Origin: Candidatus Campbellbacteria bacterium
GTDB taxonomy: Bacteria; Patescibacteriota; Minisyncoccia; Phycocordibacterales; JABAAK01
Direction of reading: 5' to 3'
Assembly (NCBI GenBank): GCA_028817035.1
Contig: JAPPQH010000008.1
Location: 1-55,443, forward strand
Length of the DNA: 55,443 nucleotides
Below the pieces are notes generated by a model. The model ran no database searches. It saw only the letters and a list, made by a program, of their open reading frames with translations, and had not been told where the DNA came from. This document shows, one piece after another, positions 1-55,443 of this stretch; position 1 is the stretch's first letter, and each line of letters begins with the position of its first letter. Position numbers and translations under genes: made by a program.

Positions 1-3000
1 CCCTGTTGGCTCTGTCGTCTGCGAATGTAGATGTTCCTACATTAGACCTTTCAACTGAAACAACCGAGTTTGCCTCCTTGGTAAATGTAAACTCTGGTGT
101 GTTGTGGTTTGTTAGGTTGTCTGAATCCGTTCCTGCTCCACCTGCTGTGTCCGTTGCTGTCGTCAAGTCAGGTGTTCCTGGTGCTGCCGGTGCTGTGGTG
201 TCTATCTCAAGAGATGGAGAGAGCGCAGAAGATACGGGAGAAACATTACCTGCTGGGTCGGTTACCGTGAAGGTCAAGCTATATGTTCCTTCACCTGAAG
301 TTCCAAAAGATGAGAAGTCAAAATCTCCACTTGCTGTTTCTGTGTTGTCTGCATCATCTGGATTGTATGGAATTGCGAAAGAAGAACTGTGAGCTGTTCC
401 ATCAACAATCAGATTAACTGTTCCGCCTTCTTCACCAGTCACTGAAAATGTCAAGCCTGTTGTTTTGTTTGTTTTGTTGTCGCTGTTTGAACCATAGGTT
501 AGCGTCCCTGTTCCGTGTGTTGTAACTGAAGTAAGCGTATCGTCCGCTGTATCAAGGTCTGCCCCTGTTGGTGCGAGTGGTGGTGTGGTGTCGGCTACAG
601 TATTTGATCGCAACATCCAAGCACTGGCAGCCGTTTTGTTTCCTGCCCTATCTTCCATCTCGTTTACCCTAATTTCAAGTTGTCCATTCTCACCGTCTAC
701 AATAGTGCTTCTGAAATTATATGTATATGTCGTCCCAGATACCTGTGATGGTGTGTTTGTTGGGCTAAGTTGTCTTCCTGTTCCTGAACCGCCATATCTG
801 ACATTTACTGTTGGTGGGTTCTTTAATGCCGTTGCCTCAGTAACCTCAAGCATAAAGGTGTGGTTATCTCCTGCACCTAAAAAGTATATTCTGGAAGGGG
901 TACCACTTCCAGCAATAGGAACCTCCGTCCTAGAAACACTAAAACCGTAATTATCTACGCTTCCCGTTGGCGCTGTTGTGTCAGCTATTATTGTTGGTAT
1001 GTCTGTGAAACTTCCCCGTGCAGCGACTGTGTTTGTTGCTATATCAGTTACTGCTCCTACTTGGTACTTAACTGCTCCTCCAGCAGCTCCTCCGTCATTT
1101 ACTAGAACATCATATTCATATGTGTATGTGTGTGTTTTTAATCCACCTATTGGGAGCCAAGCGGCGATATTATTTGAATTAGAACCTTCAACATTAATAT
1201 ACGCTCCACCGTTATCTATCATTGCCTGTGTAACTGTAATTGATAAAGAGGTAGATGTTGAACTAATAACTCCAATTATGGTATTTGGTGAACAATTACT
1301 ACTTAAAATACTTTCTACGGAATTACTAACAGATGGGGCAGGAAGTGTTGAAGAGGTTGTACATATACTCGCTTGACCGTTAAAATTAGAATCTATATTA
1401 ACCGTTGCAGAACCAAGTGCGGCTGGTAATGAGGTCGTTGTCAATCTAAAAGTTTCTGTATTTTCTAAATCACTAATAGTTGGTTTGGTTACAGGCACAC
1501 TGGATATAACTGGAGTGTTTGAGGTTGCTGTTGCTGCTCTGTCTACAGTTCTGCTACCAAATCTTAGTGTTAATGCTGGTGCTGTTGCTGAAAGCGTGTT
1601 TGCCTCAGTAATAGGAACGCTGAAAGTTATCGTTTCGCCAAGCTTGAAGTAGTTGTTACCACCTGATGCTGTTCCCCCACTTGCTGTTACAGTTCCTACG
1701 ACAGGCGCTGTTGTGTCGGCCACCACGGTTGATACTTCTGTAAAGTTGGCATCTGCCGGTCGTTCATTTCCTGCTTCGTCTCTAAAAGCATTGGTTCTGT
1801 ATGAGAATGTACCACTATTACTGGCACCAGTCGTAAGAGTGTAAGTATAAGTGCGAGTTTTTACTCCTATTGGGAGCCAGTTGGCAACATCAAAATCGCC
1901 CGTTATATCTGCGATAACCCACGCTCCGCCAGCATCTATGTGTGACTGCTTTACTTCAAATGTAACAGGGCTGCTGACAGGATGATTAAAAACTTGACGA
2001 GCACTACTACTACATTGAGCATCTACATGTGAAGCAGTCAATGAAGTAAGATTCGCATTGTCACATACAATAACAGATAGGAGTGTTGATGTTCCTGCAT
2101 AACTAAACTGTTTGCCTGTTCCTGCTGTTGCTGGAAGTGAAGGTGTGGTTATTCTAAAATTACTTGCGCTATGTGTTGTAACACGATAAATAGGTGCCTT
2201 CGTGCCTCCGACTACACCTACTGCAGCTTGTGCTGTTAGACTGCTCTCAGATCCACTGCCCCATTTTCCAACAAAAGTTGGTGGAATCGAGATGGTGTTC
2301 GCCTCTTCTACAGGGAGTTTTATGGTTATTGTTTCACCATTTTTGAAATACCTTGTTCCACCTGCTACTCTTCCACCGCTAAAGGTTGGTGTTTCTGTTA
2401 CTGGTGCTACTGTGTCGCTTGTGAATGAGTGCCGTGTTGCTGAAGTTTCTGCTTGTGCATCTCCTCCACTTGAACTTGTCGCACCAACTATACAAACACT
2501 TACCTCACCATTAAGAAAACTTGTGAGAGAGGTTGTTATTTTTGGTGTTGCTGTTTTTTCTATCCAAGTTGCGCCAAAACCACCGGTTGAACAAGCATTG
2601 CCTGATACTACTTTACTTTTGTAGTGAGTAACACCTGTTCCTGCTACGGTTAAGTCAAGTTCAGTAACTTTGCTTTCTGAGCCGTCTGCTGGTGTTCCTG
2701 ATACTGTTGCGGTAACTGCGTTAGCAAAAGGTATGTCTAAAGTTGATTCTGCGATATTGTTTCCTGCTATATCTTGTGCTCTGTTTGCTGCAACAAAAAC
2801 AATTGCAGTTCCACTTCCTGTCGTTGGGGCGGTGAATTGCATCGTGTAACTTCTTCCAGCAGTTGTTGTGGCAAAGGTTGAAGCCGGGAGTGTGCCACCA
2901 CCACCATTATTTAGTTGGACATCACCTGAAGTAAAAGTTGTTCCAATATCCTCAGAGAATGCAAAGGTTACTGTTGCCGTTTGACCACCAGTTAGTGTTC

Positions 3001-3814
3001 CAGTTGGTGTTCTTGTTATTGTTAAAACTGGTGGGGTTGTGTCTATTGTTACTTCTAAGACATTGTTTGTTCCAAAAGAATCTTGAGTTGCAAAGGGATT
3101 GGTAGAATCTCCACTGGTAGCTGTTAAATGCGCTCCAATGAAACAATACTCTCCGTCAGTCCTTGTAGAGGAAGTTATTGATTGTGTGTTTGTTGGGCTA
3201 TCTACAGCCACTTCAGAACCCGTGTCTCTAGTTGTTATCTGAGAGAGAAGACTAGGACAAGAAGAAGTCGATTTTCTGATTAATCTAAGTTGGACTTTTT
3301 CACCGCCGTGAGCATTTGTCCCACCAAATTGTGTAGTTGGATCGCTTAATGTAAAAGTTGGAGTGTTGTCGCTTGTTATTCTGTCATTGTTTAATGAACC
3401 AGTATCAGAACCAGAGTCTAAGGAGATAGTAAAGTCAGTGCCAGCCGGAGGTGAATTAACAGGTGCAGGAATATTTGAAGGAGGAGTTGTTTGTGGTGAA
3501 GTTTGTTGTGGTGGAGTTTGTTGTGCACCCTGCGTTCCTTGTGGTTGTGCTTGATCTTGCTGTTGTGCTTGATCTTGCTGTTGTGTGTCGGCTTGTGTAG
3601 TTTCCGTTTCCGTTTCTGTTTGTGTAGTTTCTGTTTCTGTTTGTGCTACTTGTTCCGCTTGTGCGTTGTCTGGTGTTCCCTGCGTTTGAGCATCAACATA
3701 TTTTGTGTATGCGAAAAGTGATGCAGAGATAACAGCAAGGGCAAAAAATCCTAAAGTTAAATTTCTTAAGGATAAAAATCCTCGCAGATTGGGTTTGTGA
3801 GTTTCTGTATTCAT
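1..3814 (-). CDS. Giant secreted surface protein with Ig-like repeats, C-terminus beyond left edge
   Basis: A minus-strand reading frame stays open from the ATG at 3814 to the left edge of the window (about 1271 codons), so the gene is truncated by the window. The N-terminus has a basic start and a hydrophobic stretch (LGFFALAVISASLFAY) that reads as a signal peptide or anchor. A Q/T/E-rich low-complexity linker of about 80 residues follows. The rest is a string of beta-rich modules separated by DTTAPT/DTTPP-type linkers; the leftmost module (AGTDSDNLTNHNTPEFTF) matches bacterial Ig-like domains of large adhesins. The domain family is recognised by pattern; an adhesive or cell-surface role is inferred. 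No good Shine-Dalgarno sequence precedes the ATG. Antisense frames over this gene are shadows. Confidence 0.85.
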   Translation of the reverse strand, partial: MNTETHKPNLRGFLSLRNLTLGFFALAVISASLFAYTKYVDAQTQGTPDNAQAEQVAQTETETTQTETETETTQADTQQQDQAQQQDQAQPQGTQGAQQTPPQQTSPQTTPPSNIPAPVNSPPAGTDFTISLDSGSDTGSLNNDRITSDNTPTFTLSDPTTQFGGTNAHGGEKVQLRLIRKSTSSCPSLLSQITTRDTGSEVAVDSPTNTQSITSSTRTDGEYCFIGAHLTATSGDSTNPFATQDSFGTNNVLEVTIDTTPPVLTITRTPTGTLTGGQTATVTFAFSEDIGTTFTSGDVQLNNGGGGTLPASTFATTTAGRSYTMQFTAPTTGSGTAIVFVAANRAQDIAGNNIAESTLDIPFANAVTATVSGTPADGSESKVTELDLTVAGTGVTHYKSKVVSGNACSTGGFGATWIEKTATPKITTSLTSFLNGEVSVCIVGATSSSGGDAQAETSATRHSFTSDTVAPVTETPTFSGGRVAGGTRYFKNGETITIKLPVEEANTISIPPTFVGKWGSGSESSLTAQAAVGVVGGTKAPIYRVTTHSASNFRITTPSLPATAGTGKQFSYAGTSTLLSVIVCDNANLTSLTASHVDAQCSSSARQVFNHPVSSPVTFEVKQSHIDAGGAWVIADITGDFDVANWLPIGVKTRTYTYTLTTGASNSGTFSYRTNAFRDEAGNERPADANFTEVSTVVADTTAPVVGTVTASGGTASGGNNYFKLGETITFSVPITEANTLSATAPALTLRFGSRTVDRAATATSNTPVISSVPVTKPTISDLENTETFRLTTTSLPAALGSATVNIDSNFNGQASICTTSSTLPAPSVSNSVESILSSNCSPNTIIGVISSTSTSLSITVTQAMIDNGGAYINVEGSNSNNIAAWLPIGGLKTHTYTYEYDVLVNDGGAAGGAVKYQVGAVTDIATNTVAARGSFTDIPTIIADTTAPTGSVDNYGFSVSRTEVPIAGSGTPSRIYFLGAGDNHTFMLEVTEATALKNPPTVNVRYGGSGTGRQLSPTNTPSQVSGTTYTYNFRSTIVDGENGQLEIRVNEMEDRAGNKTAASAWMLRSNTVADTTPPLAPTGADLDTADDTLTSVTTHGTGTLTYGSNSDNKTNKTTGLTFSVTGEEGGTVNLIVDGTAHSSSFAIPYNPDDADNTETASGDFDFSSFGTSGEGTYSLTFTVTDPAGNVSPVSSALSPSLEIDTTAPAAPGTPDLTTATDTAGGAGTDSDNLTNHNTPEFTFTKEANSVVSVERSNVGTSTFADDRANR

Positions 3815-3995
3815 ATGGGTAATTTTTATATGGGTAATATTACAATAAACTTTTATATTAATTTACACTAATATGATAAAACATACCATAGAAATTGCAA
3901 GTGTTTTGTGAAAGTATGTTTATATGTGGAAAATCAGCACTTTTTCAAAGTATTTCCCCCATTTTGTCAACCCAATCAGTTCCTCTGCTGCTTCT

Positions 3996-4187
3996 ATTTA
4001 CTATCGCTCGTGGCTTCGCCACTCGCTTGATTTTGCTCGCAGTCGCTCACTCCGTTCGCTTCTATTTACTATCGCTCGCTCGTTCCACTCGCTCGCTTGA
4101 CGCAACTCGCAAGCTCGTTGCGGTCGGACTTGGACTCTTGCAACCTATCACTTGCGCTTGGTCGCTTTATGCAAGTGGAAAATGTGA
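3996..4187 (-). repeat. Dispersed hairpin repeat block R1 (only copy in reverse orientation)
   Basis: This gap of about 390 bases between the divergent genes at 3814 and 4201 is mostly filled by the repeat family seen at 7029, 14920, 16205, 17665, 22318, 26222 and 33766, here inverted. Read on the minus strand it contains the family core (CCGACCGCAACGAG, GTTGCGTCAAGCGAG, GATAGTAAATAGAAGCGAACGG) and a terminal hairpin GTGGCGAAGCCAC. It supplies a spurious open frame in front of the NYN gene. Confidence 0.8.
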
Positions 4188-4200
4188 TATATTTAGGAAG

Positions 4201-4719
4201 ATGAAAAATGAAAAAGAGAGAAAGATGGAAAAGAACATTGCTTTTATAGATGGACAGAATTTACATCTTGGGATAAGAGATCTTAATTGGAAATTAAATC
4301 ACAATAAATTTAGAACATATCTGAAAGAAAGATATAAGGTTTGTGAAGCCAATTATTTCCCTGGATTTTTTATGGAAGATTTTCAAGATTTGTATAAAAA
4401 ATTACAAGAAGCGGGTTTCTTATTAACTTTTAAAAAACATACTGAATTACACCAATCTAAGAAAAAAGGTAATGTAGACACTTTGATGGTATTTGAAGTT
4501 ATGAAAACTTTAAATGAAAGGTCTGATGAGTTTGATTCAATAATTCTTGTTACTGGTGATGGTGATTTTTATGAATTGGTTAGTTATCTTATTAAAAAGA
4601 AAAGATTAAAGAAAATTTTATTTCCGAGCGGTAAACAAAGTTCATCTTTGTATAATAAATTGGATAATAAGTATAAGCACAGTCTTAATAATTCTAAAGA
4701 AAAAATTGAGCTTAAATAA
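4201..4719 (+). CDS. NYN-domain (LabA/DUF88-like) PIN-fold ribonuclease
   Basis: Predicted 172-residue single-domain protein of the NYN family (PIN-like metal-dependent RNases such as LabA and YacP relatives). The acidic catalytic pattern is visible: FIDGQNLH with D17, NVDTLMVFE with D93, and VTGDGDFYEL with D120/D122. The frame is open further upstream, but that part is repeat R1, so the start is placed at the ATG at 4201 behind AGGAAG; an internal ATG at 4225 is an alternative that keeps the whole fold. It stands alone, convergent with the gene at 4941, with a tandem hairpin after its stop. A role in RNA cleavage is inferred from the family; the substrate is unknown. Confidence 0.82.
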   Translation: MKNEKERKMEKNIAFIDGQNLHLGIRDLNWKLNHNKFRTYLKERYKVCEANYFPGFFMEDFQDLYKKLQEAGFLLTFKKHTELHQSKKKGNVDTLMVFEVMKTLNERSDEFDSIILVTGDGDFYELVSYLIKKKRLKKILFPSGKQSSSLYNKLDNKYKHSLNNSKEKIELK

Positions 4720-4834
4720 AAATGAAAGGGGGGCGTCCTCGGCACTAACACCTTTGGAGCCCCCTTTCGTCGTGTGAAAATGAAAGGGGGGCGTCCTCGG
4801 CACTATCACCTTTGGAGCCCCCTTTCGTCGTGAT
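4719..4834. repeat. Two tandem 58-bp hairpin units (terminator-like)
   Basis: Two nearly identical 58-bp direct repeats start at the stop codon of the NYN gene. Each holds an inverted repeat GAAAGGGGG...CCCCCTTTC around a loop of about 27 bases that contains CGTCCTCGGCACTA; I see one base change between copies (CTAACACC versus CTATCACC). They lie between convergent genes and could act as a doubled bidirectional terminator, but there is no long T-run immediately after either stem. Confidence 0.75.
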
Positions 4835-4940
4835 ACATTATTTATTATATACCCTCCCCACAGAAAAAGCAAGTCCTCGCGAGATATTGTGTAAAACCTT
4901 GAAATGTAGCATTATTTCGTGGTTTTTTGGTTTTTGGGTG

Positions 4941-5822
4941 CTATAGTCCAAGTGCTTCGTTGTAGCAGGTTTGTGCTTTTTCAAGTGTGCCGCAGGATAC
5001 AAACTTTTTTATCAAAAATACCATAAAGGAGTTCCATAGGCTGCCTTCTTCTTTTTTGCTATCAAGTGCATACCAAACCAATTCGCCGTCTTTGGTTGCT
5101 TCTTCTTTTACTATATCTCCTGCTCCATCGTAGCTGTAATCTCTTCCAAAGCCAACTACTCTGAAGGAATTGACTTTGTCATTTCCATTTGTTCCTATAA
5201 AAATATTTTGTCCTTCTACCAATAAAACAAATTCTGTGTCGCTCAATTTTCTCGCGGTTGTCTCTCCTTCGTTCTCGCCACGGCGTGATTTTATGGTCTT
5301 TAATTCTCCGTCTTCGTATTCAATAATTCTGTCTTCGTCTGCAAAGGTGCCGATTGTTTTTCCGTCTGATTCAAAGTATGTTATTCCTTTTCCTTCAACG
5401 GTTGCAACTTTTGTTCCTTTTTCATCATAAAAAACAACTTGTCCGTTTTGTTTGTACACGACATTTACTTTTCCATTTGGAAAATGTTTAACAATGTCTC
5501 CATTTATTTTTCTCTCCCATTTTGTGATTCCGTCACCTTCGGTGTGTGTGTCTGAATTTTCAAGTGCGCTTCTTATGTGTGGTGGGACTTCATTGTTAGC
5601 GAGGGCGATGTGGCTGTGGGTGAGCAAAAGCGCAAGGAGAAGTGCGATGAGGAAAGCGGTTGTAAAAGTGGTTGTGAGAGTGCTTGTGAAAGCGCTTGTG
5701 AAAGAGCCGACACTACGGCGGCGAGTAAAGGAGTCGCCACTACGGTGGCGAGTAAAGGAGTCGCCACTAAGGCGATCGCCAACTTTTGCAATATCTGTTT
5801 GTCTGTGTTTTGTGGGTTTCAT
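4941..5822 (-). CDS. Secreted/anchored hypothetical protein with N-terminal nucleotide repeat
   Basis: Predicted 293 residues, no named family recognised with confidence. Residues about 1-50 form an unusual basic/Ser-Thr stretch encoded partly by a 27-bp in-frame tandem repeat (GDSFTRHRS then GDSFTRRRS). This is followed by a hydrophobic segment (AFLIALLLALLLTHSHIALA) that looks like the core of a signal peptide, so the n-region would be abnormally long. The mature part repeats short Y/F-x-DG-type turns (GDIVKHFPNGKVNVVYK, GKGITYFESDGKTIG, EDRIIEYEDGELKT), resembling MORN/YD-like beta repeats. The C-terminal 40 residues hold two cysteines. Function unknown; export is likely. Confidence 0.65.
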   Translation of the reverse strand: MKPTKHRQTDIAKVGDRLSGDSFTRHRSGDSFTRRRSVGSFTSAFTSTLTTTFTTAFLIALLLALLLTHSHIALANNEVPPHIRSALENSDTHTEGDGITKWERKINGDIVKHFPNGKVNVVYKQNGQVVFYDEKGTKVATVEGKGITYFESDGKTIGTFADEDRIIEYEDGELKTIKSRRGENEGETTARKLSDTEFVLLVEGQNIFIGTNGNDKVNSFRVVGFGRDYSYDGAGDIVKEEATKDGELVWYALDSKKEEGSLWNSFMVFLIKKFVSCGTLEKAQTCYNEALGL

Positions 5823-5876
5823 ATATTAAATATAAGCATATATGGGTTGATATGTAAAGAACTTGGGATTAAGGAA

Positions 5877-6260
5877 TTAAAAGTATTTTTTCTTTAGAAA
5901 TTTAATACACTCATCCCATTTTTTAGTGTGTTCTTTATTTTTAGACCCTTTGTAATTGAGGTATTCTCTATTGAAAATGTAGCCAAGGTAAATCTCACTT
6001 TTTTCTTTATTTATAAAACACAGCATGCGATAGGCATTTTTTCCACTTGTGCTTGGGTTTGGTATGTGTATTAACCAAATCATTTTTTTGCCATCGGGGT
6101 TATATATGGGTTTTGATCTGCCTGTTTTTACACACTCAAAGGTGCGCATGTTGTTTATCAAATATTCTTTAAGTTTCTCTGAGCGGTCGTGTTGTTTTAG
6201 ATATTTATAAAACTCTTTTTCTGATACGCAGTAGTCAACCTTGTTTACCTTAATCGCCAT
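5877..6260 (-). CDS. Putative toxin partner of Panacea antitoxin
   Basis: Small basic protein of 127 residues lying 17 bases downstream of the Panacea-domain gene, in the same direction, so probably co-transcribed. A central beta-rich stretch (KMIWLIHIPNP, NAYRMLCFINKEKSEIYLGYIF) followed by a lysine-rich C-terminal helix (KKWDECIKFLKKKYF) is reminiscent of RelE/HigB-type RNase toxins, but I do not see a decisive catalytic signature. Its identity as a toxin rests mainly on the neighbour. Panacea antitoxins are known to pair with many unrelated toxin folds, so an unfamiliar partner is expected. Confidence 0.55.
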   Translation of the reverse strand: MAIKVNKVDYCVSEKEFYKYLKQHDRSEKLKEYLINNMRTFECVKTGRSKPIYNPDGKKMIWLIHIPNPSTSGKNAYRMLCFINKEKSEIYLGYIFNREYLNYKGSKNKEHTKKWDECIKFLKKKYF

Positions 6261-6277
6261 ACTTCCCTTTTTCTTCT

Positions 6278-6754
6278 CTATATTAAATCTATATCGGCAG
6301 AATATTTATAGTTTATTTTGTCGCTCGGTTTAGAATAGAACCAAGGTGCTTCAAGGTGGGTCTGTGCGACTATTTCTTTTGTTGTCCACTTTTTGAATTT
6401 TCTACAGATTTTTTCAAGGAGTTTTTTTTCTCTCGCGGTAAAGACGCTTATAGATGGGTTGGCGTATGCCTTGTATTTATTTTTATGACCTCCTTCTGTG
6501 AGAATTATTTTCTCTACTTCAATTTTTTTATCTTTTTCAAGAGATGCGACAATCTCTCTTGCCTTGATGGGAACTGGTCCAAAGTCTAAATGGCGATATA
6601 TGTCGCCAGTAACACTTTTTTTTGTATCTCTATAGTTTGCAAAGTCAAGGTAATAAAGGAGTTTCATTAACTTTGTGTCTCCTAAATATTCATTATTGCA
6701 GTGTTTTATAAAGTAAAGCACCGCGTTTTCATATTTCTTTATGTTCACGCTCAT
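6278..6754 (-). CDS. Panacea-domain antitoxin (SocA-like, DUF4065)
   Basis: 158 residues. The family core is clear: LMKLLYYLDFANYRDTKKS followed by VTGDIYRHLDFGPVPIKARE in the N-terminal half, then a helical C-terminus. Proteins with this domain act as promiscuous antitoxins in PanAT-type toxin-antitoxin modules, and one (SocA) is a ClpXP adaptor. The small basic gene immediately downstream fits the toxin position, giving the order antitoxin then toxin. No strong Shine-Dalgarno sequence precedes the start at 6754. A leader hairpin lies about 40 bases upstream (see 6790-6880). Confidence 0.8.
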   Translation of the reverse strand: MSVNIKKYENAVLYFIKHCNNEYLGDTKLMKLLYYLDFANYRDTKKSVTGDIYRHLDFGPVPIKAREIVASLEKDKKIEVEKIILTEGGHKNKYKAYANPSISVFTAREKKLLEKICRKFKKWTTKEIVAQTHLEAPWFYSKPSDKINYKYSADIDLI

Positions 6755-6789
6755 TAAAGTTATTATATCATATTTCTATGAATGGTAAA

Positions 6790-6880
6790 CGGCAAAAGAC
6801 CCGCCAAAAATGACAGGTCTTTTACGATCACCCGTTGGGGCAAAGCCTCCAATGTAGAATTGGATTACTTATATTATACA
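6790..6880 (-). ncRNA. Candidate small structured RNA or attenuator leader
   Basis: On the minus strand a TATAAT box (6873-6878) is followed by about 80 bases with several stem-loops: CCAATTCTACATTGG, GGCTTTGCC, and AAAAGACC...GGTCTTTT with a T-rich tail at about 6793-6822. The last looks like an intrinsic terminator. It ends about 40 bases before the Panacea start, so it may be an attenuator of that operon or a separate small RNA. No known riboswitch class was recognised and the -35 region is poor. Confidence 0.35.
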
Positions 6881-6979
6881 CAAAATACTAAAAAGGGTGG
6901 CGAGTGTGTGGGGTTGCGAGGGTGTGGGGTTGGAGGAGTCGTGTGGTGTGGCGAGGTGTGGGGTGGCGACTTGGAGTAG

Positions 6980-7026
6980 TATTATAATATATATATTATA
7001 ATATATTTATTATAATATATATATTA
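6980..7026. repeat. AT-only palindromic tract
   Basis: A run made only of A and T with nested palindromes built from TATTATAATATATATATTA words. It can form cruciform structures and carries TATAAT-like boxes on both strands. It lies between G-rich sequence (6895-6979) and repeat block R2. Function unknown; it may be an easily melted site or a by-product of slippage. Confidence 0.6.
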
Positions 7027-7028
7027 CA

Positions 7029-7417
7029 GGATTTGTAGGGTGTGAGTCCGACCGCAACGAGCCTGCGAGTTGCGTCAAGCGTTCAAATAGCAAAGTAATA
7101 GGTTGTAGAGATATGAGTCTGATCGCAACGAATTTATGAGTTGCGTCAAGCGAGCGAGTGGAACAAGCGAGCGATAATGAATAGAAGCGAACGGAATAGA
7201 TTGTAGAGGCATAAGTCCGACCGCGACGAATTTATGAGTTGCGTCAAGCGAGCGAGTGGAACAAGCGAGCGATAATGAATAGAAGCGAACGGAATAGGTT
7301 GGAAGAGTCCAAGTCCGACCGCAACGAGCCTGCGAGTTGCGTCAAGCGAACGGCTTTGCCGTTCGCGTTAATAAAAAGGAAGCGAAGGAGCGAGGCGGTG
7401 AAACCGCCGAGCGACTG
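7029..7417 (+). repeat. Dispersed hairpin repeat block R2, four tandem units, abutting tRNA-Thr
   Basis: Four consecutive copies of the dispersed unit. The anchor word TTGCGTCAAG recurs at 7070, 7141, 7239 and 7337; the last two intervals are exactly 98 bases and the first is 71. Each unit has a left part (GTAGAGGYATRAGTCYGAYC, GCAACGA..TATGAGTTGCGTCAAG) and a right part (AGCGAGTGGAACAAGCGAGC, GATAATGAATAGAAGCGAAC). The right end carries the hairpins AACGGCTTTGCCGTT and GGCGGTGAAACCGCC. The block stops exactly at the 3' end of tRNA-Thr. Confidence 0.85.
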
Positions 7418-7490
7418 AGCCATCTATCGGGATTGAACCGATGACCTCTCCCTTACCATGGGAGTGCTCTACCAACTGAGCTAAGATGGC
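7418..7490 (-). tRNA. tRNA-Thr (GGT)
   Basis: The cloverleaf can be drawn on the minus strand: acceptor GCCATCT/AGATGGC, D stem GCTC/GAGC, anticodon stem CTCCC/GGGAG with loop ATGGTAA (anticodon GGT), T arm ATCGG TTCAATC CCGAT, discriminator T. CCA is not encoded. Repeat block R2 begins directly after the discriminator. Confidence 0.93.
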
Positions 7491-7517
7491 TATGTTTTAA
7501 ATTATAGCAATTATTTT

Positions 7518-8105
7518 TTATTTTATGCTATATACGGAGTATTCTCCGATTTCAATTCTTTCACCAAATTTTTGCGCTGCACTTTCAATCATGTTCCCTA
7601 TTGTCTGTGTTTCGTCTTTTATAAATGCTTGATTTAGGAGGACGAATTCTTTTAGGTGTGAGTCAATTTTTCCTTCTAATATCTTTTCTTGGATGTCTTT
7701 TGGTTTGTCTTTTGGAATTTCTTCTGAGAAATTGTTTCTTATTTTGTCCATTTCATTTTTTGGGATGTCTTCGCGGGAGCGGTATTGTGGTTTCATTGCT
7801 GAGATGTGCATGGCTATGTTGTAAGCGAGTTTTACAAACTCTTCATTTTTAGACACAAAGTCTGTTTCTGACAATAGCTCAACCATCGCACCGATTTGGT
7901 TTGTGTTGTGTATGTATGATTGGACAACGCCTGCACCGAGGTCTCTGTCTTTCTTTTTGTTTAGGACTGCTTTGCTTTCTTTTTGTATTATTTCTCTTGC
8001 TGTGTCCATGTCTCCTTTTGCGGTTTCAAGCGCTTTTTTACATACTCCTATTGAGACACCTGTTTCTGCGCGTAATTCTTTTATTCTTTCCATTTCTACT
8101 GACAT
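7518..8105 (-). CDS. tsf: Translation elongation factor Ts (short form)
   Basis: Nucleotide exchange factor for EF-Tu. The N-terminal UBA-like segment (IKELRAETGVSIGVCKKALE) and the EF-Tu contact motif LLSETDFVSKNEEF (TDFV) are present. At 195 residues it is much shorter than the E. coli protein (about 280), lacking most of the dimerisation and coiled-coil region, as is common in reduced genomes. It lies 3 bases downstream of rpsB, the classic rpsB-tsf operon. Confidence 0.96.
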   Translation of the reverse strand: MSVEMERIKELRAETGVSIGVCKKALETAKGDMDTAREIIQKESKAVLNKKKDRDLGAGVVQSYIHNTNQIGAMVELLSETDFVSKNEEFVKLAYNIAMHISAMKPQYRSREDIPKNEMDKIRNNFSEEIPKDKPKDIQEKILEGKIDSHLKEFVLLNQAFIKDETQTIGNMIESAAQKFGERIEIGEYSVYSIK

Positions 8106-8108
8106 AAT

Positions 8109-8870
8109 TTATTTTTCTTCTGTTTCTTTTCTTTCAGACCTTCCCTTTTTGTATGCTTCTGCGAGTTTGCTGAGTATGAATTCTACACTTTTTCCTGAAC
8201 TTATGTTTGCTACGATTGGGTGGTTGATTTTTCCTATGTCGCTGTTTGAACTTGTGATTCCTATTACTGGTATTCTCTTTCGTGCTGCTTCTTCTACTGC
8301 TATTTTTTCTTTTTTTGTGTCAATCACAATGAGTGCGTGTGGTAGCCGTGTCATATCTTTTATTCCATAAAAACTTTTTTCAAGTTTGTTTAGTTCCCTT
8401 TCAAAGAGGACTATTTCTTTTTTTACATATTTTGATGCGAGGTCGCCAGAACTTTTTTCTTTTCTCAGTTTTTTCATTCTTTCTATTCTGGTTTGTATGC
8501 TTTTGAAGTTTGTTATTATTCCGCCGATCCACCTGCCTGCTATGTAGGGCATCTCAATTTTTTCTGCTGTTTGTTTTATTAAATTTTTCACTTCGTTTCT
8601 GCTGCTTGCAAATAGGATTGTGTAGCCGGATTTTCCGAGTGTGTAGACATATTCAATGGCGTTTTCAAAGAGGGGTGCTGTTTTTTCAAGGTTAAAAATT
8701 TCTGTTTGTCCTTTTATACCAAAAATTAAATCAACAACAGATGGGTGTCTGTGGCTTTTTGTCATTGCGTAATGTGCTCCAACTTTAAAAAGGTTGTCCA
8801 CCATTTCATCTTTTGGTTTAACCTTTTTTGTTTTTTCTTTATTTTCTTTTTTCTCTTCTGTCATATTCAT
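8109..8870 (-). CDS. rpsB: 30S ribosomal protein S2
   Basis: 253-residue S2 with the usual blocks: GAHYAMTKSHRHPSVVDLIF, FASSRNEVKNLI, YIAGRWIGGIITNF, LPHALIVIDTKKEKIAVEEA and RIPVIGITSSNSD. An N-terminal tail of about 20 lysine/glutamate-rich residues precedes the conserved part. The start could be the ATG at 8870 or the second at 8864. First gene of the rpsB-tsf pair; the 47-base gap to prfA could hold its promoter. Confidence 0.97.
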   Translation of the reverse strand: MNMTEEKKENKEKTKKVKPKDEMVDNLFKVGAHYAMTKSHRHPSVVDLIFGIKGQTEIFNLEKTAPLFENAIEYVYTLGKSGYTILFASSRNEVKNLIKQTAEKIEMPYIAGRWIGGIITNFKSIQTRIERMKKLRKEKSSGDLASKYVKKEIVLFERELNKLEKSFYGIKDMTRLPHALIVIDTKKEKIAVEEAARKRIPVIGITSSNSDIGKINHPIVANISSGKSVEFILSKLAEAYKKGRSERKETEEK

Positions 8871-8917
8871 AATTATGCTGGAAAATTATAGCATAGCTTG
8901 GTGATTTTAACAAATCA

Positions 8918-9889
8918 TCATTTTTCTCCCTCTGAGAGCCCTTGTGTGAGGGCGGTTATTATGGCTTCTATCTCGCCTGCGAGGATTTTTTCTATTCCGT
9001 GCCACGATTTTTTTATGCGGTGGTCGGTGACTCTGTCTTGCATGATGTTGTATGTGCGGATTTTTTCTGAGCGGTCTGCTGTTCCTATTTGCGATCTTCT
9101 TTGGTCTCTTCTTTCTTTTTCTTCTTTTTCTGCGGTGTGTGCGGCGATTTTTGCTTTTAGTATTCTCATGGCTCTTTCGCGATTTTTTTGTTGGCTTCTT
9201 TCTGCGGTGCAACGGACATCAAGTCCTGTTGGTTTGTGAACGAGGCGGACTGCTGTTTCTACTTTGTTTACATTTTGTCCTCCTGCTCCGCCTGACCGTG
9301 AGAAGTCCATTTCTATGTCTGCGGGGTCTATGTTTATTTCTGTTTTTGTTTTTATGGGTAGGATGGCGACTGAGATTGCTGATGTGTGTATTCTTCCTGA
9401 TTTTTCTGTGGTGGGGACTCTTTGTATTCTGTGTACTCCTGTTTCAAAACGGAGGTTGTTGTAGACTTCTTTTCCTTTTAGTTCAAAGACTGCTTCTTTG
9501 TATCCGCCGATTAAGTTTCTTGATTCGTTTACCAGTTTCATGCTCCACTCTTTTTTTTCTGCATATCTGCGATACATTTCAATGATGTCTGCGACAAAGA
9601 GTGATGCTTCGTCGCCGCCTGCTCCTGCTCTCACTTCAAGGACGATTTCTTTTATTTCTTCTTGTTCTTCTCCTTTTTCAAGTATGGAGTCCATTTTTTC
9701 TTTTAGTGCGGTGATTTCTTTGTCTATTTTTTCAATGTCTTCATATGCAAGTTCGGCGAGGTCTTCGTCCTTGCTCATTTGTATCAGTTCTTCTTTTTTT
9801 TGTTTTAGGCGTTTGTATTCTTCTGCGAGAAATTTTGTCCTGTTGTCTTCTTCATACACAGATTGGTCGCCAACATTTTTGTTTGACAT
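8918..9889 (-). CDS. prfA: Peptide chain release factor 1
   Basis: RF1 terminates at UAA/UAG. The protein has the GGQ loop ([18 protein letters not shown]), which reaches the peptidyl-transferase centre, and [18 protein letters not shown], where PTT replaces the usual PAT/PxT codon-reading tripeptide of RF1. At 323 residues its N-terminal domain is about 35 residues shorter than in E. coli. It lies 18 bases downstream of rpmE, a common pairing. prfB is at the right end of the window, so both factors are present and the standard stop code applies. Confidence 0.95.
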
Positions 9890-9907
9890 ATTTGAACAGG
9901 GGTTTAT

Positions 9908-10225
9908 TTAACTTTCTTTCTGTGTTAGGTCTTGTGTTTCTTTTTTGGTTCTGACTTTTGGTTTTGCTTTGGTGTTTTTTGGTTGTGCTTTTTCTGCTCT
10001 TTGTTTGAACTTTTCTACTCTTCCTGCGGTGTCAACAACGAATTCTTTTCCTGTGTAGAACGGGTGGCTTGCAGATGATATTTCAACTGAGATTATTTGG
10101 TATGTGATTCCGTTTCTTTCTTCGGTTTTTTCGCCTGTCATGGTGGACGATGAGAAGAACTCCGCGTTTGTTTCTTTGTCGCGGAATATGACGGGGTGTG
10201 TTTTTGGATGTATATCTTTTTTCAT
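9908..10225 (-). CDS. rpmE: 50S ribosomal protein L31 (type without zinc cysteines)
   Basis: 105 residues. MKKDIHPKTHPVIFRDKET at the start and SHPFYTGKEFVVDTAGRVEKF near the middle are L31 signatures. No CxxC pairs are visible, so this is the zinc-independent (C-minus) form. A basic tail of about 25 residues (QPKNTKAKPKVRTKKET) extends past the conserved domain. Upstream of prfA in the same operon. Confidence 0.93.
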   Translation of the reverse strand: MKKDIHPKTHPVIFRDKETNAEFFSSSTMTGEKTEERNGITYQIISVEISSASHPFYTGKEFVVDTAGRVEKFKQRAEKAQPKNTKAKPKVRTKKETQDLTQKES

Positions 10226-10270
10226 TGTCCTTTGATTATAGCACTATATGAAAGATTTGTGAAATGGGGG

Positions 10271-11962
10271 TTACTGGCTCAAGAAGTCTATCCTTCTCTG
10301 GAATTCATCGGCATAAGAGGTGACGGTTTTGCAGTAGCCCCACGCGACATTGCTGTTGAAGTTTCCGCCTGCGAGGTATTTTCTTGATGCGGTGCATTCA
10401 TTTGTTTTTCCGTTTATGCCTTTTAGTTCTTTGAGGTAGACCGCTGAGGCGACGAGTGCGTCGCGTGGGTTCCATGGGTTTGAGGGTGATGAGAGGTCAA
10501 GTATTTCTCTTATTTTGTCTTTGCTTTTTACATAGTACCAACCGCTTGTCCAAAATGGGTAACGGTTTATGAAGTATTGTGTTCGTGGTCCGACTGTTCC
10601 TGTTCCTCTTGTCAGTCCGTCAAAATCAAGTAGGACGGATCTGTATGTTTCTTGGAGGCGTGTTACGGCGTTTGCTGTTTTTCTTCCATATATGTTGTTC
10701 TCTTGCCCTGGTGATCCTTCGCCTTCGTTTGAAACTGTGAAACCATTTTTATTTAAAAATCTTTGGAGGGCGCGGACATCAGAGCCGACATCACCTGTTT
10801 CAAGTGAGCGGTCAATTATGAAGCTGCTTCGTGATACGCCGCAGGAGTTTGTCATTCTGTTTACATATCCGCCGTAACACGCCCAGGTTGATGGGATGAA
10901 TTGTGCTGGTCCCATGGCGCCACCCCAACCATAACTTGGTCTGCGGGATACTGGCTGTTTGTCGGGGTTGAGTCCGAGGTTTTTTGTTATCACCTCAAAT
11001 ACGGGTCGGTCGCGGACTGGGTGCATGTCTTCTCTCCAGTTCCCTGTTCCCAAGTTTCTTCCGAGTTCTGTTTCTATTTTTATTATTCCAAGCAAAAACG
11101 CTGGTCTTATCCCTGTTAGTTTTTGCGCGAGTTCGGCAAATTCAACTGCTTCACCAAAAGATATTGCTGCGCTTCCGCGTAGTTCAAAAAGTTCTGCTCT
11201 TATTCTGTTAACTTCTTTTTCCCTGTCTACTATTATTTCCTCATAAAGCGATTCTACTTTTTTTGAGAGATCTAGGACTTTTTGTTTTTCACTTTTTGCT
11301 TCTTCTATTTCACGCTGTTCTATTTTTTTTAGGGAGCGAAACCCTTCTTCTTCTCTTCTTTCTTCAAGTAGTTTTGTTCTTGTTTCTTCTGTTTCCTGTT
11401 TTGCTTCTGATATTGTTTCAAGTGATGCGGTGAGTGCTTGGTGAAGAGTTTTGTGATCGTTTATGTCATTGAACAAAACGGAGATTGATTCTTCTGCGAG
11501 TGCGACATATATGTATGGCGTTTTGTCGGTTTCGTTTAGTGAGCGCATTATCTCTGACAATATCTCTTTTTCTCTTTCTGTTTTTATGTTTAATCGCGCT
11601 ATGTTTCTCTCACTTCGTGAGATGCTTGTAGAGAGTTTGTTTATTTCTGCTGTGTGCTGATTTATTACTGACTGTTTTTGGGAGATTTGTCTGTTTATTC
11701 TGTCGACTTCTGATTGGATTGTTGTGGTGTCTGCCTTTTTTGTATCAAGTTCTTTTTTTAGTTGGTCTATTTCACCTTCTGCTTTTTTGAGTTTGCCCTC
11801 AAGTTCTGCCTGTCGTTCTTTTATTTTTTCAGAGACGGATTGCGCTGAGGCTGGGATGGTCGGGGTTCCCAAAAATAAAAACTGGAGCGCAAGGATGCAC
11901 AACAGGAAATATGCTATTGATTTTGTTGGTTTCTTTGCCTTTGTCGGCACTTGAAAGGACAT
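10271..11962 (-). CDS. Secreted coiled-coil lytic transglycosylase with inserted peptidoglycan-binding domain
   Basis: 563 residues. Signal peptide (IAYFLLCILALQFLFLGTP, then ASAQS), followed by roughly 220 residues of heptad-rich coiled coil of the kind seen in EnvC/PcsB-type cell-wall hydrolase regulators. Then comes an SLT/MltB-like domain (LLGIIKIETELGRNLG with the likely catalytic Glu; WGGAMGPAQFIPSTW). A PG-binding-1 type segment (GSDVRALQRFLNKNGF, YGRKTANAVTRLQ) is inserted at about residues 395-460 before the end of the lysozyme-like fold. Probable role: cleavage of peptidoglycan at division or growth sites. It follows rplY by 11 bases. Confidence 0.85.
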   Translation of the reverse strand: MSFQVPTKAKKPTKSIAYFLLCILALQFLFLGTPTIPASAQSVSEKIKERQAELEGKLKKAEGEIDQLKKELDTKKADTTTIQSEVDRINRQISQKQSVINQHTAEINKLSTSISRSERNIARLNIKTEREKEILSEIMRSLNETDKTPYIYVALAEESISVLFNDINDHKTLHQALTASLETISEAKQETEETRTKLLEERREEEGFRSLKKIEQREIEEAKSEKQKVLDLSKKVESLYEEIIVDREKEVNRIRAELFELRGSAAISFGEAVEFAELAQKLTGIRPAFLLGIIKIETELGRNLGTGNWREDMHPVRDRPVFEVITKNLGLNPDKQPVSRRPSYGWGGAMGPAQFIPSTWACYGGYVNRMTNSCGVSRSSFIIDRSLETGDVGSDVRALQRFLNKNGFTVSNEGEGSPGQENNIYGRKTANAVTRLQETYRSVLLDFDGLTRGTGTVGPRTQYFINRYPFWTSGWYYVKSKDKIREILDLSSPSNPWNPRDALVASAVYLKELKGINGKTNECTASRKYLAGGNFNSNVAWGYCKTVTSYADEFQRRIDFLSQ

Positions 11963-11973
11963 GGTGTTTGTGT

Positions 11974-12642
11974 TTATTTCTTTTTTGCTTGCTCTCCTTC
12001 TTCTGCTACTTCGCCCTCTGCTTCTTTCTTTCCTTTCTTTTCAACTTCTACTGAGTCGACTGTTTGCTCTGTCTGGTCTTCTATTTTTTCCTCTTTTTGT
12101 TCTGTTACGGATGCAATTATTGTGTCGGGTTTGTCTTTTGCTTCTACTCCGTTTGGTAGTTTTATGTCGCCTACTGTTATGTGTGATGAAAAGTCCTCTA
12201 ACAAAGAAAGGTCTGCTATGACTTCGTGTGGGAGGTCTTGTGGTAGTGCTTCAAGGTCTATTGAGTGCATCACTTGAATTAAAACGGCGCCCATCTCTTT
12301 TACTGCTTTTGATGTTCCTTCAAATTTTATGTTAACTTTCGCGGTTATTTTTACATCTTTTGAAACTGCCAAAAAGTCTGCGTGTATTGGTCGTCCTGTT
12401 ATGGGGTCAAAGACGACATCATGAATTATCACACTCTTTTTTCCAAGTGCGCCTTCTGATTCTATGACCGTTGACTCTCCTGCTTCTTTCCATACTCTGC
12501 TAAATTCTTTTGCCGAGACCGCGATTGGCGTTGTCTCTGATTTTCCGCCATAACAGACAGAAGGGATAAACCCTTCTTTGCGAAGTTTTTTGTTTGCCTT
12601 TGTGCCTGTATTTTTTCGTTCGTGAAATACAATGTTTGACAT
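11974..12642 (-). CDS. rplY: 50S ribosomal protein L25 (TL5/CTC form)
   Basis: 222 residues with both domains of the long L25: the 5S rRNA-binding N-terminal domain (NKKLRKEGFIPSVCYGGK, HDVVFDPITGRPIHADFLAV) and the C-terminal beta domain (EALPQDLPHEVIADLSLL, HITVGDIKLPNGVE). The last 40 residues are an acidic/lysine low-complexity tail. In a run of minus-strand genes with the transglycosylase and the dehydrogenase. Confidence 0.96.
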   Translation of the reverse strand: MSNIVFHERKNTGTKANKKLRKEGFIPSVCYGGKSETTPIAVSAKEFSRVWKEAGESTVIESEGALGKKSVIIHDVVFDPITGRPIHADFLAVSKDVKITAKVNIKFEGTSKAVKEMGAVLIQVMHSIDLEALPQDLPHEVIADLSLLEDFSSHITVGDIKLPNGVEAKDKPDTIIASVTEQKEEKIEDQTEQTVDSVEVEKKGKKEAEGEVAEEGEQAKKK

Positions 12643-12669
12643 TGCCTACATTATACCACAAAAGTATTT

Positions 12670-13638
12670 TTATGAAACCTTGAATTTTGGCTCGCCCCCC
12701 TCAAGGGCTGCGATGATGTTTTCTGCTGCTATGACGGACATTTTTCCTCTTGTTTCTTCTGTTGCGGATGCTGTGTGGGGGGTCAAGACCACGCGCTCTA
12801 TTTCTGCCAGACCTTCTGCGAGTTTTGGCTCTTCTTCAAAGACATCAAGTGCGACGCCTTTTAAGTTTCCGTTGTTGAGGTGGCGGACTAATGCTTTTTC
12901 ATCTATTATTTTGCCTCTTGATGTGTTTATGAGGTAAGCGTCTTTTTTCATTAAGTTAAGTTTGCCTTCGTTTATTATTTTTTCCGTGCTCTTCAAGAGC
13001 GGCATGTGTAGTGTTATTATGTCGCCCTGTTTTAGAGCGTCATCTATGTTTTGTTTGAAGTTGGCGTTCAGTTCTTGTTCCATTTTTTCATTTTTCTTTA
13101 TGTCAAAGTAAACTATTTTCATTCCAAAACCTTTGTGGGCAATCTCTGCGACACGAGAACCTATCCTGCCTGAACCTATGACTGAAAGTGTTTTGTCTTT
13201 TAGGTCGGTCCCAAGAAGTAAAAGTGGCTCCCACCCTCTGAAGCGACCTTCTCTTATGAAACGATCTCCGTCAACGACACGGGATGTTGAGGCGAGCATG
13301 AGCGCCATTGTGTGTTCTGCAACGCTCTCCGTGAGGACGCCAGGTGTGTTTGTTATCGTTATGCTCCGCTTGGTTGCTTCTTCTATATCTACATTGTTAT
13401 ATCCAACGGCATAATTTGAAAATATTTTTGTGGATGGTGATGCGTCAAAAGTTTCGGCGTTTATGGAGTTGGTAAGCATGCACAAAACCGCATCAAATTT
13501 ATTTTTTGAGAGGATGTCTAAAAATTCCTCTTTTGTTAGGTCGCGGTCGTGGGGGTTGCAGATTATCTCATAACCTTTCTCTCTCAAAAGATCAATCCCA
13601 GCGCTGTGCAATTTTCTCGTTATAAAAACTGAAGGCAT
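12670..13638 (-). CDS. D-isomer-specific 2-hydroxyacid dehydrogenase
   Basis: About 322 residues. NAD(P)-dependent oxidoreductase of 2-keto acids (glyoxylate/hydroxypyruvate/lactate class; exact substrate not decidable here). The Rossmann motif VIGSGRIGSRVAEIA is present, as are the catalytic residues: Arg in NTSRGKIIDE, Glu in VFEEEPKLAEG, His in LTPHTASATEETRG. The frame extends 15 codons upstream of the chosen ATG at 13638, but the extra residues do not belong to the family, and MPSVFITRKL is a typical start. Confidence 0.9.
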   Translation of the reverse strand: MPSVFITRKLHSAGIDLLREKGYEIICNPHDRDLTKEEFLDILSKNKFDAVLCMLTNSINAETFDASPSTKIFSNYAVGYNNVDIEEATKRSITITNTPGVLTESVAEHTMALMLASTSRVVDGDRFIREGRFRGWEPLLLLGTDLKDKTLSVIGSGRIGSRVAEIAHKGFGMKIVYFDIKKNEKMEQELNANFKQNIDDALKQGDIITLHMPLLKSTEKIINEGKLNLMKKDAYLINTSRGKIIDEKALVRHLNNGNLKGVALDVFEEEPKLAEGLAEIERVVLTPHTASATEETRGKMSVIAAENIIAALEGGEPKFKVS

Positions 13639-13720
13639 ATATAAAATAATTTTAGCATATAAATATGGAAGAAAATGCCCCACTTGCGACCGAGGGTCGT
13701 GTGGTGTGATGGCGAAGAAA

Positions 13721-13775
13721 AAAGAAAACCCCTACCTAATACCAATCGTCTATGACGACCAGTATAGGTAGGGGC
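13721..13775 (-). terminator. Intrinsic terminator of lipoprotein gene 13790-14704
   Basis: On the minus strand, CCCCTACCTATAC...GTATTAGGTAGGGG forms a long stem followed by TTTTCTTTTTTC. The outer arm CCCCTACC recurs in the terminators at 16438 and 17831. Confidence 0.85.
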
Positions 13776-13789
13776 AAGTAAGAACAGTG

Positions 13790-14704
13790 TCAGTTGCAAG
13801 AGCCCGCAGTGCCAGGTGCCAAACCGAGATCACATGCTTCACCAGCACTTGGGGCAGCGGCAGCAGGAGTTCTCCTCTTGCTGGAGCCACCACCAAAGAT
13901 CATCTCGGCAGCGACTGCGGCGGTGATTATCACCACCGTGACACACCACACACGATTTCCACGGCAATAGTCGCTGATTGTTGACTTGACGCCCGCAAAA
14001 AACGACCTATCATTCGTGAATGCCCTGCAACTATTTTCAGAGTTCTGCCCTCCTTGGCAAATGTCTGGCTTGAGGTAGGTATAACCGTCCTTGAGGTATT
14101 CCCTCTTGTACTCATCATAAGTCCTAACTCCAGCCACCTCGACGAATCCATCGCTCTTGATCTTGCTGACGATAATGCCGTTAGACACGATGTCGCCATC
14201 TTTGTTCAAGACGAATGGAATATTTTTCACAATCTCGTCATCCCTGTTGATATGGATAAACACGCCAAAGGTTGTCGTGTATCCCTCGTAAGGATGACAT
14301 ATCTGGTCTTCCCCTGCCTTTTTGCAGAAAAACTCTGGGTCGACATCCATCGTCAAGGTTTGAACATGAACATGACTGTCCCTCTCAAATTGCTTGGTCA
14401 GCAACATGCTCCAATGATTTTTGTTTTTGGGGTGAGGGATCAAGCGAGTGATCAAAAAGGTTTTCCCGTCGTAGGAAACTTGATGACCTTTCTCTTTGCT
14501 ACTCATCGTCTTGAAAGACAAAGGGTTAGCAAGCACATCCTTGATGTTATGGGTTTTGGTGGCGATGAAGTTCATCTCATCCTTCCACTTCATAGCTTGA
14601 TCGTTGCTGGTATCCATCAGACTTCCACCACAACCACCCATAAGGAGGGTGAAGGCGGTGGTGAGAAACAGAACGAGAGACCGCGAACGGCGAATACGGT
14701 GCAT
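13790..14704 (-). CDS. Lipoprotein of unknown function, paralogue A
   Basis: 304 residues; no named family recognised. Start chosen at 14704 because TTAGGAGGTGTGCT sits just before it and because the next residues form a lipoprotein signal (RRSRSLVLFLTTAFTL, lipobox LMGGC). The body has an alternating hydrophobic pattern (FGVFIHINRDDEIVKNIPFV). Near the C-terminus are a hydrophobic helix (VWCVTVVIITAAVAAEMIF) and a tail ending in CDLGLAPGTAGSCN. The gene at 15111 is a clear paralogue: the signal peptide and the last 15 or so codons are almost identical while the middle differs. Single-gene unit with its own promoter, leader and terminator. Confidence 0.8.
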   Translation of the reverse strand: MHRIRRSRSLVLFLTTAFTLLMGGCGGSLMDTSNDQAMKWKDEMNFIATKTHNIKDVLANPLSFKTMSSKEKGHQVSYDGKTFLITRLIPHPKNKNHWSMLLTKQFERDSHVHVQTLTMDVDPEFFCKKAGEDQICHPYEGYTTTFGVFIHINRDDEIVKNIPFVLNKDGDIVSNGIIVSKIKSDGFVEVAGVRTYDEYKREYLKDGYTYLKPDICQGGQNSENSCRAFTNDRSFFAGVKSTISDYCRGNRVWCVTVVIITAAVAAEMIFGGGSSKRRTPAAAAPSAGEACDLGLAPGTAGSCN

Positions 14705-14868
14705 AGCACACCTCCTAAGTTTTTGCGAATACAGAAAGGTAGATGATTTGCGGAATTGCAACCCATCGGTGAATTCCTGTGTCCTGTGACACAATGTCCT
14801 TTTGTGAAAGAACATTTGGGGCAATGCCCAACTACTTATATGATGTCATATCTAAAGAAAATTGTCAA
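14705..14868 (-). promoter_or_regulatory. Promoter and conserved structured leader of 13790-14704
   Basis: A TTGACA box is at 14863-14868 (minus strand). The -10 is imperfect (CATCAT at 14840-14845 with 17-bp spacing, or the nearby TATAAG). The transcript leader, roughly 14720-14838, shows four stem-loops in order: TTGGG/CCCAA, TGTTCTTT-CACA-AAAGGACA, TGTGTC-ACAG-GACACA and TTGC-AATTCC-GCAA. The same series precedes the genes starting at 16013 and 17462, and partly the one starting at 20277. It ends in AGGAGG. Confidence 0.75.
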
Positions 14869-14919
14869 TATGGGGTGGCGAAAGGGTCGCGTGGTGTGAT
14901 GGCGAAGGAGTGCGAGATG

Positions 14920-15050
14920 TGGGGCGAACGGAATAGGTTGCTGAGGCATAAGTCCGACCTTTGCGACGAATTTATGAGTCGCGTGAAGCGAGTGGCGAAG
15001 CCACGAGCGATAATAAAATAGAAGCGAACGGCAAAACCGTTCGCGATAAT
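14920..15050 (+). repeat. Dispersed hairpin repeat block R3
   Basis: One full unit: GAATAGGTTGCTGAGGCATA, AGTCCGACCTTTGCGACGAA, TTTATGAGTCGCGTGAAGCG, then hairpins GTGGCGAAGCCAC and AACGGCAAAACCGTT, ending GCGATAATAAAAAAG. It runs directly into the T-tract of the terminator of the gene at 15111. A G-rich stretch (14871-14925) separates it from the promoter of the gene starting at 14704. Confidence 0.8.
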
Positions 15051-15095
15051 AAAAAAGAGGGGCGTTTGGCTGGTGTAAAACCAACCAAACGCCCA
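15050..15095 (-). terminator. Intrinsic terminator of lipoprotein gene 15111-16013
   Basis: GGGCGTTTGGTTGGT pairs with ACCAGCCAAACGCCC on the minus strand (15 bp with one mismatch or wobble), followed by CTCTTTTTTATT. Confidence 0.88.
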
Positions 15096-15110
15096 GTAAA
15101 AAGAACAGTG

Positions 15111-16013
15111 TCAGTTGCAAGAGCCCACGGTGCCAGGTGGCAAACCGAGATCGCAGGCAGCACCTCCGCCTCCGCCACCACCAGGGGCAGCAGCAGGAGT
15201 GGATTTGGAGTTGGAACCACCGTCTAGCAGTTCAAAACCAGCCCAGACGACAAGCGCAGTGCCGAGTATGCACTTAACGGGATTCCTTACGCACTTACCC
15301 CAAAGATCTGCGAACCCGCCAGCGAATAGACCGTCCACAACCTTGTCGGTGGTTGCTTCACAGCCTTCGCCAGTGTCACATCCCTTGGGATAGATAACGT
15401 CGTACCCGCCCTTTTCGTAACGGCTAAGAAACTCACTGCGAGGCATAACTCCAACAACTGTGACAACCCCACTTGTCTCATCAATCTTGCTGACAAGGGC
15501 GGGGTCGAGTATGATGTTGCCATCCCTATCCAAGGCGAAATACTCCTTCTTTATGCGATCCCCATCTATGTTGTGATGGATAAACATGCCGAAGGTTACT
15601 TTGTATCCGCCAGAAAAAGGACGGCATGTCCCACTCTCTGCCTCTTGGCAAAATCTCTCTGGGGGAAGATGTTCCCCAAAAGTGTTTACCAAAACCCAGC
15701 CCTTACCAGCATTCCTGACAAGAGCTATACCCAACCTGTCATGGTTTTCACTGTTCATACGAGAGAGATGAAATATCTCTTCGTTGAAAGAAACCTTGAA
15801 ACCCGCTCCGTCGCCTTCCTTCACCTCATAACGATCGGGATCGGCAAACACCTGCTTGAGGGGAACGGTATCATAAGGGAAATGCAGATTTCTCCGCCAT
15901 TCATCAGCCTGCTTGGAATCAACATTCTTGATCCCAGCACAGCCACCCATAAGGAGGGTGAAGGCGGTGGTGAGAAACAAAACGAGAGTCCGCAAACGGA
16001 AAGAATATCGCAT
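15111..16013 (-). CDS. Lipoprotein of unknown function, paralogue B
   Basis: 300 residues. Start at 16013 is set by the TTAGGAGGTGAAGCT ribosome site and by the lipobox (LRTLVLFLTTAFTLLMGGCAG). It shares with paralogue A the signal peptide, a central FGMFIHHNIDGDRI-like segment, a late hydrophobic helix (CILGTALVVWAGFELL), a Ser/Pro/Gly linker with a glycine run, and the tail CDLGLPPGTVGSCN. Four to six cysteines suggest disulphides outside the membrane. The function of the family is unknown; anchoring in the membrane with both conserved ends exposed is inferred. Confidence 0.8.
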   Translation of the reverse strand: MRYSFRLRTLVLFLTTAFTLLMGGCAGIKNVDSKQADEWRRNLHFPYDTVPLKQVFADPDRYEVKEGDGAGFKVSFNEEIFHLSRMNSENHDRLGIALVRNAGKGWVLVNTFGEHLPPERFCQEAESGTCRPFSGGYKVTFGMFIHHNIDGDRIKKEYFALDRDGNIILDPALVSKIDETSGVVTVVGVMPRSEFLSRYEKGGYDVIYPKGCDTGEGCEATTDKVVDGLFAGGFADLWGKCVRNPVKCILGTALVVWAGFELLDGGSNSKSTPAAAPGGGGGGGAACDLGLPPGTVGSCN

Positions 16014-16178
16014 AGCTTCACCTCCTAAGTTTTTGCGAATGCAGAAAGGTAGATGAGTTGCGGAATTGCAACCCACCAACGAATTCCTGTGTCCTATGAC
16101 ACAATGTCCTTTTGTGAAAGAACATTTGGGGCAATGCCCAACTACTTATATATTATCATATCCCCCAAAATATGTCAA
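16014..16178 (-). promoter_or_regulatory. Promoter and conserved structured leader of 15111-16013
   Basis: -35 TTGACA (16173-16178) and -10 TAATAT (16150-16155) with 17-bp spacing on the minus strand. The leader repeats the four hairpins described for 14705-14868; the third loop is ATAG instead of ACAG and the fourth stem is extended to GTTGC-AATTCC-GCAAC. The core at 16081-16150 differs from that of paralogue A at only a few positions. Confidence 0.85.
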
Positions 16179-16204
16179 GCGATGGGTGAAGGGGTGGCAA
16201 GGCG

Positions 16205-16437
16205 TGGGGGCGAGTGATGGTTTGAGGAGTATAAGCCCGACCTTTGCGAGCCTGCGAGTAAGCATGGAAACGAAATCGGCGGGTTGGAGGGCGTGAAACT
16301 TGACCTTTGCGAGCCTGCGAGCAAAATCAAGCGAGGCAACGAAGTTGCCAAGCGATAATGAATAGAAGCGAACGAAGTGAGCGATTGCGAGTTGCATCAA
16401 GCGAGTGGCGAAGCCACGAGCGATAATAATATAGAAA
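16205..16437 (+). repeat. Dispersed hairpin repeat block R4
   Basis: Two to three fused units of the family in plus orientation, with variant left arms (GGTTGGAGGGCGTGAAACTT, GACCTTTGCGAGCCTGCGAG) and right hairpins GGCAACGAAGTTGCC and GTGGCGAAGCCAC. A variant word GAGTAAGCATGGAAACGAAA also occurs in block R7. The block ends GATAATAATATAGAAAAAAA, merging with the T-tract of the terminator at 16438. Confidence 0.8.
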
Positions 16438-16482
16438 AAAAGAAGCCCCTACCGACGACCGAAGTCGTTTATGGTAGGGGCC
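16438..16482 (-). terminator. Intrinsic terminator of gene 16503-17462
   Basis: Minus strand: GGCCCCTACC pairs with GGTAGGGGC, with an inner stem CGAC-TTCG-GTCG, followed by TTCTTTTTTTCT. Confidence 0.88.
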
Positions 16483-16502
16483 AATTGACTCACCGCCTGT
16501 CC

Positions 16503-17462
16503 TTAGCGAAAATGTACATTCTCGCCTTCAAGGTTGAGAAATGACGATGTACCCGCTTGCTGGGGCTGAGAGCCTTTCGGCTTCCCTGCATCAGCATTTT
16601 GCGGAGACCGTTGTGTCGTCCCTCCAGCCACACACTCAATGAGTTTTCTACCGGCCTCATCTTTTTGGGCAATGGCATTATTTTTTTCGGAAAGGAGGAG
16701 TTTGATGACACCCTGCAGACGGACAATCTCTTGCTCCGCGCTGCCCAACCTTGCCTCCGTGATGCCCAACTTTGCCACAAGTTCCTCCGCCAGTTCCTTG
16801 CAGTTTCTATCCCCCTTAGTAGTGGGATCAGAAATGATGCAAGATTCGGATACCTTCTGTTTGAGGGCATTCTCAAGCTCGCTAACCCTTTGAGCCAACT
16901 TAGTCGTCAGCTCTTCGCAGTCCACAAGCTCCCTAGAGTAGGGATCTGTGCAAGATTCGGGTATCACCAAAGGCTCAGGACATGCCATAGGCTCGGACCC
17001 CTCTTGATAGGGATAACAAGCAGCACACTGCTTGATTTCCTCAAACCCCTGTTGCAACTCCTCGGAAGTGACGCATTGAGATTCTGTCTGCAAAGGTCCC
17101 TCTCGCAGAGAGTTCTCTTGAAGAATAGCTATCCCCTCGGAGTTCTCCTCGAATTTCTCCTTGATGTCTTCTACCATCGGCATAAGATGTCCAACAAAGA
17201 AAAACGCTGTCAAAAGGATGGAGATAGCCATCAAACCGCTGAACCAGGAAATTGCCCGAAATATGCTTGTCATTTCTTTGAAACAGCCCTCAAAATCTCC
17301 TCTCAGTTCGGAAATTTGGTTGGCAAAGATATCACCCGGTTGAACCTTCGGTTGAACCTTCTTGGTGCCAGGACTACCCTTACCATCTCCGCTCTGGTTG
17401 GGGTCTTGGGTTTCTTCTGCTCCGCTTCCCGCAAATACTGTCGTATTGTCGTCGTTAGCCAT
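16503..17462 (-). CDS. Single-pass membrane protein with coiled coil, unknown function
   Basis: 319 residues, no known family recognised. Acidic/Ser-Gly N-terminus, one membrane segment around residues 72-92 (WFSGLMAISILLTAFFFVGHL), then a cysteine-containing acidic region (QCAACYPYQEGSEPMACPEP) and a coiled coil at about residues 180-275 (LTTKLAQRVSELENALKQKV, GSAEQEIVRLQGVIKLLLSE). The tail is low complexity. Start at 17462 is fixed by AAGGAGGTGCACT. Base composition is more G/C-rich than in the neighbouring core genes. Topology resembles the gene at 17891 (N-terminal membrane anchor plus coiled coil), although sequences differ. Confidence 0.72.
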   Translation of the reverse strand: MANDDNTTVFAGSGAEETQDPNQSGDGKGSPGTKKVQPKVQPGDIFANQISELRGDFEGCFKEMTSIFRAISWFSGLMAISILLTAFFFVGHLMPMVEDIKEKFEENSEGIAILQENSLREGPLQTESQCVTSEELQQGFEEIKQCAACYPYQEGSEPMACPEPLVIPESCTDPYSRELVDCEELTTKLAQRVSELENALKQKVSESCIISDPTTKGDRNCKELAEELVAKLGITEARLGSAEQEIVRLQGVIKLLLSEKNNAIAQKDEAGRKLIECVAGGTTQRSPQNADAGKPKGSQPQQAGTSSFLNLEGENVHFR

Positions 17463-17633
17463 AGTGCACCTCCTTACTTTGGATGCTTTTGGTTTAGATG
17501 ACCGAAAGAAGATGAATTGCAGAATTGCAACCCATCGGTGAATTCCTGTGTCTATGACACAATGTCCTTGTGAAAGAACATTTGGGATTAACCCAACTGC
17601 TTGTATATTATCATATCACAAAAAATATGTCAA
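17463..17633 (-). promoter_or_regulatory. Promoter and conserved structured leader of 16503-17462
   Basis: -35 TTGACA (17628-17633), 17-bp spacer, -10 TAATAT (17605-17610). The leader has the same hairpin series as in front of the two lipoproteins, with changes that keep pairing: TTGGG-TTAAT-CCCAA, TGTTCTT-TCAC-AAGGACA, TGTGTC-ATA-GACACA, TTGCA-ATTC-TGCAA. The encoded protein is unrelated to the lipoproteins. Confidence 0.85.
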
Positions 17634-17664
17634 GCAGAGGGGTGAGAGGGTTGCGGAGTGTGGG

Positions 17665-17830
17665 GCGAGTGATGGTTTGTAGAGGTATGAGTCTGACCGC
17701 AACGAGCTTGCGAGGCAAGTCAAGTGTTCAAATAGTGAAGTAATGGGTTGGAGGTCGTGAAACTTGACCTTTGCGAGCCTGCGAGCAAAATCAAGCGAGG
17801 CAACGAAGTTGCCGAGCGATAATAAAATAG
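17665..17830 (+). repeat. Dispersed hairpin repeat block R5
   Basis: Two partial units: GTGATGGTTTGTAGAGGTAT, GAGTCTGACCGCAACGAGCT, then GTTGGAGGTCGTGAAACTTG and a right end with hairpin GGCAACGAAGTTGCC followed by GAGCGATAATAAAATAG. It runs straight into the terminator T-tract of the gene at 17891. Confidence 0.8.
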
Positions 17831-17874
17831 AAAAAAGAAGCCCCTACCGCGACCAAAGGTCTTGGTAGAGGCTA
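17831..17874 (-). terminator. Intrinsic terminator of gene 17891-18751
   Basis: AGCCTCTACC pairs with GGTAGGGGCT around an inner GACC/GGTC stem on the minus strand, then TTCTTTTTTCT. Nearly the same outer arm as at 16438. Confidence 0.85.
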
Positions 17875-17890
17875 GTAACCACTGGATCAC

Positions 17891-18751
17891 TTAGAGATTT
17901 GTGCTACCAGTCAGCTGATAGTGTGACACGGAGCCAGTCCTATTTTCCTTTCCTTCCTTTTCAGGAGGGGGAGGATCTACAGGAAGAACCGTTGGAGGAT
18001 CTCGATGGATAACCTCCACAGTAGGTCCGTTTTGAGGAGCCGCGGAGACATCAGGCACACCCAACAACGATGCTGTCGCTCCGCCGTTGGGATTTCCCTT
18101 GCCGTTGAGGCCTTTGAGATAACACCATGCCATAAGGGCATCAGTGTGCTTCTCGCTGACAAGCCGAAGCAGGCTGTTTTCGTGATTTTGCAAAGTAGCC
18201 TGTGCGTCCTGCAACTCCATCTTTGTCCCATCCAAGTGTCGGGTCAAGGCCGCAACTTGTTGGGTCAAGGCCATATTCTTTTGGGTGAGAGAACCGTTGA
18301 CTTTCTGCAGACGGGCAACCTCTTGCTCCTCTTTTTTGAGTCGCTCTTCAGAGACAAACTCGCCCTCAGGGAAATTAATCACACAATTGTGTTCAATATC
18401 CCCAACGGCATTGCCCTCGGCTACCTTAGCCACAACCTCTTTCTGATCCGCCCCCATCTTCTCTATGATTTCAAGGAAACGCTCCCGGGCATCTGCCAAC
18501 TCCGCTTGCGTGGTCGCCACTTTTGCCCTCAGGTCATCTGTCTCTTCTCGCGAGGAGAAATTCGAAAACAGATAGCCGAGGAGGAAAAAGCCAGCGGCTG
18601 CAAGGGTGTAGCAAATGGGTCGCTGAATTGCCCCCCACGCACCAAGCATGAGAGAAAACATCCACGACCAGAAGCTCTTCCACATATTCCGAAACTGCCT
18701 TACGAAGCGCTGAAAATGACTCCGAGGAGTCTTCTTTTTGGACTTACTCAT
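17891..18751 (-). CDS. Membrane-anchored coiled-coil protein, unknown function
   Basis: 286 residues. The start at 18751 follows GGAGGTACCCTG. Basic N-terminus (SKSKKKTPRSHFQRFVRQF), two closely spaced hydrophobic segments around residues 30-65 (SWMFSLMLGAWGAI, CYTLAAAGFFLLGYLFS), then coiled coil from about 70 to 205 (ETDDLRAKVATTQAELADAR, KEEQEVARLQKVNGSLTQKN). The C-terminus is rich in Pro/Gly/Asn. No family recognised. Similar plan to the upstream unit at 16503, so the two may be functionally related. Confidence 0.72.
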   Translation of the reverse strand: MSKSKKKTPRSHFQRFVRQFRNMWKSFWSWMFSLMLGAWGAIQRPICYTLAAAGFFLLGYLFSNFSSREETDDLRAKVATTQAELADARERFLEIIEKMGADQKEVVAKVAEGNAVGDIEHNCVINFPEGEFVSEERLKKEEQEVARLQKVNGSLTQKNMALTQQVAALTRHLDGTKMELQDAQATLQNHENSLLRLVSEKHTDALMAWCYLKGLNGKGNPNGGATASLLGVPDVSAAPQNGPTVEVIHRDPPTVLPVDPPPPEKEGKENRTGSVSHYQLTGSTNL

Positions 18752-18900
18752 CAGGGTACCTCCTTTTGGTATTCTGTGAAACAACCCTAAGTGGTTGCTG
18801 AGAATCGCAAGTGAAACTTACAACTCTCTTTGTTGATGTTCAGTAGCTAAGGAAACCTTAGCCTCACTTATATAGTATCATATTTGCCAAAATATGTCAA
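18752..18900 (-). promoter_or_regulatory. Promoter and hairpin-rich leader of 17891-18751
   Basis: -35 TTGACA (18895-18900), 17-bp spacer, -10 TACTAT (18872-18877). The leader is different in sequence from that of the three preceding units but also starts with a stable stem-loop (GCTAAGG-TTT-CCTTAGC) just after the expected start point, and ends in AAAAGGAGGTACC. Confidence 0.8.
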
Positions 18901-18959
18901 TATGCGGGGTGGAGGGAGAAAGAGAGGGAGAAAGGAGGGCGAGGAGCGAGAGAGGGGGC

Positions 18960-18996
18960 AAAAAATAAAGCCCTGTTTTGAGGGGCTTTATTTTTG
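18960..18996. terminator. Bidirectional intrinsic terminator after 19019
   Basis: AAATAAAGCCC-TGTTTTGA-GGGGCTTTATTTTT: a GC core flanked by A and T runs, usable from both sides. It serves the minus-strand gene at 19019. Between it and the -35 at 18895 lies only a purine-rich G/A tract (18901-18958). Confidence 0.85.
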
Positions 18997-19018
18997 TTGT
19001 GCTTTTTGAAAGCGGGTT

Positions 19019-19756
19019 TTACTGTGTTGGTCCGTTAAGCGTGACTCTCAAGAGATCGTCTGTGAGCTGTGGGTGTACTATCACAACTGCTCTTGGTTCA
19101 GTTGCAACTCCGTTGTCTAAGTTTTCCTCAAGACTACGAGATGGGTCAGGCTGTCCGCCTGCAAAACCACTGCCAATCTCTGTGTTTTCCTCAGTTCCTG
19201 CATCGTGATTTTCTGCGATGAAACTTCTGTTTATGTTTCCAGGTAGCAGAGAGGTCGTTGCAAAAACATAACCGTCATTTGAAGCTACTGCCATTTGAAG
19301 GACTGATAATTGTGGTTCTGTCTCGCCTGTTAAGTAAGGTATTTCAGGTGGAAGTTCAACAACTTTGCTTTGACCTGGTTCAATCGGACTATCAACTGGT
19401 ATCGCGTAAAATACCGTGGGATCTCTATCAATTGATAGCAAGAAAGGTCCTGGCTCACCAACTTCTGCGAGTAATTCAAACTCTGGAGGAGCAATCTCTC
19501 CCTTGAAATCAAAATCAACAGAAGAATCATGGATTAGTATCACACCTTGGGATAGTGGTTGTGAGTCACTTAGGTTCTCAAGTGTTAATGAGAGTCCTCG
19601 GAGAAATTTTACATCTTCTTCAACTGTTGGCTCTACTACGACTTCGTCTGAAGAATCGCGGAAGAAGAAATAGTAGATGACTGTTCCGATTATTATAAGA
19701 ATAATAATCCATAGAACTACGCCTCCTGACTCGTAATTTGTTTTTTCGTTTTTCAT
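19019..19756 (-). CDS. Membrane-anchored Spondin_N-domain protein
   Basis: 245 residues. One N-terminal membrane segment (GVVLWIIILIIIGTVIYYFFF), then a single domain with the hallmarks of bacterial Spondin_N proteins: SLTLENLSDSQPLSQGVILIHD, a long acidic middle (PPEFELLAEVGEPGPFLLSI), the MAVASNDGYVFATTS block, and the late YDAGTEEN-type motif (here NHDAGTEENTEIGSG) with VVIVHPQL near the end. Such domains are thought to be extracellular binding modules, some metal-binding. Function in this organism is unknown. Weak ribosome site, unlike the cassette genes on either side. Confidence 0.78.
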   Translation of the reverse strand: MKNEKTNYESGGVVLWIIILIIIGTVIYYFFFRDSSDEVVVEPTVEEDVKFLRGLSLTLENLSDSQPLSQGVILIHDSSVDFDFKGEIAPPEFELLAEVGEPGPFLLSIDRDPTVFYAIPVDSPIEPGQSKVVELPPEIPYLTGETEPQLSVLQMAVASNDGYVFATTSLLPGNINRSFIAENHDAGTEENTEIGSGFAGGQPDPSRSLEENLDNGVATEPRAVVIVHPQLTDDLLRVTLNGPTQ

Positions 19757-19871
19757 ATTTATGAATATAATAAATAAACTTAAGTTTAAGTTTTAATGAT
19801 TTGGGATTTACCAACGCTTTTGCGATGATAAATAAACTATATCTTATAGAGAGATATGTGTAAACAAGAGA

Positions 19872-19915
19872 GAAAAAGACCCCTGCCCATATGAAGTCAT
19901 GGGCAGGGGTCTTTT
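19872..19915 (-). terminator. Intrinsic terminator of gene 19924-20277
   Basis: AAAAGACCCCTGCCCAT...ATGGGCAGGGGTCTTTT, a nearly perfect 17-bp stem; the minus strand continues with TTTTTCTCTC. Confidence 0.9.
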
Positions 19916-19923
19916 GGACGAGG

Positions 19924-20277
19924 CTATTGCGGAGCGGTGTCCTCGTTGGCGGGCTTGTCACTTTCTACAAAGATGTCTACACAGGTTTCTTTTCCTCCTG
20001 AGATGTGGTGCAACTGTGCGCACTCTACCCTCTTGAGGTCTTGCAAAAAGCGTTCAATAGCAACAAGGCGTTCATTGAACTCCTTTTGTGTCGTCAACAT
20101 CTCTTTCCGTGTTTTCTGGATACGCTCTTCAAGTGCATGCCAATTCAACTCTGAATCGGGGGTTTTTAGTTTTGCTTCTTCAGGATAAACGATGATACCC
20201 AATACAAGCCCAACAGCTAAGAAACCAAGAAATACACCCATAACATTAACATCGCAAAAAGACTGAAATTTTGACAT
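19924..20277 (-). CDS. Small membrane-anchored coiled-coil protein
   Basis: 117 residues. Start at 20277 behind GGAGGTGTTGTGCA. One membrane segment (VMGVFLGFLAVGLVLGIIVY) near residues 12-31, then a helical coiled-coil stretch (LEERIQKTRKEMLTTQKEF, RLVAIERFLQDLKRVE) and an acidic tail with one cysteine. Same overall plan, in miniature, as the proteins at 16503 and 17891. No family recognised. Its leader is partly shared with the lipoprotein and 16503 units. Confidence 0.72.
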   Translation of the reverse strand: MSKFQSFCDVNVMGVFLGFLAVGLVLGIIVYPEEAKLKTPDSELNWHALEERIQKTRKEMLTTQKEFNERLVAIERFLQDLKRVECAQLHHISGGKETCVDIFVESDKPANEDTAPQ

Positions 20278-20434
20278 TGCACAACACCTCCACGGGTTTC
20301 TGTTGCGGACGACCTTTGAGATAAAGGTCTTGAAAAAGCGCTCTTGTGTCTTTGACACGATGCCCTTTTGTGAAAGAACATTTGGGCTTGACCCAACTAA
20401 TTTGTATATTAGAGTATTAAAATTGCCCTGTCAA
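20278..20434 (-). promoter_or_regulatory. Promoter and conserved structured leader of 19924-20277
   Basis: -35 TTGACA (20429-20434), 17-bp spacer, -10 TAATAT (20406-20411). The first three leader hairpins match the other units, with compensating or neutral changes: TTGGG-TCAAG-CCCAA, TGTTCTTT-CACA-AAAGGGCA, GTGTC-AAA-GACAC. The fourth is replaced by GACCTTT-ATCTC-AAAGGTC. Confidence 0.85.
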
Positions 20435-20451
20435 ACATAAATAATTTTGAA

Positions 20452-20482
20452 AAGAAAAAGCCCTCGGTGAACGAGGGCTTTG
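20452..20482 (-). terminator. Intrinsic terminator of gene 20500-21198
   Basis: AAAGCCCTCG-TTCA-CCGAGGGCTTT on the minus strand, followed by TTCTTTTC. Confidence 0.88.
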
Positions 20483-20499
20483 AAATCGCGAAGAGGACA

Positions 20500-21198
20500 T
20501 CATCCGACACCTTTCGCTACACCATTTTGGTTTGAGGTGCTGGGGTAAATCGCACTACCACCCCGAAGTTCTGCCAAACGAGTTTTGGCTTCTTCGGCCT
20601 GTTCTCTATGCCATTGCTCAGACGGTTTGAGGCTGCATACCCACCTTAGGTATTGCCTTTCAGACTTAAACCTTCCTTCCAAAAGCCGCTTGATGCAATG
20701 GAGTGACAGGTATTGACCCCCTTCTTGAAAACCGTCTTGTTTTATCAAGTGCAGAACATCGTGAGTGATTCCGAAGTCACTGGGATCCTTGTTCCACTTC
20801 GCATGTCTACAAAAATCCTCAACAAGACGATTACAGCCGTATGCATTTTTCGTCTTTATGGCTGTGTCAAGGGCTAAGAAGTAGAGCTTCTTGAGCCAGT
20901 CATACATTTCACTCTTCCAAAGTGGGTGTGTGATTGTGGAGAGGCCACCTATGAAGTGGCTGTGTTCCATGTGGTTTTGTCTCCGAGCATCAAGGAAAAT
21001 GTTTAGCGATTTTTCTACTAAGTTTTTATTGATACTCTTCATGCATATGAATTGGTAGACGATATGTGAAATCGCACCTACATTTTTGACGGAGACATTT
21101 TTAACCCACTCAATCACCTCATTCGTCGGCTCCCCCTTTTTCAGCATTCTTCTCAGTTGCTCCACAATGTGACTGTGGGGTTGCACTTCTTGACGCAT
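20500..21198 (-). CDS. Hypothetical helical protein
   Basis: 232 residues, soluble, no signal or membrane segment, no family recognised. Rich in amphipathic helices with Trp/His/Leu (SEMYDWLKKLYFLALDTAIK, FKSERQYLRWVCSLKPSEQW), which may indicate an alpha-solenoid. Start at 21198 follows CAGGAGGGAGTGTT. It is its own transcription unit, with promoter and terminator. Composition and signals match the neighbouring single-gene units rather than the core genes. Confidence 0.72.
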   Translation of the reverse strand: MRQEVQPHSHIVEQLRRMLKKGEPTNEVIEWVKNVSVKNVGAISHIVYQFICMKSINKNLVEKSLNIFLDARRQNHMEHSHFIGGLSTITHPLWKSEMYDWLKKLYFLALDTAIKTKNAYGCNRLVEDFCRHAKWNKDPSDFGITHDVLHLIKQDGFQEGGQYLSLHCIKRLLEGRFKSERQYLRWVCSLKPSEQWHREQAEEAKTRLAELRGGSAIYPSTSNQNGVAKGVG

Positions 21199-21283
21199 AA
21201 CACTCCCTCCTGTTTTTGAGTTTGTCTGTGACGGTTTTCAAGTGCGGATTTGTCCATCTTTGTAAGGAACAATTCCATATTAA

Positions 21284-21312
21284 TAATAAAATATCTGTAT
21301 GTCTTTGTCAAA
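21284..21312 (-). promoter_or_regulatory. Promoter of gene 20500-21198
   Basis: Minus strand TTGACA (21307-21312), 17-bp spacer, TATTAT (21284-21289). About 85 bases of leader follow before AGGAGG; no conserved hairpin series is seen in it. Confidence 0.8.
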
Positions 21313-21340
21313 ATTTGTGTGGGGTCAATGGACATGTCTA

Positions 21341-21388
21341 AAAAGTTGAGACCCACACAGGATGCTGTAACACATCCCGTGTGGGTCA
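21341..21388 (-). terminator. Intrinsic terminator of gene 21418-21759
   Basis: GACCCACACGGGATG pairs with CATCCTGTGTGGGTC (14 of 15), followed by TCAACTTTTTAG on the minus strand. Confidence 0.82.
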
Positions 21389-21417
21389 AAAGTCGGACTT
21401 GGTAGTCCCCTTCTGCT

Positions 21418-21759
21418 TCAGGTCTTGTGGACCATCTGCTTTCTCGGCAAGAAGGAGGACAACCAATTCCTGAAATTGCTCCAGAGCCTGGACATCCAGG
21501 ATTGGTGGGTCGGCTGTTGGGTCGGGAGTTGGAGCTCGGGATGCCACTTGGCTGCTATAGACATAAAGTGTATCATGCCTGCACCCCTCTTCAAATTGTA
21601 GACGGTTTCGCGAAGCTTCTTCATACCGCCTTTGAAAGAACCCTTCTGACAGATCACACCGATTATACCCCGAACCATTTTCTTTTGGTCTTCGGAAATT
21701 CCGAATCCCAGCAATCCCTTAAGATCGCTCAAAGCCACCGCTCTCTGCTGATTGGTCAT
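21418..21759 (-). CDS. Small hypothetical protein
   Basis: 113 residues, basic, with no clear membrane segment; a helical N-terminal half (SDLKGLLGFGISEDQKKMVR, GGMKKLRETVYNLKRGAG) and a Trp/Gln/Pro-rich C-terminus (SWMSRLWSNFRNWLSSFLP) that could be a membrane-binding amphipathic helix. No family recognised. Start supported by ACAGGAGGAAACGGAGAA. Single-gene unit. Confidence 0.68.
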   Translation of the reverse strand: MTNQQRAVALSDLKGLLGFGISEDQKKMVRGIIGVICQKGSFKGGMKKLRETVYNLKRGAGMIHFMSIAAKWHPELQLPTQQPTHQSWMSRLWSNFRNWLSSFLPRKQMVHKT

Positions 21760-21842
21760 TTCTCCGTTTCCTCCTGTTGAAAAAGTTCATTGGCAATATT
21801 GCCATCTTCTATAATGGTACTATAAACTCTTTGATTTGTCAA
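21760..21842 (-). promoter_or_regulatory. Promoter and short leader of gene 21418-21759
   Basis: TTGACA (21837-21842), 17-bp spacer, TACCAT (21814-21819; a nearby TTATAG is an alternative). The leader begins with the perfect palindrome GGCAATATTGCC and ends with AGGAGG. Confidence 0.75.
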
Positions 21843-21869
21843 GCAAGGGGTGAGAGGAAGTTGGACAAG

Positions 21870-21897
21870 GAAAGGGGCAGACATCTTTGTCTGCCCC
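21870..21897 (-). terminator. Intrinsic terminator of gene 21907-22185
   Basis: GGGGCAGACA-AAGA-TGTCTGCCCC, a perfect 10-bp stem, then TTTCCTT on the minus strand. Confidence 0.88.
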
Positions 21898-21906
21898 AAC
21901 TTGGTC

Positions 21907-22185
21907 TTACACGACGTAGGCATTGAGCTCTGACCTCATTTTCTCCGAGTCGGTTACCAAGCCATCTGCCCGAAGAGATGCCTTGATTGCCAAACCAAGA
22001 TTTCCATTTCTCAGATGCTCGTCTGCTTTGTCTAACACTGCACCTGCCTTTCTGGCTCCATCGCCATACACAGAAGAGCCATCACTTGCCAGCACCCTTT
22101 TTCTACGACCGTTCACATAGTCAATGTGATTATCTACAATCGAGCAAAGGTCTTTCGCGCCCACACCTTCTATTGTGATATTCAT
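21907..22185 (-). CDS. Small hypothetical protein
   Basis: 92 residues, no family recognised. The start is placed at 22185, after AATAGGAGGAAGTGTT; a longer frame upstream would read through the leader hairpins. It reads as a compact soluble helical protein: MNITIEGVGAKDLCSIVDNH, then a helix pair around GARKAGAVLDKADEHLRNGN and LAIKASLRADGLVTDSEKMR, resembling a short TPR-like hairpin. Single-gene unit with near-consensus promoter. Confidence 0.7.
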   Translation of the reverse strand: MNITIEGVGAKDLCSIVDNHIDYVNGRRKRVLASDGSSVYGDGARKAGAVLDKADEHLRNGNLGLAIKASLRADGLVTDSEKMRSELNAYVV

Positions 22186-22302
22186 AACACTTCCTCCTAT
22201 TTTGAAAAATCGGTCCGCAATTGTCTCCAACTGCGTGGTGAGTTGGAGGTCGTCAAAGACCATCCCGCTATTAATTATAGGTCATATAAGTATTTTTGTC
22301 AA
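22186..22302 (-). promoter_or_regulatory. Consensus promoter and hairpin leader of gene 21907-22185
   Basis: TTGACA (22297-22302), 17-bp spacer, TATAAT (22274-22279): a perfect sigma-70 consensus on the minus strand. The leader carries GGTC-TTTGAC-GACC and CTCCAACT-CACCACGC-AGTTGGAG before AGGAGG. Confidence 0.88.
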
Positions 22303-22317
22303 GCAACCAAGCAAAAG

Positions 22318-22410
22318 TGATGGTTTGTAGAGGTATGAGTCTGATCGCAACGAATTTATGAGTTGCGTCAAGCGAGGCGGTGAAACCGCCGAGCGATAAT
22401 AAATAAGGAG
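22318..22410 (+). repeat. Dispersed hairpin repeat block R6, abutting tRNA-Met
   Basis: A single unit: GTGATGGTTTGTAGAGGTAT, GAGTCTGATCGCAACGAATT, TATGAGTTGCGTCAAGCGAG, hairpin GGCGGTGAAACCGCC, GAGCGATAATAAATAAGGAG. It ends exactly at the tRNA-Met discriminator base and begins about 15 bases beyond the -35 box of the preceding unit. Confidence 0.85.
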
Positions 22411-22484
22411 TGCCGACGGGTGGAATCGAACCACCGACCTTGGGTTTATGAGTCCCACGCTCTAACCAACTGAGCTACGCCGAC
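22411..22484 (-). tRNA. tRNA-Met (CAT)
   Basis: Minus-strand cloverleaf: acceptor GTCGGCG/CGTCGGC with two G-T pairs, D stem GCTC/GAGC, anticodon loop CTCATAA (CAT), T arm GGTGG TTCGATT CCACC, discriminator A. The anticodon stem has one A-A mismatch next to the loop. Elongator Met is most likely; a lysidine-modified Ile tRNA cannot be excluded. CCA is not encoded. Confidence 0.9.
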
Positions 22485-22509
22485 TTTGTGTGGTAATAAA
22501 GTATACACT

Positions 22510-22550
22510 TAAAAGCCCGTTTAGGAAACATCAAACGGGCTTTTGTTTTT
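22510..22550. terminator. Intrinsic terminator between flavoprotein gene and tRNA-Met
   Basis: AAAAGCCCGTTT...AAACGGGCTTTT hairpin. The T-run is stronger on the plus strand (TTTTGTTTTT), but the position, just after the stop of the minus-strand gene at 22555, fits termination of that gene. Confidence 0.75.
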
Positions 22551-22554
22551 GGAA

Positions 22555-23313
22555 TTAACGATAGTCTGGGTTTTCAAAATCAAACCTACATCCTGCATCC
22601 CACTTTGACCTTTGGTTTCCGTGTGCTGGAACTCCGCCCTTGTCTTTGAGCATTCTTGCAAGGTGTATCAAGTTCCATGTCATAAAGGTCGTGTTTCGGT
22701 TTGTGAAGTCATTTTTCAGACCTCCCTCTTCTGGGTCAAGGTAAGAAGGACCAGGACCTGCTTCACCAATCCAACCGGCATCTGCCTGTGGGGGGATGAC
22801 AAAACCAAGATGTTGCAGTGAATACAAAATATTCATAGCGCAGTGTTTTACGCCGTCCTCATTTCCGGTAATTATACAGCCTCCAACTTTTCCGTAGTAT
22901 GCGTATTGACCTTCTTTGTTAAGGACGCTTGATGTTGCGTAGAGCCGTTCAATTATCTGATTGCAGATGGAAGATTTTTCACCAAGCCAAATCGGTGAGC
23001 CGATAACCAAAATATCTGCTTCTTCAACATCTTTGTAAATCGCAGGCCAATCATCTTTGTCGTATCCATGCTCTGTCATATCTGGATAAACACCGAAGGC
23101 AATGTCGTGATCTATCGCTCTGTATGTTTTGACTTTTATGTTGTTTTTTTCAAGGATTGCTTTTGACACATTCATCAAGCCCTCTGTGTTTGAAACACCT
23201 GGCGACTTTTTCAAAGTGCAGTTTATAAAAACTGCTTTCAAATCTGAAAAGTCCCACTTCTTTTGGTCGCAAAGATCTTTTTGCTTTTGGTTTAGTATAG
23301 AATCGTTGCTCAT
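22555..23313 (-). CDS. Flavodoxin-like NAD(P)H-dependent FMN reductase
   Basis: About 252 residues. Flavodoxin-fold features: AVFINCTLKKSPGVSNTEGL (phosphate-binding loop region of FMN reductases), then EEADILVIGSPIWLGEKSSI and YYGKVGGCIITGNEDGVKHC. These correspond to the FMN-binding loops of the NADPH-dependent FMN reductase family (Fmn_red/WrbA relatives). The substrate is unknown. The start at 23313 (MSNDSIL) is preferred over an upstream ATG that adds an atypical N-terminus. Confidence 0.85.
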   Translation of the reverse strand: MSNDSILNQKQKDLCDQKKWDFSDLKAVFINCTLKKSPGVSNTEGLMNVSKAILEKNNIKVKTYRAIDHDIAFGVYPDMTEHGYDKDDWPAIYKDVEEADILVIGSPIWLGEKSSICNQIIERLYATSSVLNKEGQYAYYGKVGGCIITGNEDGVKHCAMNILYSLQHLGFVIPPQADAGWIGEAGPGPSYLDPEEGGLKNDFTNRNTTFMTWNLIHLARMLKDKGGVPAHGNQRSKWDAGCRFDFENPDYR

Positions 23314-23414
23314 AGTTTGGTTTTTGTTATTATAATTAAGTTTAATAGATATATTGAAACTATCACCTTTAGTCCCAAAATGCAAGTGTGGTGATGATGC
23401 GATAATACAGATTT

Positions 23415-23876
23415 TTAATCAGTGAAATGGAAGAGTATTATCCCTGCGACAGAAGCGACATTTAGGGATTCTTTCTTTCCTTTCATTTTTATCTGTATTA
23501 TCGCATCGCTTTCTGAAAGTATGTTTTTTGACACACCATCAACCTCGCTACCAAACACGAATGCGGTGTATTCTTCACACTTGAAGTCTTTGTGAGACAT
23601 TGCTTGTTTTGTTTGTTCAACGCTGACTACCTTGTGTGTGTCTTTTAATTTTTTTATCGCATCTTCTGTTTTTTCAAAATACTCCCATTCAAGTTGTTTC
23701 TGTGTTCCGAGTGCTGTTTTGTTTATGTCTTCCCTTTCTGCACCGAACCTGTCAAGCGGGGTTGGGGTTATGCCGCATAGATATATCTTTTTAACACCTG
23801 CACCCTCTGAGGAACGGAAGATTGAGCCGACATTAAACACGCTTCTTATGTTATCTAAAATCACTATATGATTCAT
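23415..23876 (-). CDS. SpoU-family RNA 2'-O-methyltransferase
   Basis: 153 residues, SPOUT knot only, without the N-terminal substrate-binding domain of RlmB/TrmH long forms. Motif 1 DNIRSVFNVGSIFRSSEG (N-x-R-N), motif 2 AFVFGSEVDGVS, motif 3 IQIKMKGKKESLNVASVAG. It should transfer methyl from S-adenosylmethionine to a ribose 2'-OH in tRNA or rRNA; the target is not identifiable. Divergent from the gene at 23937. Confidence 0.9.
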   Translation of the reverse strand: MNHIVILDNIRSVFNVGSIFRSSEGAGVKKIYLCGITPTPLDRFGAEREDINKTALGTQKQLEWEYFEKTEDAIKKLKDTHKVVSVEQTKQAMSHKDFKCEEYTAFVFGSEVDGVSKNILSESDAIIQIKMKGKKESLNVASVAGIILFHFTD

Positions 23877-23936
23877 AATAATATTGATAATATTGACATA
23901 TTGACAGGATATCCCAGCGAGAATTATAATTAAAGT

Positions 23937-24596
23937 ATGAATAAGATATTATTGGTAATAATAATTTTAATCGTTCTTGCTGTTGTATTTTCATTTTACA
24001 ACAAGAAAGAGGTCGGCGATAAGGATATGGGTGACTCATACAAGTATGGAACACTGCTTGCTGAATATGAAAAAGAACTGGACTCCCTGCCTAGAGACTT
24101 GAGAAAGAGGATTTTGAGATCTATAAGAAAAAGCGAACTTGTTGTTCTTGAAAATGAAAAGGAGTTGATGGAAGAATTCCCTGACAGTGGTTTGCTTCCA
24201 TTTATTTTCTCATCTGATATAGAGTTGTTTGATGGCTTGGAAAATGGGCATAGTGTCCGTGTTTCCAACTACGAATACACAGGGGGTGCGCATGGGAATA
24301 CATACTTTGAGTCGTATAATGTCGTTAATGGCGATGATGTGTCTTTGTCATCAATCATTAAAAGACCTTTTGATGAGGTGAAAAATGAGATAAGGGTAGA
24401 GCTTGAAAGCAGAGAGGGTGTCGGAGGAGAATTTTTGGAAGAGGGATTGGACAGATACCAGTCTTTTGATGATTTTGAGACATGGAATATAAAAAGAGGA
24501 CAAGATGGTGTGAAAGTTGTTGTTATAACTTTTCCTCTATACACGGTTGCATCATTTTCCTCTGGCGTTCAGAGTGTTGAAGTGCTTGTTGAATAG
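23937..24596 (+). CDS. Membrane-anchored DUF4163/DUF3298 (RsiV/PdaC-like) protein
   Basis: 219 residues. N-terminal anchor (ILLVIIILIVLAVVFSFY). The block VSNYEYTGGAHGNTYFESYN is diagnostic for the DUF4163/DUF3298 pair found in the lysozyme-binding anti-sigma factor RsiV and in the deacetylase PdaC. The C-terminus (VVVITFPLYTVASFSSGVQS) matches the end of DUF3298. No sigma factor or enzyme domain is attached, so a role as an extracellular binding module is inferred. Confidence 0.8.
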   Translation: MNKILLVIIILIVLAVVFSFYNKKEVGDKDMGDSYKYGTLLAEYEKELDSLPRDLRKRILRSIRKSELVVLENEKELMEEFPDSGLLPFIFSSDIELFDGLENGHSVRVSNYEYTGGAHGNTYFESYNVVNGDDVSLSSIIKRPFDEVKNEIRVELESREGVGGEFLEEGLDRYQSFDDFETWNIKRGQDGVKVVVITFPLYTVASFSSGVQSVEVLVE

Positions 24597-24607
24597 TTGG
24601 TTTGTTT

Positions 24608-24649
24608 GAAAAATTATAGCCCACTGGAGGGAGAATTCCAGCGGGCTAT
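24608..24649 (-). terminator. Intrinsic terminator of small gene 24660-24830
   Basis: ATAGCCCGCTGGA...TCCAGTGGGCTAT stem on the minus strand followed by AATTTTTC. Confidence 0.82.
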
Positions 24650-24659
24650 GAACAGCAAT

Positions 24660-24830
24660 TTAAGGTAGGACGACAAGGTCGCCTTCGCGTCTTGCCCTTT
24701 GTCGTTCATCCCTCATAAAGTCGTGTGCCGTCGCGGTGTTGGTGGTGTTGTTGGTTTTTCCTCTCTTGTCGGAAAAATTGACACTGAGGACATTCCCCAC
24801 CGAGTTTTTGCCACCCATCTCGTTCCCCAT
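24660..24830 (-). CDS. 56-residue hypothetical protein (single-gene unit)
   Basis: A short gene easily missed by length filters. ATG at 24830 follows GATGGAGGTGAAAA, an ideal ribosome site; the product starts MGNEMGGKNSVGNVLSVNFS, continues through an Asn/Thr run (KTNNTTNTATAHDF) and ends in a charged segment (MRDERQRARREGDLVVLP). It has a promoter and an intrinsic terminator like the units between 13721 and 22302. Function unknown; low complexity suggests a disordered peptide. Confidence 0.65.
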   Translation of the reverse strand: MGNEMGGKNSVGNVLSVNFSDKRGKTNNTTNTATAHDFMRDERQRARREGDLVVLP

Positions 24831-24926
24831 TTTTCACCTCCATCTTTGACTTCTTTCCTCTAAAAAGTGCATGTTTGGATTTTTACAATCCTGCTTTCAT
24901 TTTAATAATATATTTTCTCCTGTCAA
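24831..24926 (-). promoter_or_regulatory. Promoter of 24660-24830
   Basis: Minus-strand TTGACA (24921-24926), 16-bp spacer, TAAAAT (24899-24904). A leader of about 65 bases ends in GGAGG. Confidence 0.75.
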
Positions 24927-24939
24927 ACACCTTATTATA

Positions 24940-25854
24940 TTATACGACGCTCAGCCAATCAGAGTAAGAGTCGTTCTTGCCTGTCACCACATCAAAATAA
25001 ATGTTCTGGAGTTTTTGTGTGATGGGTCCTCGCGAACCACTCCCTATTTTGCAACCATCAATCTCACGAACAGGTGTTACCTCAGCGGCGGTGCCTGTCA
25101 AAAATACTTCGTCTGCTTTTTTCACATCTTCAAGAGTGATCTTTTTCTCAGCGACTGATATTTTCTCATCTTCAGCAAACTTAATTATTGTCTGTCTGGT
25201 AATTCCGTTAAGCGCTGCGGTGGGATGTGGCGTGTATAGAGCGCCTTTTGATACTATAAAAATATTTTCTCCACTGCCCTCTGCGACATGTCCATCAATG
25301 TCAAGCATCAGTGCCTCATCACAACCCGCATCAAGAGCCTCTTGCAATGCGATTATGGAATTGATGTAGCATCCGTTTGTTTTGGCACCGCACATCTCCG
25401 CCTTGGGATGAAATCGTGGAAAAGATGAGGTCTTTAATTTTATGCCCCGCTTTATATTCTCCTCGCCGAGATAAGAACCCCAAGACCATGCCGCGACAAT
25501 ACAATGAACTTTTAGATTATTTGCGTGAAGACCCATGCTCTCTGCCCCATAGAAAACCATTGGTCTTATATAGGCAGTTTTGAGGTTGTTCTTTTTAACT
25601 GATTCTTTCTGCGCTACGATTAATTCTTCCTCGGTGAAAGGGATTTTAATTCCTACTATTTTTGCCGAGTTGAACAACCGCTTTGTGTGATCTTTAAGGC
25701 GAAATATGGCTGAGCCCTTTTCTGTGTCATAGGCGCGAAGACCCTCAAACACACCCATCCCGTAATGCAGTGTGTGTGTTAAGACATGGGTTTTTGCATC
25801 TCGCCAAGGAACAAACTTTCCATCAAACCATATCCATCCGTCACGGTCTTCCAT
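24940..25854 (-). CDS. ilvE: Branched-chain amino acid aminotransferase
   Basis: About 304 residues, class IV PLP-dependent aminotransferase. WIWFDGKFVPWRDAKTHVLT and LHYGMGVFEGLRAY open the fold; the PLP lysine lies in CGAKTNGCYINSIIALQEA; EALMLDIDGHVAEGSGENIF, GITRQTIIKFAED and VFLTGTAAEVTPVREID are typical. It interconverts Leu/Ile/Val and their keto acids. No other branched-chain genes are nearby, so a salvage role or a D-amino-acid variant is possible. The start at 25854 has AAAGG upstream; an ATG 8 codons earlier sits a few bases after a TATAAT box and would be leaderless. Confidence 0.92.
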   Translation of the reverse strand: MEDRDGWIWFDGKFVPWRDAKTHVLTHTLHYGMGVFEGLRAYDTEKGSAIFRLKDHTKRLFNSAKIVGIKIPFTEEELIVAQKESVKKNNLKTAYIRPMVFYGAESMGLHANNLKVHCIVAAWSWGSYLGEENIKRGIKLKTSSFPRFHPKAEMCGAKTNGCYINSIIALQEALDAGCDEALMLDIDGHVAEGSGENIFIVSKGALYTPHPTAALNGITRQTIIKFAEDEKISVAEKKITLEDVKKADEVFLTGTAAEVTPVREIDGCKIGSGSRGPITQKLQNIYFDVVTGKNDSYSDWLSVV

Positions 25855-25914
25855 TGTGTTGTTTTTGCCTTTAAGCATTGTATTATATTTTGATTGATTT
25901 TTTTGTGTCGGTCA

Positions 25915-26105
25915 AGTGGGTTGTGTTGGGGGGTGATGGTGCGATGGTGTGGCGTGAGGGTGGCGGTGTGATGGTGGCGCGAAAGAGTAAGAACACGAGG
26001 AGGCAGAAAGGTTGGGGGTGAAGATGCAGAAGAGTGGGTGGTGATGGTGCGATGGTGATGGCGGTGTGATGGTGATGGTGATGGCGGTGTGAGGGGCGAA
26101 AGTAA
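25915..26105 (+). repeat. G-rich GATGGTG/GCGGTGT low-complexity tract
   Basis: About 190 bases on the plus strand dominated by GATGGTG, GCGATGG and GCGGTGTGATGG words, with almost no C-rich counterpart. Overlapping antisense frames are low-complexity His/Pro/Thr and not credible genes. Shorter tracts of the same character are at 6895-6979, 13684-13715, 14871-14925, 16185-16215, 17634-17680, 18901-18958 and 37095-37135, usually just upstream of minus-strand promoters. Confidence 0.7.
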
Positions 26106-26129
26106 AATATATTTGGTAGAATACGATAC

Positions 26130-26216
26130 GGAGAGATGGCTGAGTGGACGAAGGCACCCGCTTGGAGTGCGGGCGTGCGAGCAATCGCACCGTGGGTTCG
26201 AATCCCACTCTCTCCG
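26130..26216 (+). tRNA. tRNA-Ser (GGA)
   Basis: Class II tRNA with a long variable arm: acceptor GGAGAGA/TCTCTCC, D arm TGGCTGAGTGG, anticodon stem CCCGC/GCGGG with loop TTGGAGT (GGA), variable arm GTGCGAGCAATCGCAC, T arm GTGGG TTCGAAT CCCAC, discriminator G. CCA not encoded. Its 3' end is duplicated at 26507. Confidence 0.93.
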
Positions 26217-26221
26217 CATAC

Positions 26222-26506
26222 AAAATAAAGATGTGCTTTGCGCACAACGAACAAAATAGATTGGAAGGCGTGAAACTTGACCTTTGCGAGCCTGCGAGCA
26301 AGCATGGAAACGAAATCGGCAGGTTGGAGGGCGTGAGTCTGATCGCAACGAATTTATGAGTTGCGTCAAGCGAACGGCAAAGCCGTTCGCGTTAATAAAT
26401 AGAAGCGAGTGAAACGAGCGAGCCCGTTAGGGCTATAGGTTCGGTGCTTTTTTCTTAACGAGCGAAGCGAGTTTAGAAAACAGTTTCATCTGCCCTGCAG
26501 ATGAAA
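26222..26506 (+). repeat. Dispersed hairpin repeat block R7 after tRNA-Ser
   Basis: The stretch between the tRNA and the duplicated tRNA end is repeat. It starts with GTGC-TTTGC-GCAC, then GGAAGGCGTGAAACTTGACC, TTTGCGAGCCTGCGAGCAAG, the AGCATGGAAACGAAATCGGC word seen in R4, and GAGTCTGATCGCAACGAATT. The right hairpin is AACGGCAAAGCCGTT. It ends with variant hairpins (GCCCGTTAGGGC, CAGTTTCATCTGCCCTGCAG) unlike those in other blocks. Confidence 0.8.
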
Positions 26507-26524
26507 AATCCCACTCTCTCCGCA
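26507..26524 (+). repeat. 18-bp duplicate of the tRNA-Ser 3' end (att-like site)
   Basis: AATCCCACTCTCTCCGCA at 26507-26524 repeats 26201-26218, which covers the T-arm end, the acceptor stem and the discriminator of tRNA-Ser. Such copies are typical of integration into tRNA 3' ends. No integrase is in the window. The nuclease/restriction-modification island starts 30 bases later. Confidence 0.75.
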
Positions 26525-26554
26525 GTTAGCGAGGACTTTTGGTATAATTTGGAT

Positions 26555-27070
26555 ATGGAATTACAATATCAATACTACCCAAGAGATAAAAAGATAAATG
26601 AGAATGGGATGTTAAAGAAAACTATTGAGTGTTTTATTAAAAATCATGGACAAATATCATCTAATAATAAAGATCTGAAAAGCAATGAGGTTTTGAAAGT
26701 GCTGAGCAAAGATTTAGAAAGTTTGGGATATCGGGTTGAGAGAGGTAAAAAATCTGAGGAAAAAATAGTTGTGCCAGTTTTATATGGAAGAAATAACAAT
26801 CCAGAAAAATCTTTTCATGCTGACGCAATCAATTTCTCTAAAAAAATTGTTATGGAAATAGAGGCAGGAAGAGCATTGACAAATAATCAGTTTTTAAAAG
26901 ATATATTCCAAGCTTGTGTTATGCAAGATGTAGATTTTTTGATTTTAGGTGTAAGAAATTTTTATAGAAATCAAAAAGATTTTGAAGAAATAAAAAAATT
27001 CCTAGATACTTTGTATTCCTCAAGTAGATTAGATTTGCCACTAAAGGGCATCTTGCTTGTTGGGTATTAA
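26555..27070 (+). CDS. Putative PD-(D/E)XK-type nuclease near the restriction-modification island
   Basis: 171 residues. The frame is open further upstream, but that part overlaps the tRNA duplicate. An ATG at 26555 lies 7 bases after a TATAAT box (26543-26548), so a leaderless mRNA is likely. The centre reads FHADAINFSKKIVMEIEAGR (Asp ... Glu-x-Glu), compatible with a PD-(D/E)XK core in which the last Lys is replaced, followed by FLKDIFQACVMQDVDFLILGVRN. I cannot name the family. It is convergent with the restriction gene at 27088 and may belong to the same defence island. Confidence 0.6.
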   Translation: MELQYQYYPRDKKINENGMLKKTIECFIKNHGQISSNNKDLKSNEVLKVLSKDLESLGYRVERGKKSEEKIVVPVLYGRNNNPEKSFHADAINFSKKIVMEIEAGRALTNNQFLKDIFQACVMQDVDFLILGVRNFYRNQKDFEEIKKFLDTLYSSSRLDLPLKGILLVGY

Positions 27071-27087
27071 TGTGGTGGTTTTATATA

Positions 27088-28164
27088 CTAATCGTCAATG
27101 TTTTTTGATATCCCACTTTCAAAAAAATCAGCAGCAGAAATATTTTTTGTTCTGTCTTTAATTTCAAAAGATTTTGGCAATCCTTCTTTTCTTAATAACT
27201 TTTTCCATTGAGATAGCCTATCACCTTCAATTCTTTTAAGACGCCAATAATACAAAAGTTTGTCTTCTTTTATTTCAAAAATTCTCTTTCTAATCAACGA
27301 CGCTCTCTCAAATAATTTTTCATAAATTTGTGGAACTAAATGAACCAATCCCCCTACCTCAATCTCTCTCTGCCCACCAGCCGTAAAAATATCTCTCAAA
27401 TTAGGGCAAACAGCATTATGCTTTGCAATCAGGTAAATTGCCGCTCTCTCAAACTTTAGTGAACTTTTCCCAAACATCTCTGGAAATAAAATCATTGCGT
27501 CAATAACAAATCTCTCTTTCTCTTCTTCATCAAGATTTTGAAATGGATGAATAACTGGAGAAATATGTGTTTCTTCTTTCTCATCATCTATCCACCACAA
27601 TTCTTCACCATCTTTTAGTTGTCCCTTGTAATACTCCTTGACTAACTGAATCTTTTTATCACTTTCTCTAAAGTTATTATAGTTGATTCCCATCTTTTCA
27701 AAAATTGATTCATCTTGAGGCAAATCCATATTAACAACATATCTTGGAGAATGTGTCACTTTAATTGACGACATGCAATCTTGATAAGGACCATACCGAA
27801 CATCAAATTTACCGCCAAATTTCCCAAACAAAATATAAATTCGTTTAACCTCTTTCACTCGCGATGTTTCAAATATACTATTTCCTCTCGATAACCATGT
27901 ATTTTTCTTTGTCATCTTTACTTCGACACCAAAATACTCTTTTGCCAAGATATCGGGGAACTCAAGTTTTTCCGTTTGTTTAATAGAGTCCTGAAAACTA
28001 GTGTCTTTGGCAATCGAGCACATTGTTTCATAAACAATCCTTTCAAAATCTAAAGGTTGACAACTTGCAACCTTTAAAAAGCGTTCTAAAAGAGCAATTT
28101 TTGTGCTTTCAAGCAAGGAAATAAAGTCATTCTCATTAGTGTCTTTTTTCTCTGTATAAATCAT
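27088..28164 (-). CDS. Type II restriction endonuclease partner of m5C methyltransferase
   Basis: 358 residues. Position decides the role: its ATG overlaps the stop of the cytosine methyltransferase gene (ATGA at 28161-28164), so translation is coupled. A nuclease core is plausible at LEFPDILAKEYFGVEVKMTKKN (Asp ... Glu-x-Lys). The C-terminal half is helical with no recognised domain. The recognition sequence cannot be deduced. It could also contain an additional DNA-reading domain. Confidence 0.75.
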   Translation of the reverse strand: MIYTEKKDTNENDFISLLESTKIALLERFLKVASCQPLDFERIVYETMCSIAKDTSFQDSIKQTEKLEFPDILAKEYFGVEVKMTKKNTWLSRGNSIFETSRVKEVKRIYILFGKFGGKFDVRYGPYQDCMSSIKVTHSPRYVVNMDLPQDESIFEKMGINYNNFRESDKKIQLVKEYYKGQLKDGEELWWIDDEKEETHISPVIHPFQNLDEEEKERFVIDAMILFPEMFGKSSLKFERAAIYLIAKHNAVCPNLRDIFTAGGQREIEVGGLVHLVPQIYEKLFERASLIRKRIFEIKEDKLLYYWRLKRIEGDRLSQWKKLLRKEGLPKSFEIKDRTKNISAADFFESGISKNIDD

Positions 28165-29111
28165 GAAGACTTTGACAAAAACTTTTCTATTGCCATCGCT
28201 ATATACCAGCCCATCACAGGAGGAACAGCATTCCCAATTTGTCTATATGCTTGAGATGTTGAATTAAGAAAGATGAAATCATCAGGAAACGACTGAATGC
28301 GCGCCACCTCTCTCGCAGACAACCTTCTTTTTTTATTCCAATGATATTCTATATTGCCATGATGTTCTGCTCGCATAGTCGGTGCAATGTCATTTTTATT
28401 GATAGAGATGTTGCCTTGTCCTTTATTTTTCCTTGCCTTGCTCCAAAAGTGATTATGGACGAGACCCTCTGGCACATACTCCAAATCTGCTATTACTTGA
28501 CCAACTGGAATCCAATTTTTTACTGAGGGTTTTGGAAAAACAAAGTTGTCTAATCCACCACGAACTCCAATCATAAGTACCCTCTCTCTTTTTTGTGGGA
28601 CACCAAAATCAGCAACACGAAAGAGTTTGTGTTCCACATTATACCCAACACTTTTAAAATCATTTTTAATTTTTTCCATAAACATACCGTTTCCTATTGA
28701 CAATAGACCTTTTACATTTTCCGCAAGAAAAATTTTAGGTTGCAATAAATCCACAGCTTTAACAAAACTTTTATATAATTTTCCCCTCTTTGTTTTTGCT
28801 CCCATCCTTTTGCCAGCAACACTAAAATCTTGGCAAGGAAAACCACCTATTACAACATCAATATCCTTAAGTTTCAAAAACTCTTTCTTGTCTTTCAAAA
28901 GTTCAACTATATCTCCACACACAATATGGCTCCCAATATTTTTCCGAAAAGTGTCACAAGCATTTTTATCAAAATCATTTGCCCATACAATATCAAATTT
29001 ATGTTTTTGATATTTTTTCCCCAAAGACGTGAAGCCACCTAAAACACCCAAATCTAAACCTCCACATCCTGAAAACAATGAAACGACTCTATATCTAACA
29101 TCCATAATCAT
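28161..29111 (-). CDS. DNA cytosine-5 methyltransferase (type II)
   Basis: About 316 residues from the ATG at 29111 (29105 is equally possible). All key motifs are present: I VVSLFSGCGGLDLG, IV GGFPCQDFSVAG with catalytic Cys near residue 93, VI AENVKGLLS, VIII QKRERVLMIGVR, IX SAREVARIQSFPDDF, X YRQIGNAVPPVMGW. The variable target-recognition region between VIII and IX is short, which suggests a single 4-6 base target. It protects host DNA from the nuclease at 27088. A/T-rich compared with the units to the left. Confidence 0.93.
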   Translation of the reverse strand: MIMDVRYRVVSLFSGCGGLDLGVLGGFTSLGKKYQKHKFDIVWANDFDKNACDTFRKNIGSHIVCGDIVELLKDKKEFLKLKDIDVVIGGFPCQDFSVAGKRMGAKTKRGKLYKSFVKAVDLLQPKIFLAENVKGLLSIGNGMFMEKIKNDFKSVGYNVEHKLFRVADFGVPQKRERVLMIGVRGGLDNFVFPKPSVKNWIPVGQVIADLEYVPEGLVHNHFWSKARKNKGQGNISINKNDIAPTMRAEHHGNIEYHWNKKRRLSAREVARIQSFPDDFIFLNSTSQAYRQIGNAVPPVMGWYIAMAIEKFLSKSS

Positions 29112-29262
29112 AATTCTACAAGAAAAATTGGGTATAATATCTTGAAACAAGTTATAGATAGTGTATTTAAAAATTAACCTCTTGTGAAAAAGTGCTTAAT
29201 TCATTATTTTGCTGTCCTTTCTGTGCCCTTGCTAAAAAAGTGGGGTGTGGTATGATATTGGT

Positions 29263-29793
29263 ATGAATAATTTTTTGAGGGTTGTTATTGTTGTCGTTGT
29301 TTTGGTTTTGATTTATTTTGCTTTCGGCAACTCATCCACATCTGCTAAGGGACATTATGTTCTGAGTATTGCAGATGAGGGGATAGAAGATATTGAAAGG
29401 TTTGCGGTGGTCGGTTTTTCTAAGAGACCAAAAGTTAATTTCTTGATTGATGCTGAAGTTTTGCAAAATGCGTTTGTTGATGACAATTCAGTGTCCCGTC
29501 ACAAATTTCAAGAGGATGCCAATGAAAGAGGCGTGGATACTGATTTAGAGTTTAGGTTAAGAGGCAATTCTGCTCTTTTGGTTGTGTTTGAGAAGTCAGA
29601 TGGAGAGTATTATATGTCCTACATTAATTCCCTGCCCCGCATTTTTTCAAAAGATGGTGTTATTGTTCCAGAGTTGGAGAGAACGATTTACTTTACTCCG
29701 GTTTCATTGGGTGGTGAAGCGCTTGAGGGTGTGAGTGTTGGAATTGGAAGTGTGGGACACACAAACGAACATCACAGAACATTTTCTTTTTAG
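29263..29793 (+). CDS. Membrane-anchored hypothetical protein
   Basis: 176 residues from the ATG at 29263. A strong N-terminal hydrophobic segment (VVIVVVVLVLIYFAFG) anchors a beta-rich domain with no recognised family (GHYVLSIADEGIEDIERFAV, GEYYMSYINSLPRIF). It ends in a His-containing tail (GHTNEHHRTFSF). It is preceded by a weak TATGAT box and is convergent with the gene at 29801. Confidence 0.65.
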   Translation: MNNFLRVVIVVVVLVLIYFAFGNSSTSAKGHYVLSIADEGIEDIERFAVVGFSKRPKVNFLIDAEVLQNAFVDDNSVSRHKFQEDANERGVDTDLEFRLRGNSALLVVFEKSDGEYYMSYINSLPRIFSKDGVIVPELERTIYFTPVSLGGEALEGVSVGIGSVGHTNEHHRTFSF

Positions 29794-29800
29794 AGGATAC

Positions 29801-30310
29801 TTACTGAAGTTCTGTGCATTCTCTTTCTGTTGAGTCCTCGGTACATCTGTATAGGATGTCGTCATATAGGCACTCAATGACATCAGAATCTATGAGTCCT
29901 TGGCAACCTTGATTACTGGTTGTGGTTTTGCATATTCCCTTTCCACTCTTTTGATCTCTAAAGTTTTTGGCGATGCAACTGCCACTGCTACACTCAGAGT
30001 TTTCACTACACTCTTTGCCACCGTCTTCATAACTTAAAACACATCCCATAAAGAAGGCGTTGAGCCATGTCCATTTTCCGCCTTCATCAAGACATTCTTT
30101 TTCTGTTTCTATCTCAATTGCCCTTTCAACAAGAGGGTTTGCAATGATAACCTCTCCTACTTCTTCTATTTCTTTGTCAGTTCTATCTATCATTTCATAA
30201 TTTGCAGGGTCGGAGATATCTCTAAATACTAAGATGAATATTGTTATGAAAAAAAGAATTATTGCCAGTATCACAAAACCTATAATATAAAATATTGTTG
30301 ATGTTTTCAT
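29801..30310 (-). CDS. Membrane-anchored cysteine-rich hypothetical protein
   Basis: 169 residues. N-terminal membrane helix (FYIIGFVILAIILFFITIFI) and an extracytoplasmic part with about a dozen cysteines (CSENSECSSGSCIAKNF, GICKTTTSNQGCQG, CLYDDILYRCTEDSTERECT), suggesting disulphide knots. The CxxxSECSSGSC pattern resembles the small Dickkopf-like/EGF-like cysteine modules seen in many Patescibacteria surface proteins. Function unknown. Confidence 0.68.
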   Translation of the reverse strand: MKTSTIFYIIGFVILAIILFFITIFILVFRDISDPANYEMIDRTDKEIEEVGEVIIANPLVERAIEIETEKECLDEGGKWTWLNAFFMGCVLSYEDGGKECSENSECSSGSCIAKNFRDQKSGKGICKTTTSNQGCQGLIDSDVIECLYDDILYRCTEDSTERECTELQ

Positions 30311-30334
30311 ATATTTAATTGTATCACGGGGTGA

Positions 30335-31444
30335 CTAGAAGTCCATATCCAAAATGGCGTTTGAGAGAGATCTTTGGGAGAATATAAATCGTCCTCCACA
30401 GATGAATCCCTGTTCCTGCCAGTTTGTTTTGTTTAATTCTTGGATTGCTTTGTTTATGTTTATTTGTTTTTTGGGAAAGAGGGCTAAAACTGAGCCGTCA
30501 TAGTTTTTTGTCTTGTGTGTGAAAAATGGGTTTTTGTTTCTTGTTTTGCAATTTACATATATCCGCGGGCTGTCGCTTTTGTGATGGTCTCTTCCCCATT
30601 TCCACCAATTGTTCTCGTTGAATTTTTTGATTTTTCTTTTGATTAAAATGTTTTTGTGCTTAAAAAGCTCTGTGTGTCTTATGTTGTATATCATTTTTCT
30701 TGTCTGATTTGTTTCTGATGTTTTTGAACACACAAATTCGGCGTTGCCTTGTTTGTTTGTAAAAATGGTGTCTGCGCCACTTACAGCGCCAACTTTGACA
30801 TCAAAGATGTCGCTGAGTAGTCGTAGGTTTTTGTTTTTTGTGAATGTGATTTTTCCGTTTATGCAATTGAAAAACTGATTTTTGTTTGTCTGCCTTGAGA
30901 AGTTGTCTTTTTCAAATCGCCATATGGCGACATTTGGGCATACGCTATCAAAAACTTTTTTGTCTCCAAGATCTATAAAGTGTGTTATTGTTCCCTGCTG
31001 AAACATAAGGTTGTTCAGATGTCTTGCTGATGTCAGGTTTATGAACTCTCGCGGTGTTATAAATATCAACTCACCATTTTTTTTCAGGTGTTTTAAGCAT
31101 TTTTCTATGAAAAAAAGATAAAGGTTGGTTCGCTTGTCAAAAAGTTTGTAGTCAAGTTTCTTTTTTGTGTCGTTTTCTATGTCGTTGTGTCTGACATATG
31201 GCGGATTGCCGATTATTGTGCCAAATTTTTCTGAGGGTGAATAATCAAAAAAGTCGCGGGCTGTGGCGCTTGGTGTGGCGATATTTTTATCTTTTTCTAT
31301 TGCTACACAATTTTTCAGCCCACTTGAGAAAGCGCCGTTCCCAGCGCTTGGCTCAAGGATACGCCCCTTTCTCTTCCTGAGCGAGAGCATCTGCTGGACT
31401 ATGCCGTTTGGGGTGAATACTTGTCCTTTGGTTTCTATATTCAT
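30335..31444 (-). CDS. Orphan N6-adenine DNA methyltransferase (TaqI-like)
   Basis: 369 residues. KGQVFTPNGIVQQML, motif I ILEPSAGNGAFSSGL (about 30-44) and motif IV NPPY (80-83, IIGNPPYVRHND) mark a gamma-class adenine methyltransferase of the M.TaqI/Eco57I type. The C-terminal half should hold the target-recognition domain (KMIYNIRHTELFKHKNILIK, GFICGGRFIFSQRSL). No nuclease gene adjoins it: one neighbour is rsmI, divergent, and the other a cysteine-rich protein. It may be a solitary epigenetic or protective methylase. Confidence 0.85.
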   Translation of the reverse strand: MNIETKGQVFTPNGIVQQMLSLRKRKGRILEPSAGNGAFSSGLKNCVAIEKDKNIATPSATARDFFDYSPSEKFGTIIGNPPYVRHNDIENDTKKKLDYKLFDKRTNLYLFFIEKCLKHLKKNGELIFITPREFINLTSARHLNNLMFQQGTITHFIDLGDKKVFDSVCPNVAIWRFEKDNFSRQTNKNQFFNCINGKITFTKNKNLRLLSDIFDVKVGAVSGADTIFTNKQGNAEFVCSKTSETNQTRKMIYNIRHTELFKHKNILIKRKIKKFNENNWWKWGRDHHKSDSPRIYVNCKTRNKNPFFTHKTKNYDGSVLALFPKKQININKAIQELNKTNWQEQGFICGGRFIFSQRSLSNAILDMDF

Positions 31445-31491
31445 TACTATTATTATATGCTATATATAAGAGGCAATGATAAAAATAAATT

Positions 31492-32181
31492 ATGTTGGGT
31501 AAACTTTATGTAATAGGAACGCCGATAGGCAATCTTTCGGATATATCTTTTCGCGCCATTGAGATGTTAAAAATGGTGGATGCTATTTTTTGCGAGGACA
31601 CAAGGGTCACAAGAAAGTTGCTCTCACACTACGGGATAAAGACAAAATGTTTTGCTTATCACACGCATAGCAATGAGAAGATAATATTCAAGGCGGCAGA
31701 TATGATTTCAAAGGGGATGAATGTCGCGCTTGTTTCTGATGCTGGAACGCCTGCTATTTCAGACCCTGGTGTGAAGTTTGTTCGCGGTATTGTTAATTTT
31801 CTAAAAGATCCTGATGTCGTTCGTGTCATCCCAGGTGCGTCTGCTGTTGTGTCTGCCCTTTCGGCTTCTGGTGCGCCGTCTTCTTCTTTTACTTTTCTTG
31901 GTTTCCCACCACACAAGAAAGGACGGATGACTTTTTTTAAGAATGTCGCAAAGAATGAAGAGACGATTGTTTTTTATGAGTCGCCACATAGGTTGATAAA
32001 GGCGTTGACTTCCCTTTGTGAGTATCTGCCAAAGACAAGAGAGGTTATCGTTGCGAGGGAGATGACTAAGATATATGAGTCATTTGTTAGGGGCAACGCG
32101 CAGGAAGTTCTTGACTATTTCACAGAAAACAAAGACAAGGTGAAGGGGGAGATTGTAATAATAGTCAGCTCTTTGTCTTAA
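31492..32181 (+). CDS. rsmI: 16S rRNA (cytidine-1402-2'-O)-methyltransferase
   Basis: 229 residues. Typical tetrapyrrole-methylase fold signatures of RsmI: KLYVIGTPIGNLSDISFRAI at the start, FCEDTRVTRKLLSHYGI, ALVSDAGTPAISDPG, VIPGASAVVSALSASG, and TIVFYESPHRL. It methylates the ribose of C1402 in the decoding centre. It stands alone on the plus strand, convergent with htpX. Confidence 0.95.
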   Translation: MLGKLYVIGTPIGNLSDISFRAIEMLKMVDAIFCEDTRVTRKLLSHYGIKTKCFAYHTHSNEKIIFKAADMISKGMNVALVSDAGTPAISDPGVKFVRGIVNFLKDPDVVRVIPGASAVVSALSASGAPSSSFTFLGFPPHKKGRMTFFKNVAKNEETIVFYESPHRLIKALTSLCEYLPKTREVIVAREMTKIYESFVRGNAQEVLDYFTENKDKVKGEIVIIVSSLS

Positions 32182-32214
32182 TTGTCTTAAAACAACCCTT
32201 ACCCTTCTTGCCCT

Positions 32215-33129
32215 TTATTCTCTTGGGGCTTTGTTTCTCAAGATTTTTATTCTCTCGTCTATCGGTGGGTGTGTCGCAAAGAGTTTCATAAAAAAGGATC
32301 GTTCTGGGTGGAGTTTTTGTTTTGGAGGTTCGCTAAACGGGTCGTTTATAAAAAGGTGGGCTGTTGCGTGGTTTGCTTTTTCCATTCTTCGTGAGTTATT
32401 TTTTATTTTCTCAAGTGCATCAGCAAGTCCTTTTGGGTATCTTGTTAAAAGTGCGCCAGTTGTGTCTGCGAGGTATTCCCTTTTTCTTGAAACGGACATT
32501 CTTATCATAGTCGCTGCGATGGGGATGAGTATTGCTCCTGCAATTGCGATTACAAAAATAACTGTGTTGCCTTTGCTGTTACCTTTTCCTCCATAAATCA
32601 TAAGACGAAGCGCAATGTCAGCGACAATCGCAATGATGCCCGCAAGGATCACCGTGACTGTTGAGACGAGTATATCTCTGTTCCCTATGTGGGACAATTC
32701 ATGTGCGATTACGCCTTCCAATTCTGTTTTGTTTAAAATTTCAAGTAGCCCTTCTGTAACCACGATAACTCCATGTTCGGGGTCGCGCCCTGTCGCAAAG
32801 GCGTTGGGTGATCTGTCTTTTATTATATAAACTTTTGGCATCGGAAGTCCTGCTGTAATTGAAAGATTTTCTACTGCATTCCAAAGGTCAAAGTATTCCT
32901 TTCTTGTTATTTCTTTTGCGCCTGTGAGTGCAAGTGCGATTTTGTGAGAGTTCCAGTAAGCAAAAAAATTAACTCCTATCGCAAAAATAACGGCAAGATA
33001 CAGAATCCAGCTTGCCTCAAGATACCAACCTATTCCCCACGCAAAAGCAATTACAAGAACAAAGAAAAACGACATTAAGAAAAATGTCTTCCTTTTGTTG
33101 GAATCTCTGTGGGTGTATAATGACGCCAT
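32215..33129 (-). CDS. htpX: HtpX-type membrane zinc metalloprotease
   Basis: 304 residues. Two N-terminal membrane helices (FFLMSFFFVLVIAFAWGIGW, ILYLAVIFAIGVNFFAY), zinc motif HELSH at 143-147 (GVIAHELSHIGNRD), two more membrane segments, the glutamate ligand region REYLADTTGA, and the FATHPPIDERIKIL end motif. Degrades misfolded membrane proteins. It follows lemA by 23 bases; the lemA-htpX pair is frequent in bacteria. Confidence 0.95.
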   Translation of the reverse strand: MASLYTHRDSNKRKTFFLMSFFFVLVIAFAWGIGWYLEASWILYLAVIFAIGVNFFAYWNSHKIALALTGAKEITRKEYFDLWNAVENLSITAGLPMPKVYIIKDRSPNAFATGRDPEHGVIVVTEGLLEILNKTELEGVIAHELSHIGNRDILVSTVTVILAGIIAIVADIALRLMIYGGKGNSKGNTVIFVIAIAGAILIPIAATMIRMSVSRKREYLADTTGALLTRYPKGLADALEKIKNNSRRMEKANHATAHLFINDPFSEPPKQKLHPERSFFMKLFATHPPIDERIKILRNKAPRE

Positions 33130-33152
33130 TTTTTCTATGGTTTATCTTTTAA

Positions 33153-33719
33153 TTAAAAAGATACGCCAACTGGTTTTTCTGCCGCATCTCGCTCTGCTTC
33201 GTCAAGTTCAAAGAATTCTTTCTGCTTGAATCCAAAAATACCTGCAACGATGTTTGATGGGAAGGTTTGGCAAGCGTTGTTTAGATCAAGGACAACTGTG
33301 TTGTAGAATCTTCGTGCTGCTTGAATTTTGTTTTCTGTGTCGGTCAATTCTTTTTGAAGCTCCAAGAAGTTTGTATTTGCTTTTAGGTCAGGATAATTTT
33401 CAGCAACCGCGAAAAGTGATTTTAGAGCACCACTTAGCATGTTCTCCGCAAGTCCCTGTTTTGCAGGGGTGCCATGTTGGTTTATCGCGTTTGTTCGCAT
33501 TTCTGTAACCTGTGCAAAGGTTTCTTTCTCGTGCTTTGCGTAACCTTTTACGGTGTTTATAAGGTTTGGTATGAGGTCGTATCGTCTTTTTAGTTGTGTT
33601 TCAATGTCTGCCCAACCCTCTTTTACTCTGTTGGTTAGACGAACAAATCGGTTGTAAAGGACTATTACAAACAAAACTAATAGAACTAATATCGCTCCTA
33701 TTATTATCAAATAAATCAT
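33153..33719 (-). CDS. lemA: LemA family protein
   Basis: 188 residues. N-terminal membrane helix (LIIIGAILVLLVLFVIVLYN) followed by the helical LemA domain: RVKEGWADIETQLKRRYDLI, VKGYAKHEKETFAQVTEMR, LTDTENKIQAARRFYNTVV and FPSNIVAGIFGFKQKEFFEL. Its exact molecular function is unknown in the family; the operon with htpX suggests envelope maintenance. Confidence 0.95.
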   Translation of the reverse strand: MIYLIIIGAILVLLVLFVIVLYNRFVRLTNRVKEGWADIETQLKRRYDLIPNLINTVKGYAKHEKETFAQVTEMRTNAINQHGTPAKQGLAENMLSGALKSLFAVAENYPDLKANTNFLELQKELTDTENKIQAARRFYNTVVLDLNNACQTFPSNIVAGIFGFKQKEFFELDEAERDAAEKPVGVSF

Positions 33720-33765
33720 ATATGGTTATTTTAACATAAAATTACGAATAATGTAAAGTGGGGAT

Positions 33766-33987
33766 TTGGAGGGCGTGAAACTTGACCTTGCCGAGCCTGC
33801 GAGGCAAGTCAAGCGAGTGGCGAAGCCACGAGCGATAATAAAATAGAAGCGAACGGAGTGAGCGATTGCGAGTTGCGTCAAGCGACTAAGCGCAAATGAT
33901 AGGTTGTAGAGGTATGAGTCCGACCGCAACGAATTTATGAGTTGCGGTCAAGCGAACAGCGGAGCTGTTCGCGTTAATAAATAGAAA
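33766..33987 (+). repeat. Dispersed hairpin repeat block R8
   Basis: Two units. The first has left arm GGAGGGCGTGAAACTTGACC and hairpin GTGGCGAAGCCAC, then AGCGAACGGAGTGAGCGATT. The second has GGTTGTAGAGGTATGAGTCC, GACCGCAACGAATTTATGAG and the hairpin AACAGCGGAGCTGTT, ending GCGTTAATAAATAG. It merges with the terminator of the gene at 34034, as in blocks R3 to R5. Confidence 0.85.
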
Positions 33988-34019
33988 GGCGGTTCGGTAC
34001 TGGGTAGTACCGAACCGCC
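33985..34019 (-). terminator. Intrinsic terminator of gene 34034-34939
   Basis: GGCGGTTCGGTACTA...TAGTACCGAACCGCC-type stem (about 13 bp) followed by TTTCTATTT on the minus strand; the T-rich end is shared with repeat R8. Confidence 0.85.
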
Positions 34020-34033
34020 GGAAACACAAGGCT

Positions 34034-34939
34034 TCAAGCTGCTTTCGCGAATTTCTTCTCTCTATTTACGAACGCAGTCTCGAACCTTTCACACAGGGAT
34101 TCTGGAAAGTTTGGGTGGCGAGCAATCTCTTCAACATCTGAGAAACGAAAACAGCCTCCAGATTTGCGTGCTGCCTCAAAAGCCCTCTCCAAGTCTTTGG
34201 AAGATAGATTCGGATTTTCCCAAAAGGGACGAATAGGTCCTACAAAGAACTGGTAACTGAGATTGGTTACCTTCAAGTACAAAGTGAGAGCCTTTGACAA
34301 AACACCAGGTGGGGTTGCGTGGTTGCGTGCAAGGATTCCAATGAATCTCTCAAGCACATCCCGGTCCTTGGTGGCATGGGCGAAAAATTTGCCTTCAAAG
34401 AGATCCCTATACATCGACGCCGTCAAGTCCTTGCGAGCAGCAATTGACATCACGATTCCCTTGCCAAAGTAGAGCTTGCCATCATCGCTGTTCATTTTCT
34501 TTAGCACTCCTTTGACAATGCTACGCGGACATTGTGGGTGCCTTACAATTACCTCACAGACTTTTTTCCCTTTGCCCATAAGTCCGTACAAGTAACGAAA
34601 CAGCCCATCTGGCACGACCTCAATCTCGTGAAAGCAGTCCAGTATCACCCGAAGCCCGAGATGACGCTTGGCTACTGACAGAAGAATAAAGGGTGTCCTG
34701 TTTGGGTTTCTGACGATTTCCCTAAGACACTCTTTTTCGTCGCCACGCAAACAAGCATCAAACCCCTCTTCATCATCAAGATGAATGAGACCGAGGGCAA
34801 CCATTAAGACTTTCTCTGTCGCGTTTTTGTGACGAATCACTTCGTCCCAATTAACGCTAACCGGAACATCTCCCCTCAAAATCTCTACAAGGTCTTTCGG
34901 GGTTGCTTTGGGATTTATCAAACTTGGTTTTTCGGACAT
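34034..34939 (-). CDS. LRV-like alpha-solenoid repeat protein (single-gene unit)
   Basis: 301 residues. Start at 34939 after ATGGAGGTACCAACT. It contains spaced repeats of the form (I/L)-A/V-R-(H/N)-P-(N/x)-x-P-x-x-(L/I): IVRNPNRTPFILLSVAK, IVRHPQCPRSIVKGVLK, LARNHATPPGVLSKALT, FWENPNLSSKDLERAFE, IARHPNFPESLCERFET. This resembles the variant leucine-rich (LRV) solenoid, a protein-binding scaffold. No catalytic part is visible. Promoter, leader and terminator match the units between 13721 and 22302, far from here, which argues for a common origin of these units. Confidence 0.75.
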   Translation of the reverse strand: MSEKPSLINPKATPKDLVEILRGDVPVSVNWDEVIRHKNATEKVLMVALGLIHLDDEEGFDACLRGDEKECLREIVRNPNRTPFILLSVAKRHLGLRVILDCFHEIEVVPDGLFRYLYGLMGKGKKVCEVIVRHPQCPRSIVKGVLKKMNSDDGKLYFGKGIVMSIAARKDLTASMYRDLFEGKFFAHATKDRDVLERFIGILARNHATPPGVLSKALTLYLKVTNLSYQFFVGPIRPFWENPNLSSKDLERAFEAARKSGGCFRFSDVEEIARHPNFPESLCERFETAFVNREKKFAKAA

Positions 34940-35066
34940 AGTTGGTACCTCCATCCATGATAACCATTTAGAAAACACTTCGAGGTTAATAAATAACCCC
35001 TTAGGAACAATACAGACTTTCATCTGCACTGTTTATTAATATATAAAAATATCAAATTTTTGTCAA
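34940..35066 (-). promoter_or_regulatory. Promoter and hairpin leader of gene 34034-34939
   Basis: TTGACA (35061-35066), 17-bp spacer, TATATT (35038-35043) on the minus strand, starting immediately after the groEL stop codon at 35069. Leader hairpins: CAGTGCAGA-TGAAAG-TCTGTATTG and GGGGTTA-TTTAT-TAACCTC, then GGAGG. Confidence 0.82.
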
Positions 35067-35068
35067 GT

Positions 35069-36724
35069 TTAGAAGCCCATGCCACCCATACCGCCCATTC
35101 CTCCTGGCGCTTGTGGTCCGTCCTTTTTATCTTCAGGTATGTCTACGATTGCTGTTTCTGTGGTTAGGAATAGTGATGCTGTGGATACGGCGTGCTGGAG
35201 GGCGCTTCGTGTTACTTTGACTGGATCTATTATTCCCGCTTTTATCATGTCGTCAACAATTTTGTCGTTGTTCGCATCGTATCCAGAGGTTTCTTTTCCG
35301 TCCTGTATTTTGCTTGCGACAACGGAGCCGTCTTCGTCGCCTTCTTTGCCGACATTTGAAACGATTTGTTTGAGCGGAGATGAAAGAGCCCCTATGACTA
35401 TTCCATAACCTGACTTTTCACCGATATTTTCAACTTTGGAATCTGGTTTTAATGTGCTCGCTATGTGGGCAAGTGCAGAACCTCCTCCTGGGACTATTCC
35501 CTCTTCAATCGCTGCTTTTGTCGCGTTTACCGCATCTTCAATTTTTAATTTCAGATATTTCATTTCTGTTTCTGTTGCGGCTCCGACTTTTATCACGGCA
35601 ACACCGCCTGTGAGTTTCGCAATCCTTTCATCAAATTTATCTCTTTCATAAGTTGAGGTCGCTTGCTCTCTTTGTGTTTTTATTTGTTTTACTCTTTCTT
35701 CAATCGCGCTCTCCTGTTCTTTGCCACCAACGATAACTGTTTTTTCTTTTTTGGAAATCACGCGGCTTGCACGACCAAGAACGCTTTGGTCTGCGTTTTC
35801 AAATGTATGACCTGTTTCATCTGATATGACAGTCGCGCCAACAACGGTTGCAATGTCGGAGAGCATTTCTTTCTTTCGGTCGCCATACCCTGGGGCTTTT
35901 ATGGCGAGGACATTAAATGTTCCGCGAAGTCGGTTTAACACGAATGTTGTAAGCGCTTCTCCTTCTATCTCATCAGCCATTATAACTATGTCTTTTGTTC
36001 CGCCCTGAACGACTTTCTCAAGAAAAGGTAGGATTTCTTTTATCCCTGATATTTTTTTGTCTGTTATCAAAATTGCGACATCTTTGTATTCCGCTTCCAT
36101 TCTCTCTGGGTTTGTAATCATATATGGCGAGACATACCCTCTGTCAAACTCCATCCCCTCTACTACATCATATTCAATGCCGAAAGATTGGGACTCTTCA
36201 ACGGTAACAACTCCGTCTTTACCGACTTTTTGGATTGTTTCGGCTATTATTTTTCCTATTTCCTCAGATTCTGCAGAAACTGTTGCGACTTGCTCTATTT
36301 CTTCCTGCCCTTTTATTTCTCTTGCGTTTTCTTTGAGTTTTGCTATGACATCTTTCATCGCGTTTTCCATTCCTCTGCGAACACTCATAGCATCCACTCC
36401 AAGTGTTGTGTATTTCATACCTTCTGACACAAGGGCGTCAAAAAGGATGACTGATGTTGTTGTTCCGTCACCTGCGAGGTCGTTTGTTTTGCTTGCGACT
36501 TCTTTTACCATCTCTGCGCCCATATTTTCAAACGGATCTTTGAAAGAGATTTCTTTTGCTATTGAAACACCGTCATTTGTTATGGTTGGTCCGCCATAAC
36601 TTTTTTCAAGTGCGACATTTCTGCCTCGCGGTCCGATGGTTACTGCGACTGATTTAACAGCTTTGTCTATTCCCTTTTTTATTTTCTTTCTCGCGTTTTC
36701 GTGAAATGCTATATCTTTTGCCAT
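35069..36724 (-). CDS. groEL: Chaperonin GroEL (60 kDa)
   Basis: 551 residues, full length. Nucleotide-binding motifs NDLAGDGTTTSVILFDAL and VKSVAVTIGPRGRNVALEKS, apical-domain segments (EGMEFDRGYVSPYMITNPE), EEGIVPGGGSALAHIA, and the GGMGGMGF tail. With GroES it forms the folding chamber. It lies 18 bases downstream of groES. Confidence 0.98.
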   Translation of the reverse strand: MAKDIAFHENARKKIKKGIDKAVKSVAVTIGPRGRNVALEKSYGGPTITNDGVSIAKEISFKDPFENMGAEMVKEVASKTNDLAGDGTTTSVILFDALVSEGMKYTTLGVDAMSVRRGMENAMKDVIAKLKENAREIKGQEEIEQVATVSAESEEIGKIIAETIQKVGKDGVVTVEESQSFGIEYDVVEGMEFDRGYVSPYMITNPERMEAEYKDVAILITDKKISGIKEILPFLEKVVQGGTKDIVIMADEIEGEALTTFVLNRLRGTFNVLAIKAPGYGDRKKEMLSDIATVVGATVISDETGHTFENADQSVLGRASRVISKKEKTVIVGGKEQESAIEERVKQIKTQREQATSTYERDKFDERIAKLTGGVAVIKVGAATETEMKYLKLKIEDAVNATKAAIEEGIVPGGGSALAHIASTLKPDSKVENIGEKSGYGIVIGALSSPLKQIVSNVGKEGDEDGSVVASKIQDGKETSGYDANNDKIVDDMIKAGIIDPVKVTRSALQHAVSTASLFLTTETAIVDIPEDKKDGPQAPGGMGGMGGMGF

Positions 36725-36742
36725 AATTTTTGTTTTGTTAAA

Positions 36743-37039
36743 TTAATTGTTTATAATTGCTAAAATGTTATTCTCATTTACTATGAAGTATTCTTCTCTG
36801 TCTAACTCTATTTTGTCGCCCCAACTGAAAACAACGGTCTGACCTTCTTTTACGCTTATTTTTTGGAGGTTGCCTTTTTCATCTTTTCTTCCTTCTCCAA
36901 CGGCAATAATTTCTCCTATATTTGTAGAGTCACCTTTTGCCATCTCAGGAAGTATGATTCCTGCTTTTGAAACCTCATTTAATTCGCGCTTTTTAATCAA
37001 AACCCTGTCATATAGGGGTATTACTTTGTTTTTATCCAT
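36743..37039 (-). CDS. groES: Co-chaperonin GroES (10 kDa)
   Basis: 98 residues: VIPLYDRVLIKKRE, the mobile loop region EVSKAGIILPEMAKGDSTNI, EIIAVGEGRKDEKG and VVFSWGDKIELDREEYFIV. First gene of the groESL operon. No CIRCE inverted repeat is visible upstream, so HrcA control is not supported by this sequence. Confidence 0.97.
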   Translation of the reverse strand: MDKNKVIPLYDRVLIKKRELNEVSKAGIILPEMAKGDSTNIGEIIAVGEGRKDEKGNLQKISVKEGQTVVFSWGDKIELDREEYFIVNENNILAIINN

Positions 37040-37064
37040 ATAAAAATTGCTTTAATTAAAAGGC

Positions 37065-37094
37065 ATTATATTATTAAACTCAGATTTATGTCAA
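37065..37094 (-). promoter_or_regulatory. groESL promoter
   Basis: Minus strand TTGACA (37089-37094), 18-bp spacer, TATAAT (37065-37070), 25 bases before the groES start. No CIRCE-type element between. Confidence 0.8.
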
Positions 37095-37147
37095 GTGAGG
37101 CAAAGCGGTGGTGGTGACAATGGGGTATGGGGGTTGCCGATAAGCAA

Positions 37148-37177
37148 TTGCCACAATTTCATAAGCTGTGATATAAT
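37148..37177 (+). promoter_or_regulatory. secG promoter
   Basis: TTGCCA (37148-37153), 18-bp spacer, TATAAT (37172-37177), 14 bases before the secG start codon. It implies a very short leader. Confidence 0.7.
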
Positions 37178-37191
37178 CTATTTAATAAATT

Positions 37192-37428
37192 ATGTTTGAA
37201 TGGTTGATTGAGGCGTTGCCTTACATACAGATAATACTTTCGTTCCTACTGATAGTCCTGATTATATTCCAAAAATCAGAGGCGGGTGTTGGTGGTGCGT
37301 TTGGTGGTGGTGATACAACAAGCACGGGACATCAGACACGAAGAGGTTTTGATAAGTTTTTGTTTTATATAACGATAATCGTTGCAATTTTGTTCATCGC
37401 TACGGTTGTTGTTCCTATTTTCGTATAG
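37192..37428 (+). CDS. secG: Preprotein translocase subunit SecG
   Basis: 78 residues with two membrane helices (IQIILSFLLIVLIIFQKSEA, FLFYITIIVAILFIATVVVP) and the conserved glycine-rich loop GVGGAFGGGD between them. Auxiliary subunit of the SecYEG channel. 24 bases upstream of the solute-binding protein gene, probably co-transcribed. Confidence 0.92.
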   Translation: MFEWLIEALPYIQIILSFLLIVLIIFQKSEAGVGGAFGGGDTTSTGHQTRRGFDKFLFYITIIVAILFIATVVVPIFV

Positions 37429-37452
37429 ATGGGTGCATCTATCTAATAGAAC

Positions 37453-39099
37453 ATGGATTTCAAATTAAAAATAGTTCTTGTATTGCTTATAATCGTAATA
37501 CCGCTTTCTTATCTATTCTCAAACAATACAGATTTGACGGTTGTTGTCCCGCAGGATGGCGGGGTTATTGTTGAGGGTCTTGTTGGAAATGTTCGGTTTA
37601 TAAACCCTGTCATTGCGCGAACTCAAACTGATAAAGATATAGCTTCGGTTATTTTCTCTGGTCTTACAAGGCTGGGAGATAATGGGAAAATTGTCCCCAA
37701 CCTTGCGGAGTCATGGACTGTTTCGGATGACGGTATAAACTATGAATTTAAGATAAGAGATGATGCGATATTCCACGATGGGACAAAAGTGACCTCAAAT
37801 GATGTGCTTTACACGATAGAAGCAATTCAAGATTCTGATGTAAGGAGTCCCCTTGCGATAACTTGGCAGGGTGTTTCTGTGTTTGCGCCATCAAAAGATA
37901 AAGTGATATTTACTCTGCAACAGCCGTATTCCCCTTTTATTTACAATACAACTGTTGGTGTGTTGCCAAGCCATCTGTGGTCGGAAGGAACAGAAACATA
38001 TAGCGACATCATATTTCACGAACAGAATTTAAGACCTATTGGTTCAGGTCCATATCTCATTGAAGATATTGAGACCTTTGGTGACGAAAGGGCGAGAAAA
38101 TATGTATTGAGGGCTTTTAGTGGTAATGTGTTGGGCGAACCATACATAAAAACACTTGAGTTTGCGCTACATGATAGTGAAGATGAATTGTTTCAGGCGA
38201 TAAACCGCGGAGATGTAACTTCTGTATCTCTTCAGAATCGTAATGCGTTTTTAAGAGACCTTGCAGAAAAAAATGATGCGTATGATTTCTATACCGCAAA
38301 TTCTTTGAGGATATTTGGTATCTTTTTTAACAGAAATAGATCGGCAGTTGTTGCAGATGAAAATGTAAGATATGCACTTAATGCAACAGTTCCGAGAGAA
38401 GAAATTATTGATGATGTTTTGTTTGGTATCGCAGAAAGCGCCACAGGACCGATTCCGCCAACAAAAAATTCAAAGAGTGGTGAGAGTGAGTTGGATGATG
38501 CTCTTGAGTTTCTGAAAGAGCGAGGATGGAGTGAAAATGAAGAAGGTGTACTTGAGAAAGACGACCACGAACTTTCTTTTGACCTAATCACAATAGACAC
38601 ACCCGAACAGATTTCAGTCGCAACCAAAGTCAGTCTTGCGTTTGAAAAAATTGGCGGTGAGGTTGATATATTTACAAAATCTCGTGATAAATTTATAGAG
38701 GAAAACATAAGACCCAGAGATTTTGAGGCGGCGTTGTTTGGGTATGGGTTGTCACACGGGTTTGATTTGTTCCATTTCTGGCACTCCTCACAGATAAACG
38801 ATCCTGGGCTTAATATCCCTGCATATGTTAATCTTGTGGTGGATGATCTCCTTGAAAAAGCAAGGGGGGTTGACATTGTGGAGAGGAAAGAGTTATATAA
38901 TAGTGTTGAGGAAGAAATACAGGATGTATTACCTGCTGTATTTCTCTACTCCCCACTTTTCGGTTATTTGATTCCAAATTCTCTAAAAGGAATTTCAGTG
39001 AATGAAGTGATAAGCCCAGAGAATCGTTTTATAAACATAGACAGGTGGCATTTCAGAACTACAAAAGTTTGGAAGATTTTGGCTCGAGAAAACATTTAG
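37453..39099 (+). CDS. Peptide/oligopeptide-type solute-binding protein (SBP_bac_5)
   Basis: 548 residues. N-terminal anchor or signal (KIVLVLLIIVIPLSYLFS) without an obvious lipobox. Family-5 extracellular solute-binding fold: ESWTVSDDGINYEFKIRDDA, FHDGTKVTSNDVLYTIEAI, RPIGSGPYLIEDIETF, RYALNATVPREEIIDDVLF, and YSPLFGYLIPNSLKGISV at the end. Usually feeds an ABC importer for peptides; no permease or ATPase gene lies next to it, so it either works with a distant transporter or has another role at the surface. Confidence 0.88.
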   Translation: MDFKLKIVLVLLIIVIPLSYLFSNNTDLTVVVPQDGGVIVEGLVGNVRFINPVIARTQTDKDIASVIFSGLTRLGDNGKIVPNLAESWTVSDDGINYEFKIRDDAIFHDGTKVTSNDVLYTIEAIQDSDVRSPLAITWQGVSVFAPSKDKVIFTLQQPYSPFIYNTTVGVLPSHLWSEGTETYSDIIFHEQNLRPIGSGPYLIEDIETFGDERARKYVLRAFSGNVLGEPYIKTLEFALHDSEDELFQAINRGDVTSVSLQNRNAFLRDLAEKNDAYDFYTANSLRIFGIFFNRNRSAVVADENVRYALNATVPREEIIDDVLFGIAESATGPIPPTKNSKSGESELDDALEFLKERGWSENEEGVLEKDDHELSFDLITIDTPEQISVATKVSLAFEKIGGEVDIFTKSRDKFIEENIRPRDFEAALFGYGLSHGFDLFHFWHSSQINDPGLNIPAYVNLVVDDLLEKARGVDIVERKELYNSVEEEIQDVLPAVFLYSPLFGYLIPNSLKGISVNEVISPENRFINIDRWHFRTTKVWKILARENI

Positions 39100-39130
39100 A
39101 AATATAATTTATATATAGTTAACGAAAATT

Positions 39131-41164
39131 ATGGTTTACAGAAAAAGTACTTCCTCTTCCTCTGATAAGGAAAGGGAGTCAAAAACAAACGCAAAGACAA
39201 GTTCATATTTTTCAAGTTCCGACATAAAAAGAAAAAGGGTCGGTGGTGTTCGTTCTGTGGCAAACACAGGTAGTGAGCACAAATGGGGTATGACAAATTC
39301 CAAGAGAACGCCTTCAACCACTCCATCAAGGTCATCATCTATAGCCACGAAGAAACCTTTTGAGAATCGTGTCCGAAGAGTAGGCAGAGGCAGAAAAATA
39401 ATGCAGAAGAAAAAATATATCCACCTTGAACTTTCTGAGAAGCACATGTCGAAAGACTTGATTAAAAAAATACCGCCCATAGCAAAAGGTGATGTTCGCA
39501 TATTGTTTTTCGGCGGAGTGGAAGAGATTGGCAGAAACATGTCTGCCGTTCAATGTGGTGATGAGATTGTGATAGTGGATTGTGGATGTCAGTTTAGTGT
39601 CCCAAGCGCTCCTGGTATAGATTATGTTCTTCCTAATATAAGATACCTTGAAGAAAACAAAGACAAGATAAAGGCGATGCTTATCACCCACGGACACTTA
39701 GACCACATAGGCGGGATAATGTTTCTTGCTGAGAGGCTTGGCTACCCCCCTATTTATTCAAGAAACCTAACCAATATATTTATAAAAAGGCGACAAGAAG
39801 AAGTCATAGGACACAAACCACTTGATTACAACGATGTTCAGGCGGACAGCGTTATAGAGTTGGGTGAAAACTTTGTTATAAAATTCTTCTCTGTCACGCA
39901 CACAATTCCCGATTCTATGGGAATAATAATCAACACGCCACTTGGAAATGTTGTGTATACTGGTGATGTAAAACTTGACCATACGGATGGTGTGGTCGCT
40001 GATCACGAAGTAAAAGAGTATTCAAGGTTCAAGAAAGACAAGGTCCTCGTTTCACTCGCGGACTCCACAAACGCAGAAAACCCAGGCTTTTCACTTCCAG
40101 AGAAATTAATTGACAAAAACCTTGCTGAAATAATTAAAAACACAAAGGGACGGTTGATAATGGGAACCTTTGCATCTCAACTTGAACGGGTTTCAAACAT
40201 AATAAGAGCCGTTGAGCACTGCAATAAAAAAGTTATTGTTGATGGTCGTAGCTTAAAAACAAATGTCGCAATAGTTCAAGAAACAGGATACCTAAAAGTT
40301 AAAAAAGGGACATTTATACCTATTGAAAAAATGGGTGATTATCCTAAAAATAAAATTGTGATATTGGCGACCGGAGCACAAGCCGACAGATACGCAGTTC
40401 TTATGCGCGTTTCAAACAAAACCCACAAACACATCCGACTTGAAAAAGACGACACGATAGTGCTCTCCTCTTCCGTTGTTCCTGGAAATGAGGTTGCTGT
40501 TCAGATCCTTAAAGACAACCTTTCAAGGCAGGGCTCAAAGATAATCACTTACAACACGAGTGATGTTCATGCAAGTGGGCATGCCAACAGAGCAGAGCTT
40601 GAGTGGATACATAAAAAAATGGACCCTGAATTCTTTATTCCTGTACACGGTCATCATTATATGCTTAGAGTTCACGCAGAAATAGGAAAAGTGGTAGGAA
40701 TTCCAGAGGAAAACATATTTATCCCAGACAACGGGTCAATAGTAGAGTTCACAAAAAGTGGTAGCAAAGTTAAGGGTAAGATTCTAAAAGAAAAAATGCC
40801 ATCAGCAATGACAACAGTTGACGGTCTGACAATTGGAGACATACAAGACATGGTTATAAGAGACAGGACCATGCTTGCAGCAGATGGGATATTTACCACA
40901 ATTATTATCATCAATCAGAGAACAAGAAAACTGAAAAAATCTCCTGACATAATTTCACGAGGTTTTGTGTATTTGAGAGAATCACAAACTCTATTGCAGG
41001 AATCAAGGGTGTTGATTAAAAAATCGGTTGAGAAGACCATAAAGAATATGTACCCTATCAACCTTGATGTAGTAAAGAAAAATCTTTCACACGATTTGGA
41101 GGACTTTTTGTTCCAAAAAACAACCAAACGACCTCTTATAATTCCAACTATATTTACTGTTTAA
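39131..41164 (+). CDS. rnj: Ribonuclease J
   Basis: 677 residues. Metallo-beta-lactamase/beta-CASP RNase with endo- and 5'-exonuclease activity in mRNA decay and rRNA maturation. The zinc motif HGHLDH is at about 187-192 (LITHGHLDHIGG); other landmarks are DCGCQFSVPSAPGIDYVLPN, VYTGDVKLDHTDG, beta-CASP IMGTFASQLERVSNIIRA, and VHASGHANRAELEWIHKKM with FIPVHGHHYML. The first 110 residues are a Ser/Lys/Arg-rich, probably disordered extension, longer than in Bacillus; it may bind RNA or partners. Confidence 0.93.
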   Translation: MVYRKSTSSSSDKERESKTNAKTSSYFSSSDIKRKRVGGVRSVANTGSEHKWGMTNSKRTPSTTPSRSSSIATKKPFENRVRRVGRGRKIMQKKKYIHLELSEKHMSKDLIKKIPPIAKGDVRILFFGGVEEIGRNMSAVQCGDEIVIVDCGCQFSVPSAPGIDYVLPNIRYLEENKDKIKAMLITHGHLDHIGGIMFLAERLGYPPIYSRNLTNIFIKRRQEEVIGHKPLDYNDVQADSVIELGENFVIKFFSVTHTIPDSMGIIINTPLGNVVYTGDVKLDHTDGVVADHEVKEYSRFKKDKVLVSLADSTNAENPGFSLPEKLIDKNLAEIIKNTKGRLIMGTFASQLERVSNIIRAVEHCNKKVIVDGRSLKTNVAIVQETGYLKVKKGTFIPIEKMGDYPKNKIVILATGAQADRYAVLMRVSNKTHKHIRLEKDDTIVLSSSVVPGNEVAVQILKDNLSRQGSKIITYNTSDVHASGHANRAELEWIHKKMDPEFFIPVHGHHYMLRVHAEIGKVVGIPEENIFIPDNGSIVEFTKSGSKVKGKILKEKMPSAMTTVDGLTIGDIQDMVIRDRTMLAADGIFTTIIIINQRTRKLKKSPDIISRGFVYLRESQTLLQESRVLIKKSVEKTIKNMYPINLDVVKKNLSHDLEDFLFQKTTKRPLIIPTIFTV

Positions 41165-41206
41165 TTTAATTGAGTGAGTGGGGGTTGGTTAAGGTTGTGA
41201 CAGAAA

Positions 41207-41872
41207 TTAAGGCCAGAAATTTTTTGCTTTTGGGTAGATTTTTGTTAATGGGTCTTTCTGGTGTAGGTCTTTATTCCCTCTTGGGTTGCCGTATGACCTT
41301 CCATACTCAACGACCTTGTAGGTGAAAGCAAACCAGTCTTTTTTTGGTATCACCTCCATCAAATCTCTCTCTATTTTTACTGCGTCTTTGTAGTCCGTAA
41401 GGTCAAATCGGCGCGCAAAACGGATCATATGGGTGTCTACAACGATTCCCTCAACCACATTGAAAAGGTTGCCTAAAATGACATTGGCAGTTTTGCGCGC
41501 CACCCCTGGCAACTTAAGCATCTCTTTCATGTTTCTCGGCATTTTACCACCAAAATCTTTGTCTAACATTTTAGCGGCAGCAAGAATGTTTTTGGTCTTG
41601 TTATGATAAAAACCAGTTGAGTGTATGTCTTTCTCAAACTCTGCCCTGTCGGCGTTTATATAGTCCTGAAACTTTGGATATTTTTTAAAAAGTGTTTTTG
41701 TAACCTGATTAACTTTCTTGTCTGTGCATTGTGCTGAGAGTTGAACAGCAACCATAAGTTCCCAATGTGTCTTGTAATTTAACACGAGTTTTGCATCTGG
41801 AAAAAGTTTATTAAGCCCTTTTATGAGTTTGGTTGCACGGGCATTTCTTTCTTTTTGTTTTTGCGGTGTCAT
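41207..41872 (-). CDS. nth: Endonuclease III-like DNA glycosylase lacking the Fe-S cluster
   Basis: 221 residues. HhH-GPD core: LKLPGVARKTANVILGNLF with the catalytic Lys, and VVDTHMIRFARRFDLT with the catalytic Asp. QLSAQCTDKKVNQVTKTLF is the usual N-terminal block. The four C-terminal cysteines that hold [4Fe-4S] in Nth/MutY are absent (only one Cys in the protein); the end reads YGRSYGNPRGNKDLHQKDPL. Repairs oxidised pyrimidines by family inference. Overlaps the upstream DUF389 gene by 4 bases. Confidence 0.9.
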   Translation of the reverse strand: MTPQKQKERNARATKLIKGLNKLFPDAKLVLNYKTHWELMVAVQLSAQCTDKKVNQVTKTLFKKYPKFQDYINADRAEFEKDIHSTGFYHNKTKNILAAAKMLDKDFGGKMPRNMKEMLKLPGVARKTANVILGNLFNVVEGIVVDTHMIRFARRFDLTDYKDAVKIERDLMEVIPKKDWFAFTYKVVEYGRSYGNPRGNKDLHQKDPLTKIYPKAKNFWP

Positions 41873-42741
41873 TCTTTGGGTTTTTGTTGGGGTTTTGGCG
41901 GTGTGGTTGGCGTTGGGTCGTCTGCTTTTTCAATTTTTTCTTCCTTTGCTACTTCCTTTTTGTCTTCTGCTTTCTTTTCTTTTTTATCTTGCGCTTTCTT
42001 TTTCTCTTGAACATAGTCCTCTTTCTTTTCAAGTGCCTCTGCCTTCTTTGCCTCTTTTTCAACGCGATTTTCCTCTGATATTACTGTTTTTTCTGCTACT
42101 TTTTTCTTTTCCCTTAAATCAAAAATGGAAAACAGTATGATACTTGCAAAAATAACACCAAGTATGTTTATCAATAACAGCAAAAACGAGCCACGCATTA
42201 ACTCAAGATTTAGAGTTGCCGTTGCTATGCTAAATGTTGATAAAACAGGGATAAGAGATACAGAGATTGCGGCACTCGCAAGAGCGGTATTTGTTCTTTT
42301 GTTACGAACTATGAATATGGTAGCCGCAGTTGAAGCGATTATTGCTGTAAAGAAGTAAAGTAGTGATGCACTGTTTCTTGCGATTATTTCACTACTTTCA
42401 ATATCACCTATCTGACCGAACAAAAGAACAACAACGACAGACACAACAAAAGCCAAAACAACAGAGCGAAAAATTGTTTTTGCTGAACGGGATATGAGGG
42501 TGGAGTCAGACAGAGAGAAACCAAGCGACAAAGCCATAAAAGGATAAAGAAGTGGAGCAATGAAAACGCTTCCTATTATTATCACAGGATCGTCAAGCAA
42601 TAGCCCAAATGTTGCCATCACCGTTGAAAGAACAAGGGCTATAAAGAAGTCCTGGTCGGGCGTGCTGTATGTGATGAGGGTCTTTATCGTTGACTCTCTT
42701 TGCTCTTGTGTAATATTTTTGAAAGCGAAAAACAATGACAT
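41869..42741 (-). CDS. DUF389 (TIGR00341-like) integral membrane protein
   Basis: 290 residues. Six or so membrane segments in residues 30-210 with the DUF389 signature (LSTVMATFGLLLDDPVIIIG, SVFIAPLLYPFMALSLGFSL, AALASAAISVSLIPVL-like segment). The last 75 residues are a Lys/Glu-rich charged tail (KKEDYVQEKKKAQDKKEKKA) ending in prolines, probably cytoplasmic. Function of the family is unknown. Overlaps nth by four bases, so translation is probably coupled. Confidence 0.88.
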   Translation of the reverse strand: MSLFFAFKNITQEQRESTIKTLITYSTPDQDFFIALVLSTVMATFGLLLDDPVIIIGSVFIAPLLYPFMALSLGFSLSDSTLISRSAKTIFRSVVLAFVVSVVVVLLFGQIGDIESSEIIARNSASLLYFFTAIIASTAATIFIVRNKRTNTALASAAISVSLIPVLSTFSIATATLNLELMRGSFLLLLINILGVIFASIILFSIFDLREKKKVAEKTVISEENRVEKEAKKAEALEKKEDYVQEKKKAQDKKEKKAEDKKEVAKEEKIEKADDPTPTTPPKPQQKPKE

Positions 42742-42854
42742 ATCTTAAGTTAGGTTTTTGTTTAATAAGCGCTTGGATAATACAAGTTCCTCTTCTTTGT
42801 CATCCATATATACAACAAATTATACTATTAATTTTATTTTGTATACTGCGAATC

Positions 42855-43340
42855 CTATCTGAATTTGTCTTTAATTGTAGACCAAGACATAAAAACCAAA
42901 ATGGCGCTCAAGGATGTCTTCACAAGACCAAGTGCTGTTACAAAAGCAGGCGAGGAACTTGTGTTATCCAAGTCCATAAGAATTTCTGGATTTTCAATCA
43001 GAAAAGAATTTGTGTAGTGGGAGGAAATGGAAGCCAATACAATGAAGACAGCAAACCCGATTGTGTATGACACTCTTCCCCAATTCTTTAGACCAAGAAC
43101 ATAACCAAGATACCCAAAGAATAGAAAAATGATGAGAGCAAGGTTTGCAAGAAACAAAGATATTTCAAGAGAACCAATCTCAAGCATATCAACAGCTGGC
43201 GCTGCTGTTTCATACATTGAATCTCCTAAAGTATTTGTTAGTACAAGAGCAATCAGAATTAAAACATCTGCAATCAAAAATCTCTTAAATAGTTTTACTT
43301 TATCAGTAGTCACTGTAGGCGTTTGCTGTTGTGTTTCCAT
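42855..43340 (-). CDS. Hypothetical protein with four membrane helices
   Basis: About 161 residues from the ATG at 43340 (METQQQTP). Four hydrophobic segments: FLIADVLILIALVLTNTLG, SLFLANLALIIFLFFGYLGY, YTIGFAVFIVLASISS and SAILVFMSWSTIKDKFR-type end. No family recognised. The upstream in-frame ATG at 43403 gives a non-typical leader and is disfavoured. The 113 bases between this gene and 42741 hold nothing I can identify. Confidence 0.65.
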   Translation of the reverse strand: METQQQTPTVTTDKVKLFKRFLIADVLILIALVLTNTLGDSMYETAAPAVDMLEIGSLEISLFLANLALIIFLFFGYLGYVLGLKNWGRVSYTIGFAVFIVLASISSHYTNSFLIENPEILMDLDNTSSSPAFVTALGLVKTSLSAILVFMSWSTIKDKFR

Positions 43341-43432
43341 ATAGTTATTATTTTTGTTAATACTTACTAATGTAACTTTATTATACAACATATCGTCAAT
43401 CAAGCAATATCCAGTTATGGTAATATAGTGTT

Positions 43433-44422
43433 ATGTTTAGGTATTTATTAATAGTCATTTTATTGTTTTTTCTTTGGTTCTTTTGGGCAAGCGGAGATGC
43501 CCTAAAAGAAGGCGAAGTGGTGGCTCATAAAAAAGAATTTGAAGTGGCAAAAGAGGGGGATGTTTTTAATATCGTGACCTATAATGTTGGTTATTTTTCA
43601 GGGTTTGCAAATGAGGGGCTTGCGGTAGATAAAAGTGTTGGTTTTATTGAGGAAAAACGCACTCCCGACATTATCATTGAGGAAACGAAAGAGATATTAA
43701 AAGATTTTGAGATAGACATACTTGCCACACAGGAGATTGATAGGGACTCAAAAAGGTCGCAAGATATAGACCAAGTGGATGAGGTTGCCGATGCGCTCTC
43801 ATCACCGTATTCTGCTTTTGCTGTAAATTGGAATAAGAATTTTATCCCCTACCCAATCACGAAACCGAGCCGTTGGTTTGGAAGAACAATTTCCGGACAG
43901 GCAATTTTTTCAAAATTTAAAATAGTCAATCACAAATCAATAAAACTTACCCGACCAAAACAACTACCCCTTCGTGATAGTTTTTATTTTGATCGCTTGG
44001 CTCAAGTTGTTGAGTTGGATGTTGGGAGGTCTTATCCATTGTTTGTTATAAACATACACCTTGATGCGTTCTCTGCTGATGGTGCAATTGTGCAATCAAA
44101 AGAAGTCCTTGAAATTTACAGAGAATACAAAGACAAAGGGGCTGTTATCTTGCTTGGCGATTTTAACAACGACATACGGGACGACAAGGGAAACACAACG
44201 CTTGATGCATTCTTTGACTCGGATGAGATTGTGATAACCAAAAAAATATTTGAGGAGGATGACTTTACCTACCCTTCTTCAAATGCAAAAATTAGGATTG
44301 ACCATATACTTTATGATCCTGACGAACTGTCTTTAATAAATGAAAGAACTCTGAAAGAAGTGGGCAATGGCTCCGACCACTTGCCTGTTATTGCGACATT
44401 CTCTTTTATAGATGAGATATAA
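43433..44422 (+). CDS. Membrane-anchored endonuclease/exonuclease/phosphatase (EEP) family hydrolase
   Basis: 329 residues. N-terminal hydrophobic helix (YLLIVILLFFLWFFWASGD) then an EEP fold: VTYNVGYFSGF, ILATQEIDRDSKRSQD (metal Glu), FVINIHLDAFSADGA, VILLGDFNNDIRD, RIDHILYDPDEL and NGSDHLPVIATFSF (catalytic His). The family includes nucleases, sphingomyelinases and phosphatases; the anchored, outward-facing position suggests extracellular DNA or lipid hydrolysis. Substrate not decidable. Confidence 0.88.
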   Translation: MFRYLLIVILLFFLWFFWASGDALKEGEVVAHKKEFEVAKEGDVFNIVTYNVGYFSGFANEGLAVDKSVGFIEEKRTPDIIIEETKEILKDFEIDILATQEIDRDSKRSQDIDQVDEVADALSSPYSAFAVNWNKNFIPYPITKPSRWFGRTISGQAIFSKFKIVNHKSIKLTRPKQLPLRDSFYFDRLAQVVELDVGRSYPLFVINIHLDAFSADGAIVQSKEVLEIYREYKDKGAVILLGDFNNDIRDDKGNTTLDAFFDSDEIVITKKIFEEDDFTYPSSNAKIRIDHILYDPDELSLINERTLKEVGNGSDHLPVIATFSFIDEI

Positions 44423-44423
44423 A

Positions 44424-44467
44424 AAAATAAGAGCCTCTGTTTTCCCTTTTGGGGGGAAAACAGAGGC
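44424..44467 (-). terminator. Intrinsic terminator of gene 44467-44808
   Basis: GCCTCTGTTTTCCCCCC...GGGAAAACAGAGGC, a 14-bp stem starting at the stop codon, followed by TCTTATTTTTTTAT on the minus strand. Also lies just after the EEP gene stop on the other strand. Confidence 0.88.
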
Positions 44468-44808
44468 TAGTAGACTGTTAGCCCACTTTTGTCTTCTTTG
44501 ATTCTATCAAAGAGTGAGAGCCACTCGTTGGCTTTGGCCTCTCCTTCTCCTTCTACCTTTGCAAAAAAGGTTTGAAGACACTTTTCACAAAGATAAAGAG
44601 TAGTTGAGTGGGGGTCCAGTTTGCCGAGAGAATGCTGTGGTGTATTTTCGCAAGGATCAGAATCTAGCGAAGAATCCTTCCTTCCGGCACATCCCTCAAG
44701 AGTCGTACCTCCCACTCCACCCTTAAGGAAAAGCGACTGCCCACCTTCTGGCAAACTAAGAGTCACTTGTCCGAACATTTGGGTTAGTTCACCCGCTACT
44801 GCTTCCAT
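44467..44808 (-). CDS. Small cysteine-containing hypothetical protein (single-gene unit)
   Basis: 113 residues, no family recognised. Start supported by AAAAGGAGGAAGTGTT, the same ribosome site as in the unit at 22185. Sequence: EAVAGELTQMFGQVTLSLPE, a Gly/Ser region with GCAGRKDSSLDSDPCENTP, then LYLCEKCLQTFFAKVEGEGE with a CxxC, possibly half of a metal site (CEKC plus the two upstream cysteines). The intrinsic terminator is immediate. Upstream, TATTAT at about 44840 is a -10 candidate but no TTGACA is seen, so the promoter is weaker than in the other units. Confidence 0.68.
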   Translation of the reverse strand: MEAVAGELTQMFGQVTLSLPEGGQSLFLKGGVGGTTLEGCAGRKDSSLDSDPCENTPQHSLGKLDPHSTTLYLCEKCLQTFFAKVEGEGEAKANEWLSLFDRIKEDKSGLTVY

Positions 44809-44884
44809 AACACTTCCTCCTTTTTGCGTATAAAGAACGCCTAATAATATTTATACTACAAAAAAGGTGATATGTGATAAAAAA

Positions 44885-46396
44885 TCAATTTTGTTTTGTG
44901 TAATAATCCAGCTTCTCAAATATCTTTACCATAGCAAGCGTATCAAGCTCACAATATTTTGATAAATCGTTGAATAAAGATTCCCTCTTTGTAGGGTTTT
45001 TTCCGTCCAACACAATTTCTGCCCAAATTCTCTGTGCGGAAGCGCCTTCCTGTATATTGAGTTTTTTATATGACAACTCTGGGATGATAACCGGAAGAAC
45101 ATTCTTTATGGAAGAACTGCCGAAAAACTCCGCATCTGACACATAGCCATTTGAAAATGGAATCATAAGATCCACTATTCTTTCATTAACACTTTTTAAA
45201 TAATTTTTCTCTGCAGGGACAAACTCAGACATAAGCGTATTACACCCTTTCTCAAATGTCTGGTACCACACCACAATGCTACCCTCTTCCCCCAAATCAT
45301 TTTTTAATTGTTGAACAAGGGGTTCAATTGATAGACTATTTTCTTTGTGTAAATACTCTTTATGAACCAAGTCCTCACCAGGTTTATTTATGATATGTAG
45401 TGAATATTGAAAAGGTATCTGCTGATATGGTCTAAGACCATCAAAAGGCGGTATTACTTTTGAAAAAGTCTCATAATCAAGGAAATATAACGGGTATTTT
45501 ATGTTTGAGAGAAAATTTTTTATGTTTTCCGTGTCTATCTCCCTCCCCCCCTTCTTTGTTATAACAACCTGTCTCTGTTGGTACGAATTAAGATCAAAGT
45601 CATCTGGAATTTCTTTTATTTTTTTTATTCCCAATTTTTCAAACTCGCTTAACTGATCTACTTTCAGTCTACACAAATTGTAGCAACTTTCTTTTGGTAT
45701 CTTTCCGTAAATGTTTTCACAAATATCCAGCCATTCTTTTAATGCCACCTGCTCTGCAAGCTTCGGTGAGAAATCGGGCTTTGTCTCTTCGTTTAAGATT
45801 TTGAAAGCACTTCTTATTTTATCTTCTGTCTCTTCTTTAAGTTCTGACACATCTCTTGTTATATCATCTATAGAAGAAATTTCTTTTGGGTCTATCTCAC
45901 CATTTCTTGTGTATTGATTGTTTACATATATCACATACACCTTGAAGACATCTATGCCCACTCTATCAAGAACTGCTTTTTGAAATGCAAGATCTTTTAT
46001 GTGGTCTTGCTTTAGAGATGTGCTTGACTTTATTTCATACAGATTAAATGTATTGTCTTCCACTCTTTCTACTACATCTGATATACAGGTTATACTCCCC
46101 TCTTTTTCAAATGGCGCTTCAAAACGCGCTTGTAGGATGACCTTTGCTCCGTCTCGGATTGCTTGACCTGTTTTGCCTGTAAGTCTTTTATATTCACCAA
46201 AATCACTGAAACCAAGCTTTGTGGCAGAAGAAAACATCTGCTCTGCAACTTTTTCAAACCTCTGACCCTCACGAAAAAGCGACAATAAATTTTCATCTGG
46301 TGGCGGAATCTTATCTTTATCAAACTTTTTAAGCCAAAGCCACGCAGGGTGTTTCAGAAACATCATATATTCCGATTTGGAAATCTGCTTATTCAT
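44885..46396 (-). CDS. DUF2779-type two-domain nuclease
   Basis: About 503 residues from the ATG at 46396 (MNKQISKSEY). The N-terminal half is RecB/Cas4-like PD-(D/E)XK: SKSEYMMFLKHPAWLWLKKF, CISDVVERVEDNTFNLYEIK (Asp ... Glu-x-Lys), KDLAFQKAVLDRVG, and a late cysteine pair (ESCYNLCRLK) that may be a remnant of an Fe-S site. The C-terminal half is an RNase H-like exonuclease: YPLYFLDYETFSKVIPPFDG, VWYQTFEKGCN, and KYCELDTLAMVKIFEKL. Domain combination matches DUF2779 proteins; a DNA repair or defence role is inferred. Confidence 0.85.
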   Translation of the reverse strand: MNKQISKSEYMMFLKHPAWLWLKKFDKDKIPPPDENLLSLFREGQRFEKVAEQMFSSATKLGFSDFGEYKRLTGKTGQAIRDGAKVILQARFEAPFEKEGSITCISDVVERVEDNTFNLYEIKSSTSLKQDHIKDLAFQKAVLDRVGIDVFKVYVIYVNNQYTRNGEIDPKEISSIDDITRDVSELKEETEDKIRSAFKILNEETKPDFSPKLAEQVALKEWLDICENIYGKIPKESCYNLCRLKVDQLSEFEKLGIKKIKEIPDDFDLNSYQQRQVVITKKGGREIDTENIKNFLSNIKYPLYFLDYETFSKVIPPFDGLRPYQQIPFQYSLHIINKPGEDLVHKEYLHKENSLSIEPLVQQLKNDLGEEGSIVVWYQTFEKGCNTLMSEFVPAEKNYLKSVNERIVDLMIPFSNGYVSDAEFFGSSSIKNVLPVIIPELSYKKLNIQEGASAQRIWAEIVLDGKNPTKRESLFNDLSKYCELDTLAMVKIFEKLDYYTKQN

Positions 46397-46445
46397 TAAA
46401 TACCAGTTTATCATTTTAGAGGATAATTTGATACAATAGATTAAT

Positions 46446-46516
46446 TGCTGGGTCGTCTAATGGTAGGACGCTTGGTTCTGGCCCAAGTAATCAAGGTTCG
46501 AGTCCTTGCCCAGCAG
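46446..46516 (+). tRNA. tRNA-Gln (CTG)
   Basis: Acceptor TGCTGGG/CCCAGCA, D stem GTCT/GGAC, anticodon stem CTTGG/CCAAG with loop TTCTGGC (CTG), T arm CAAGG TTCGAGT CCTTG, discriminator G. CCA not encoded. A defective second copy is at 48353. Confidence 0.93.
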
Positions 46517-46564
46517 CAATAATTATATTTTACATTATACATATATTGATGTATAATAATTATA

Positions 46565-48214
46565 ATGAGACTTCACTCGCTCAGTAAAATATCCCGTAGG
46601 CGTGATGTTTGTAACAAGGGCTATTGTTTACAAAAAATTAAAATCGCAGGACACAATGTTGCAAGTGGTTTTATTGTGCCTACTAAATATCCACTGGAGC
46701 AGATGCAGGAAAAGGTTCTAAAAGAATTTGACCAGCTTGGCACGGACAAGGTTATAGTCAGATCATCATTCTCTAGTGAGGATGAAAAAACTAGAAGTTA
46801 TGCTGGGGTTTTTAATTCCATAACAAATGTAGGTAGATCTAAACTTATCAGTAAGATAAAGGAGGTTGTTGGGGGTAGAGATGGGATGGCAGTGGTGATA
46901 CAGGAGATGAAAAAACCCGATATATCTGGTGTTATGTTCACTGATAACGGAAGGGGTGATGTAAGGATAGAGCTGGCGAAGGGCGGGGTCAGCAGAATTG
47001 TATCAGGAAAGACAACTCCCGAGGTGTGCGAAATTGTTCGGAATCGTGTCATATATGACGGAAAATTAATATCGCCCAAAAAAATCTCCCGTCTTAAGAG
47101 GGCTGGAGATAATCTCCAGAAACTTTTTGGATGTCCCCAAGATGTGGAATGGGCGTTTATAGGAGACAAGCTCTATATTTTTCAGTCTCGTCCTATAACC
47201 AAATTCCCAAACAAGATGTATGTACTGGAAGAGGTTCGAGAATATGCAGATTTATTCATATTAGACCACCATCTGTTAAAGTCAATGAATGAGTTTCTTG
47301 AGAAAGAATTTAATGGATTTTACCTGAAATCCTGTGTTTTGAAATACAACCCAAAAAAGAAAATGATAACAAAATATATAGACCAAAAGGAATTCAAGGC
47401 ATATATAGGACTGGTGATAAGCAGAGCGAAGGAAGATAAAAGGTGGCTCCATAAAATTCTATACAAGGATATGAAAAATATGATTCTCGAAAATAAAGAT
47501 TATTTGGACAAGAAGAGGTTGGTGACAAATAAGTCGGAGTTTTTGCGTTATATGAGGGTGGTGGAGAAATTCACACCACTCTATTCCCTAACACACTCTT
47601 TTGCACTAAACCCTGAAGTGGGAAAAAGAGAGAATAAGATGGCGATAAAACACAGAAAGTTTCTTGAAAAATATTCGGATGTTGATATGGATATCGTAGC
47701 ACCATTTATACAATCCCTAAAAAATAATCAGAGAAAAGCACTGATGACATCAACTCTTGATATGTTTAAGGAGAATAAGACAAAAGAGATGAAAAAAACT
47801 ATGTATTTTATAGATGGGTCTATAGTTTCCAGTAAAGATGTCCAACGACATCTTAAAAAACTTAATATGTCTTTTGAAAAGCAAAATATAAAAGGGGTAA
47901 AAGTGTTGCACGGCAACCCAATTTATCCTAAAGATGTAAAAGGTCGTGTCTGCATATTAAGGTCTGTAAGAGATATGAAAAAGTTTCACAAAGGATCTAT
48001 TCTTGTCGCGTCTTCGTTTGGACCAGAATATTACAAGTTGGTTGAGGAATCAAATGGTGTGGTGGTTGAGAATGGAGGAGAATTGTCACACGCTGCAATA
48101 CACGCAAGAGAGTGGAAAAAGTCCTGTGTGATAGGCGTTAAAAATGCAAAAAACATTCTCAAAGATGGACAAATGATTAGTGTTACAAAAACAGGGAAAA
48201 TCTTTATACACTAA
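46565..48214 (+). CDS. PEP synthase/PPDK-like protein lacking the PEP-binding barrel
   Basis: 549 residues. The N-terminal half is a PPDK/PpsA-type ATP-grasp: VIVRSSFSSEDEKTRSYAGV, VVIQEMKKPDISGVMFTD, CPQDVEWAFIGDKLYIFQSR. The C-terminus is the swivelling phosphohistidine domain (GVVVENGGELSHAAIHAREW) with the likely phospho-His at 509. The C-terminal TIM barrel of true PEP synthases is absent and a 250-residue helical insert of unknown function replaces the usual linker. Similar truncated architectures include antibiotic (rifampin) phosphotransferases, so the substrate may be non-canonical. It lies 8 bases after a TATAAT box (leaderless) and is bracketed by tRNA-Gln copies. Confidence 0.82.
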   Translation: MRLHSLSKISRRRDVCNKGYCLQKIKIAGHNVASGFIVPTKYPLEQMQEKVLKEFDQLGTDKVIVRSSFSSEDEKTRSYAGVFNSITNVGRSKLISKIKEVVGGRDGMAVVIQEMKKPDISGVMFTDNGRGDVRIELAKGGVSRIVSGKTTPEVCEIVRNRVIYDGKLISPKKISRLKRAGDNLQKLFGCPQDVEWAFIGDKLYIFQSRPITKFPNKMYVLEEVREYADLFILDHHLLKSMNEFLEKEFNGFYLKSCVLKYNPKKKMITKYIDQKEFKAYIGLVISRAKEDKRWLHKILYKDMKNMILENKDYLDKKRLVTNKSEFLRYMRVVEKFTPLYSLTHSFALNPEVGKRENKMAIKHRKFLEKYSDVDMDIVAPFIQSLKNNQRKALMTSTLDMFKENKTKEMKKTMYFIDGSIVSSKDVQRHLKKLNMSFEKQNIKGVKVLHGNPIYPKDVKGRVCILRSVRDMKKFHKGSILVASSFGPEYYKLVEESNGVVVENGGELSHAAIHAREWKKSCVIGVKNAKNILKDGQMISVTKTGKIFIH

Positions 48215-48360
48215 AAATCCTCATTTATAAGTCTCCCCAACTCTTTTTTGAGGACTTTTTGTTTGTTTCGCTCTGCCTTCCAACCCGTGAGGTTTGCCAA
48301 AAGCTGGACAAGTGTCGCAAGACCAGAGAGTGCTATAATGTAGAGCAAGAAATGGGTCAT
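48211..48360 (-). CDS. Possible 49-residue membrane peptide, doubtful
   Basis: Minus-strand frame MTHFLLYIIALSGLATLVQL followed by ANLTGWKAERNKQKVLKKEL: one hydrophobic helix and a basic tail, which is a believable small membrane protein. However, its ATG lies inside the duplicated tRNA-Gln segment, there is no ribosome site, and the stop overlaps the end of the gene on the other strand. It may be the fragment of a gene cut by the tRNA duplication. Confidence 0.3.
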   Translation of the reverse strand: MTHFLLYIIALSGLATLVQLLANLTGWKAERNKQKVLKKELGRLINEDF

Positions 48361-48421
48361 CTAATGGTAGGACGCTTGGTTCTGGCCCAAGTAATCAAGG
48401 TTCGAGTCCTTGCCCAGCAGC
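48353..48421 (+). pseudogene. Degenerate second copy of tRNA-Gln (69-bp direct repeat)
   Basis: Matches 46449-46517 at 68 of 69 positions, from tRNA position 4 through the discriminator. The three 5'-most acceptor bases are AAA instead of TGC, so three of seven acceptor pairs are lost, and the single mismatch (A for G at position 10) breaks a D-stem pair. It is therefore unlikely to be a working tRNA and is better read as a duplication or att-type remnant. Confidence 0.85.
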
Positions 48422-48505
48422 CCTAATCCACGGATTGATAGGATGCCCAAACTTCTTGTGATTTTTTCACAAAAGTCTTCATTATATTGTTATAATTTTT
48501 ATACT

Positions 48506-49321
48506 ATGAACAATTTAAGGCAAAGAAAAATAAATGGAGGAAATGATGAATTTTTTACTAAACCACAAATTGCAGAGTATGTTGTTAAAACTTTTTTTGA
48601 AAAAATAGGAAAAGTTGACAAGAATACTATATTTGTTGAACCTTCTGTTGGCAATGGCTCATTTATAAAACCTATGAAAAAATATACTACAAAAGAGATT
48701 GTTGCTTTTGATATAAACCCAAAGACAAAAGCAAGGCAAAGGGATTTTTTAGAGATAGATTTTGAAAAAGAAAATATTAAAAATGCTATATTTATAGGAA
48801 ACCCACCATTTGGTTTTGCAAGCAGTTTGGCTATAAAATTTTTCAATAAAGCAAGTGAGGTGGCAACTCACATAGTATTTATATTGCCAAAGACATTTAG
48901 AAAAGAAAGTATACAAAAAAAATTGAATTTAAATTTTCACGTAGTTTATGAAGAAGATTTGCCAAAAAGGTCTTTCTTGGTTGATAACAAAGAACACGAT
49001 GTACCATCCATTTTTCAAATATGGGTAAAAAGGGGGGTAAAAAGGGTATACGAGGATTTAGAAAATACTTTTATTGAATATACAACACCAGATAAAGCAG
49101 AATTTGCAATAAGAAGAGTGGGAGGAAATACAGGAAAGGTTTTTATTGATAAAGATTATAGCAAATACAGTATTCAATCAAATTATTTTTGTAGAGCATT
49201 AAGAAATGATGTAATTGATAAATTAAAGGAGACAGATTTTTCTCATATAATAAATAATACTGCTGGAGTTCGATCATTAAGCAAAAATGAAATCCTGAAT
49301 GTTTTGCATAAAAAAATATGA
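48506..49321 (+). CDS. N6-adenine DNA methyltransferase of a type II restriction-modification system
   Basis: 271 residues from the ATG at 48506, which lies 9 bases after TATAAT (48491-48496); the longer frame runs into the tRNA copy. Motif I IFVEPSVGNGSFIKP (44-53) and motif IV GNPPFGF (NPPF at 99-102) define an amino-methyltransferase; LPKTFRKESIQKKLN and SIFQIWVKR follow. Its stop overlaps the start of the next gene (ATGA), as expected for a coupled nuclease. Very A/T-rich compared with the core genes, suggesting recent transfer. Confidence 0.88.
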   Translation: MNNLRQRKINGGNDEFFTKPQIAEYVVKTFFEKIGKVDKNTIFVEPSVGNGSFIKPMKKYTTKEIVAFDINPKTKARQRDFLEIDFEKENIKNAIFIGNPPFGFASSLAIKFFNKASEVATHIVFILPKTFRKESIQKKLNLNFHVVYEEDLPKRSFLVDNKEHDVPSIFQIWVKRGVKRVYEDLENTFIEYTTPDKAEFAIRRVGGNTGKVFIDKDYSKYSIQSNYFCRALRNDVIDKLKETDFSHIINNTAGVRSLSKNEILNVLHKKI

Positions 49322-50028
49322 TAAAGATATCCCTACCACTAACAAAACATACTGGAAAAGCAAGAGTCAAATATCGTAAAGATAAAAAGGATTATGGTAT
49401 TCCCTTTGCCACAAGACAAAATAAATTGACACAAGATAATTATATTGAATGGCAGATTGGCTATGATACAAAAGAGAAAAAACTTAGCAAATCCAAATTT
49501 AGCTTTCAAAGAAAAGGGGAAACAAAATATACTTTTGAATTGAGTGAATATTTAATTGATGCTATAAAAAATAACTTGGTTACAAAAGAAGAATTCAAAG
49601 AGTTAAAAAAATTCGTTGAAAAAGCAAGAATTGAAACAGCATTTATTGAAGAGAGGTTCAATATAAAAAGAGAAGAACAAAAGCAAATGTCTCTAATGGG
49701 GGTAAATTTTGATTTGTTTATGGAACATTATCCATTATTGCTATATTTTCAAAATAAAGATGAATATTCCATTGAGGTTAAAATTGATAGAAAACAAAAA
49801 GCAATTGGGGTTCAGGCAATGCTTTTCTTATGTATACCAATAACAAGATTTGAGGAGAAAAAGGGTTTAATAGTTAGAGAAGCAGAACAAAACGAGCAAG
49901 TGACACTTGAAATAAAGAGAAATAAAAATAATTTTATTATTGATGTAATAAAGATTTTTGCCATATCTTCTTCTCAACATAATGAAGATATTAAAAATAT
50001 AATAGACACTATAGAAAAAAATATATAA
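49318..50028 (+). CDS. Putative R.PabI-family restriction DNA glycosylase
   Basis: 236 residues, start overlapping the methyltransferase stop. No PD-(D/E)XK core is obvious. The residue pattern fits the R.PabI family, in which (from memory) Arg32, Glu63, Tyr68, His211 and Asp214 form the active site: here an early Arg (R16), then E44 and Y49 in IEWQIGY (spacing 5, as E63-Y68), and H221/D224 in SSQHNEDIKN (spacing 3, as H211-D214). The length is close to that of R.PabI (about 226). Such enzymes excise adenine from a 4-base site (GTAC for R.PabI) instead of hydrolysing phosphodiesters. The assignment is a motif-based inference. Confidence 0.62.
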   Translation: MIKISLPLTKHTGKARVKYRKDKKDYGIPFATRQNKLTQDNYIEWQIGYDTKEKKLSKSKFSFQRKGETKYTFELSEYLIDAIKNNLVTKEEFKELKKFVEKARIETAFIEERFNIKREEQKQMSLMGVNFDLFMEHYPLLLYFQNKDEYSIEVKIDRKQKAIGVQAMLFLCIPITRFEEKKGLIVREAEQNEQVTLEIKRNKNNFIIDVIKIFAISSSQHNEDIKNIIDTIEKNI

Positions 50029-50060
50029 TTATCAAAGTATAAATGGAGAATAAGTCTCCC

Positions 50061-51542
50061 CTACCCCTCAACTTCTTCAATTTTCATTTTGTTGCTGATT
50101 TTTTGGAGTCGTTCTTTTTCGCTTATGTTTTCCAACCTTGTCCGCAAAAGAATTGTAAATATGGGAATCAAAGCGACAAATACCAAAGCAATTATTATAA
50201 CAATCCAAAGTAAAAGGTTAAATGGTTTTTCTTCGCTCTGCTGTGGTTGTGCTACTTCCCTATTAGCTACTTGATTAGAAGGAGGTGTTGGCGAGACGGC
50301 AGGCACTACCGTTGTTGGCGTTGTCGGTGATGCTGGTGACGCTGGTGGTATGGTTGTGGTCGCAGGAGGTGGAGTGACGACAGGTTCCTTTTCTTTAGTT
50401 TCTTTTGATGATGTTGCAACTATTGTGCCGTTTGGATAAGTTAGTTGGTATTCATTTTCTGAAAAAGAAAAGTTAAGTGTGTTGTGATCAATGCGGACTT
50501 TTCCCTTTGATGTAATCATTGACAACGGTGGAAACACAAATGATTTGTCTTCGCTTACAATACGCCAGCCACCAACATTAACAGAAAAATTGTGGTTGTT
50601 CTGTATTTCAACATATTCTGCGGCAGGACTGATATTAAAATCTGGTTTTACGACATCAATTGTCTTTCTTGCGATAATCTCCCTACTACGATAAGTCGTC
50701 ATGGCGACAATTTCATAACTGCCCTCTATTGAATATTTGTGTTTTACATGATTGTCTTTGTTAGTTTTTCCATCACCAAAATTCCAAACATAAGATAGGT
50801 TTTTTAATTTATTGCCGTTGTTATCAAGCGCTTCCACGCTCAACTCTATGGGCAATCGCGTAAATGCATACTTTGGTTTTGTTGTTATTGAAATTTCATC
50901 AATAAATAAAGATTTTGGCTGACGCTGTGAAGTGCTTGACCCACCGCCACCTGATGATGAACCACCGCTTGAACTTGAGCCAGAAGATGGCGAAGAACTT
51001 CTTGATGGCAATGTCCCTGGGTTGGGAGAGTCTGCGTAGGAAGATCTACTTGATGGAAAATGAAGTGAATTGCCATCACCATTTGCCCCTAAAGATGGGT
51101 TGTATGTTATGGTTGCAATTGTTGTAGGACTGTCTTTTACTTTTATTGATATTGTTTTCTCAAAATCGTCTCTTTGTGGAAGACTTAACGAACGACTTTC
51201 AAATATTTTTCCACTATACGACTTGCCGTCAATGTTAAGAAACTCATCTGCTCTCTGCGCTATTATCGCGGTTTCCCCTGCCGAGATAGAGCCACCTCCT
51301 GTGTGTTCGTTTATGGGTATGTTGCGTGGGTCAGTGCTTGTGGTGTATTCAAGACGCAAACCAGAAATAACAACCGCATTACTGCCATCGTTTGTTATTT
51401 CAATCCACTCCTTGCCAGCGTCTGAACCCTCAGGATTATACATCACCTCGGTTATCCTAATTGCTGCAAAAACAGATTGCGGCATCATCACCGCAAGCAA
51501 CAAGAAGTTTAATAATACTATTGAAGTTACTTTATTTATCAT
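50061..51542 (-). CDS. Cell-surface protein with lamin-tail and PKD domains
   Basis: 493 residues. Signal peptide (VLLNFLLLAVMMPQSVFA), then a lamin-tail domain (IRITEVMYNPEGSDAGKEWI, GLRLEYTT), a Ser/Gly linker of about 45 residues, a PKD-like domain (LSYVWNFGDGKTNKDNHVKH), a second lamin-tail-like fold (AEYVEIQNNHNFSVNVGGWR), a Pro/Thr-rich stalk and a C-terminal membrane helix (LLLWIVIIIALVFVALIPIF). Architecture is typical of Patescibacteria surface proteins. The 3' neighbour is convergent; its own start overlaps the VirD4-like gene by 11 bases. Confidence 0.88.
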   Translation of the reverse strand: MINKVTSIVLLNFLLLAVMMPQSVFAAIRITEVMYNPEGSDAGKEWIEITNDGSNAVVISGLRLEYTTSTDPRNIPINEHTGGGSISAGETAIIAQRADEFLNIDGKSYSGKIFESRSLSLPQRDDFEKTISIKVKDSPTTIATITYNPSLGANGDGNSLHFPSSRSSYADSPNPGTLPSRSSSPSSGSSSSGGSSSGGGGSSTSQRQPKSLFIDEISITTKPKYAFTRLPIELSVEALDNNGNKLKNLSYVWNFGDGKTNKDNHVKHKYSIEGSYEIVAMTTYRSREIIARKTIDVVKPDFNISPAAEYVEIQNNHNFSVNVGGWRIVSEDKSFVFPPLSMITSKGKVRIDHNTLNFSFSENEYQLTYPNGTIVATSSKETKEKEPVVTPPPATTTIPPASPASPTTPTTVVPAVSPTPPSNQVANREVAQPQQSEEKPFNLLLWIVIIIALVFVALIPIFTILLRTRLENISEKERLQKISNKMKIEEVEG

Positions 51543-53184
51543 TTTCTCTTTGTGTTTTTTTTAATAAAGATGATATTGATTCCCACCCTTCATCTTTTTC
51601 CCCTTTTTCTTCTGGACCTGGCGGTATCTCGCCCTTTTTAATCTTGGAGACCTCTTCCTTGTGTTTTTTCACATACTCTTGGTTTTGTTCTCCTTCTTTC
51701 TTAATATCCGTAAGAAGATTTTTTAATGATTTTTCTTTTGGTGGTATGTTTATATTACTACCATTTTTATCCTTTGGTCGACCACCGCCACCACTGCCAT
51801 GATTGCCACCAACACCGCCACCACCAAATGAACCCTTTTTGCCTTTGCCCCCTTGTCCGCCAAGAGCCCCCGCTTGTTTCATATCCATCTCTATTTTTAC
51901 CATTATATCTTTCTCTATCTCCTCTCTCCTTCTCGCGTATTTTTCACGAGATGCAAATAAAATTCTATCACGAAAAGACTCTTGATCTGACTCAATAGGT
52001 GGGAGTGTTTCAGCGTAAAACGGATCTGTCGCCACGCCATCTATGCTTATGGATGTGTATATCTCTTTAAATCCAAGATTAATCAGGTCTTCCTGTAACA
52101 CCTGATTGGCGAACGCTTTTTCAAGAAGTTCTGCATCAAGCGGTCCTATCCTAAAACTCACTATCGTTCCAACATTTCCTAAGACAGCATCGCGTATCTC
52201 ATCCTCCATCTGCCCAACAAACTGATGTGCGATTATCAAAGAGAGTTTATACTTTCTTGCCTCTGCCAAGATGTCTGTGAAAGAGCCGTTGGCTATGGAC
52301 TGAAACTCATCAACATAAAAGAAAAATCGCGGAAGTTTTTTCATTTCACTCGGTGATGTTTCTGCCCTTGAAAGAGCAGCGAGATAAAGTTTCGTGGTAA
52401 GCATGCTACCCAAAAGAGAAGCGTTAACCTCACCTATCTGCCCCTTTGATATATTAACAAGAAATATTTTTCTGTTATCAATTATTTCACGAAGGTCAAA
52501 GGTAGACTTCTTTTGTGCGACTATGTTTCTTATGAGAGGATTTGCCACGAACTGCCCAATCTTGTTTTGAATTGCTGGCGTTGCCTCAGCGGCATATCTA
52601 TCCGTGTAACTTGCAAAATCCTGAACCCAGTATTTTTTTACTTGTGGGTCCTTAATCTGAGATATAACATCTTTTCGAAATATTTTATCAGAATACATCC
52701 TTCCAACATCAATTATCGTTGAGTCGGGGTATTCCAGCAAAGCAAGAATTGTGTTGCTCAAAAGATATTCCATACGAGATGACCACTGAGATTCTTCCCA
52801 TATTTTCTTGAAAGCGCTTAAAAGACCAGACATAACAAGATGTCTTTTCTCATAACCCACATCTTCCATTATATTAAACCCTATTGGATAATCAGTATCA
52901 AAAGGTGCAAAATAAACCACATCATCAACCCTTCTCTCTGGTATGATATCAAGCAATGTCTCAACACTGGCTCCGTGAGGATCTATAAGCATAAGCCCCT
53001 CGCCGTTGTTTATGTCTTGAGTTGCCATATTCTCAAGAAGAGTTGATTTTCCCATTCCACTCTTCCCTATGACATACATGTGCGTTGCCCTGTCCTTTGC
53101 TTTTATGCCGAACTTTTGCAAGCGACCTCGGGTTTGGGTCTCTCCTATGTATGTAATCCTTTCTTCGGCACCTGAAAAAATCAT
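51532..53184 (-). CDS. VirD4/TraG-like type IV secretion or DNA-transfer ATPase
   Basis: 550 residues. Walker A IGKSGMGKST (40-48), GLMLIDPHGASVETLL, Walker B FFFYVDEFQSIANG and the sensor-like LSLIIAHQFVGQMEDE. This is the TraD/TraG/HerA-type family often annotated as type IV secretory system conjugative DNA transfer protein. The tail from about residue 430 is a glycine-rich low-complexity region (GGGGVGGNHGSGGGG) followed by a charged end. No membrane segment is visible, so it would act as a cytoplasmic motor, perhaps for DNA uptake or pilus/secretion. Its 3' end overlaps the surface protein gene, so the two are co-transcribed. Confidence 0.88.
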   Translation of the reverse strand: MIFSGAEERITYIGETQTRGRLQKFGIKAKDRATHMYVIGKSGMGKSTLLENMATQDINNGEGLMLIDPHGASVETLLDIIPERRVDDVVYFAPFDTDYPIGFNIMEDVGYEKRHLVMSGLLSAFKKIWEESQWSSRMEYLLSNTILALLEYPDSTIIDVGRMYSDKIFRKDVISQIKDPQVKKYWVQDFASYTDRYAAEATPAIQNKIGQFVANPLIRNIVAQKKSTFDLREIIDNRKIFLVNISKGQIGEVNASLLGSMLTTKLYLAALSRAETSPSEMKKLPRFFFYVDEFQSIANGSFTDILAEARKYKLSLIIAHQFVGQMEDEIRDAVLGNVGTIVSFRIGPLDAELLEKAFANQVLQEDLINLGFKEIYTSISIDGVATDPFYAETLPPIESDQESFRDRILFASREKYARRREEIEKDIMVKIEMDMKQAGALGGQGGKGKKGSFGGGGVGGNHGSGGGGRPKDKNGSNINIPPKEKSLKNLLTDIKKEGEQNQEYVKKHKEEVSKIKKGEIPPGPEEKGEKDEGWESISSLLKKTQRENDK

Positions 53185-53211
53185 ATAAAAGTAATTATAT
53201 ACCCCACGCCA

Positions 53212-54447
53212 TCAATTTTCAACGCCCTTTTTATTCACCTTTTGCGAACCCGCAAAAGCCGTAGGCGTGTATCGGACTGACGGATCCCAAACCATAAAAC
53301 CTCCAACACTCGCATCATCAATCGCATCTATTTGTGCAACGACTTTATCTTTGCCGTATGCAACTGGATAATCAAAATCTTGAACCCAAGAACGAAGGTT
53401 CTTTGCCCCATAACCTGCTTCAACTGCTCTTATCTTTGCGACCGACAGTGAATGCTCAATCACTTTACCAGGTTGTCTGTTCGGATCTGGGATACCGGCA
53501 AAGTTTGGTAAGAAGTGTGATGGATACAACATAAGCGCTATCGCATCAAAATAAGGCAACGCCTTTTCAAGAACCTGACCAATGTTTAAGTCGTCAGTAT
53601 TGACCGCTGCCTGACCAAATATATCTGCAGATGTAGGGATGTTTCTTTTCTTTCTCATTTCATCATTTATATACTTGAAAAAATCTTCTATCACTTCTGC
53701 CTTTCCAAAGTCAGGGTCTTGGGAAACCCTACTCTCTGAAAGCGGATAATACACATCACTCAAATCACCATCTGATGGAAATCTTATATAGTCAAAATTT
53801 ATTTCATCAAAACCTTCATTGTATGCATCAACCGCTATCTCAACTATGTATTGCCAAAAGACAGCAGCAAGCGGATCTACAAAAGAAAGCCCCTTGTTGT
53901 CCTTCCATACACTTTTGTCAGACTCTTTCTGAACCGCAAGGTGAGGGTTGCGAGTCGCAAAGTATGGGTCTTGAAACACAGTAACCCTTGCGATAGTATA
54001 TATCCCCCTTTCGTGAAGTTCGTGCAGATACTCCCTCAAATTTTTAATAACACAACCATCAGCGTCTTTTGTTTTATGCGGCTTGTTGTGAGGAATAAAC
54101 TGAACTGTCCCAGAAAAGTCTTTCACATCAATAACTATTGAATTTATATCAGTTGTGTCTAATATGTGTTTAATCCTCTTTCTGAAACTTGGCGTCGCAA
54201 CAGCACAAGCAGTCGCATAAATTGACCTTACCTCATCTGGAGTTTCCAAATGAATTACTTTTATTGGTAGTGTTTTTTCATCATTCGCCACATCCTCTGT
54301 CTTGTCTTTAGAATGATATGCCGCTCTCTCACCACTTATGATATTAAAAAAGAAATAGTATAGAAAAAAAATCAGCAACGCAATCACAAACGAGAAAATG
54401 ACCTTGCCCACCGTTTGTATTTTTTTGTATCTGCGTCTTTTAATCAT
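53212..54447 (-). CDS. Membrane-anchored putative glycoside hydrolase (DUF4015/GHL-like)
   Basis: 411 residues. N-terminal anchor (VIFSFVIALLIFFLYYFFF) and a TIM-barrel with INSIVIDVKDFSGTVQFIPH, YTIARVTVFQDPYFATRNP, GFDEINFDYIRFPSDGDLSD and AIALMLYPSHFLPNFAGIP, the blocks of the DUF4015 putative glycosidase family. Probably acts on extracellular polysaccharide; catalytic Asp/Glu are in the DFDYIRFP-type strand (inference). It overlaps prfB by 8 bases and is followed by the VirD4-like gene. Confidence 0.85.
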   Translation of the reverse strand: MIKRRRYKKIQTVGKVIFSFVIALLIFFLYYFFFNIISGERAAYHSKDKTEDVANDEKTLPIKVIHLETPDEVRSIYATACAVATPSFRKRIKHILDTTDINSIVIDVKDFSGTVQFIPHNKPHKTKDADGCVIKNLREYLHELHERGIYTIARVTVFQDPYFATRNPHLAVQKESDKSVWKDNKGLSFVDPLAAVFWQYIVEIAVDAYNEGFDEINFDYIRFPSDGDLSDVYYPLSESRVSQDPDFGKAEVIEDFFKYINDEMRKKRNIPTSADIFGQAAVNTDDLNIGQVLEKALPYFDAIALMLYPSHFLPNFAGIPDPNRQPGKVIEHSLSVAKIRAVEAGYGAKNLRSWVQDFDYPVAYGKDKVVAQIDAIDDASVGGFMVWDPSVRYTPTAFAGSQKVNKKGVEN

Positions 54448-55297
54448 TTTTGTTTTTTAGAAAACACCCTATATGCCCATCAAACACTTTTTCTGGAAAC
54501 CTCTCTTCATAATTTGTCCTATGATCTTTCACCATTTTGTAAGGATGGAGAACATAAGACCTTATCTGATTGCCCCATTCAATAGAAACATCCTTAGAAG
54601 AGTAACTTGATTTTGCTTTTTCCCTCTGCTCTTTTTTCAGCGTAAAAAGTTTTCCACGCAAAATCTCAAGTGCACACTCTTTGTTTCTTGCCTGTGACCT
54701 CTCACCCTCACAATGAACCAGTATGCCCGTCTCTTTGTGTTTTATACGAACTGATGTCTCCCTTTTGTTTACATTCTGACCCCCAGGACCACTTGAACGA
54801 GCAAGAAACACCTCCACATCCTCTGGGTTTATTATAACCTCTTTGAGTGGCGGAAGTTTGGGTATAACTTCAACAAGCGCGAAAGAAGTGTGTCGCTGTT
54901 TCTTTGCATTAAAAGGAGAAACCCTAACAAGCCGATGGACACCCGATTCATTTTTTAATGTCGCATAAGAACCCTTTTTTAGGACCTCCATTTTCCCGCT
55001 TTTTAGACCCTTGTGCTCTGTCTCTTTTTTTTCAATAATAGCAACCTCCCACCCCTCTCTTTCAAAAAATTTATAATACATCTCAAAAAGCATCCTCGCA
55101 AAATCTTCAGCATCATCACCCCCTGCCCCTGAGATAATAGTCAATATGGCTGGATAATTCTCTGAACCCCCACCCGACTTTTTTAATTCATGAAGTTCCT
55201 GTGTAAGCTCTGCTGCTCGCTTCTTATCATCCCAAAAACCAGGGATCTGCATCTCCTCCTCTATCTCCTTTATTCTTTTTGTTGTTTGATTAGACAT
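54440..55297 (-). CDS. prfB: Peptide chain release factor 2
   Basis: 285 residues. The SPF codon-reading tripeptide (RLVRVSPFNAKKQRHTSF) and the GGQ loop (SSGPGGQNVNKRETSVRI) identify RF2, which reads UAA/UGA. Domain 1 is much reduced: the protein starts about where the E. coli sequence reaches its second helix (EEEMQIPGFWDD). The frame is continuous, so no programmed +1 shift is needed. The presence of RF2 supports UGA as a stop codon here. Confidence 0.95.
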   Translation of the reverse strand: MSNQTTKRIKEIEEEMQIPGFWDDKKRAAELTQELHELKKSGGGSENYPAILTIISGAGGDDAEDFARMLFEMYYKFFEREGWEVAIIEKKETEHKGLKSGKMEVLKKGSYATLKNESGVHRLVRVSPFNAKKQRHTSFALVEVIPKLPPLKEVIINPEDVEVFLARSSGPGGQNVNKRETSVRIKHKETGILVHCEGERSQARNKECALEILRGKLFTLKKEQREKAKSSYSSKDVSIEWGNQIRSYVLHPYKMVKDHRTNYEERFPEKVFDGHIGCFLKNKND

Positions 55298-55385
55298 ATA
55301 ATAATTATATCAAAATCATCTCGGACAGAAAGAGCAGACAAAAGTGCTATATTTTTCAAGTAGTAACAACCAACTTGGCATATGG

Positions 55386-55443
55386 TATAATAAAACCAGT
55401 GGAGCAAAAGGGCTCCGCAAAGAAAAAGGAGGAAATGTGATGA
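55386..55443 (+). promoter_or_regulatory. Promoter, leader hairpin and ribosome site of a gene starting at the right edge
   Basis: TATAAT at 55386-55391 with a poor -35, then a hairpin GGAGC-AAAAGG-GCTCC (55401-55415), an AAGGAGG site (55427-55432) and GTGATGA at 55437-55443, where ATG at 55440 or GTG at 55437 would begin a plus-strand gene. The format (leader hairpin near the start point, GGAGG) matches the single-gene units in the rest of the window. Confidence 0.6.

Follow-up and report, generated by a model that had tools for sequence, protein, structure and literature searches.

The window, a stretch of 55,443 nucleotides from a Candidatus Campbellbacteria bacterium, contains a run of eight minus-strand single-gene units between 13720 and 22302. 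In all eight, TTGACA is followed by a 17-nt spacer and a -10 box, then by a leader with GGAGG; a single ORF and its terminator complete the unit. The first-pass annotation had recognised this format but counted seven units, between 13790 and 22185; the format stands and the count is corrected. The gene at 19019-19756 lies within the run and is not a unit. Further units had been placed at 24660 and 34034, and both match the format. A probable one at 44467 has the SD and the terminator but a poor -35 box, and is the weakest member of the set. The start of the unit at 34034, previously set at GTG 35029, is corrected to ATG 34939. The features are:

u1, 13720..14868, minus strand: promoter 14868-14840 (TTGACA-17-CATCAT), hairpin, boxA TGTTCTTTCACAA at about 14814, AGGAGG 14716-14711; ORF 13790-14704 (minus strand), a lipoprotein of 304 aa; terminator at about 13774-13720.
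u2, 15060..16178, minus strand: promoter 16178-16150, boxA at about 16124, AGGAGG 16026-16021; ORF 15111-16013 (minus strand), a lipoprotein paralogous to that of u1 (38% identical); terminator 15094-15060.
Dispersed repeat, 16181..16436, no strand assigned: between the u3 terminator and the u2 promoter; related copies at 14880-15059, 17640-17826, 22310-22405, 33766-33885, 3992-4112, 7020-7410 and elsewhere in the genome.
u3, 16436..17633, minus strand: promoter 17633-17605, boxA at about 17580, AGGAGG 17474-17469; ORF 16503-17462 (minus strand), a membrane coiled-coil protein unrelated to u1 and u2; terminator at about 16480-16440.
u4, 17830..18900, minus strand: promoter 18900-18872, structured leader with no recognisable boxA, AGGAGG 18764-18759; ORF 17891-18751 (minus strand), membrane coiled-coil; terminator at about 17873-17833.
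u5, 19874..20434, minus strand: promoter 20434-20406, boxA at about 20380, GGAGG at about 20291-20287; ORF 19924-20277 (minus strand), a one-helix membrane protein; terminator 19915-19874.
u6, 20457..21311, minus strand: promoter 21311-21283 (TTGACA-17-TATTAT), boxA variant TGTTCCTT, AGGAGG 21211-21206, ORF 20500-21198, terminator 20481-20457.
u7, 21350..21842, minus strand: promoter 21842-21814, hairpin, boxA variant TGAACTTTTTCAA, AGGAGG, ORF 21418-21759, terminator 21387-21350.
u8, 21874..22302, minus strand: promoter 22302-22274 (TTGACA-17-TATAAT, 12/12), boxA core TGGTCTTT, AGGAGG 22198-22193, ORF 21907-22185, terminator 21897-21874.
u9, 24616..24926, minus strand: promoter 24926-24899 (16-nt spacer), boxA variant TGCACTTT, GGAGG, ORF 24660-24830 (56 aa), terminator 24649-24616.
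u34, 33982..35066, minus strand: promoter 35066-35038, leader with no clear boxA, GGAGG, ORF 34034-34939, terminator at about 34020-33982; a LemA-like gene lies on one side and groEL on the other.
u44, 44425..44870, minus strand: poor -35 box, TATAAAT-like -10 box, small hairpin with TTCTTT, AGGAGG 44821-44816, ORF 44467-44808, terminator at about 44468-44425.

The observation of single-gene units holds genome-wide. At least 56 of them are scattered over this 566-kb Patescibacteria genome (G000), whose assembly is fragmented and whose repeats could conceal assembly errors; u4 was excluded from the automatic census by its filters. A unit consists of a sigma-70 promoter, mostly near-consensus, a leader, an SD of the AGGAGG type and a single ORF, in most cases an orphan. 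An intrinsic terminator usually follows, and a unit is autonomous in having a promoter and terminator of its own. The units stand singly or in small groups among core genes and form no single array. Between 13.4 and 25.1 kb there are 46 promoter-like and 32 terminator-like sites, with 15.7 and 11.3 expected from shuffles. TTGACA-N16-18-TANNAT occurs 62 times genome-wide (3 for the reversed control) and AGGAGG-N4-9-ATG 91 times (against 22). As had been supposed, G+C content is higher in the units (0.46) than in conserved genes (0.40). AUA makes up 0.26 of their isoleucine codons versus 0.58 in core genes, and their proline codon use follows their own host genome. It had also been noted that a dispersed repeat fills gaps between a unit promoter and the next terminator; 16181..16436 is an example, and intergenic DNA close to units shows a 4.2-fold enrichment of the repeat.

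The block of promoter, leader and SD recurs with 81-100% identity in front of unrelated ORFs, and the likeness stops near the start codon. The leaders of u1 and u3 are identical at 93 of 102 positions, the proteins being unrelated, and the first half of the u5 leader is common to u1-u3. Other groups with shared leaders and unrelated proteins are u3/u5, C3_19672/C14_12220/C10_27869, C14_11600/u8 and C5_13417/C9_10663. The leader families are lineage-specific. Leaders common to unrelated ORFs bear out the earlier suggestion of a modular cassette set, although fast protein evolution behind conserved leaders could mimic unrelatedness without shuffling. In three close paralogue pairs dN/dS exceeds 1 (p 0.01-0.03, with no correction for multiple tests; recombination can produce the same signal).

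The first-pass annotation had missed the boxA in the leader and the resemblance to an rRNA leader. In 42 units picked on promoter, SD and terminator alone, irrespective of boxA, the core TGYTCTTT with at most one mismatch is present in 38 (6.9 expected) and the exact core in 17 (0.43 expected). It lies near the 5' end of the leader, often after a hairpin, which precedes it in 26 of the 31 testable leaders. In most units boxA ends 2-22 nt ahead of GGAGG; u1, u2, u3, u5 and the C10 trio have 50-100 nt between boxA and the SD. No clear boxA was seen in u4, u34 and C15_2740. The organism's own 16S leader contains a promoter, a hairpin and boxA GATCTTTAACA, and boxA-like sites precede rRNA in several relatives too. 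NusB (PF01029) is encoded in this genome (E 5e-34) and in 7 of 8 family genomes. A motif search revealed no Rho-like ORF, and thus classical Rho antitermination may not apply. The boxA signal is less strong in a genome of the sister genus (G005), at 10 of 18 units against 3.2 expected, and the strict promoter pattern has few matches there. Since the boxA-SD pattern is much weaker across most of the order than in these two genomes, we do not claim equal strength of the format everywhere; the joint promoter-boxA pattern proved too strict for relatives.

In Gammaproteobacteria, 0-7 non-rRNA boxA candidates per genome are known, often at Nus or translation genes (Baniulyte et al. 2017, PMC5725501). 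As in suhB and similar genes, boxA is situated here in the mRNA 5' leader near the start codon, in a genome that encodes NusB. However, here it belongs to one modular block, often with a preceding hairpin, carried by dozens of orphan accessory genes. The order of elements is that of the rRNA operon leader (promoter, boxB hairpin, boxA) and of the organism's own 16S leader, whereas the units continue with AGGAGG and a protein-coding gene instead of rRNA. A literature search for boxA with Patescibacteria gave matches that were all off-topic, as judged by title.

Within the order, none of 28 sampled 16S tails carries the CCUCC anti-SD. GGAGG precedes all units versus 3 of 314 core genes, and SD-like 4-mers were found at 4 of 120 core genes versus 10 of 120 in the control window, in agreement with the first impression that core genes mostly lack strong ribosome sites. 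The 16S tail of G000 (UAUCCUGA) can pair partially with the unit SDs: the median duplex energy is -7.4 kcal/mol with this tail and -1.4 to -2.5 with the family tails, and the G005 tail pairs poorly. In G000 this partial anti-SD may read the unit SDs. It leaves the other genomes unexplained, and thus another role of the SD may be to mark genes arriving from organisms whose anti-SD is normal. Anti-SD-less genomes, including Campbellbacteria and Wolfebacteria, have already been listed (PMC6107228, PMC10783764). They likewise lack CCUCC downstream of helix 45, and their core genes have no SD; in contrast, a minority gene class with strong, canonically spaced SDs, as seen here, is not described in the available portions of these surveys.

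Comparison with G005 agrees with the predicted independent gain and loss. The sister genus has the same unit format, and no cargo family is common to the two unit sets. The rpsP-khpA pair is intact in G005, with a gap of 32 bp, whereas in G000 the gap measures 3.1 kb and contains three units; the G005 interval matching that of u34 contains no census unit. Flank synteny was found for 10 of 25 unit-bearing intervals versus 206 of 272 others (p=5.6e-4). Full synteny without shared leaders, named beforehand as the outcome that would refute modularity, was not observed, nor was the conserved order without leader sharing expected of ordinary stable monocistronic genes.

The suggested likeness to integrons or invertrons is unsupported, as the units have their own promoters, none of 55 unit proteins was identified as a recombinase by Pfam, the promoters are not flanked by inverted repeats, and homologous recombination between repeated modules would suffice. 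Nor was any insertion footprint identified, and the region of 13.4-25 kb contains only one distant inverted pair. Integron cassettes resemble the units as exchangeable single-gene elements of orphan function; however, they are promoterless and depend on one shared promoter, whereas every unit here comes with a promoter and an SD of its own, and the units are scattered singly or in small groups. An integron was rejected on these grounds, and an invertron or phase-variable promoter on the lack of inverted repeats around promoters between 13.4 and 25 kb.

We consider it fairly probable that the units form an accessory regulon, modular and resident in the lineage, whose cargo changes, probably through homologous recombination between module copies and repeats, and whose transcription is tied to Nus/boxA control. 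The 5' block (sigma-70 promoter, often a hairpin, boxA, AGGAGG) is laid out like the rRNA leader. Binding of NusB-S10 to boxA would then lead to processive transcription or to coupling with ribosome synthesis; alternatively, as in E. coli suhB, it could occlude the nearby SD. Homologous recombination would swap the cargo, with the repeated 5' blocks, the terminators and the dispersed repeat as sites of exchange and DNA from outside perhaps as a partner. More tentatively, the units may represent an undescribed exchangeable class in Patescibacteria, in which an rRNA-type block is joined to ever-changing orphans, drives structured ncRNAs as well through its promoter part and provides a private SD channel beside SD-less core translation.

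One alternative concerns the step controlled by boxA, not the modular set: the Nus complex would occlude the SD and keep the units off until rRNA synthesis titrates the Nus factors. We give it a minor though appreciable chance. Such occlusion has been demonstrated for suhB and for a gene encoding a ParE-like toxin (PMC5725501), and the short distance from boxA to GGAGG in most units fits it, but the longer distances in u1-u3, u5 and the C10 trio and a ribosome without the canonical anti-SD do not. It is unlikely that the units are phage- or plasmid-derived cargo, that is, morons or island cargo still retaining foreign expression signals. The orphan content, deviating isoleucine codons, higher G+C and moron-like promoter and terminator would suit this origin, as would a thymidylate synthase with phage-family matches. 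However, matches of that type were the only ones in PHROGs among 55 unit proteins (E 0.001), u2 had none in viral contigs or phages and the run none in plasmids, leader families are lineage-specific, proline codons follow each host genome, and core genes surround the units, which stand alone or a few together. A scan of genome contigs with the unit-borne thymidylate synthase gave only a match of 45% in Shewanella, which is uninformative on origin. Phage morons are likewise single genes with their own promoter and terminator, sporadically inserted between other genes, whereas the units lie outside prophages, nearly all lack phage homologues and share lineage-specific leader blocks. A prophage was rejected given core-gene flanks such as rpsP/khpA and the PHROGs result.

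We regard as quite improbable that these are ordinary stable monocistronic genes with strong signals and no exchange, the leaders being alike through the ancestry of duplicated genes. Tandem paralogues with identical leaders (C10_58219/59192, C17_39100/39471) do exist, terminators and promoters are conventional, and the core genes rpsP and groES also have consensus promoters. On the other hand, common leaders precede unrelated ORFs on different contigs, the cargo differs wholly between genera, rpsP-khpA is split by units, and SD plus boxA is limited to the unit class. There is very little to recommend units meant for the ribosomes of another cell, such as a host bacterium, which would read canonical SD, promoter and boxA. 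Canonical SD geometry is confined to units, and the 16S of the order lacks CCUCC while core genes avoid SDs; however, boxA matches the organism's own rRNA leader, the G000 16S tail can pair partly with unit SDs, proline codons follow the organism's own genome, and we know of no route for DNA or RNA transfer to another cell.

Patescibacteria form a large group, for the most part uncultured, and their accessory genes consist largely of orphans. The common leader of the modular set offers a homology-free handle for finding such genes in genome after genome, and may point to those mediating life with other cells. The units also challenge the rule that anti-SD-less genomes have no SDs, and would turn Nus/boxA control, so far described for a few genes, into that of a large regulon.

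Pfam, PHROGs and PADLOC searches of the unit proteins gave almost no matches. The structure model of u2 has a pLDDT of 36. That of u34, of modest confidence, predicts a helical repeat and had no significant match in PDB. Besides the protein-coding units, five RNA units in tandem were found at C9:3233-5045, with a promoter and initial sequence similar to those of the units.

The minus strand of the window carries eight units (u1-u8) at 13720-22302. In every unit TTGACA and a -10 box are separated by 17 nt; a leader follows, then GGAGG, canonically spaced from a single ORF, and an intrinsic terminator. The first-pass annotation had described a run of cassettes at 13721-22302: the shared format, from TTGACA to terminator, holds in every unit, and its seven genes become eight units. 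Both promoter-like sites (46 vs 15.7 expected) and terminator-like sites (32 vs 11.3 expected) are approximately threefold over shuffles. In the whole 566-kb genome (G000), of which the window is contig C8, there are 62 occurrences of TTGACA-N16-18-TANNAT (3 in the reversed control) and 91 of AGGAGG-N4-9-ATG (22 in the control). The units were collected as GGAGG-led ORFs outside conserved genes, here and in G005, which belongs to another genus of the same family (580 kb readable, two stretches of 72 kb being N). This retained 62 and 36 entries, respectively; removal of doubtful ones by hand left 56 and 32. The census is conservative, its filters having dropped u4 and several other visible units.

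The leaders contain a common element. Among 42 G000 units selected by promoter, SD and terminator alone, 38 have the boxA core TGNTCTTT within one mismatch, compared to 6.9 expected from Markov-shuffled leaders; exact cores number 17 vs 0.43 expected. The surrounding consensus is close to TGTTCTTTTAAAA. The element lies near the 5' end of the leader or 3' of a hairpin, and 26 of the 31 testable segments preceding it fold better than 95% of their own shuffles. The single 16S gene of G000 has a leader built alike (TTGCAT-17-TACAAT, then a hairpin, then GATCTTTAACA), and similar boxA-like sites occur in the 16S leaders of several relatives. NusB is encoded in G000. Given the enrichment, the matching order in the 16S leader and the presence of NusB, the element is most simply read as an rRNA-type boxA that would bind Nus factors. 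In E. coli, boxA brings the Nus complex to the suhB mRNA, whose translation is repressed, and gammaproteobacterial genomes have 0-7 mRNA boxA candidates each (PMC5725501). No boxA regulon of dozens of genes was found in the literature searched. Separately, in contig C1 of G146, a genome of another family (stretch L283), a promoter-hairpin-boxA-SD leader is common to two very different ORFs, one of 505 aa, secreted, the other of 181 aa, ClpP-like by eye.

Similar leaders precede unrelated ORFs. Units u1, u2 and u3 have leaders of 89-94% identity, but u3, a membrane coiled-coil protein, is no more similar to the lipoproteins u1 and u2 than shuffled sequences by protein score; u5 shares the first half of this leader. 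Other groups with unrelated proteins are C3_18893/19672, C14_12220 and C10_27869 (leaders alike at 40-42 of 46 nt), C14_11600 and u8 (59/73 nt), and C5_13417 and C9_10663 (27/27 nt). The alignments extend from around -35 as far as the SD, with similarity fading at the start codon; some units also have 3' regions in common. Paralogous units have identical leaders and diverged coding sequences, e.g. 97/97 nt with synonymous divergence near saturation. Judged by these alignments, the 5' block is modular, in agreement with the modular set proposed initially. At C12:17389 and C17:27409, on two contigs, the same 39-aa ORF recurs unchanged, with nearly the same leader and terminator: this unit has been copied to a new location. 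At C6:200, minus strand (stretch L095), near a contig end and within a repeat, a consensus promoter is directly followed by a terminator hairpin, as if the unit had lost its cargo.

Translation of the units poses a puzzle. The CCUCC anti-SD directly after helix 45 is absent from 28/28 16S tails read in the order, including those of some genomes with a large AGGAGG excess. PMC10783764 describes anti-SD loss in some Patescibacteria, and PMC6107228 reports that organisms without it generally have no SDs. In G000, GGAGG precedes 3/314 core genes and SD-like 4-mers are not above control, so the early remark that core genes mostly lack strong ribosome sites is borne out. All units have an SD; this is partly by census definition, but boxA and promoter units read without the SD filter have it too. 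Over 118 genomes of the order, AGGAGG-N4-9-ATG occurs 5756 times vs 3644 in the control, G000 ranking third by excess. Its 16S tail (3' end at L094:10707) reads UAUCCUGA, unlike its relatives. For this tail the median predicted pairing with unit SDs is -7.4 kcal/mol; a canonical tail would reach -11.8, and the tails of family relatives lie between -1.4 and -2.5; thus G000 may have a partial private SD channel via its own tail, which G005 and others do not have.

Only a few of the 55 G000 unit proteins have Pfam matches (thymidylate synthase, pyridine nucleotide-disulphide oxidoreductase, two Fis-type HTH, zinc ribbons), consistent with the mostly orphan cargo noted at first; in G005, LRV repeats are matched by 12/32 unit proteins, and several of these carry signal peptides. 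dN/dS exceeds 1 in three close paralogue pairs (p 0.01-0.03, uncorrected), hinting at diversifying selection on unit paralogues. Codon profiles, a suggested check, do differ: Ile AUA use is 0.26 in units vs 0.58 in core genes. On the other hand, proline codon use tracks the own genome, and therefore a shared foreign pool is too simple a description of the units.

Comparison with G005, also suggested initially, points to independent gain and loss. The two unit sets have no protein family in common; a1127/b1815 may be an exception, a pair of conserved genes outside the curated sets that are 25% identical, each with a GGAGG start in its own genome. Conserved flanks are syntenic for 10/25 unit-bearing intervals vs 206/272 without units (p=5.6e-4), an approximate figure, as the automatically chosen flanking ORFs include antisense ones and ones that overlap with RNA genes. 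The clearest site lies between what we take to be rpsP and khpA, presumably adjacent ancestrally: the gap is 32 bp in G005 and 3.1 kb in G000, where it holds three units whose terminators are alike, and khpA has its own promoter-like sequence. Unit u34 lies between presumed LemA-like and groEL genes; the corresponding G005 interval has no census unit, though it holds other sequence.

The best supported reading is that the units form a resident accessory regulon: its cargo changes, while the rRNA-like block that drives it is standard. BoxA could raise transcription processivity, or block the SD as in suhB. Rho antitermination is doubtful, since motif searches of all ORFs of G000 and G005 (580 kb of the latter) gave no Rho-like ORF. 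Both boxA leaders on mRNAs and autonomous cargo genes have been described before; new within the literature searched are the combination, its scale, the re-use of modules and the occurrence of an SD in a lineage lacking the anti-SD.

The simplest mechanism of cargo exchange would be homologous recombination between repeated sequences (5' blocks, 3' regions, the dispersed repeat). No recombinase was found by Pfam among the 55 unit proteins. The dispersed repeat, first noticed between window units, shows a 4.2-fold enrichment in the intergenic DNA around units; a copy lies within 600 bp of 24/56 units vs 32/314 core genes. Its copies form a dense cluster adjoining tRNA-Thr at window 7000-7410. 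Dispersed repeats are also present at several contig ends.

Structured non-coding transcripts of G000 have the following positions.

C9:3233-5045 (L098:1234-3046), array with five structured non-coding transcripts in tandem, each ~250-340 nt long, with folding z between -3.7 and -6.6
C5:14243 (L094:13243-13380), single strong promoter, start ATATATT(A/G)AGGGT
C15:5803, minus strand, single strong promoter, same start
C17:27013, single strong promoter, same start

Every transcript of the array has a near-consensus promoter and a terminator to itself; two of the five are paralogous, and none matches an Rfam family. The array promoters and first bases (TTAATAGTGGAAGG) are similar to the corresponding stretches of protein units u8 and C14_11600. 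The three single promoters yield strongly structured RNAs of 110-150 nt with no ORF and no Rfam family. A sixth RNA of the array kind is at C12:21678. In the window, a hairpin sequence in two tandem copies (GAAAGGGGGGCGTCC...CCCCCTTTCGTCGTG) lies at 4728-4835, 3' of the gene 3895-4719, and a tRNA-like Rfam match (38 bits), absent from the ARAGORN output, at 48353-48416 on the plus strand.
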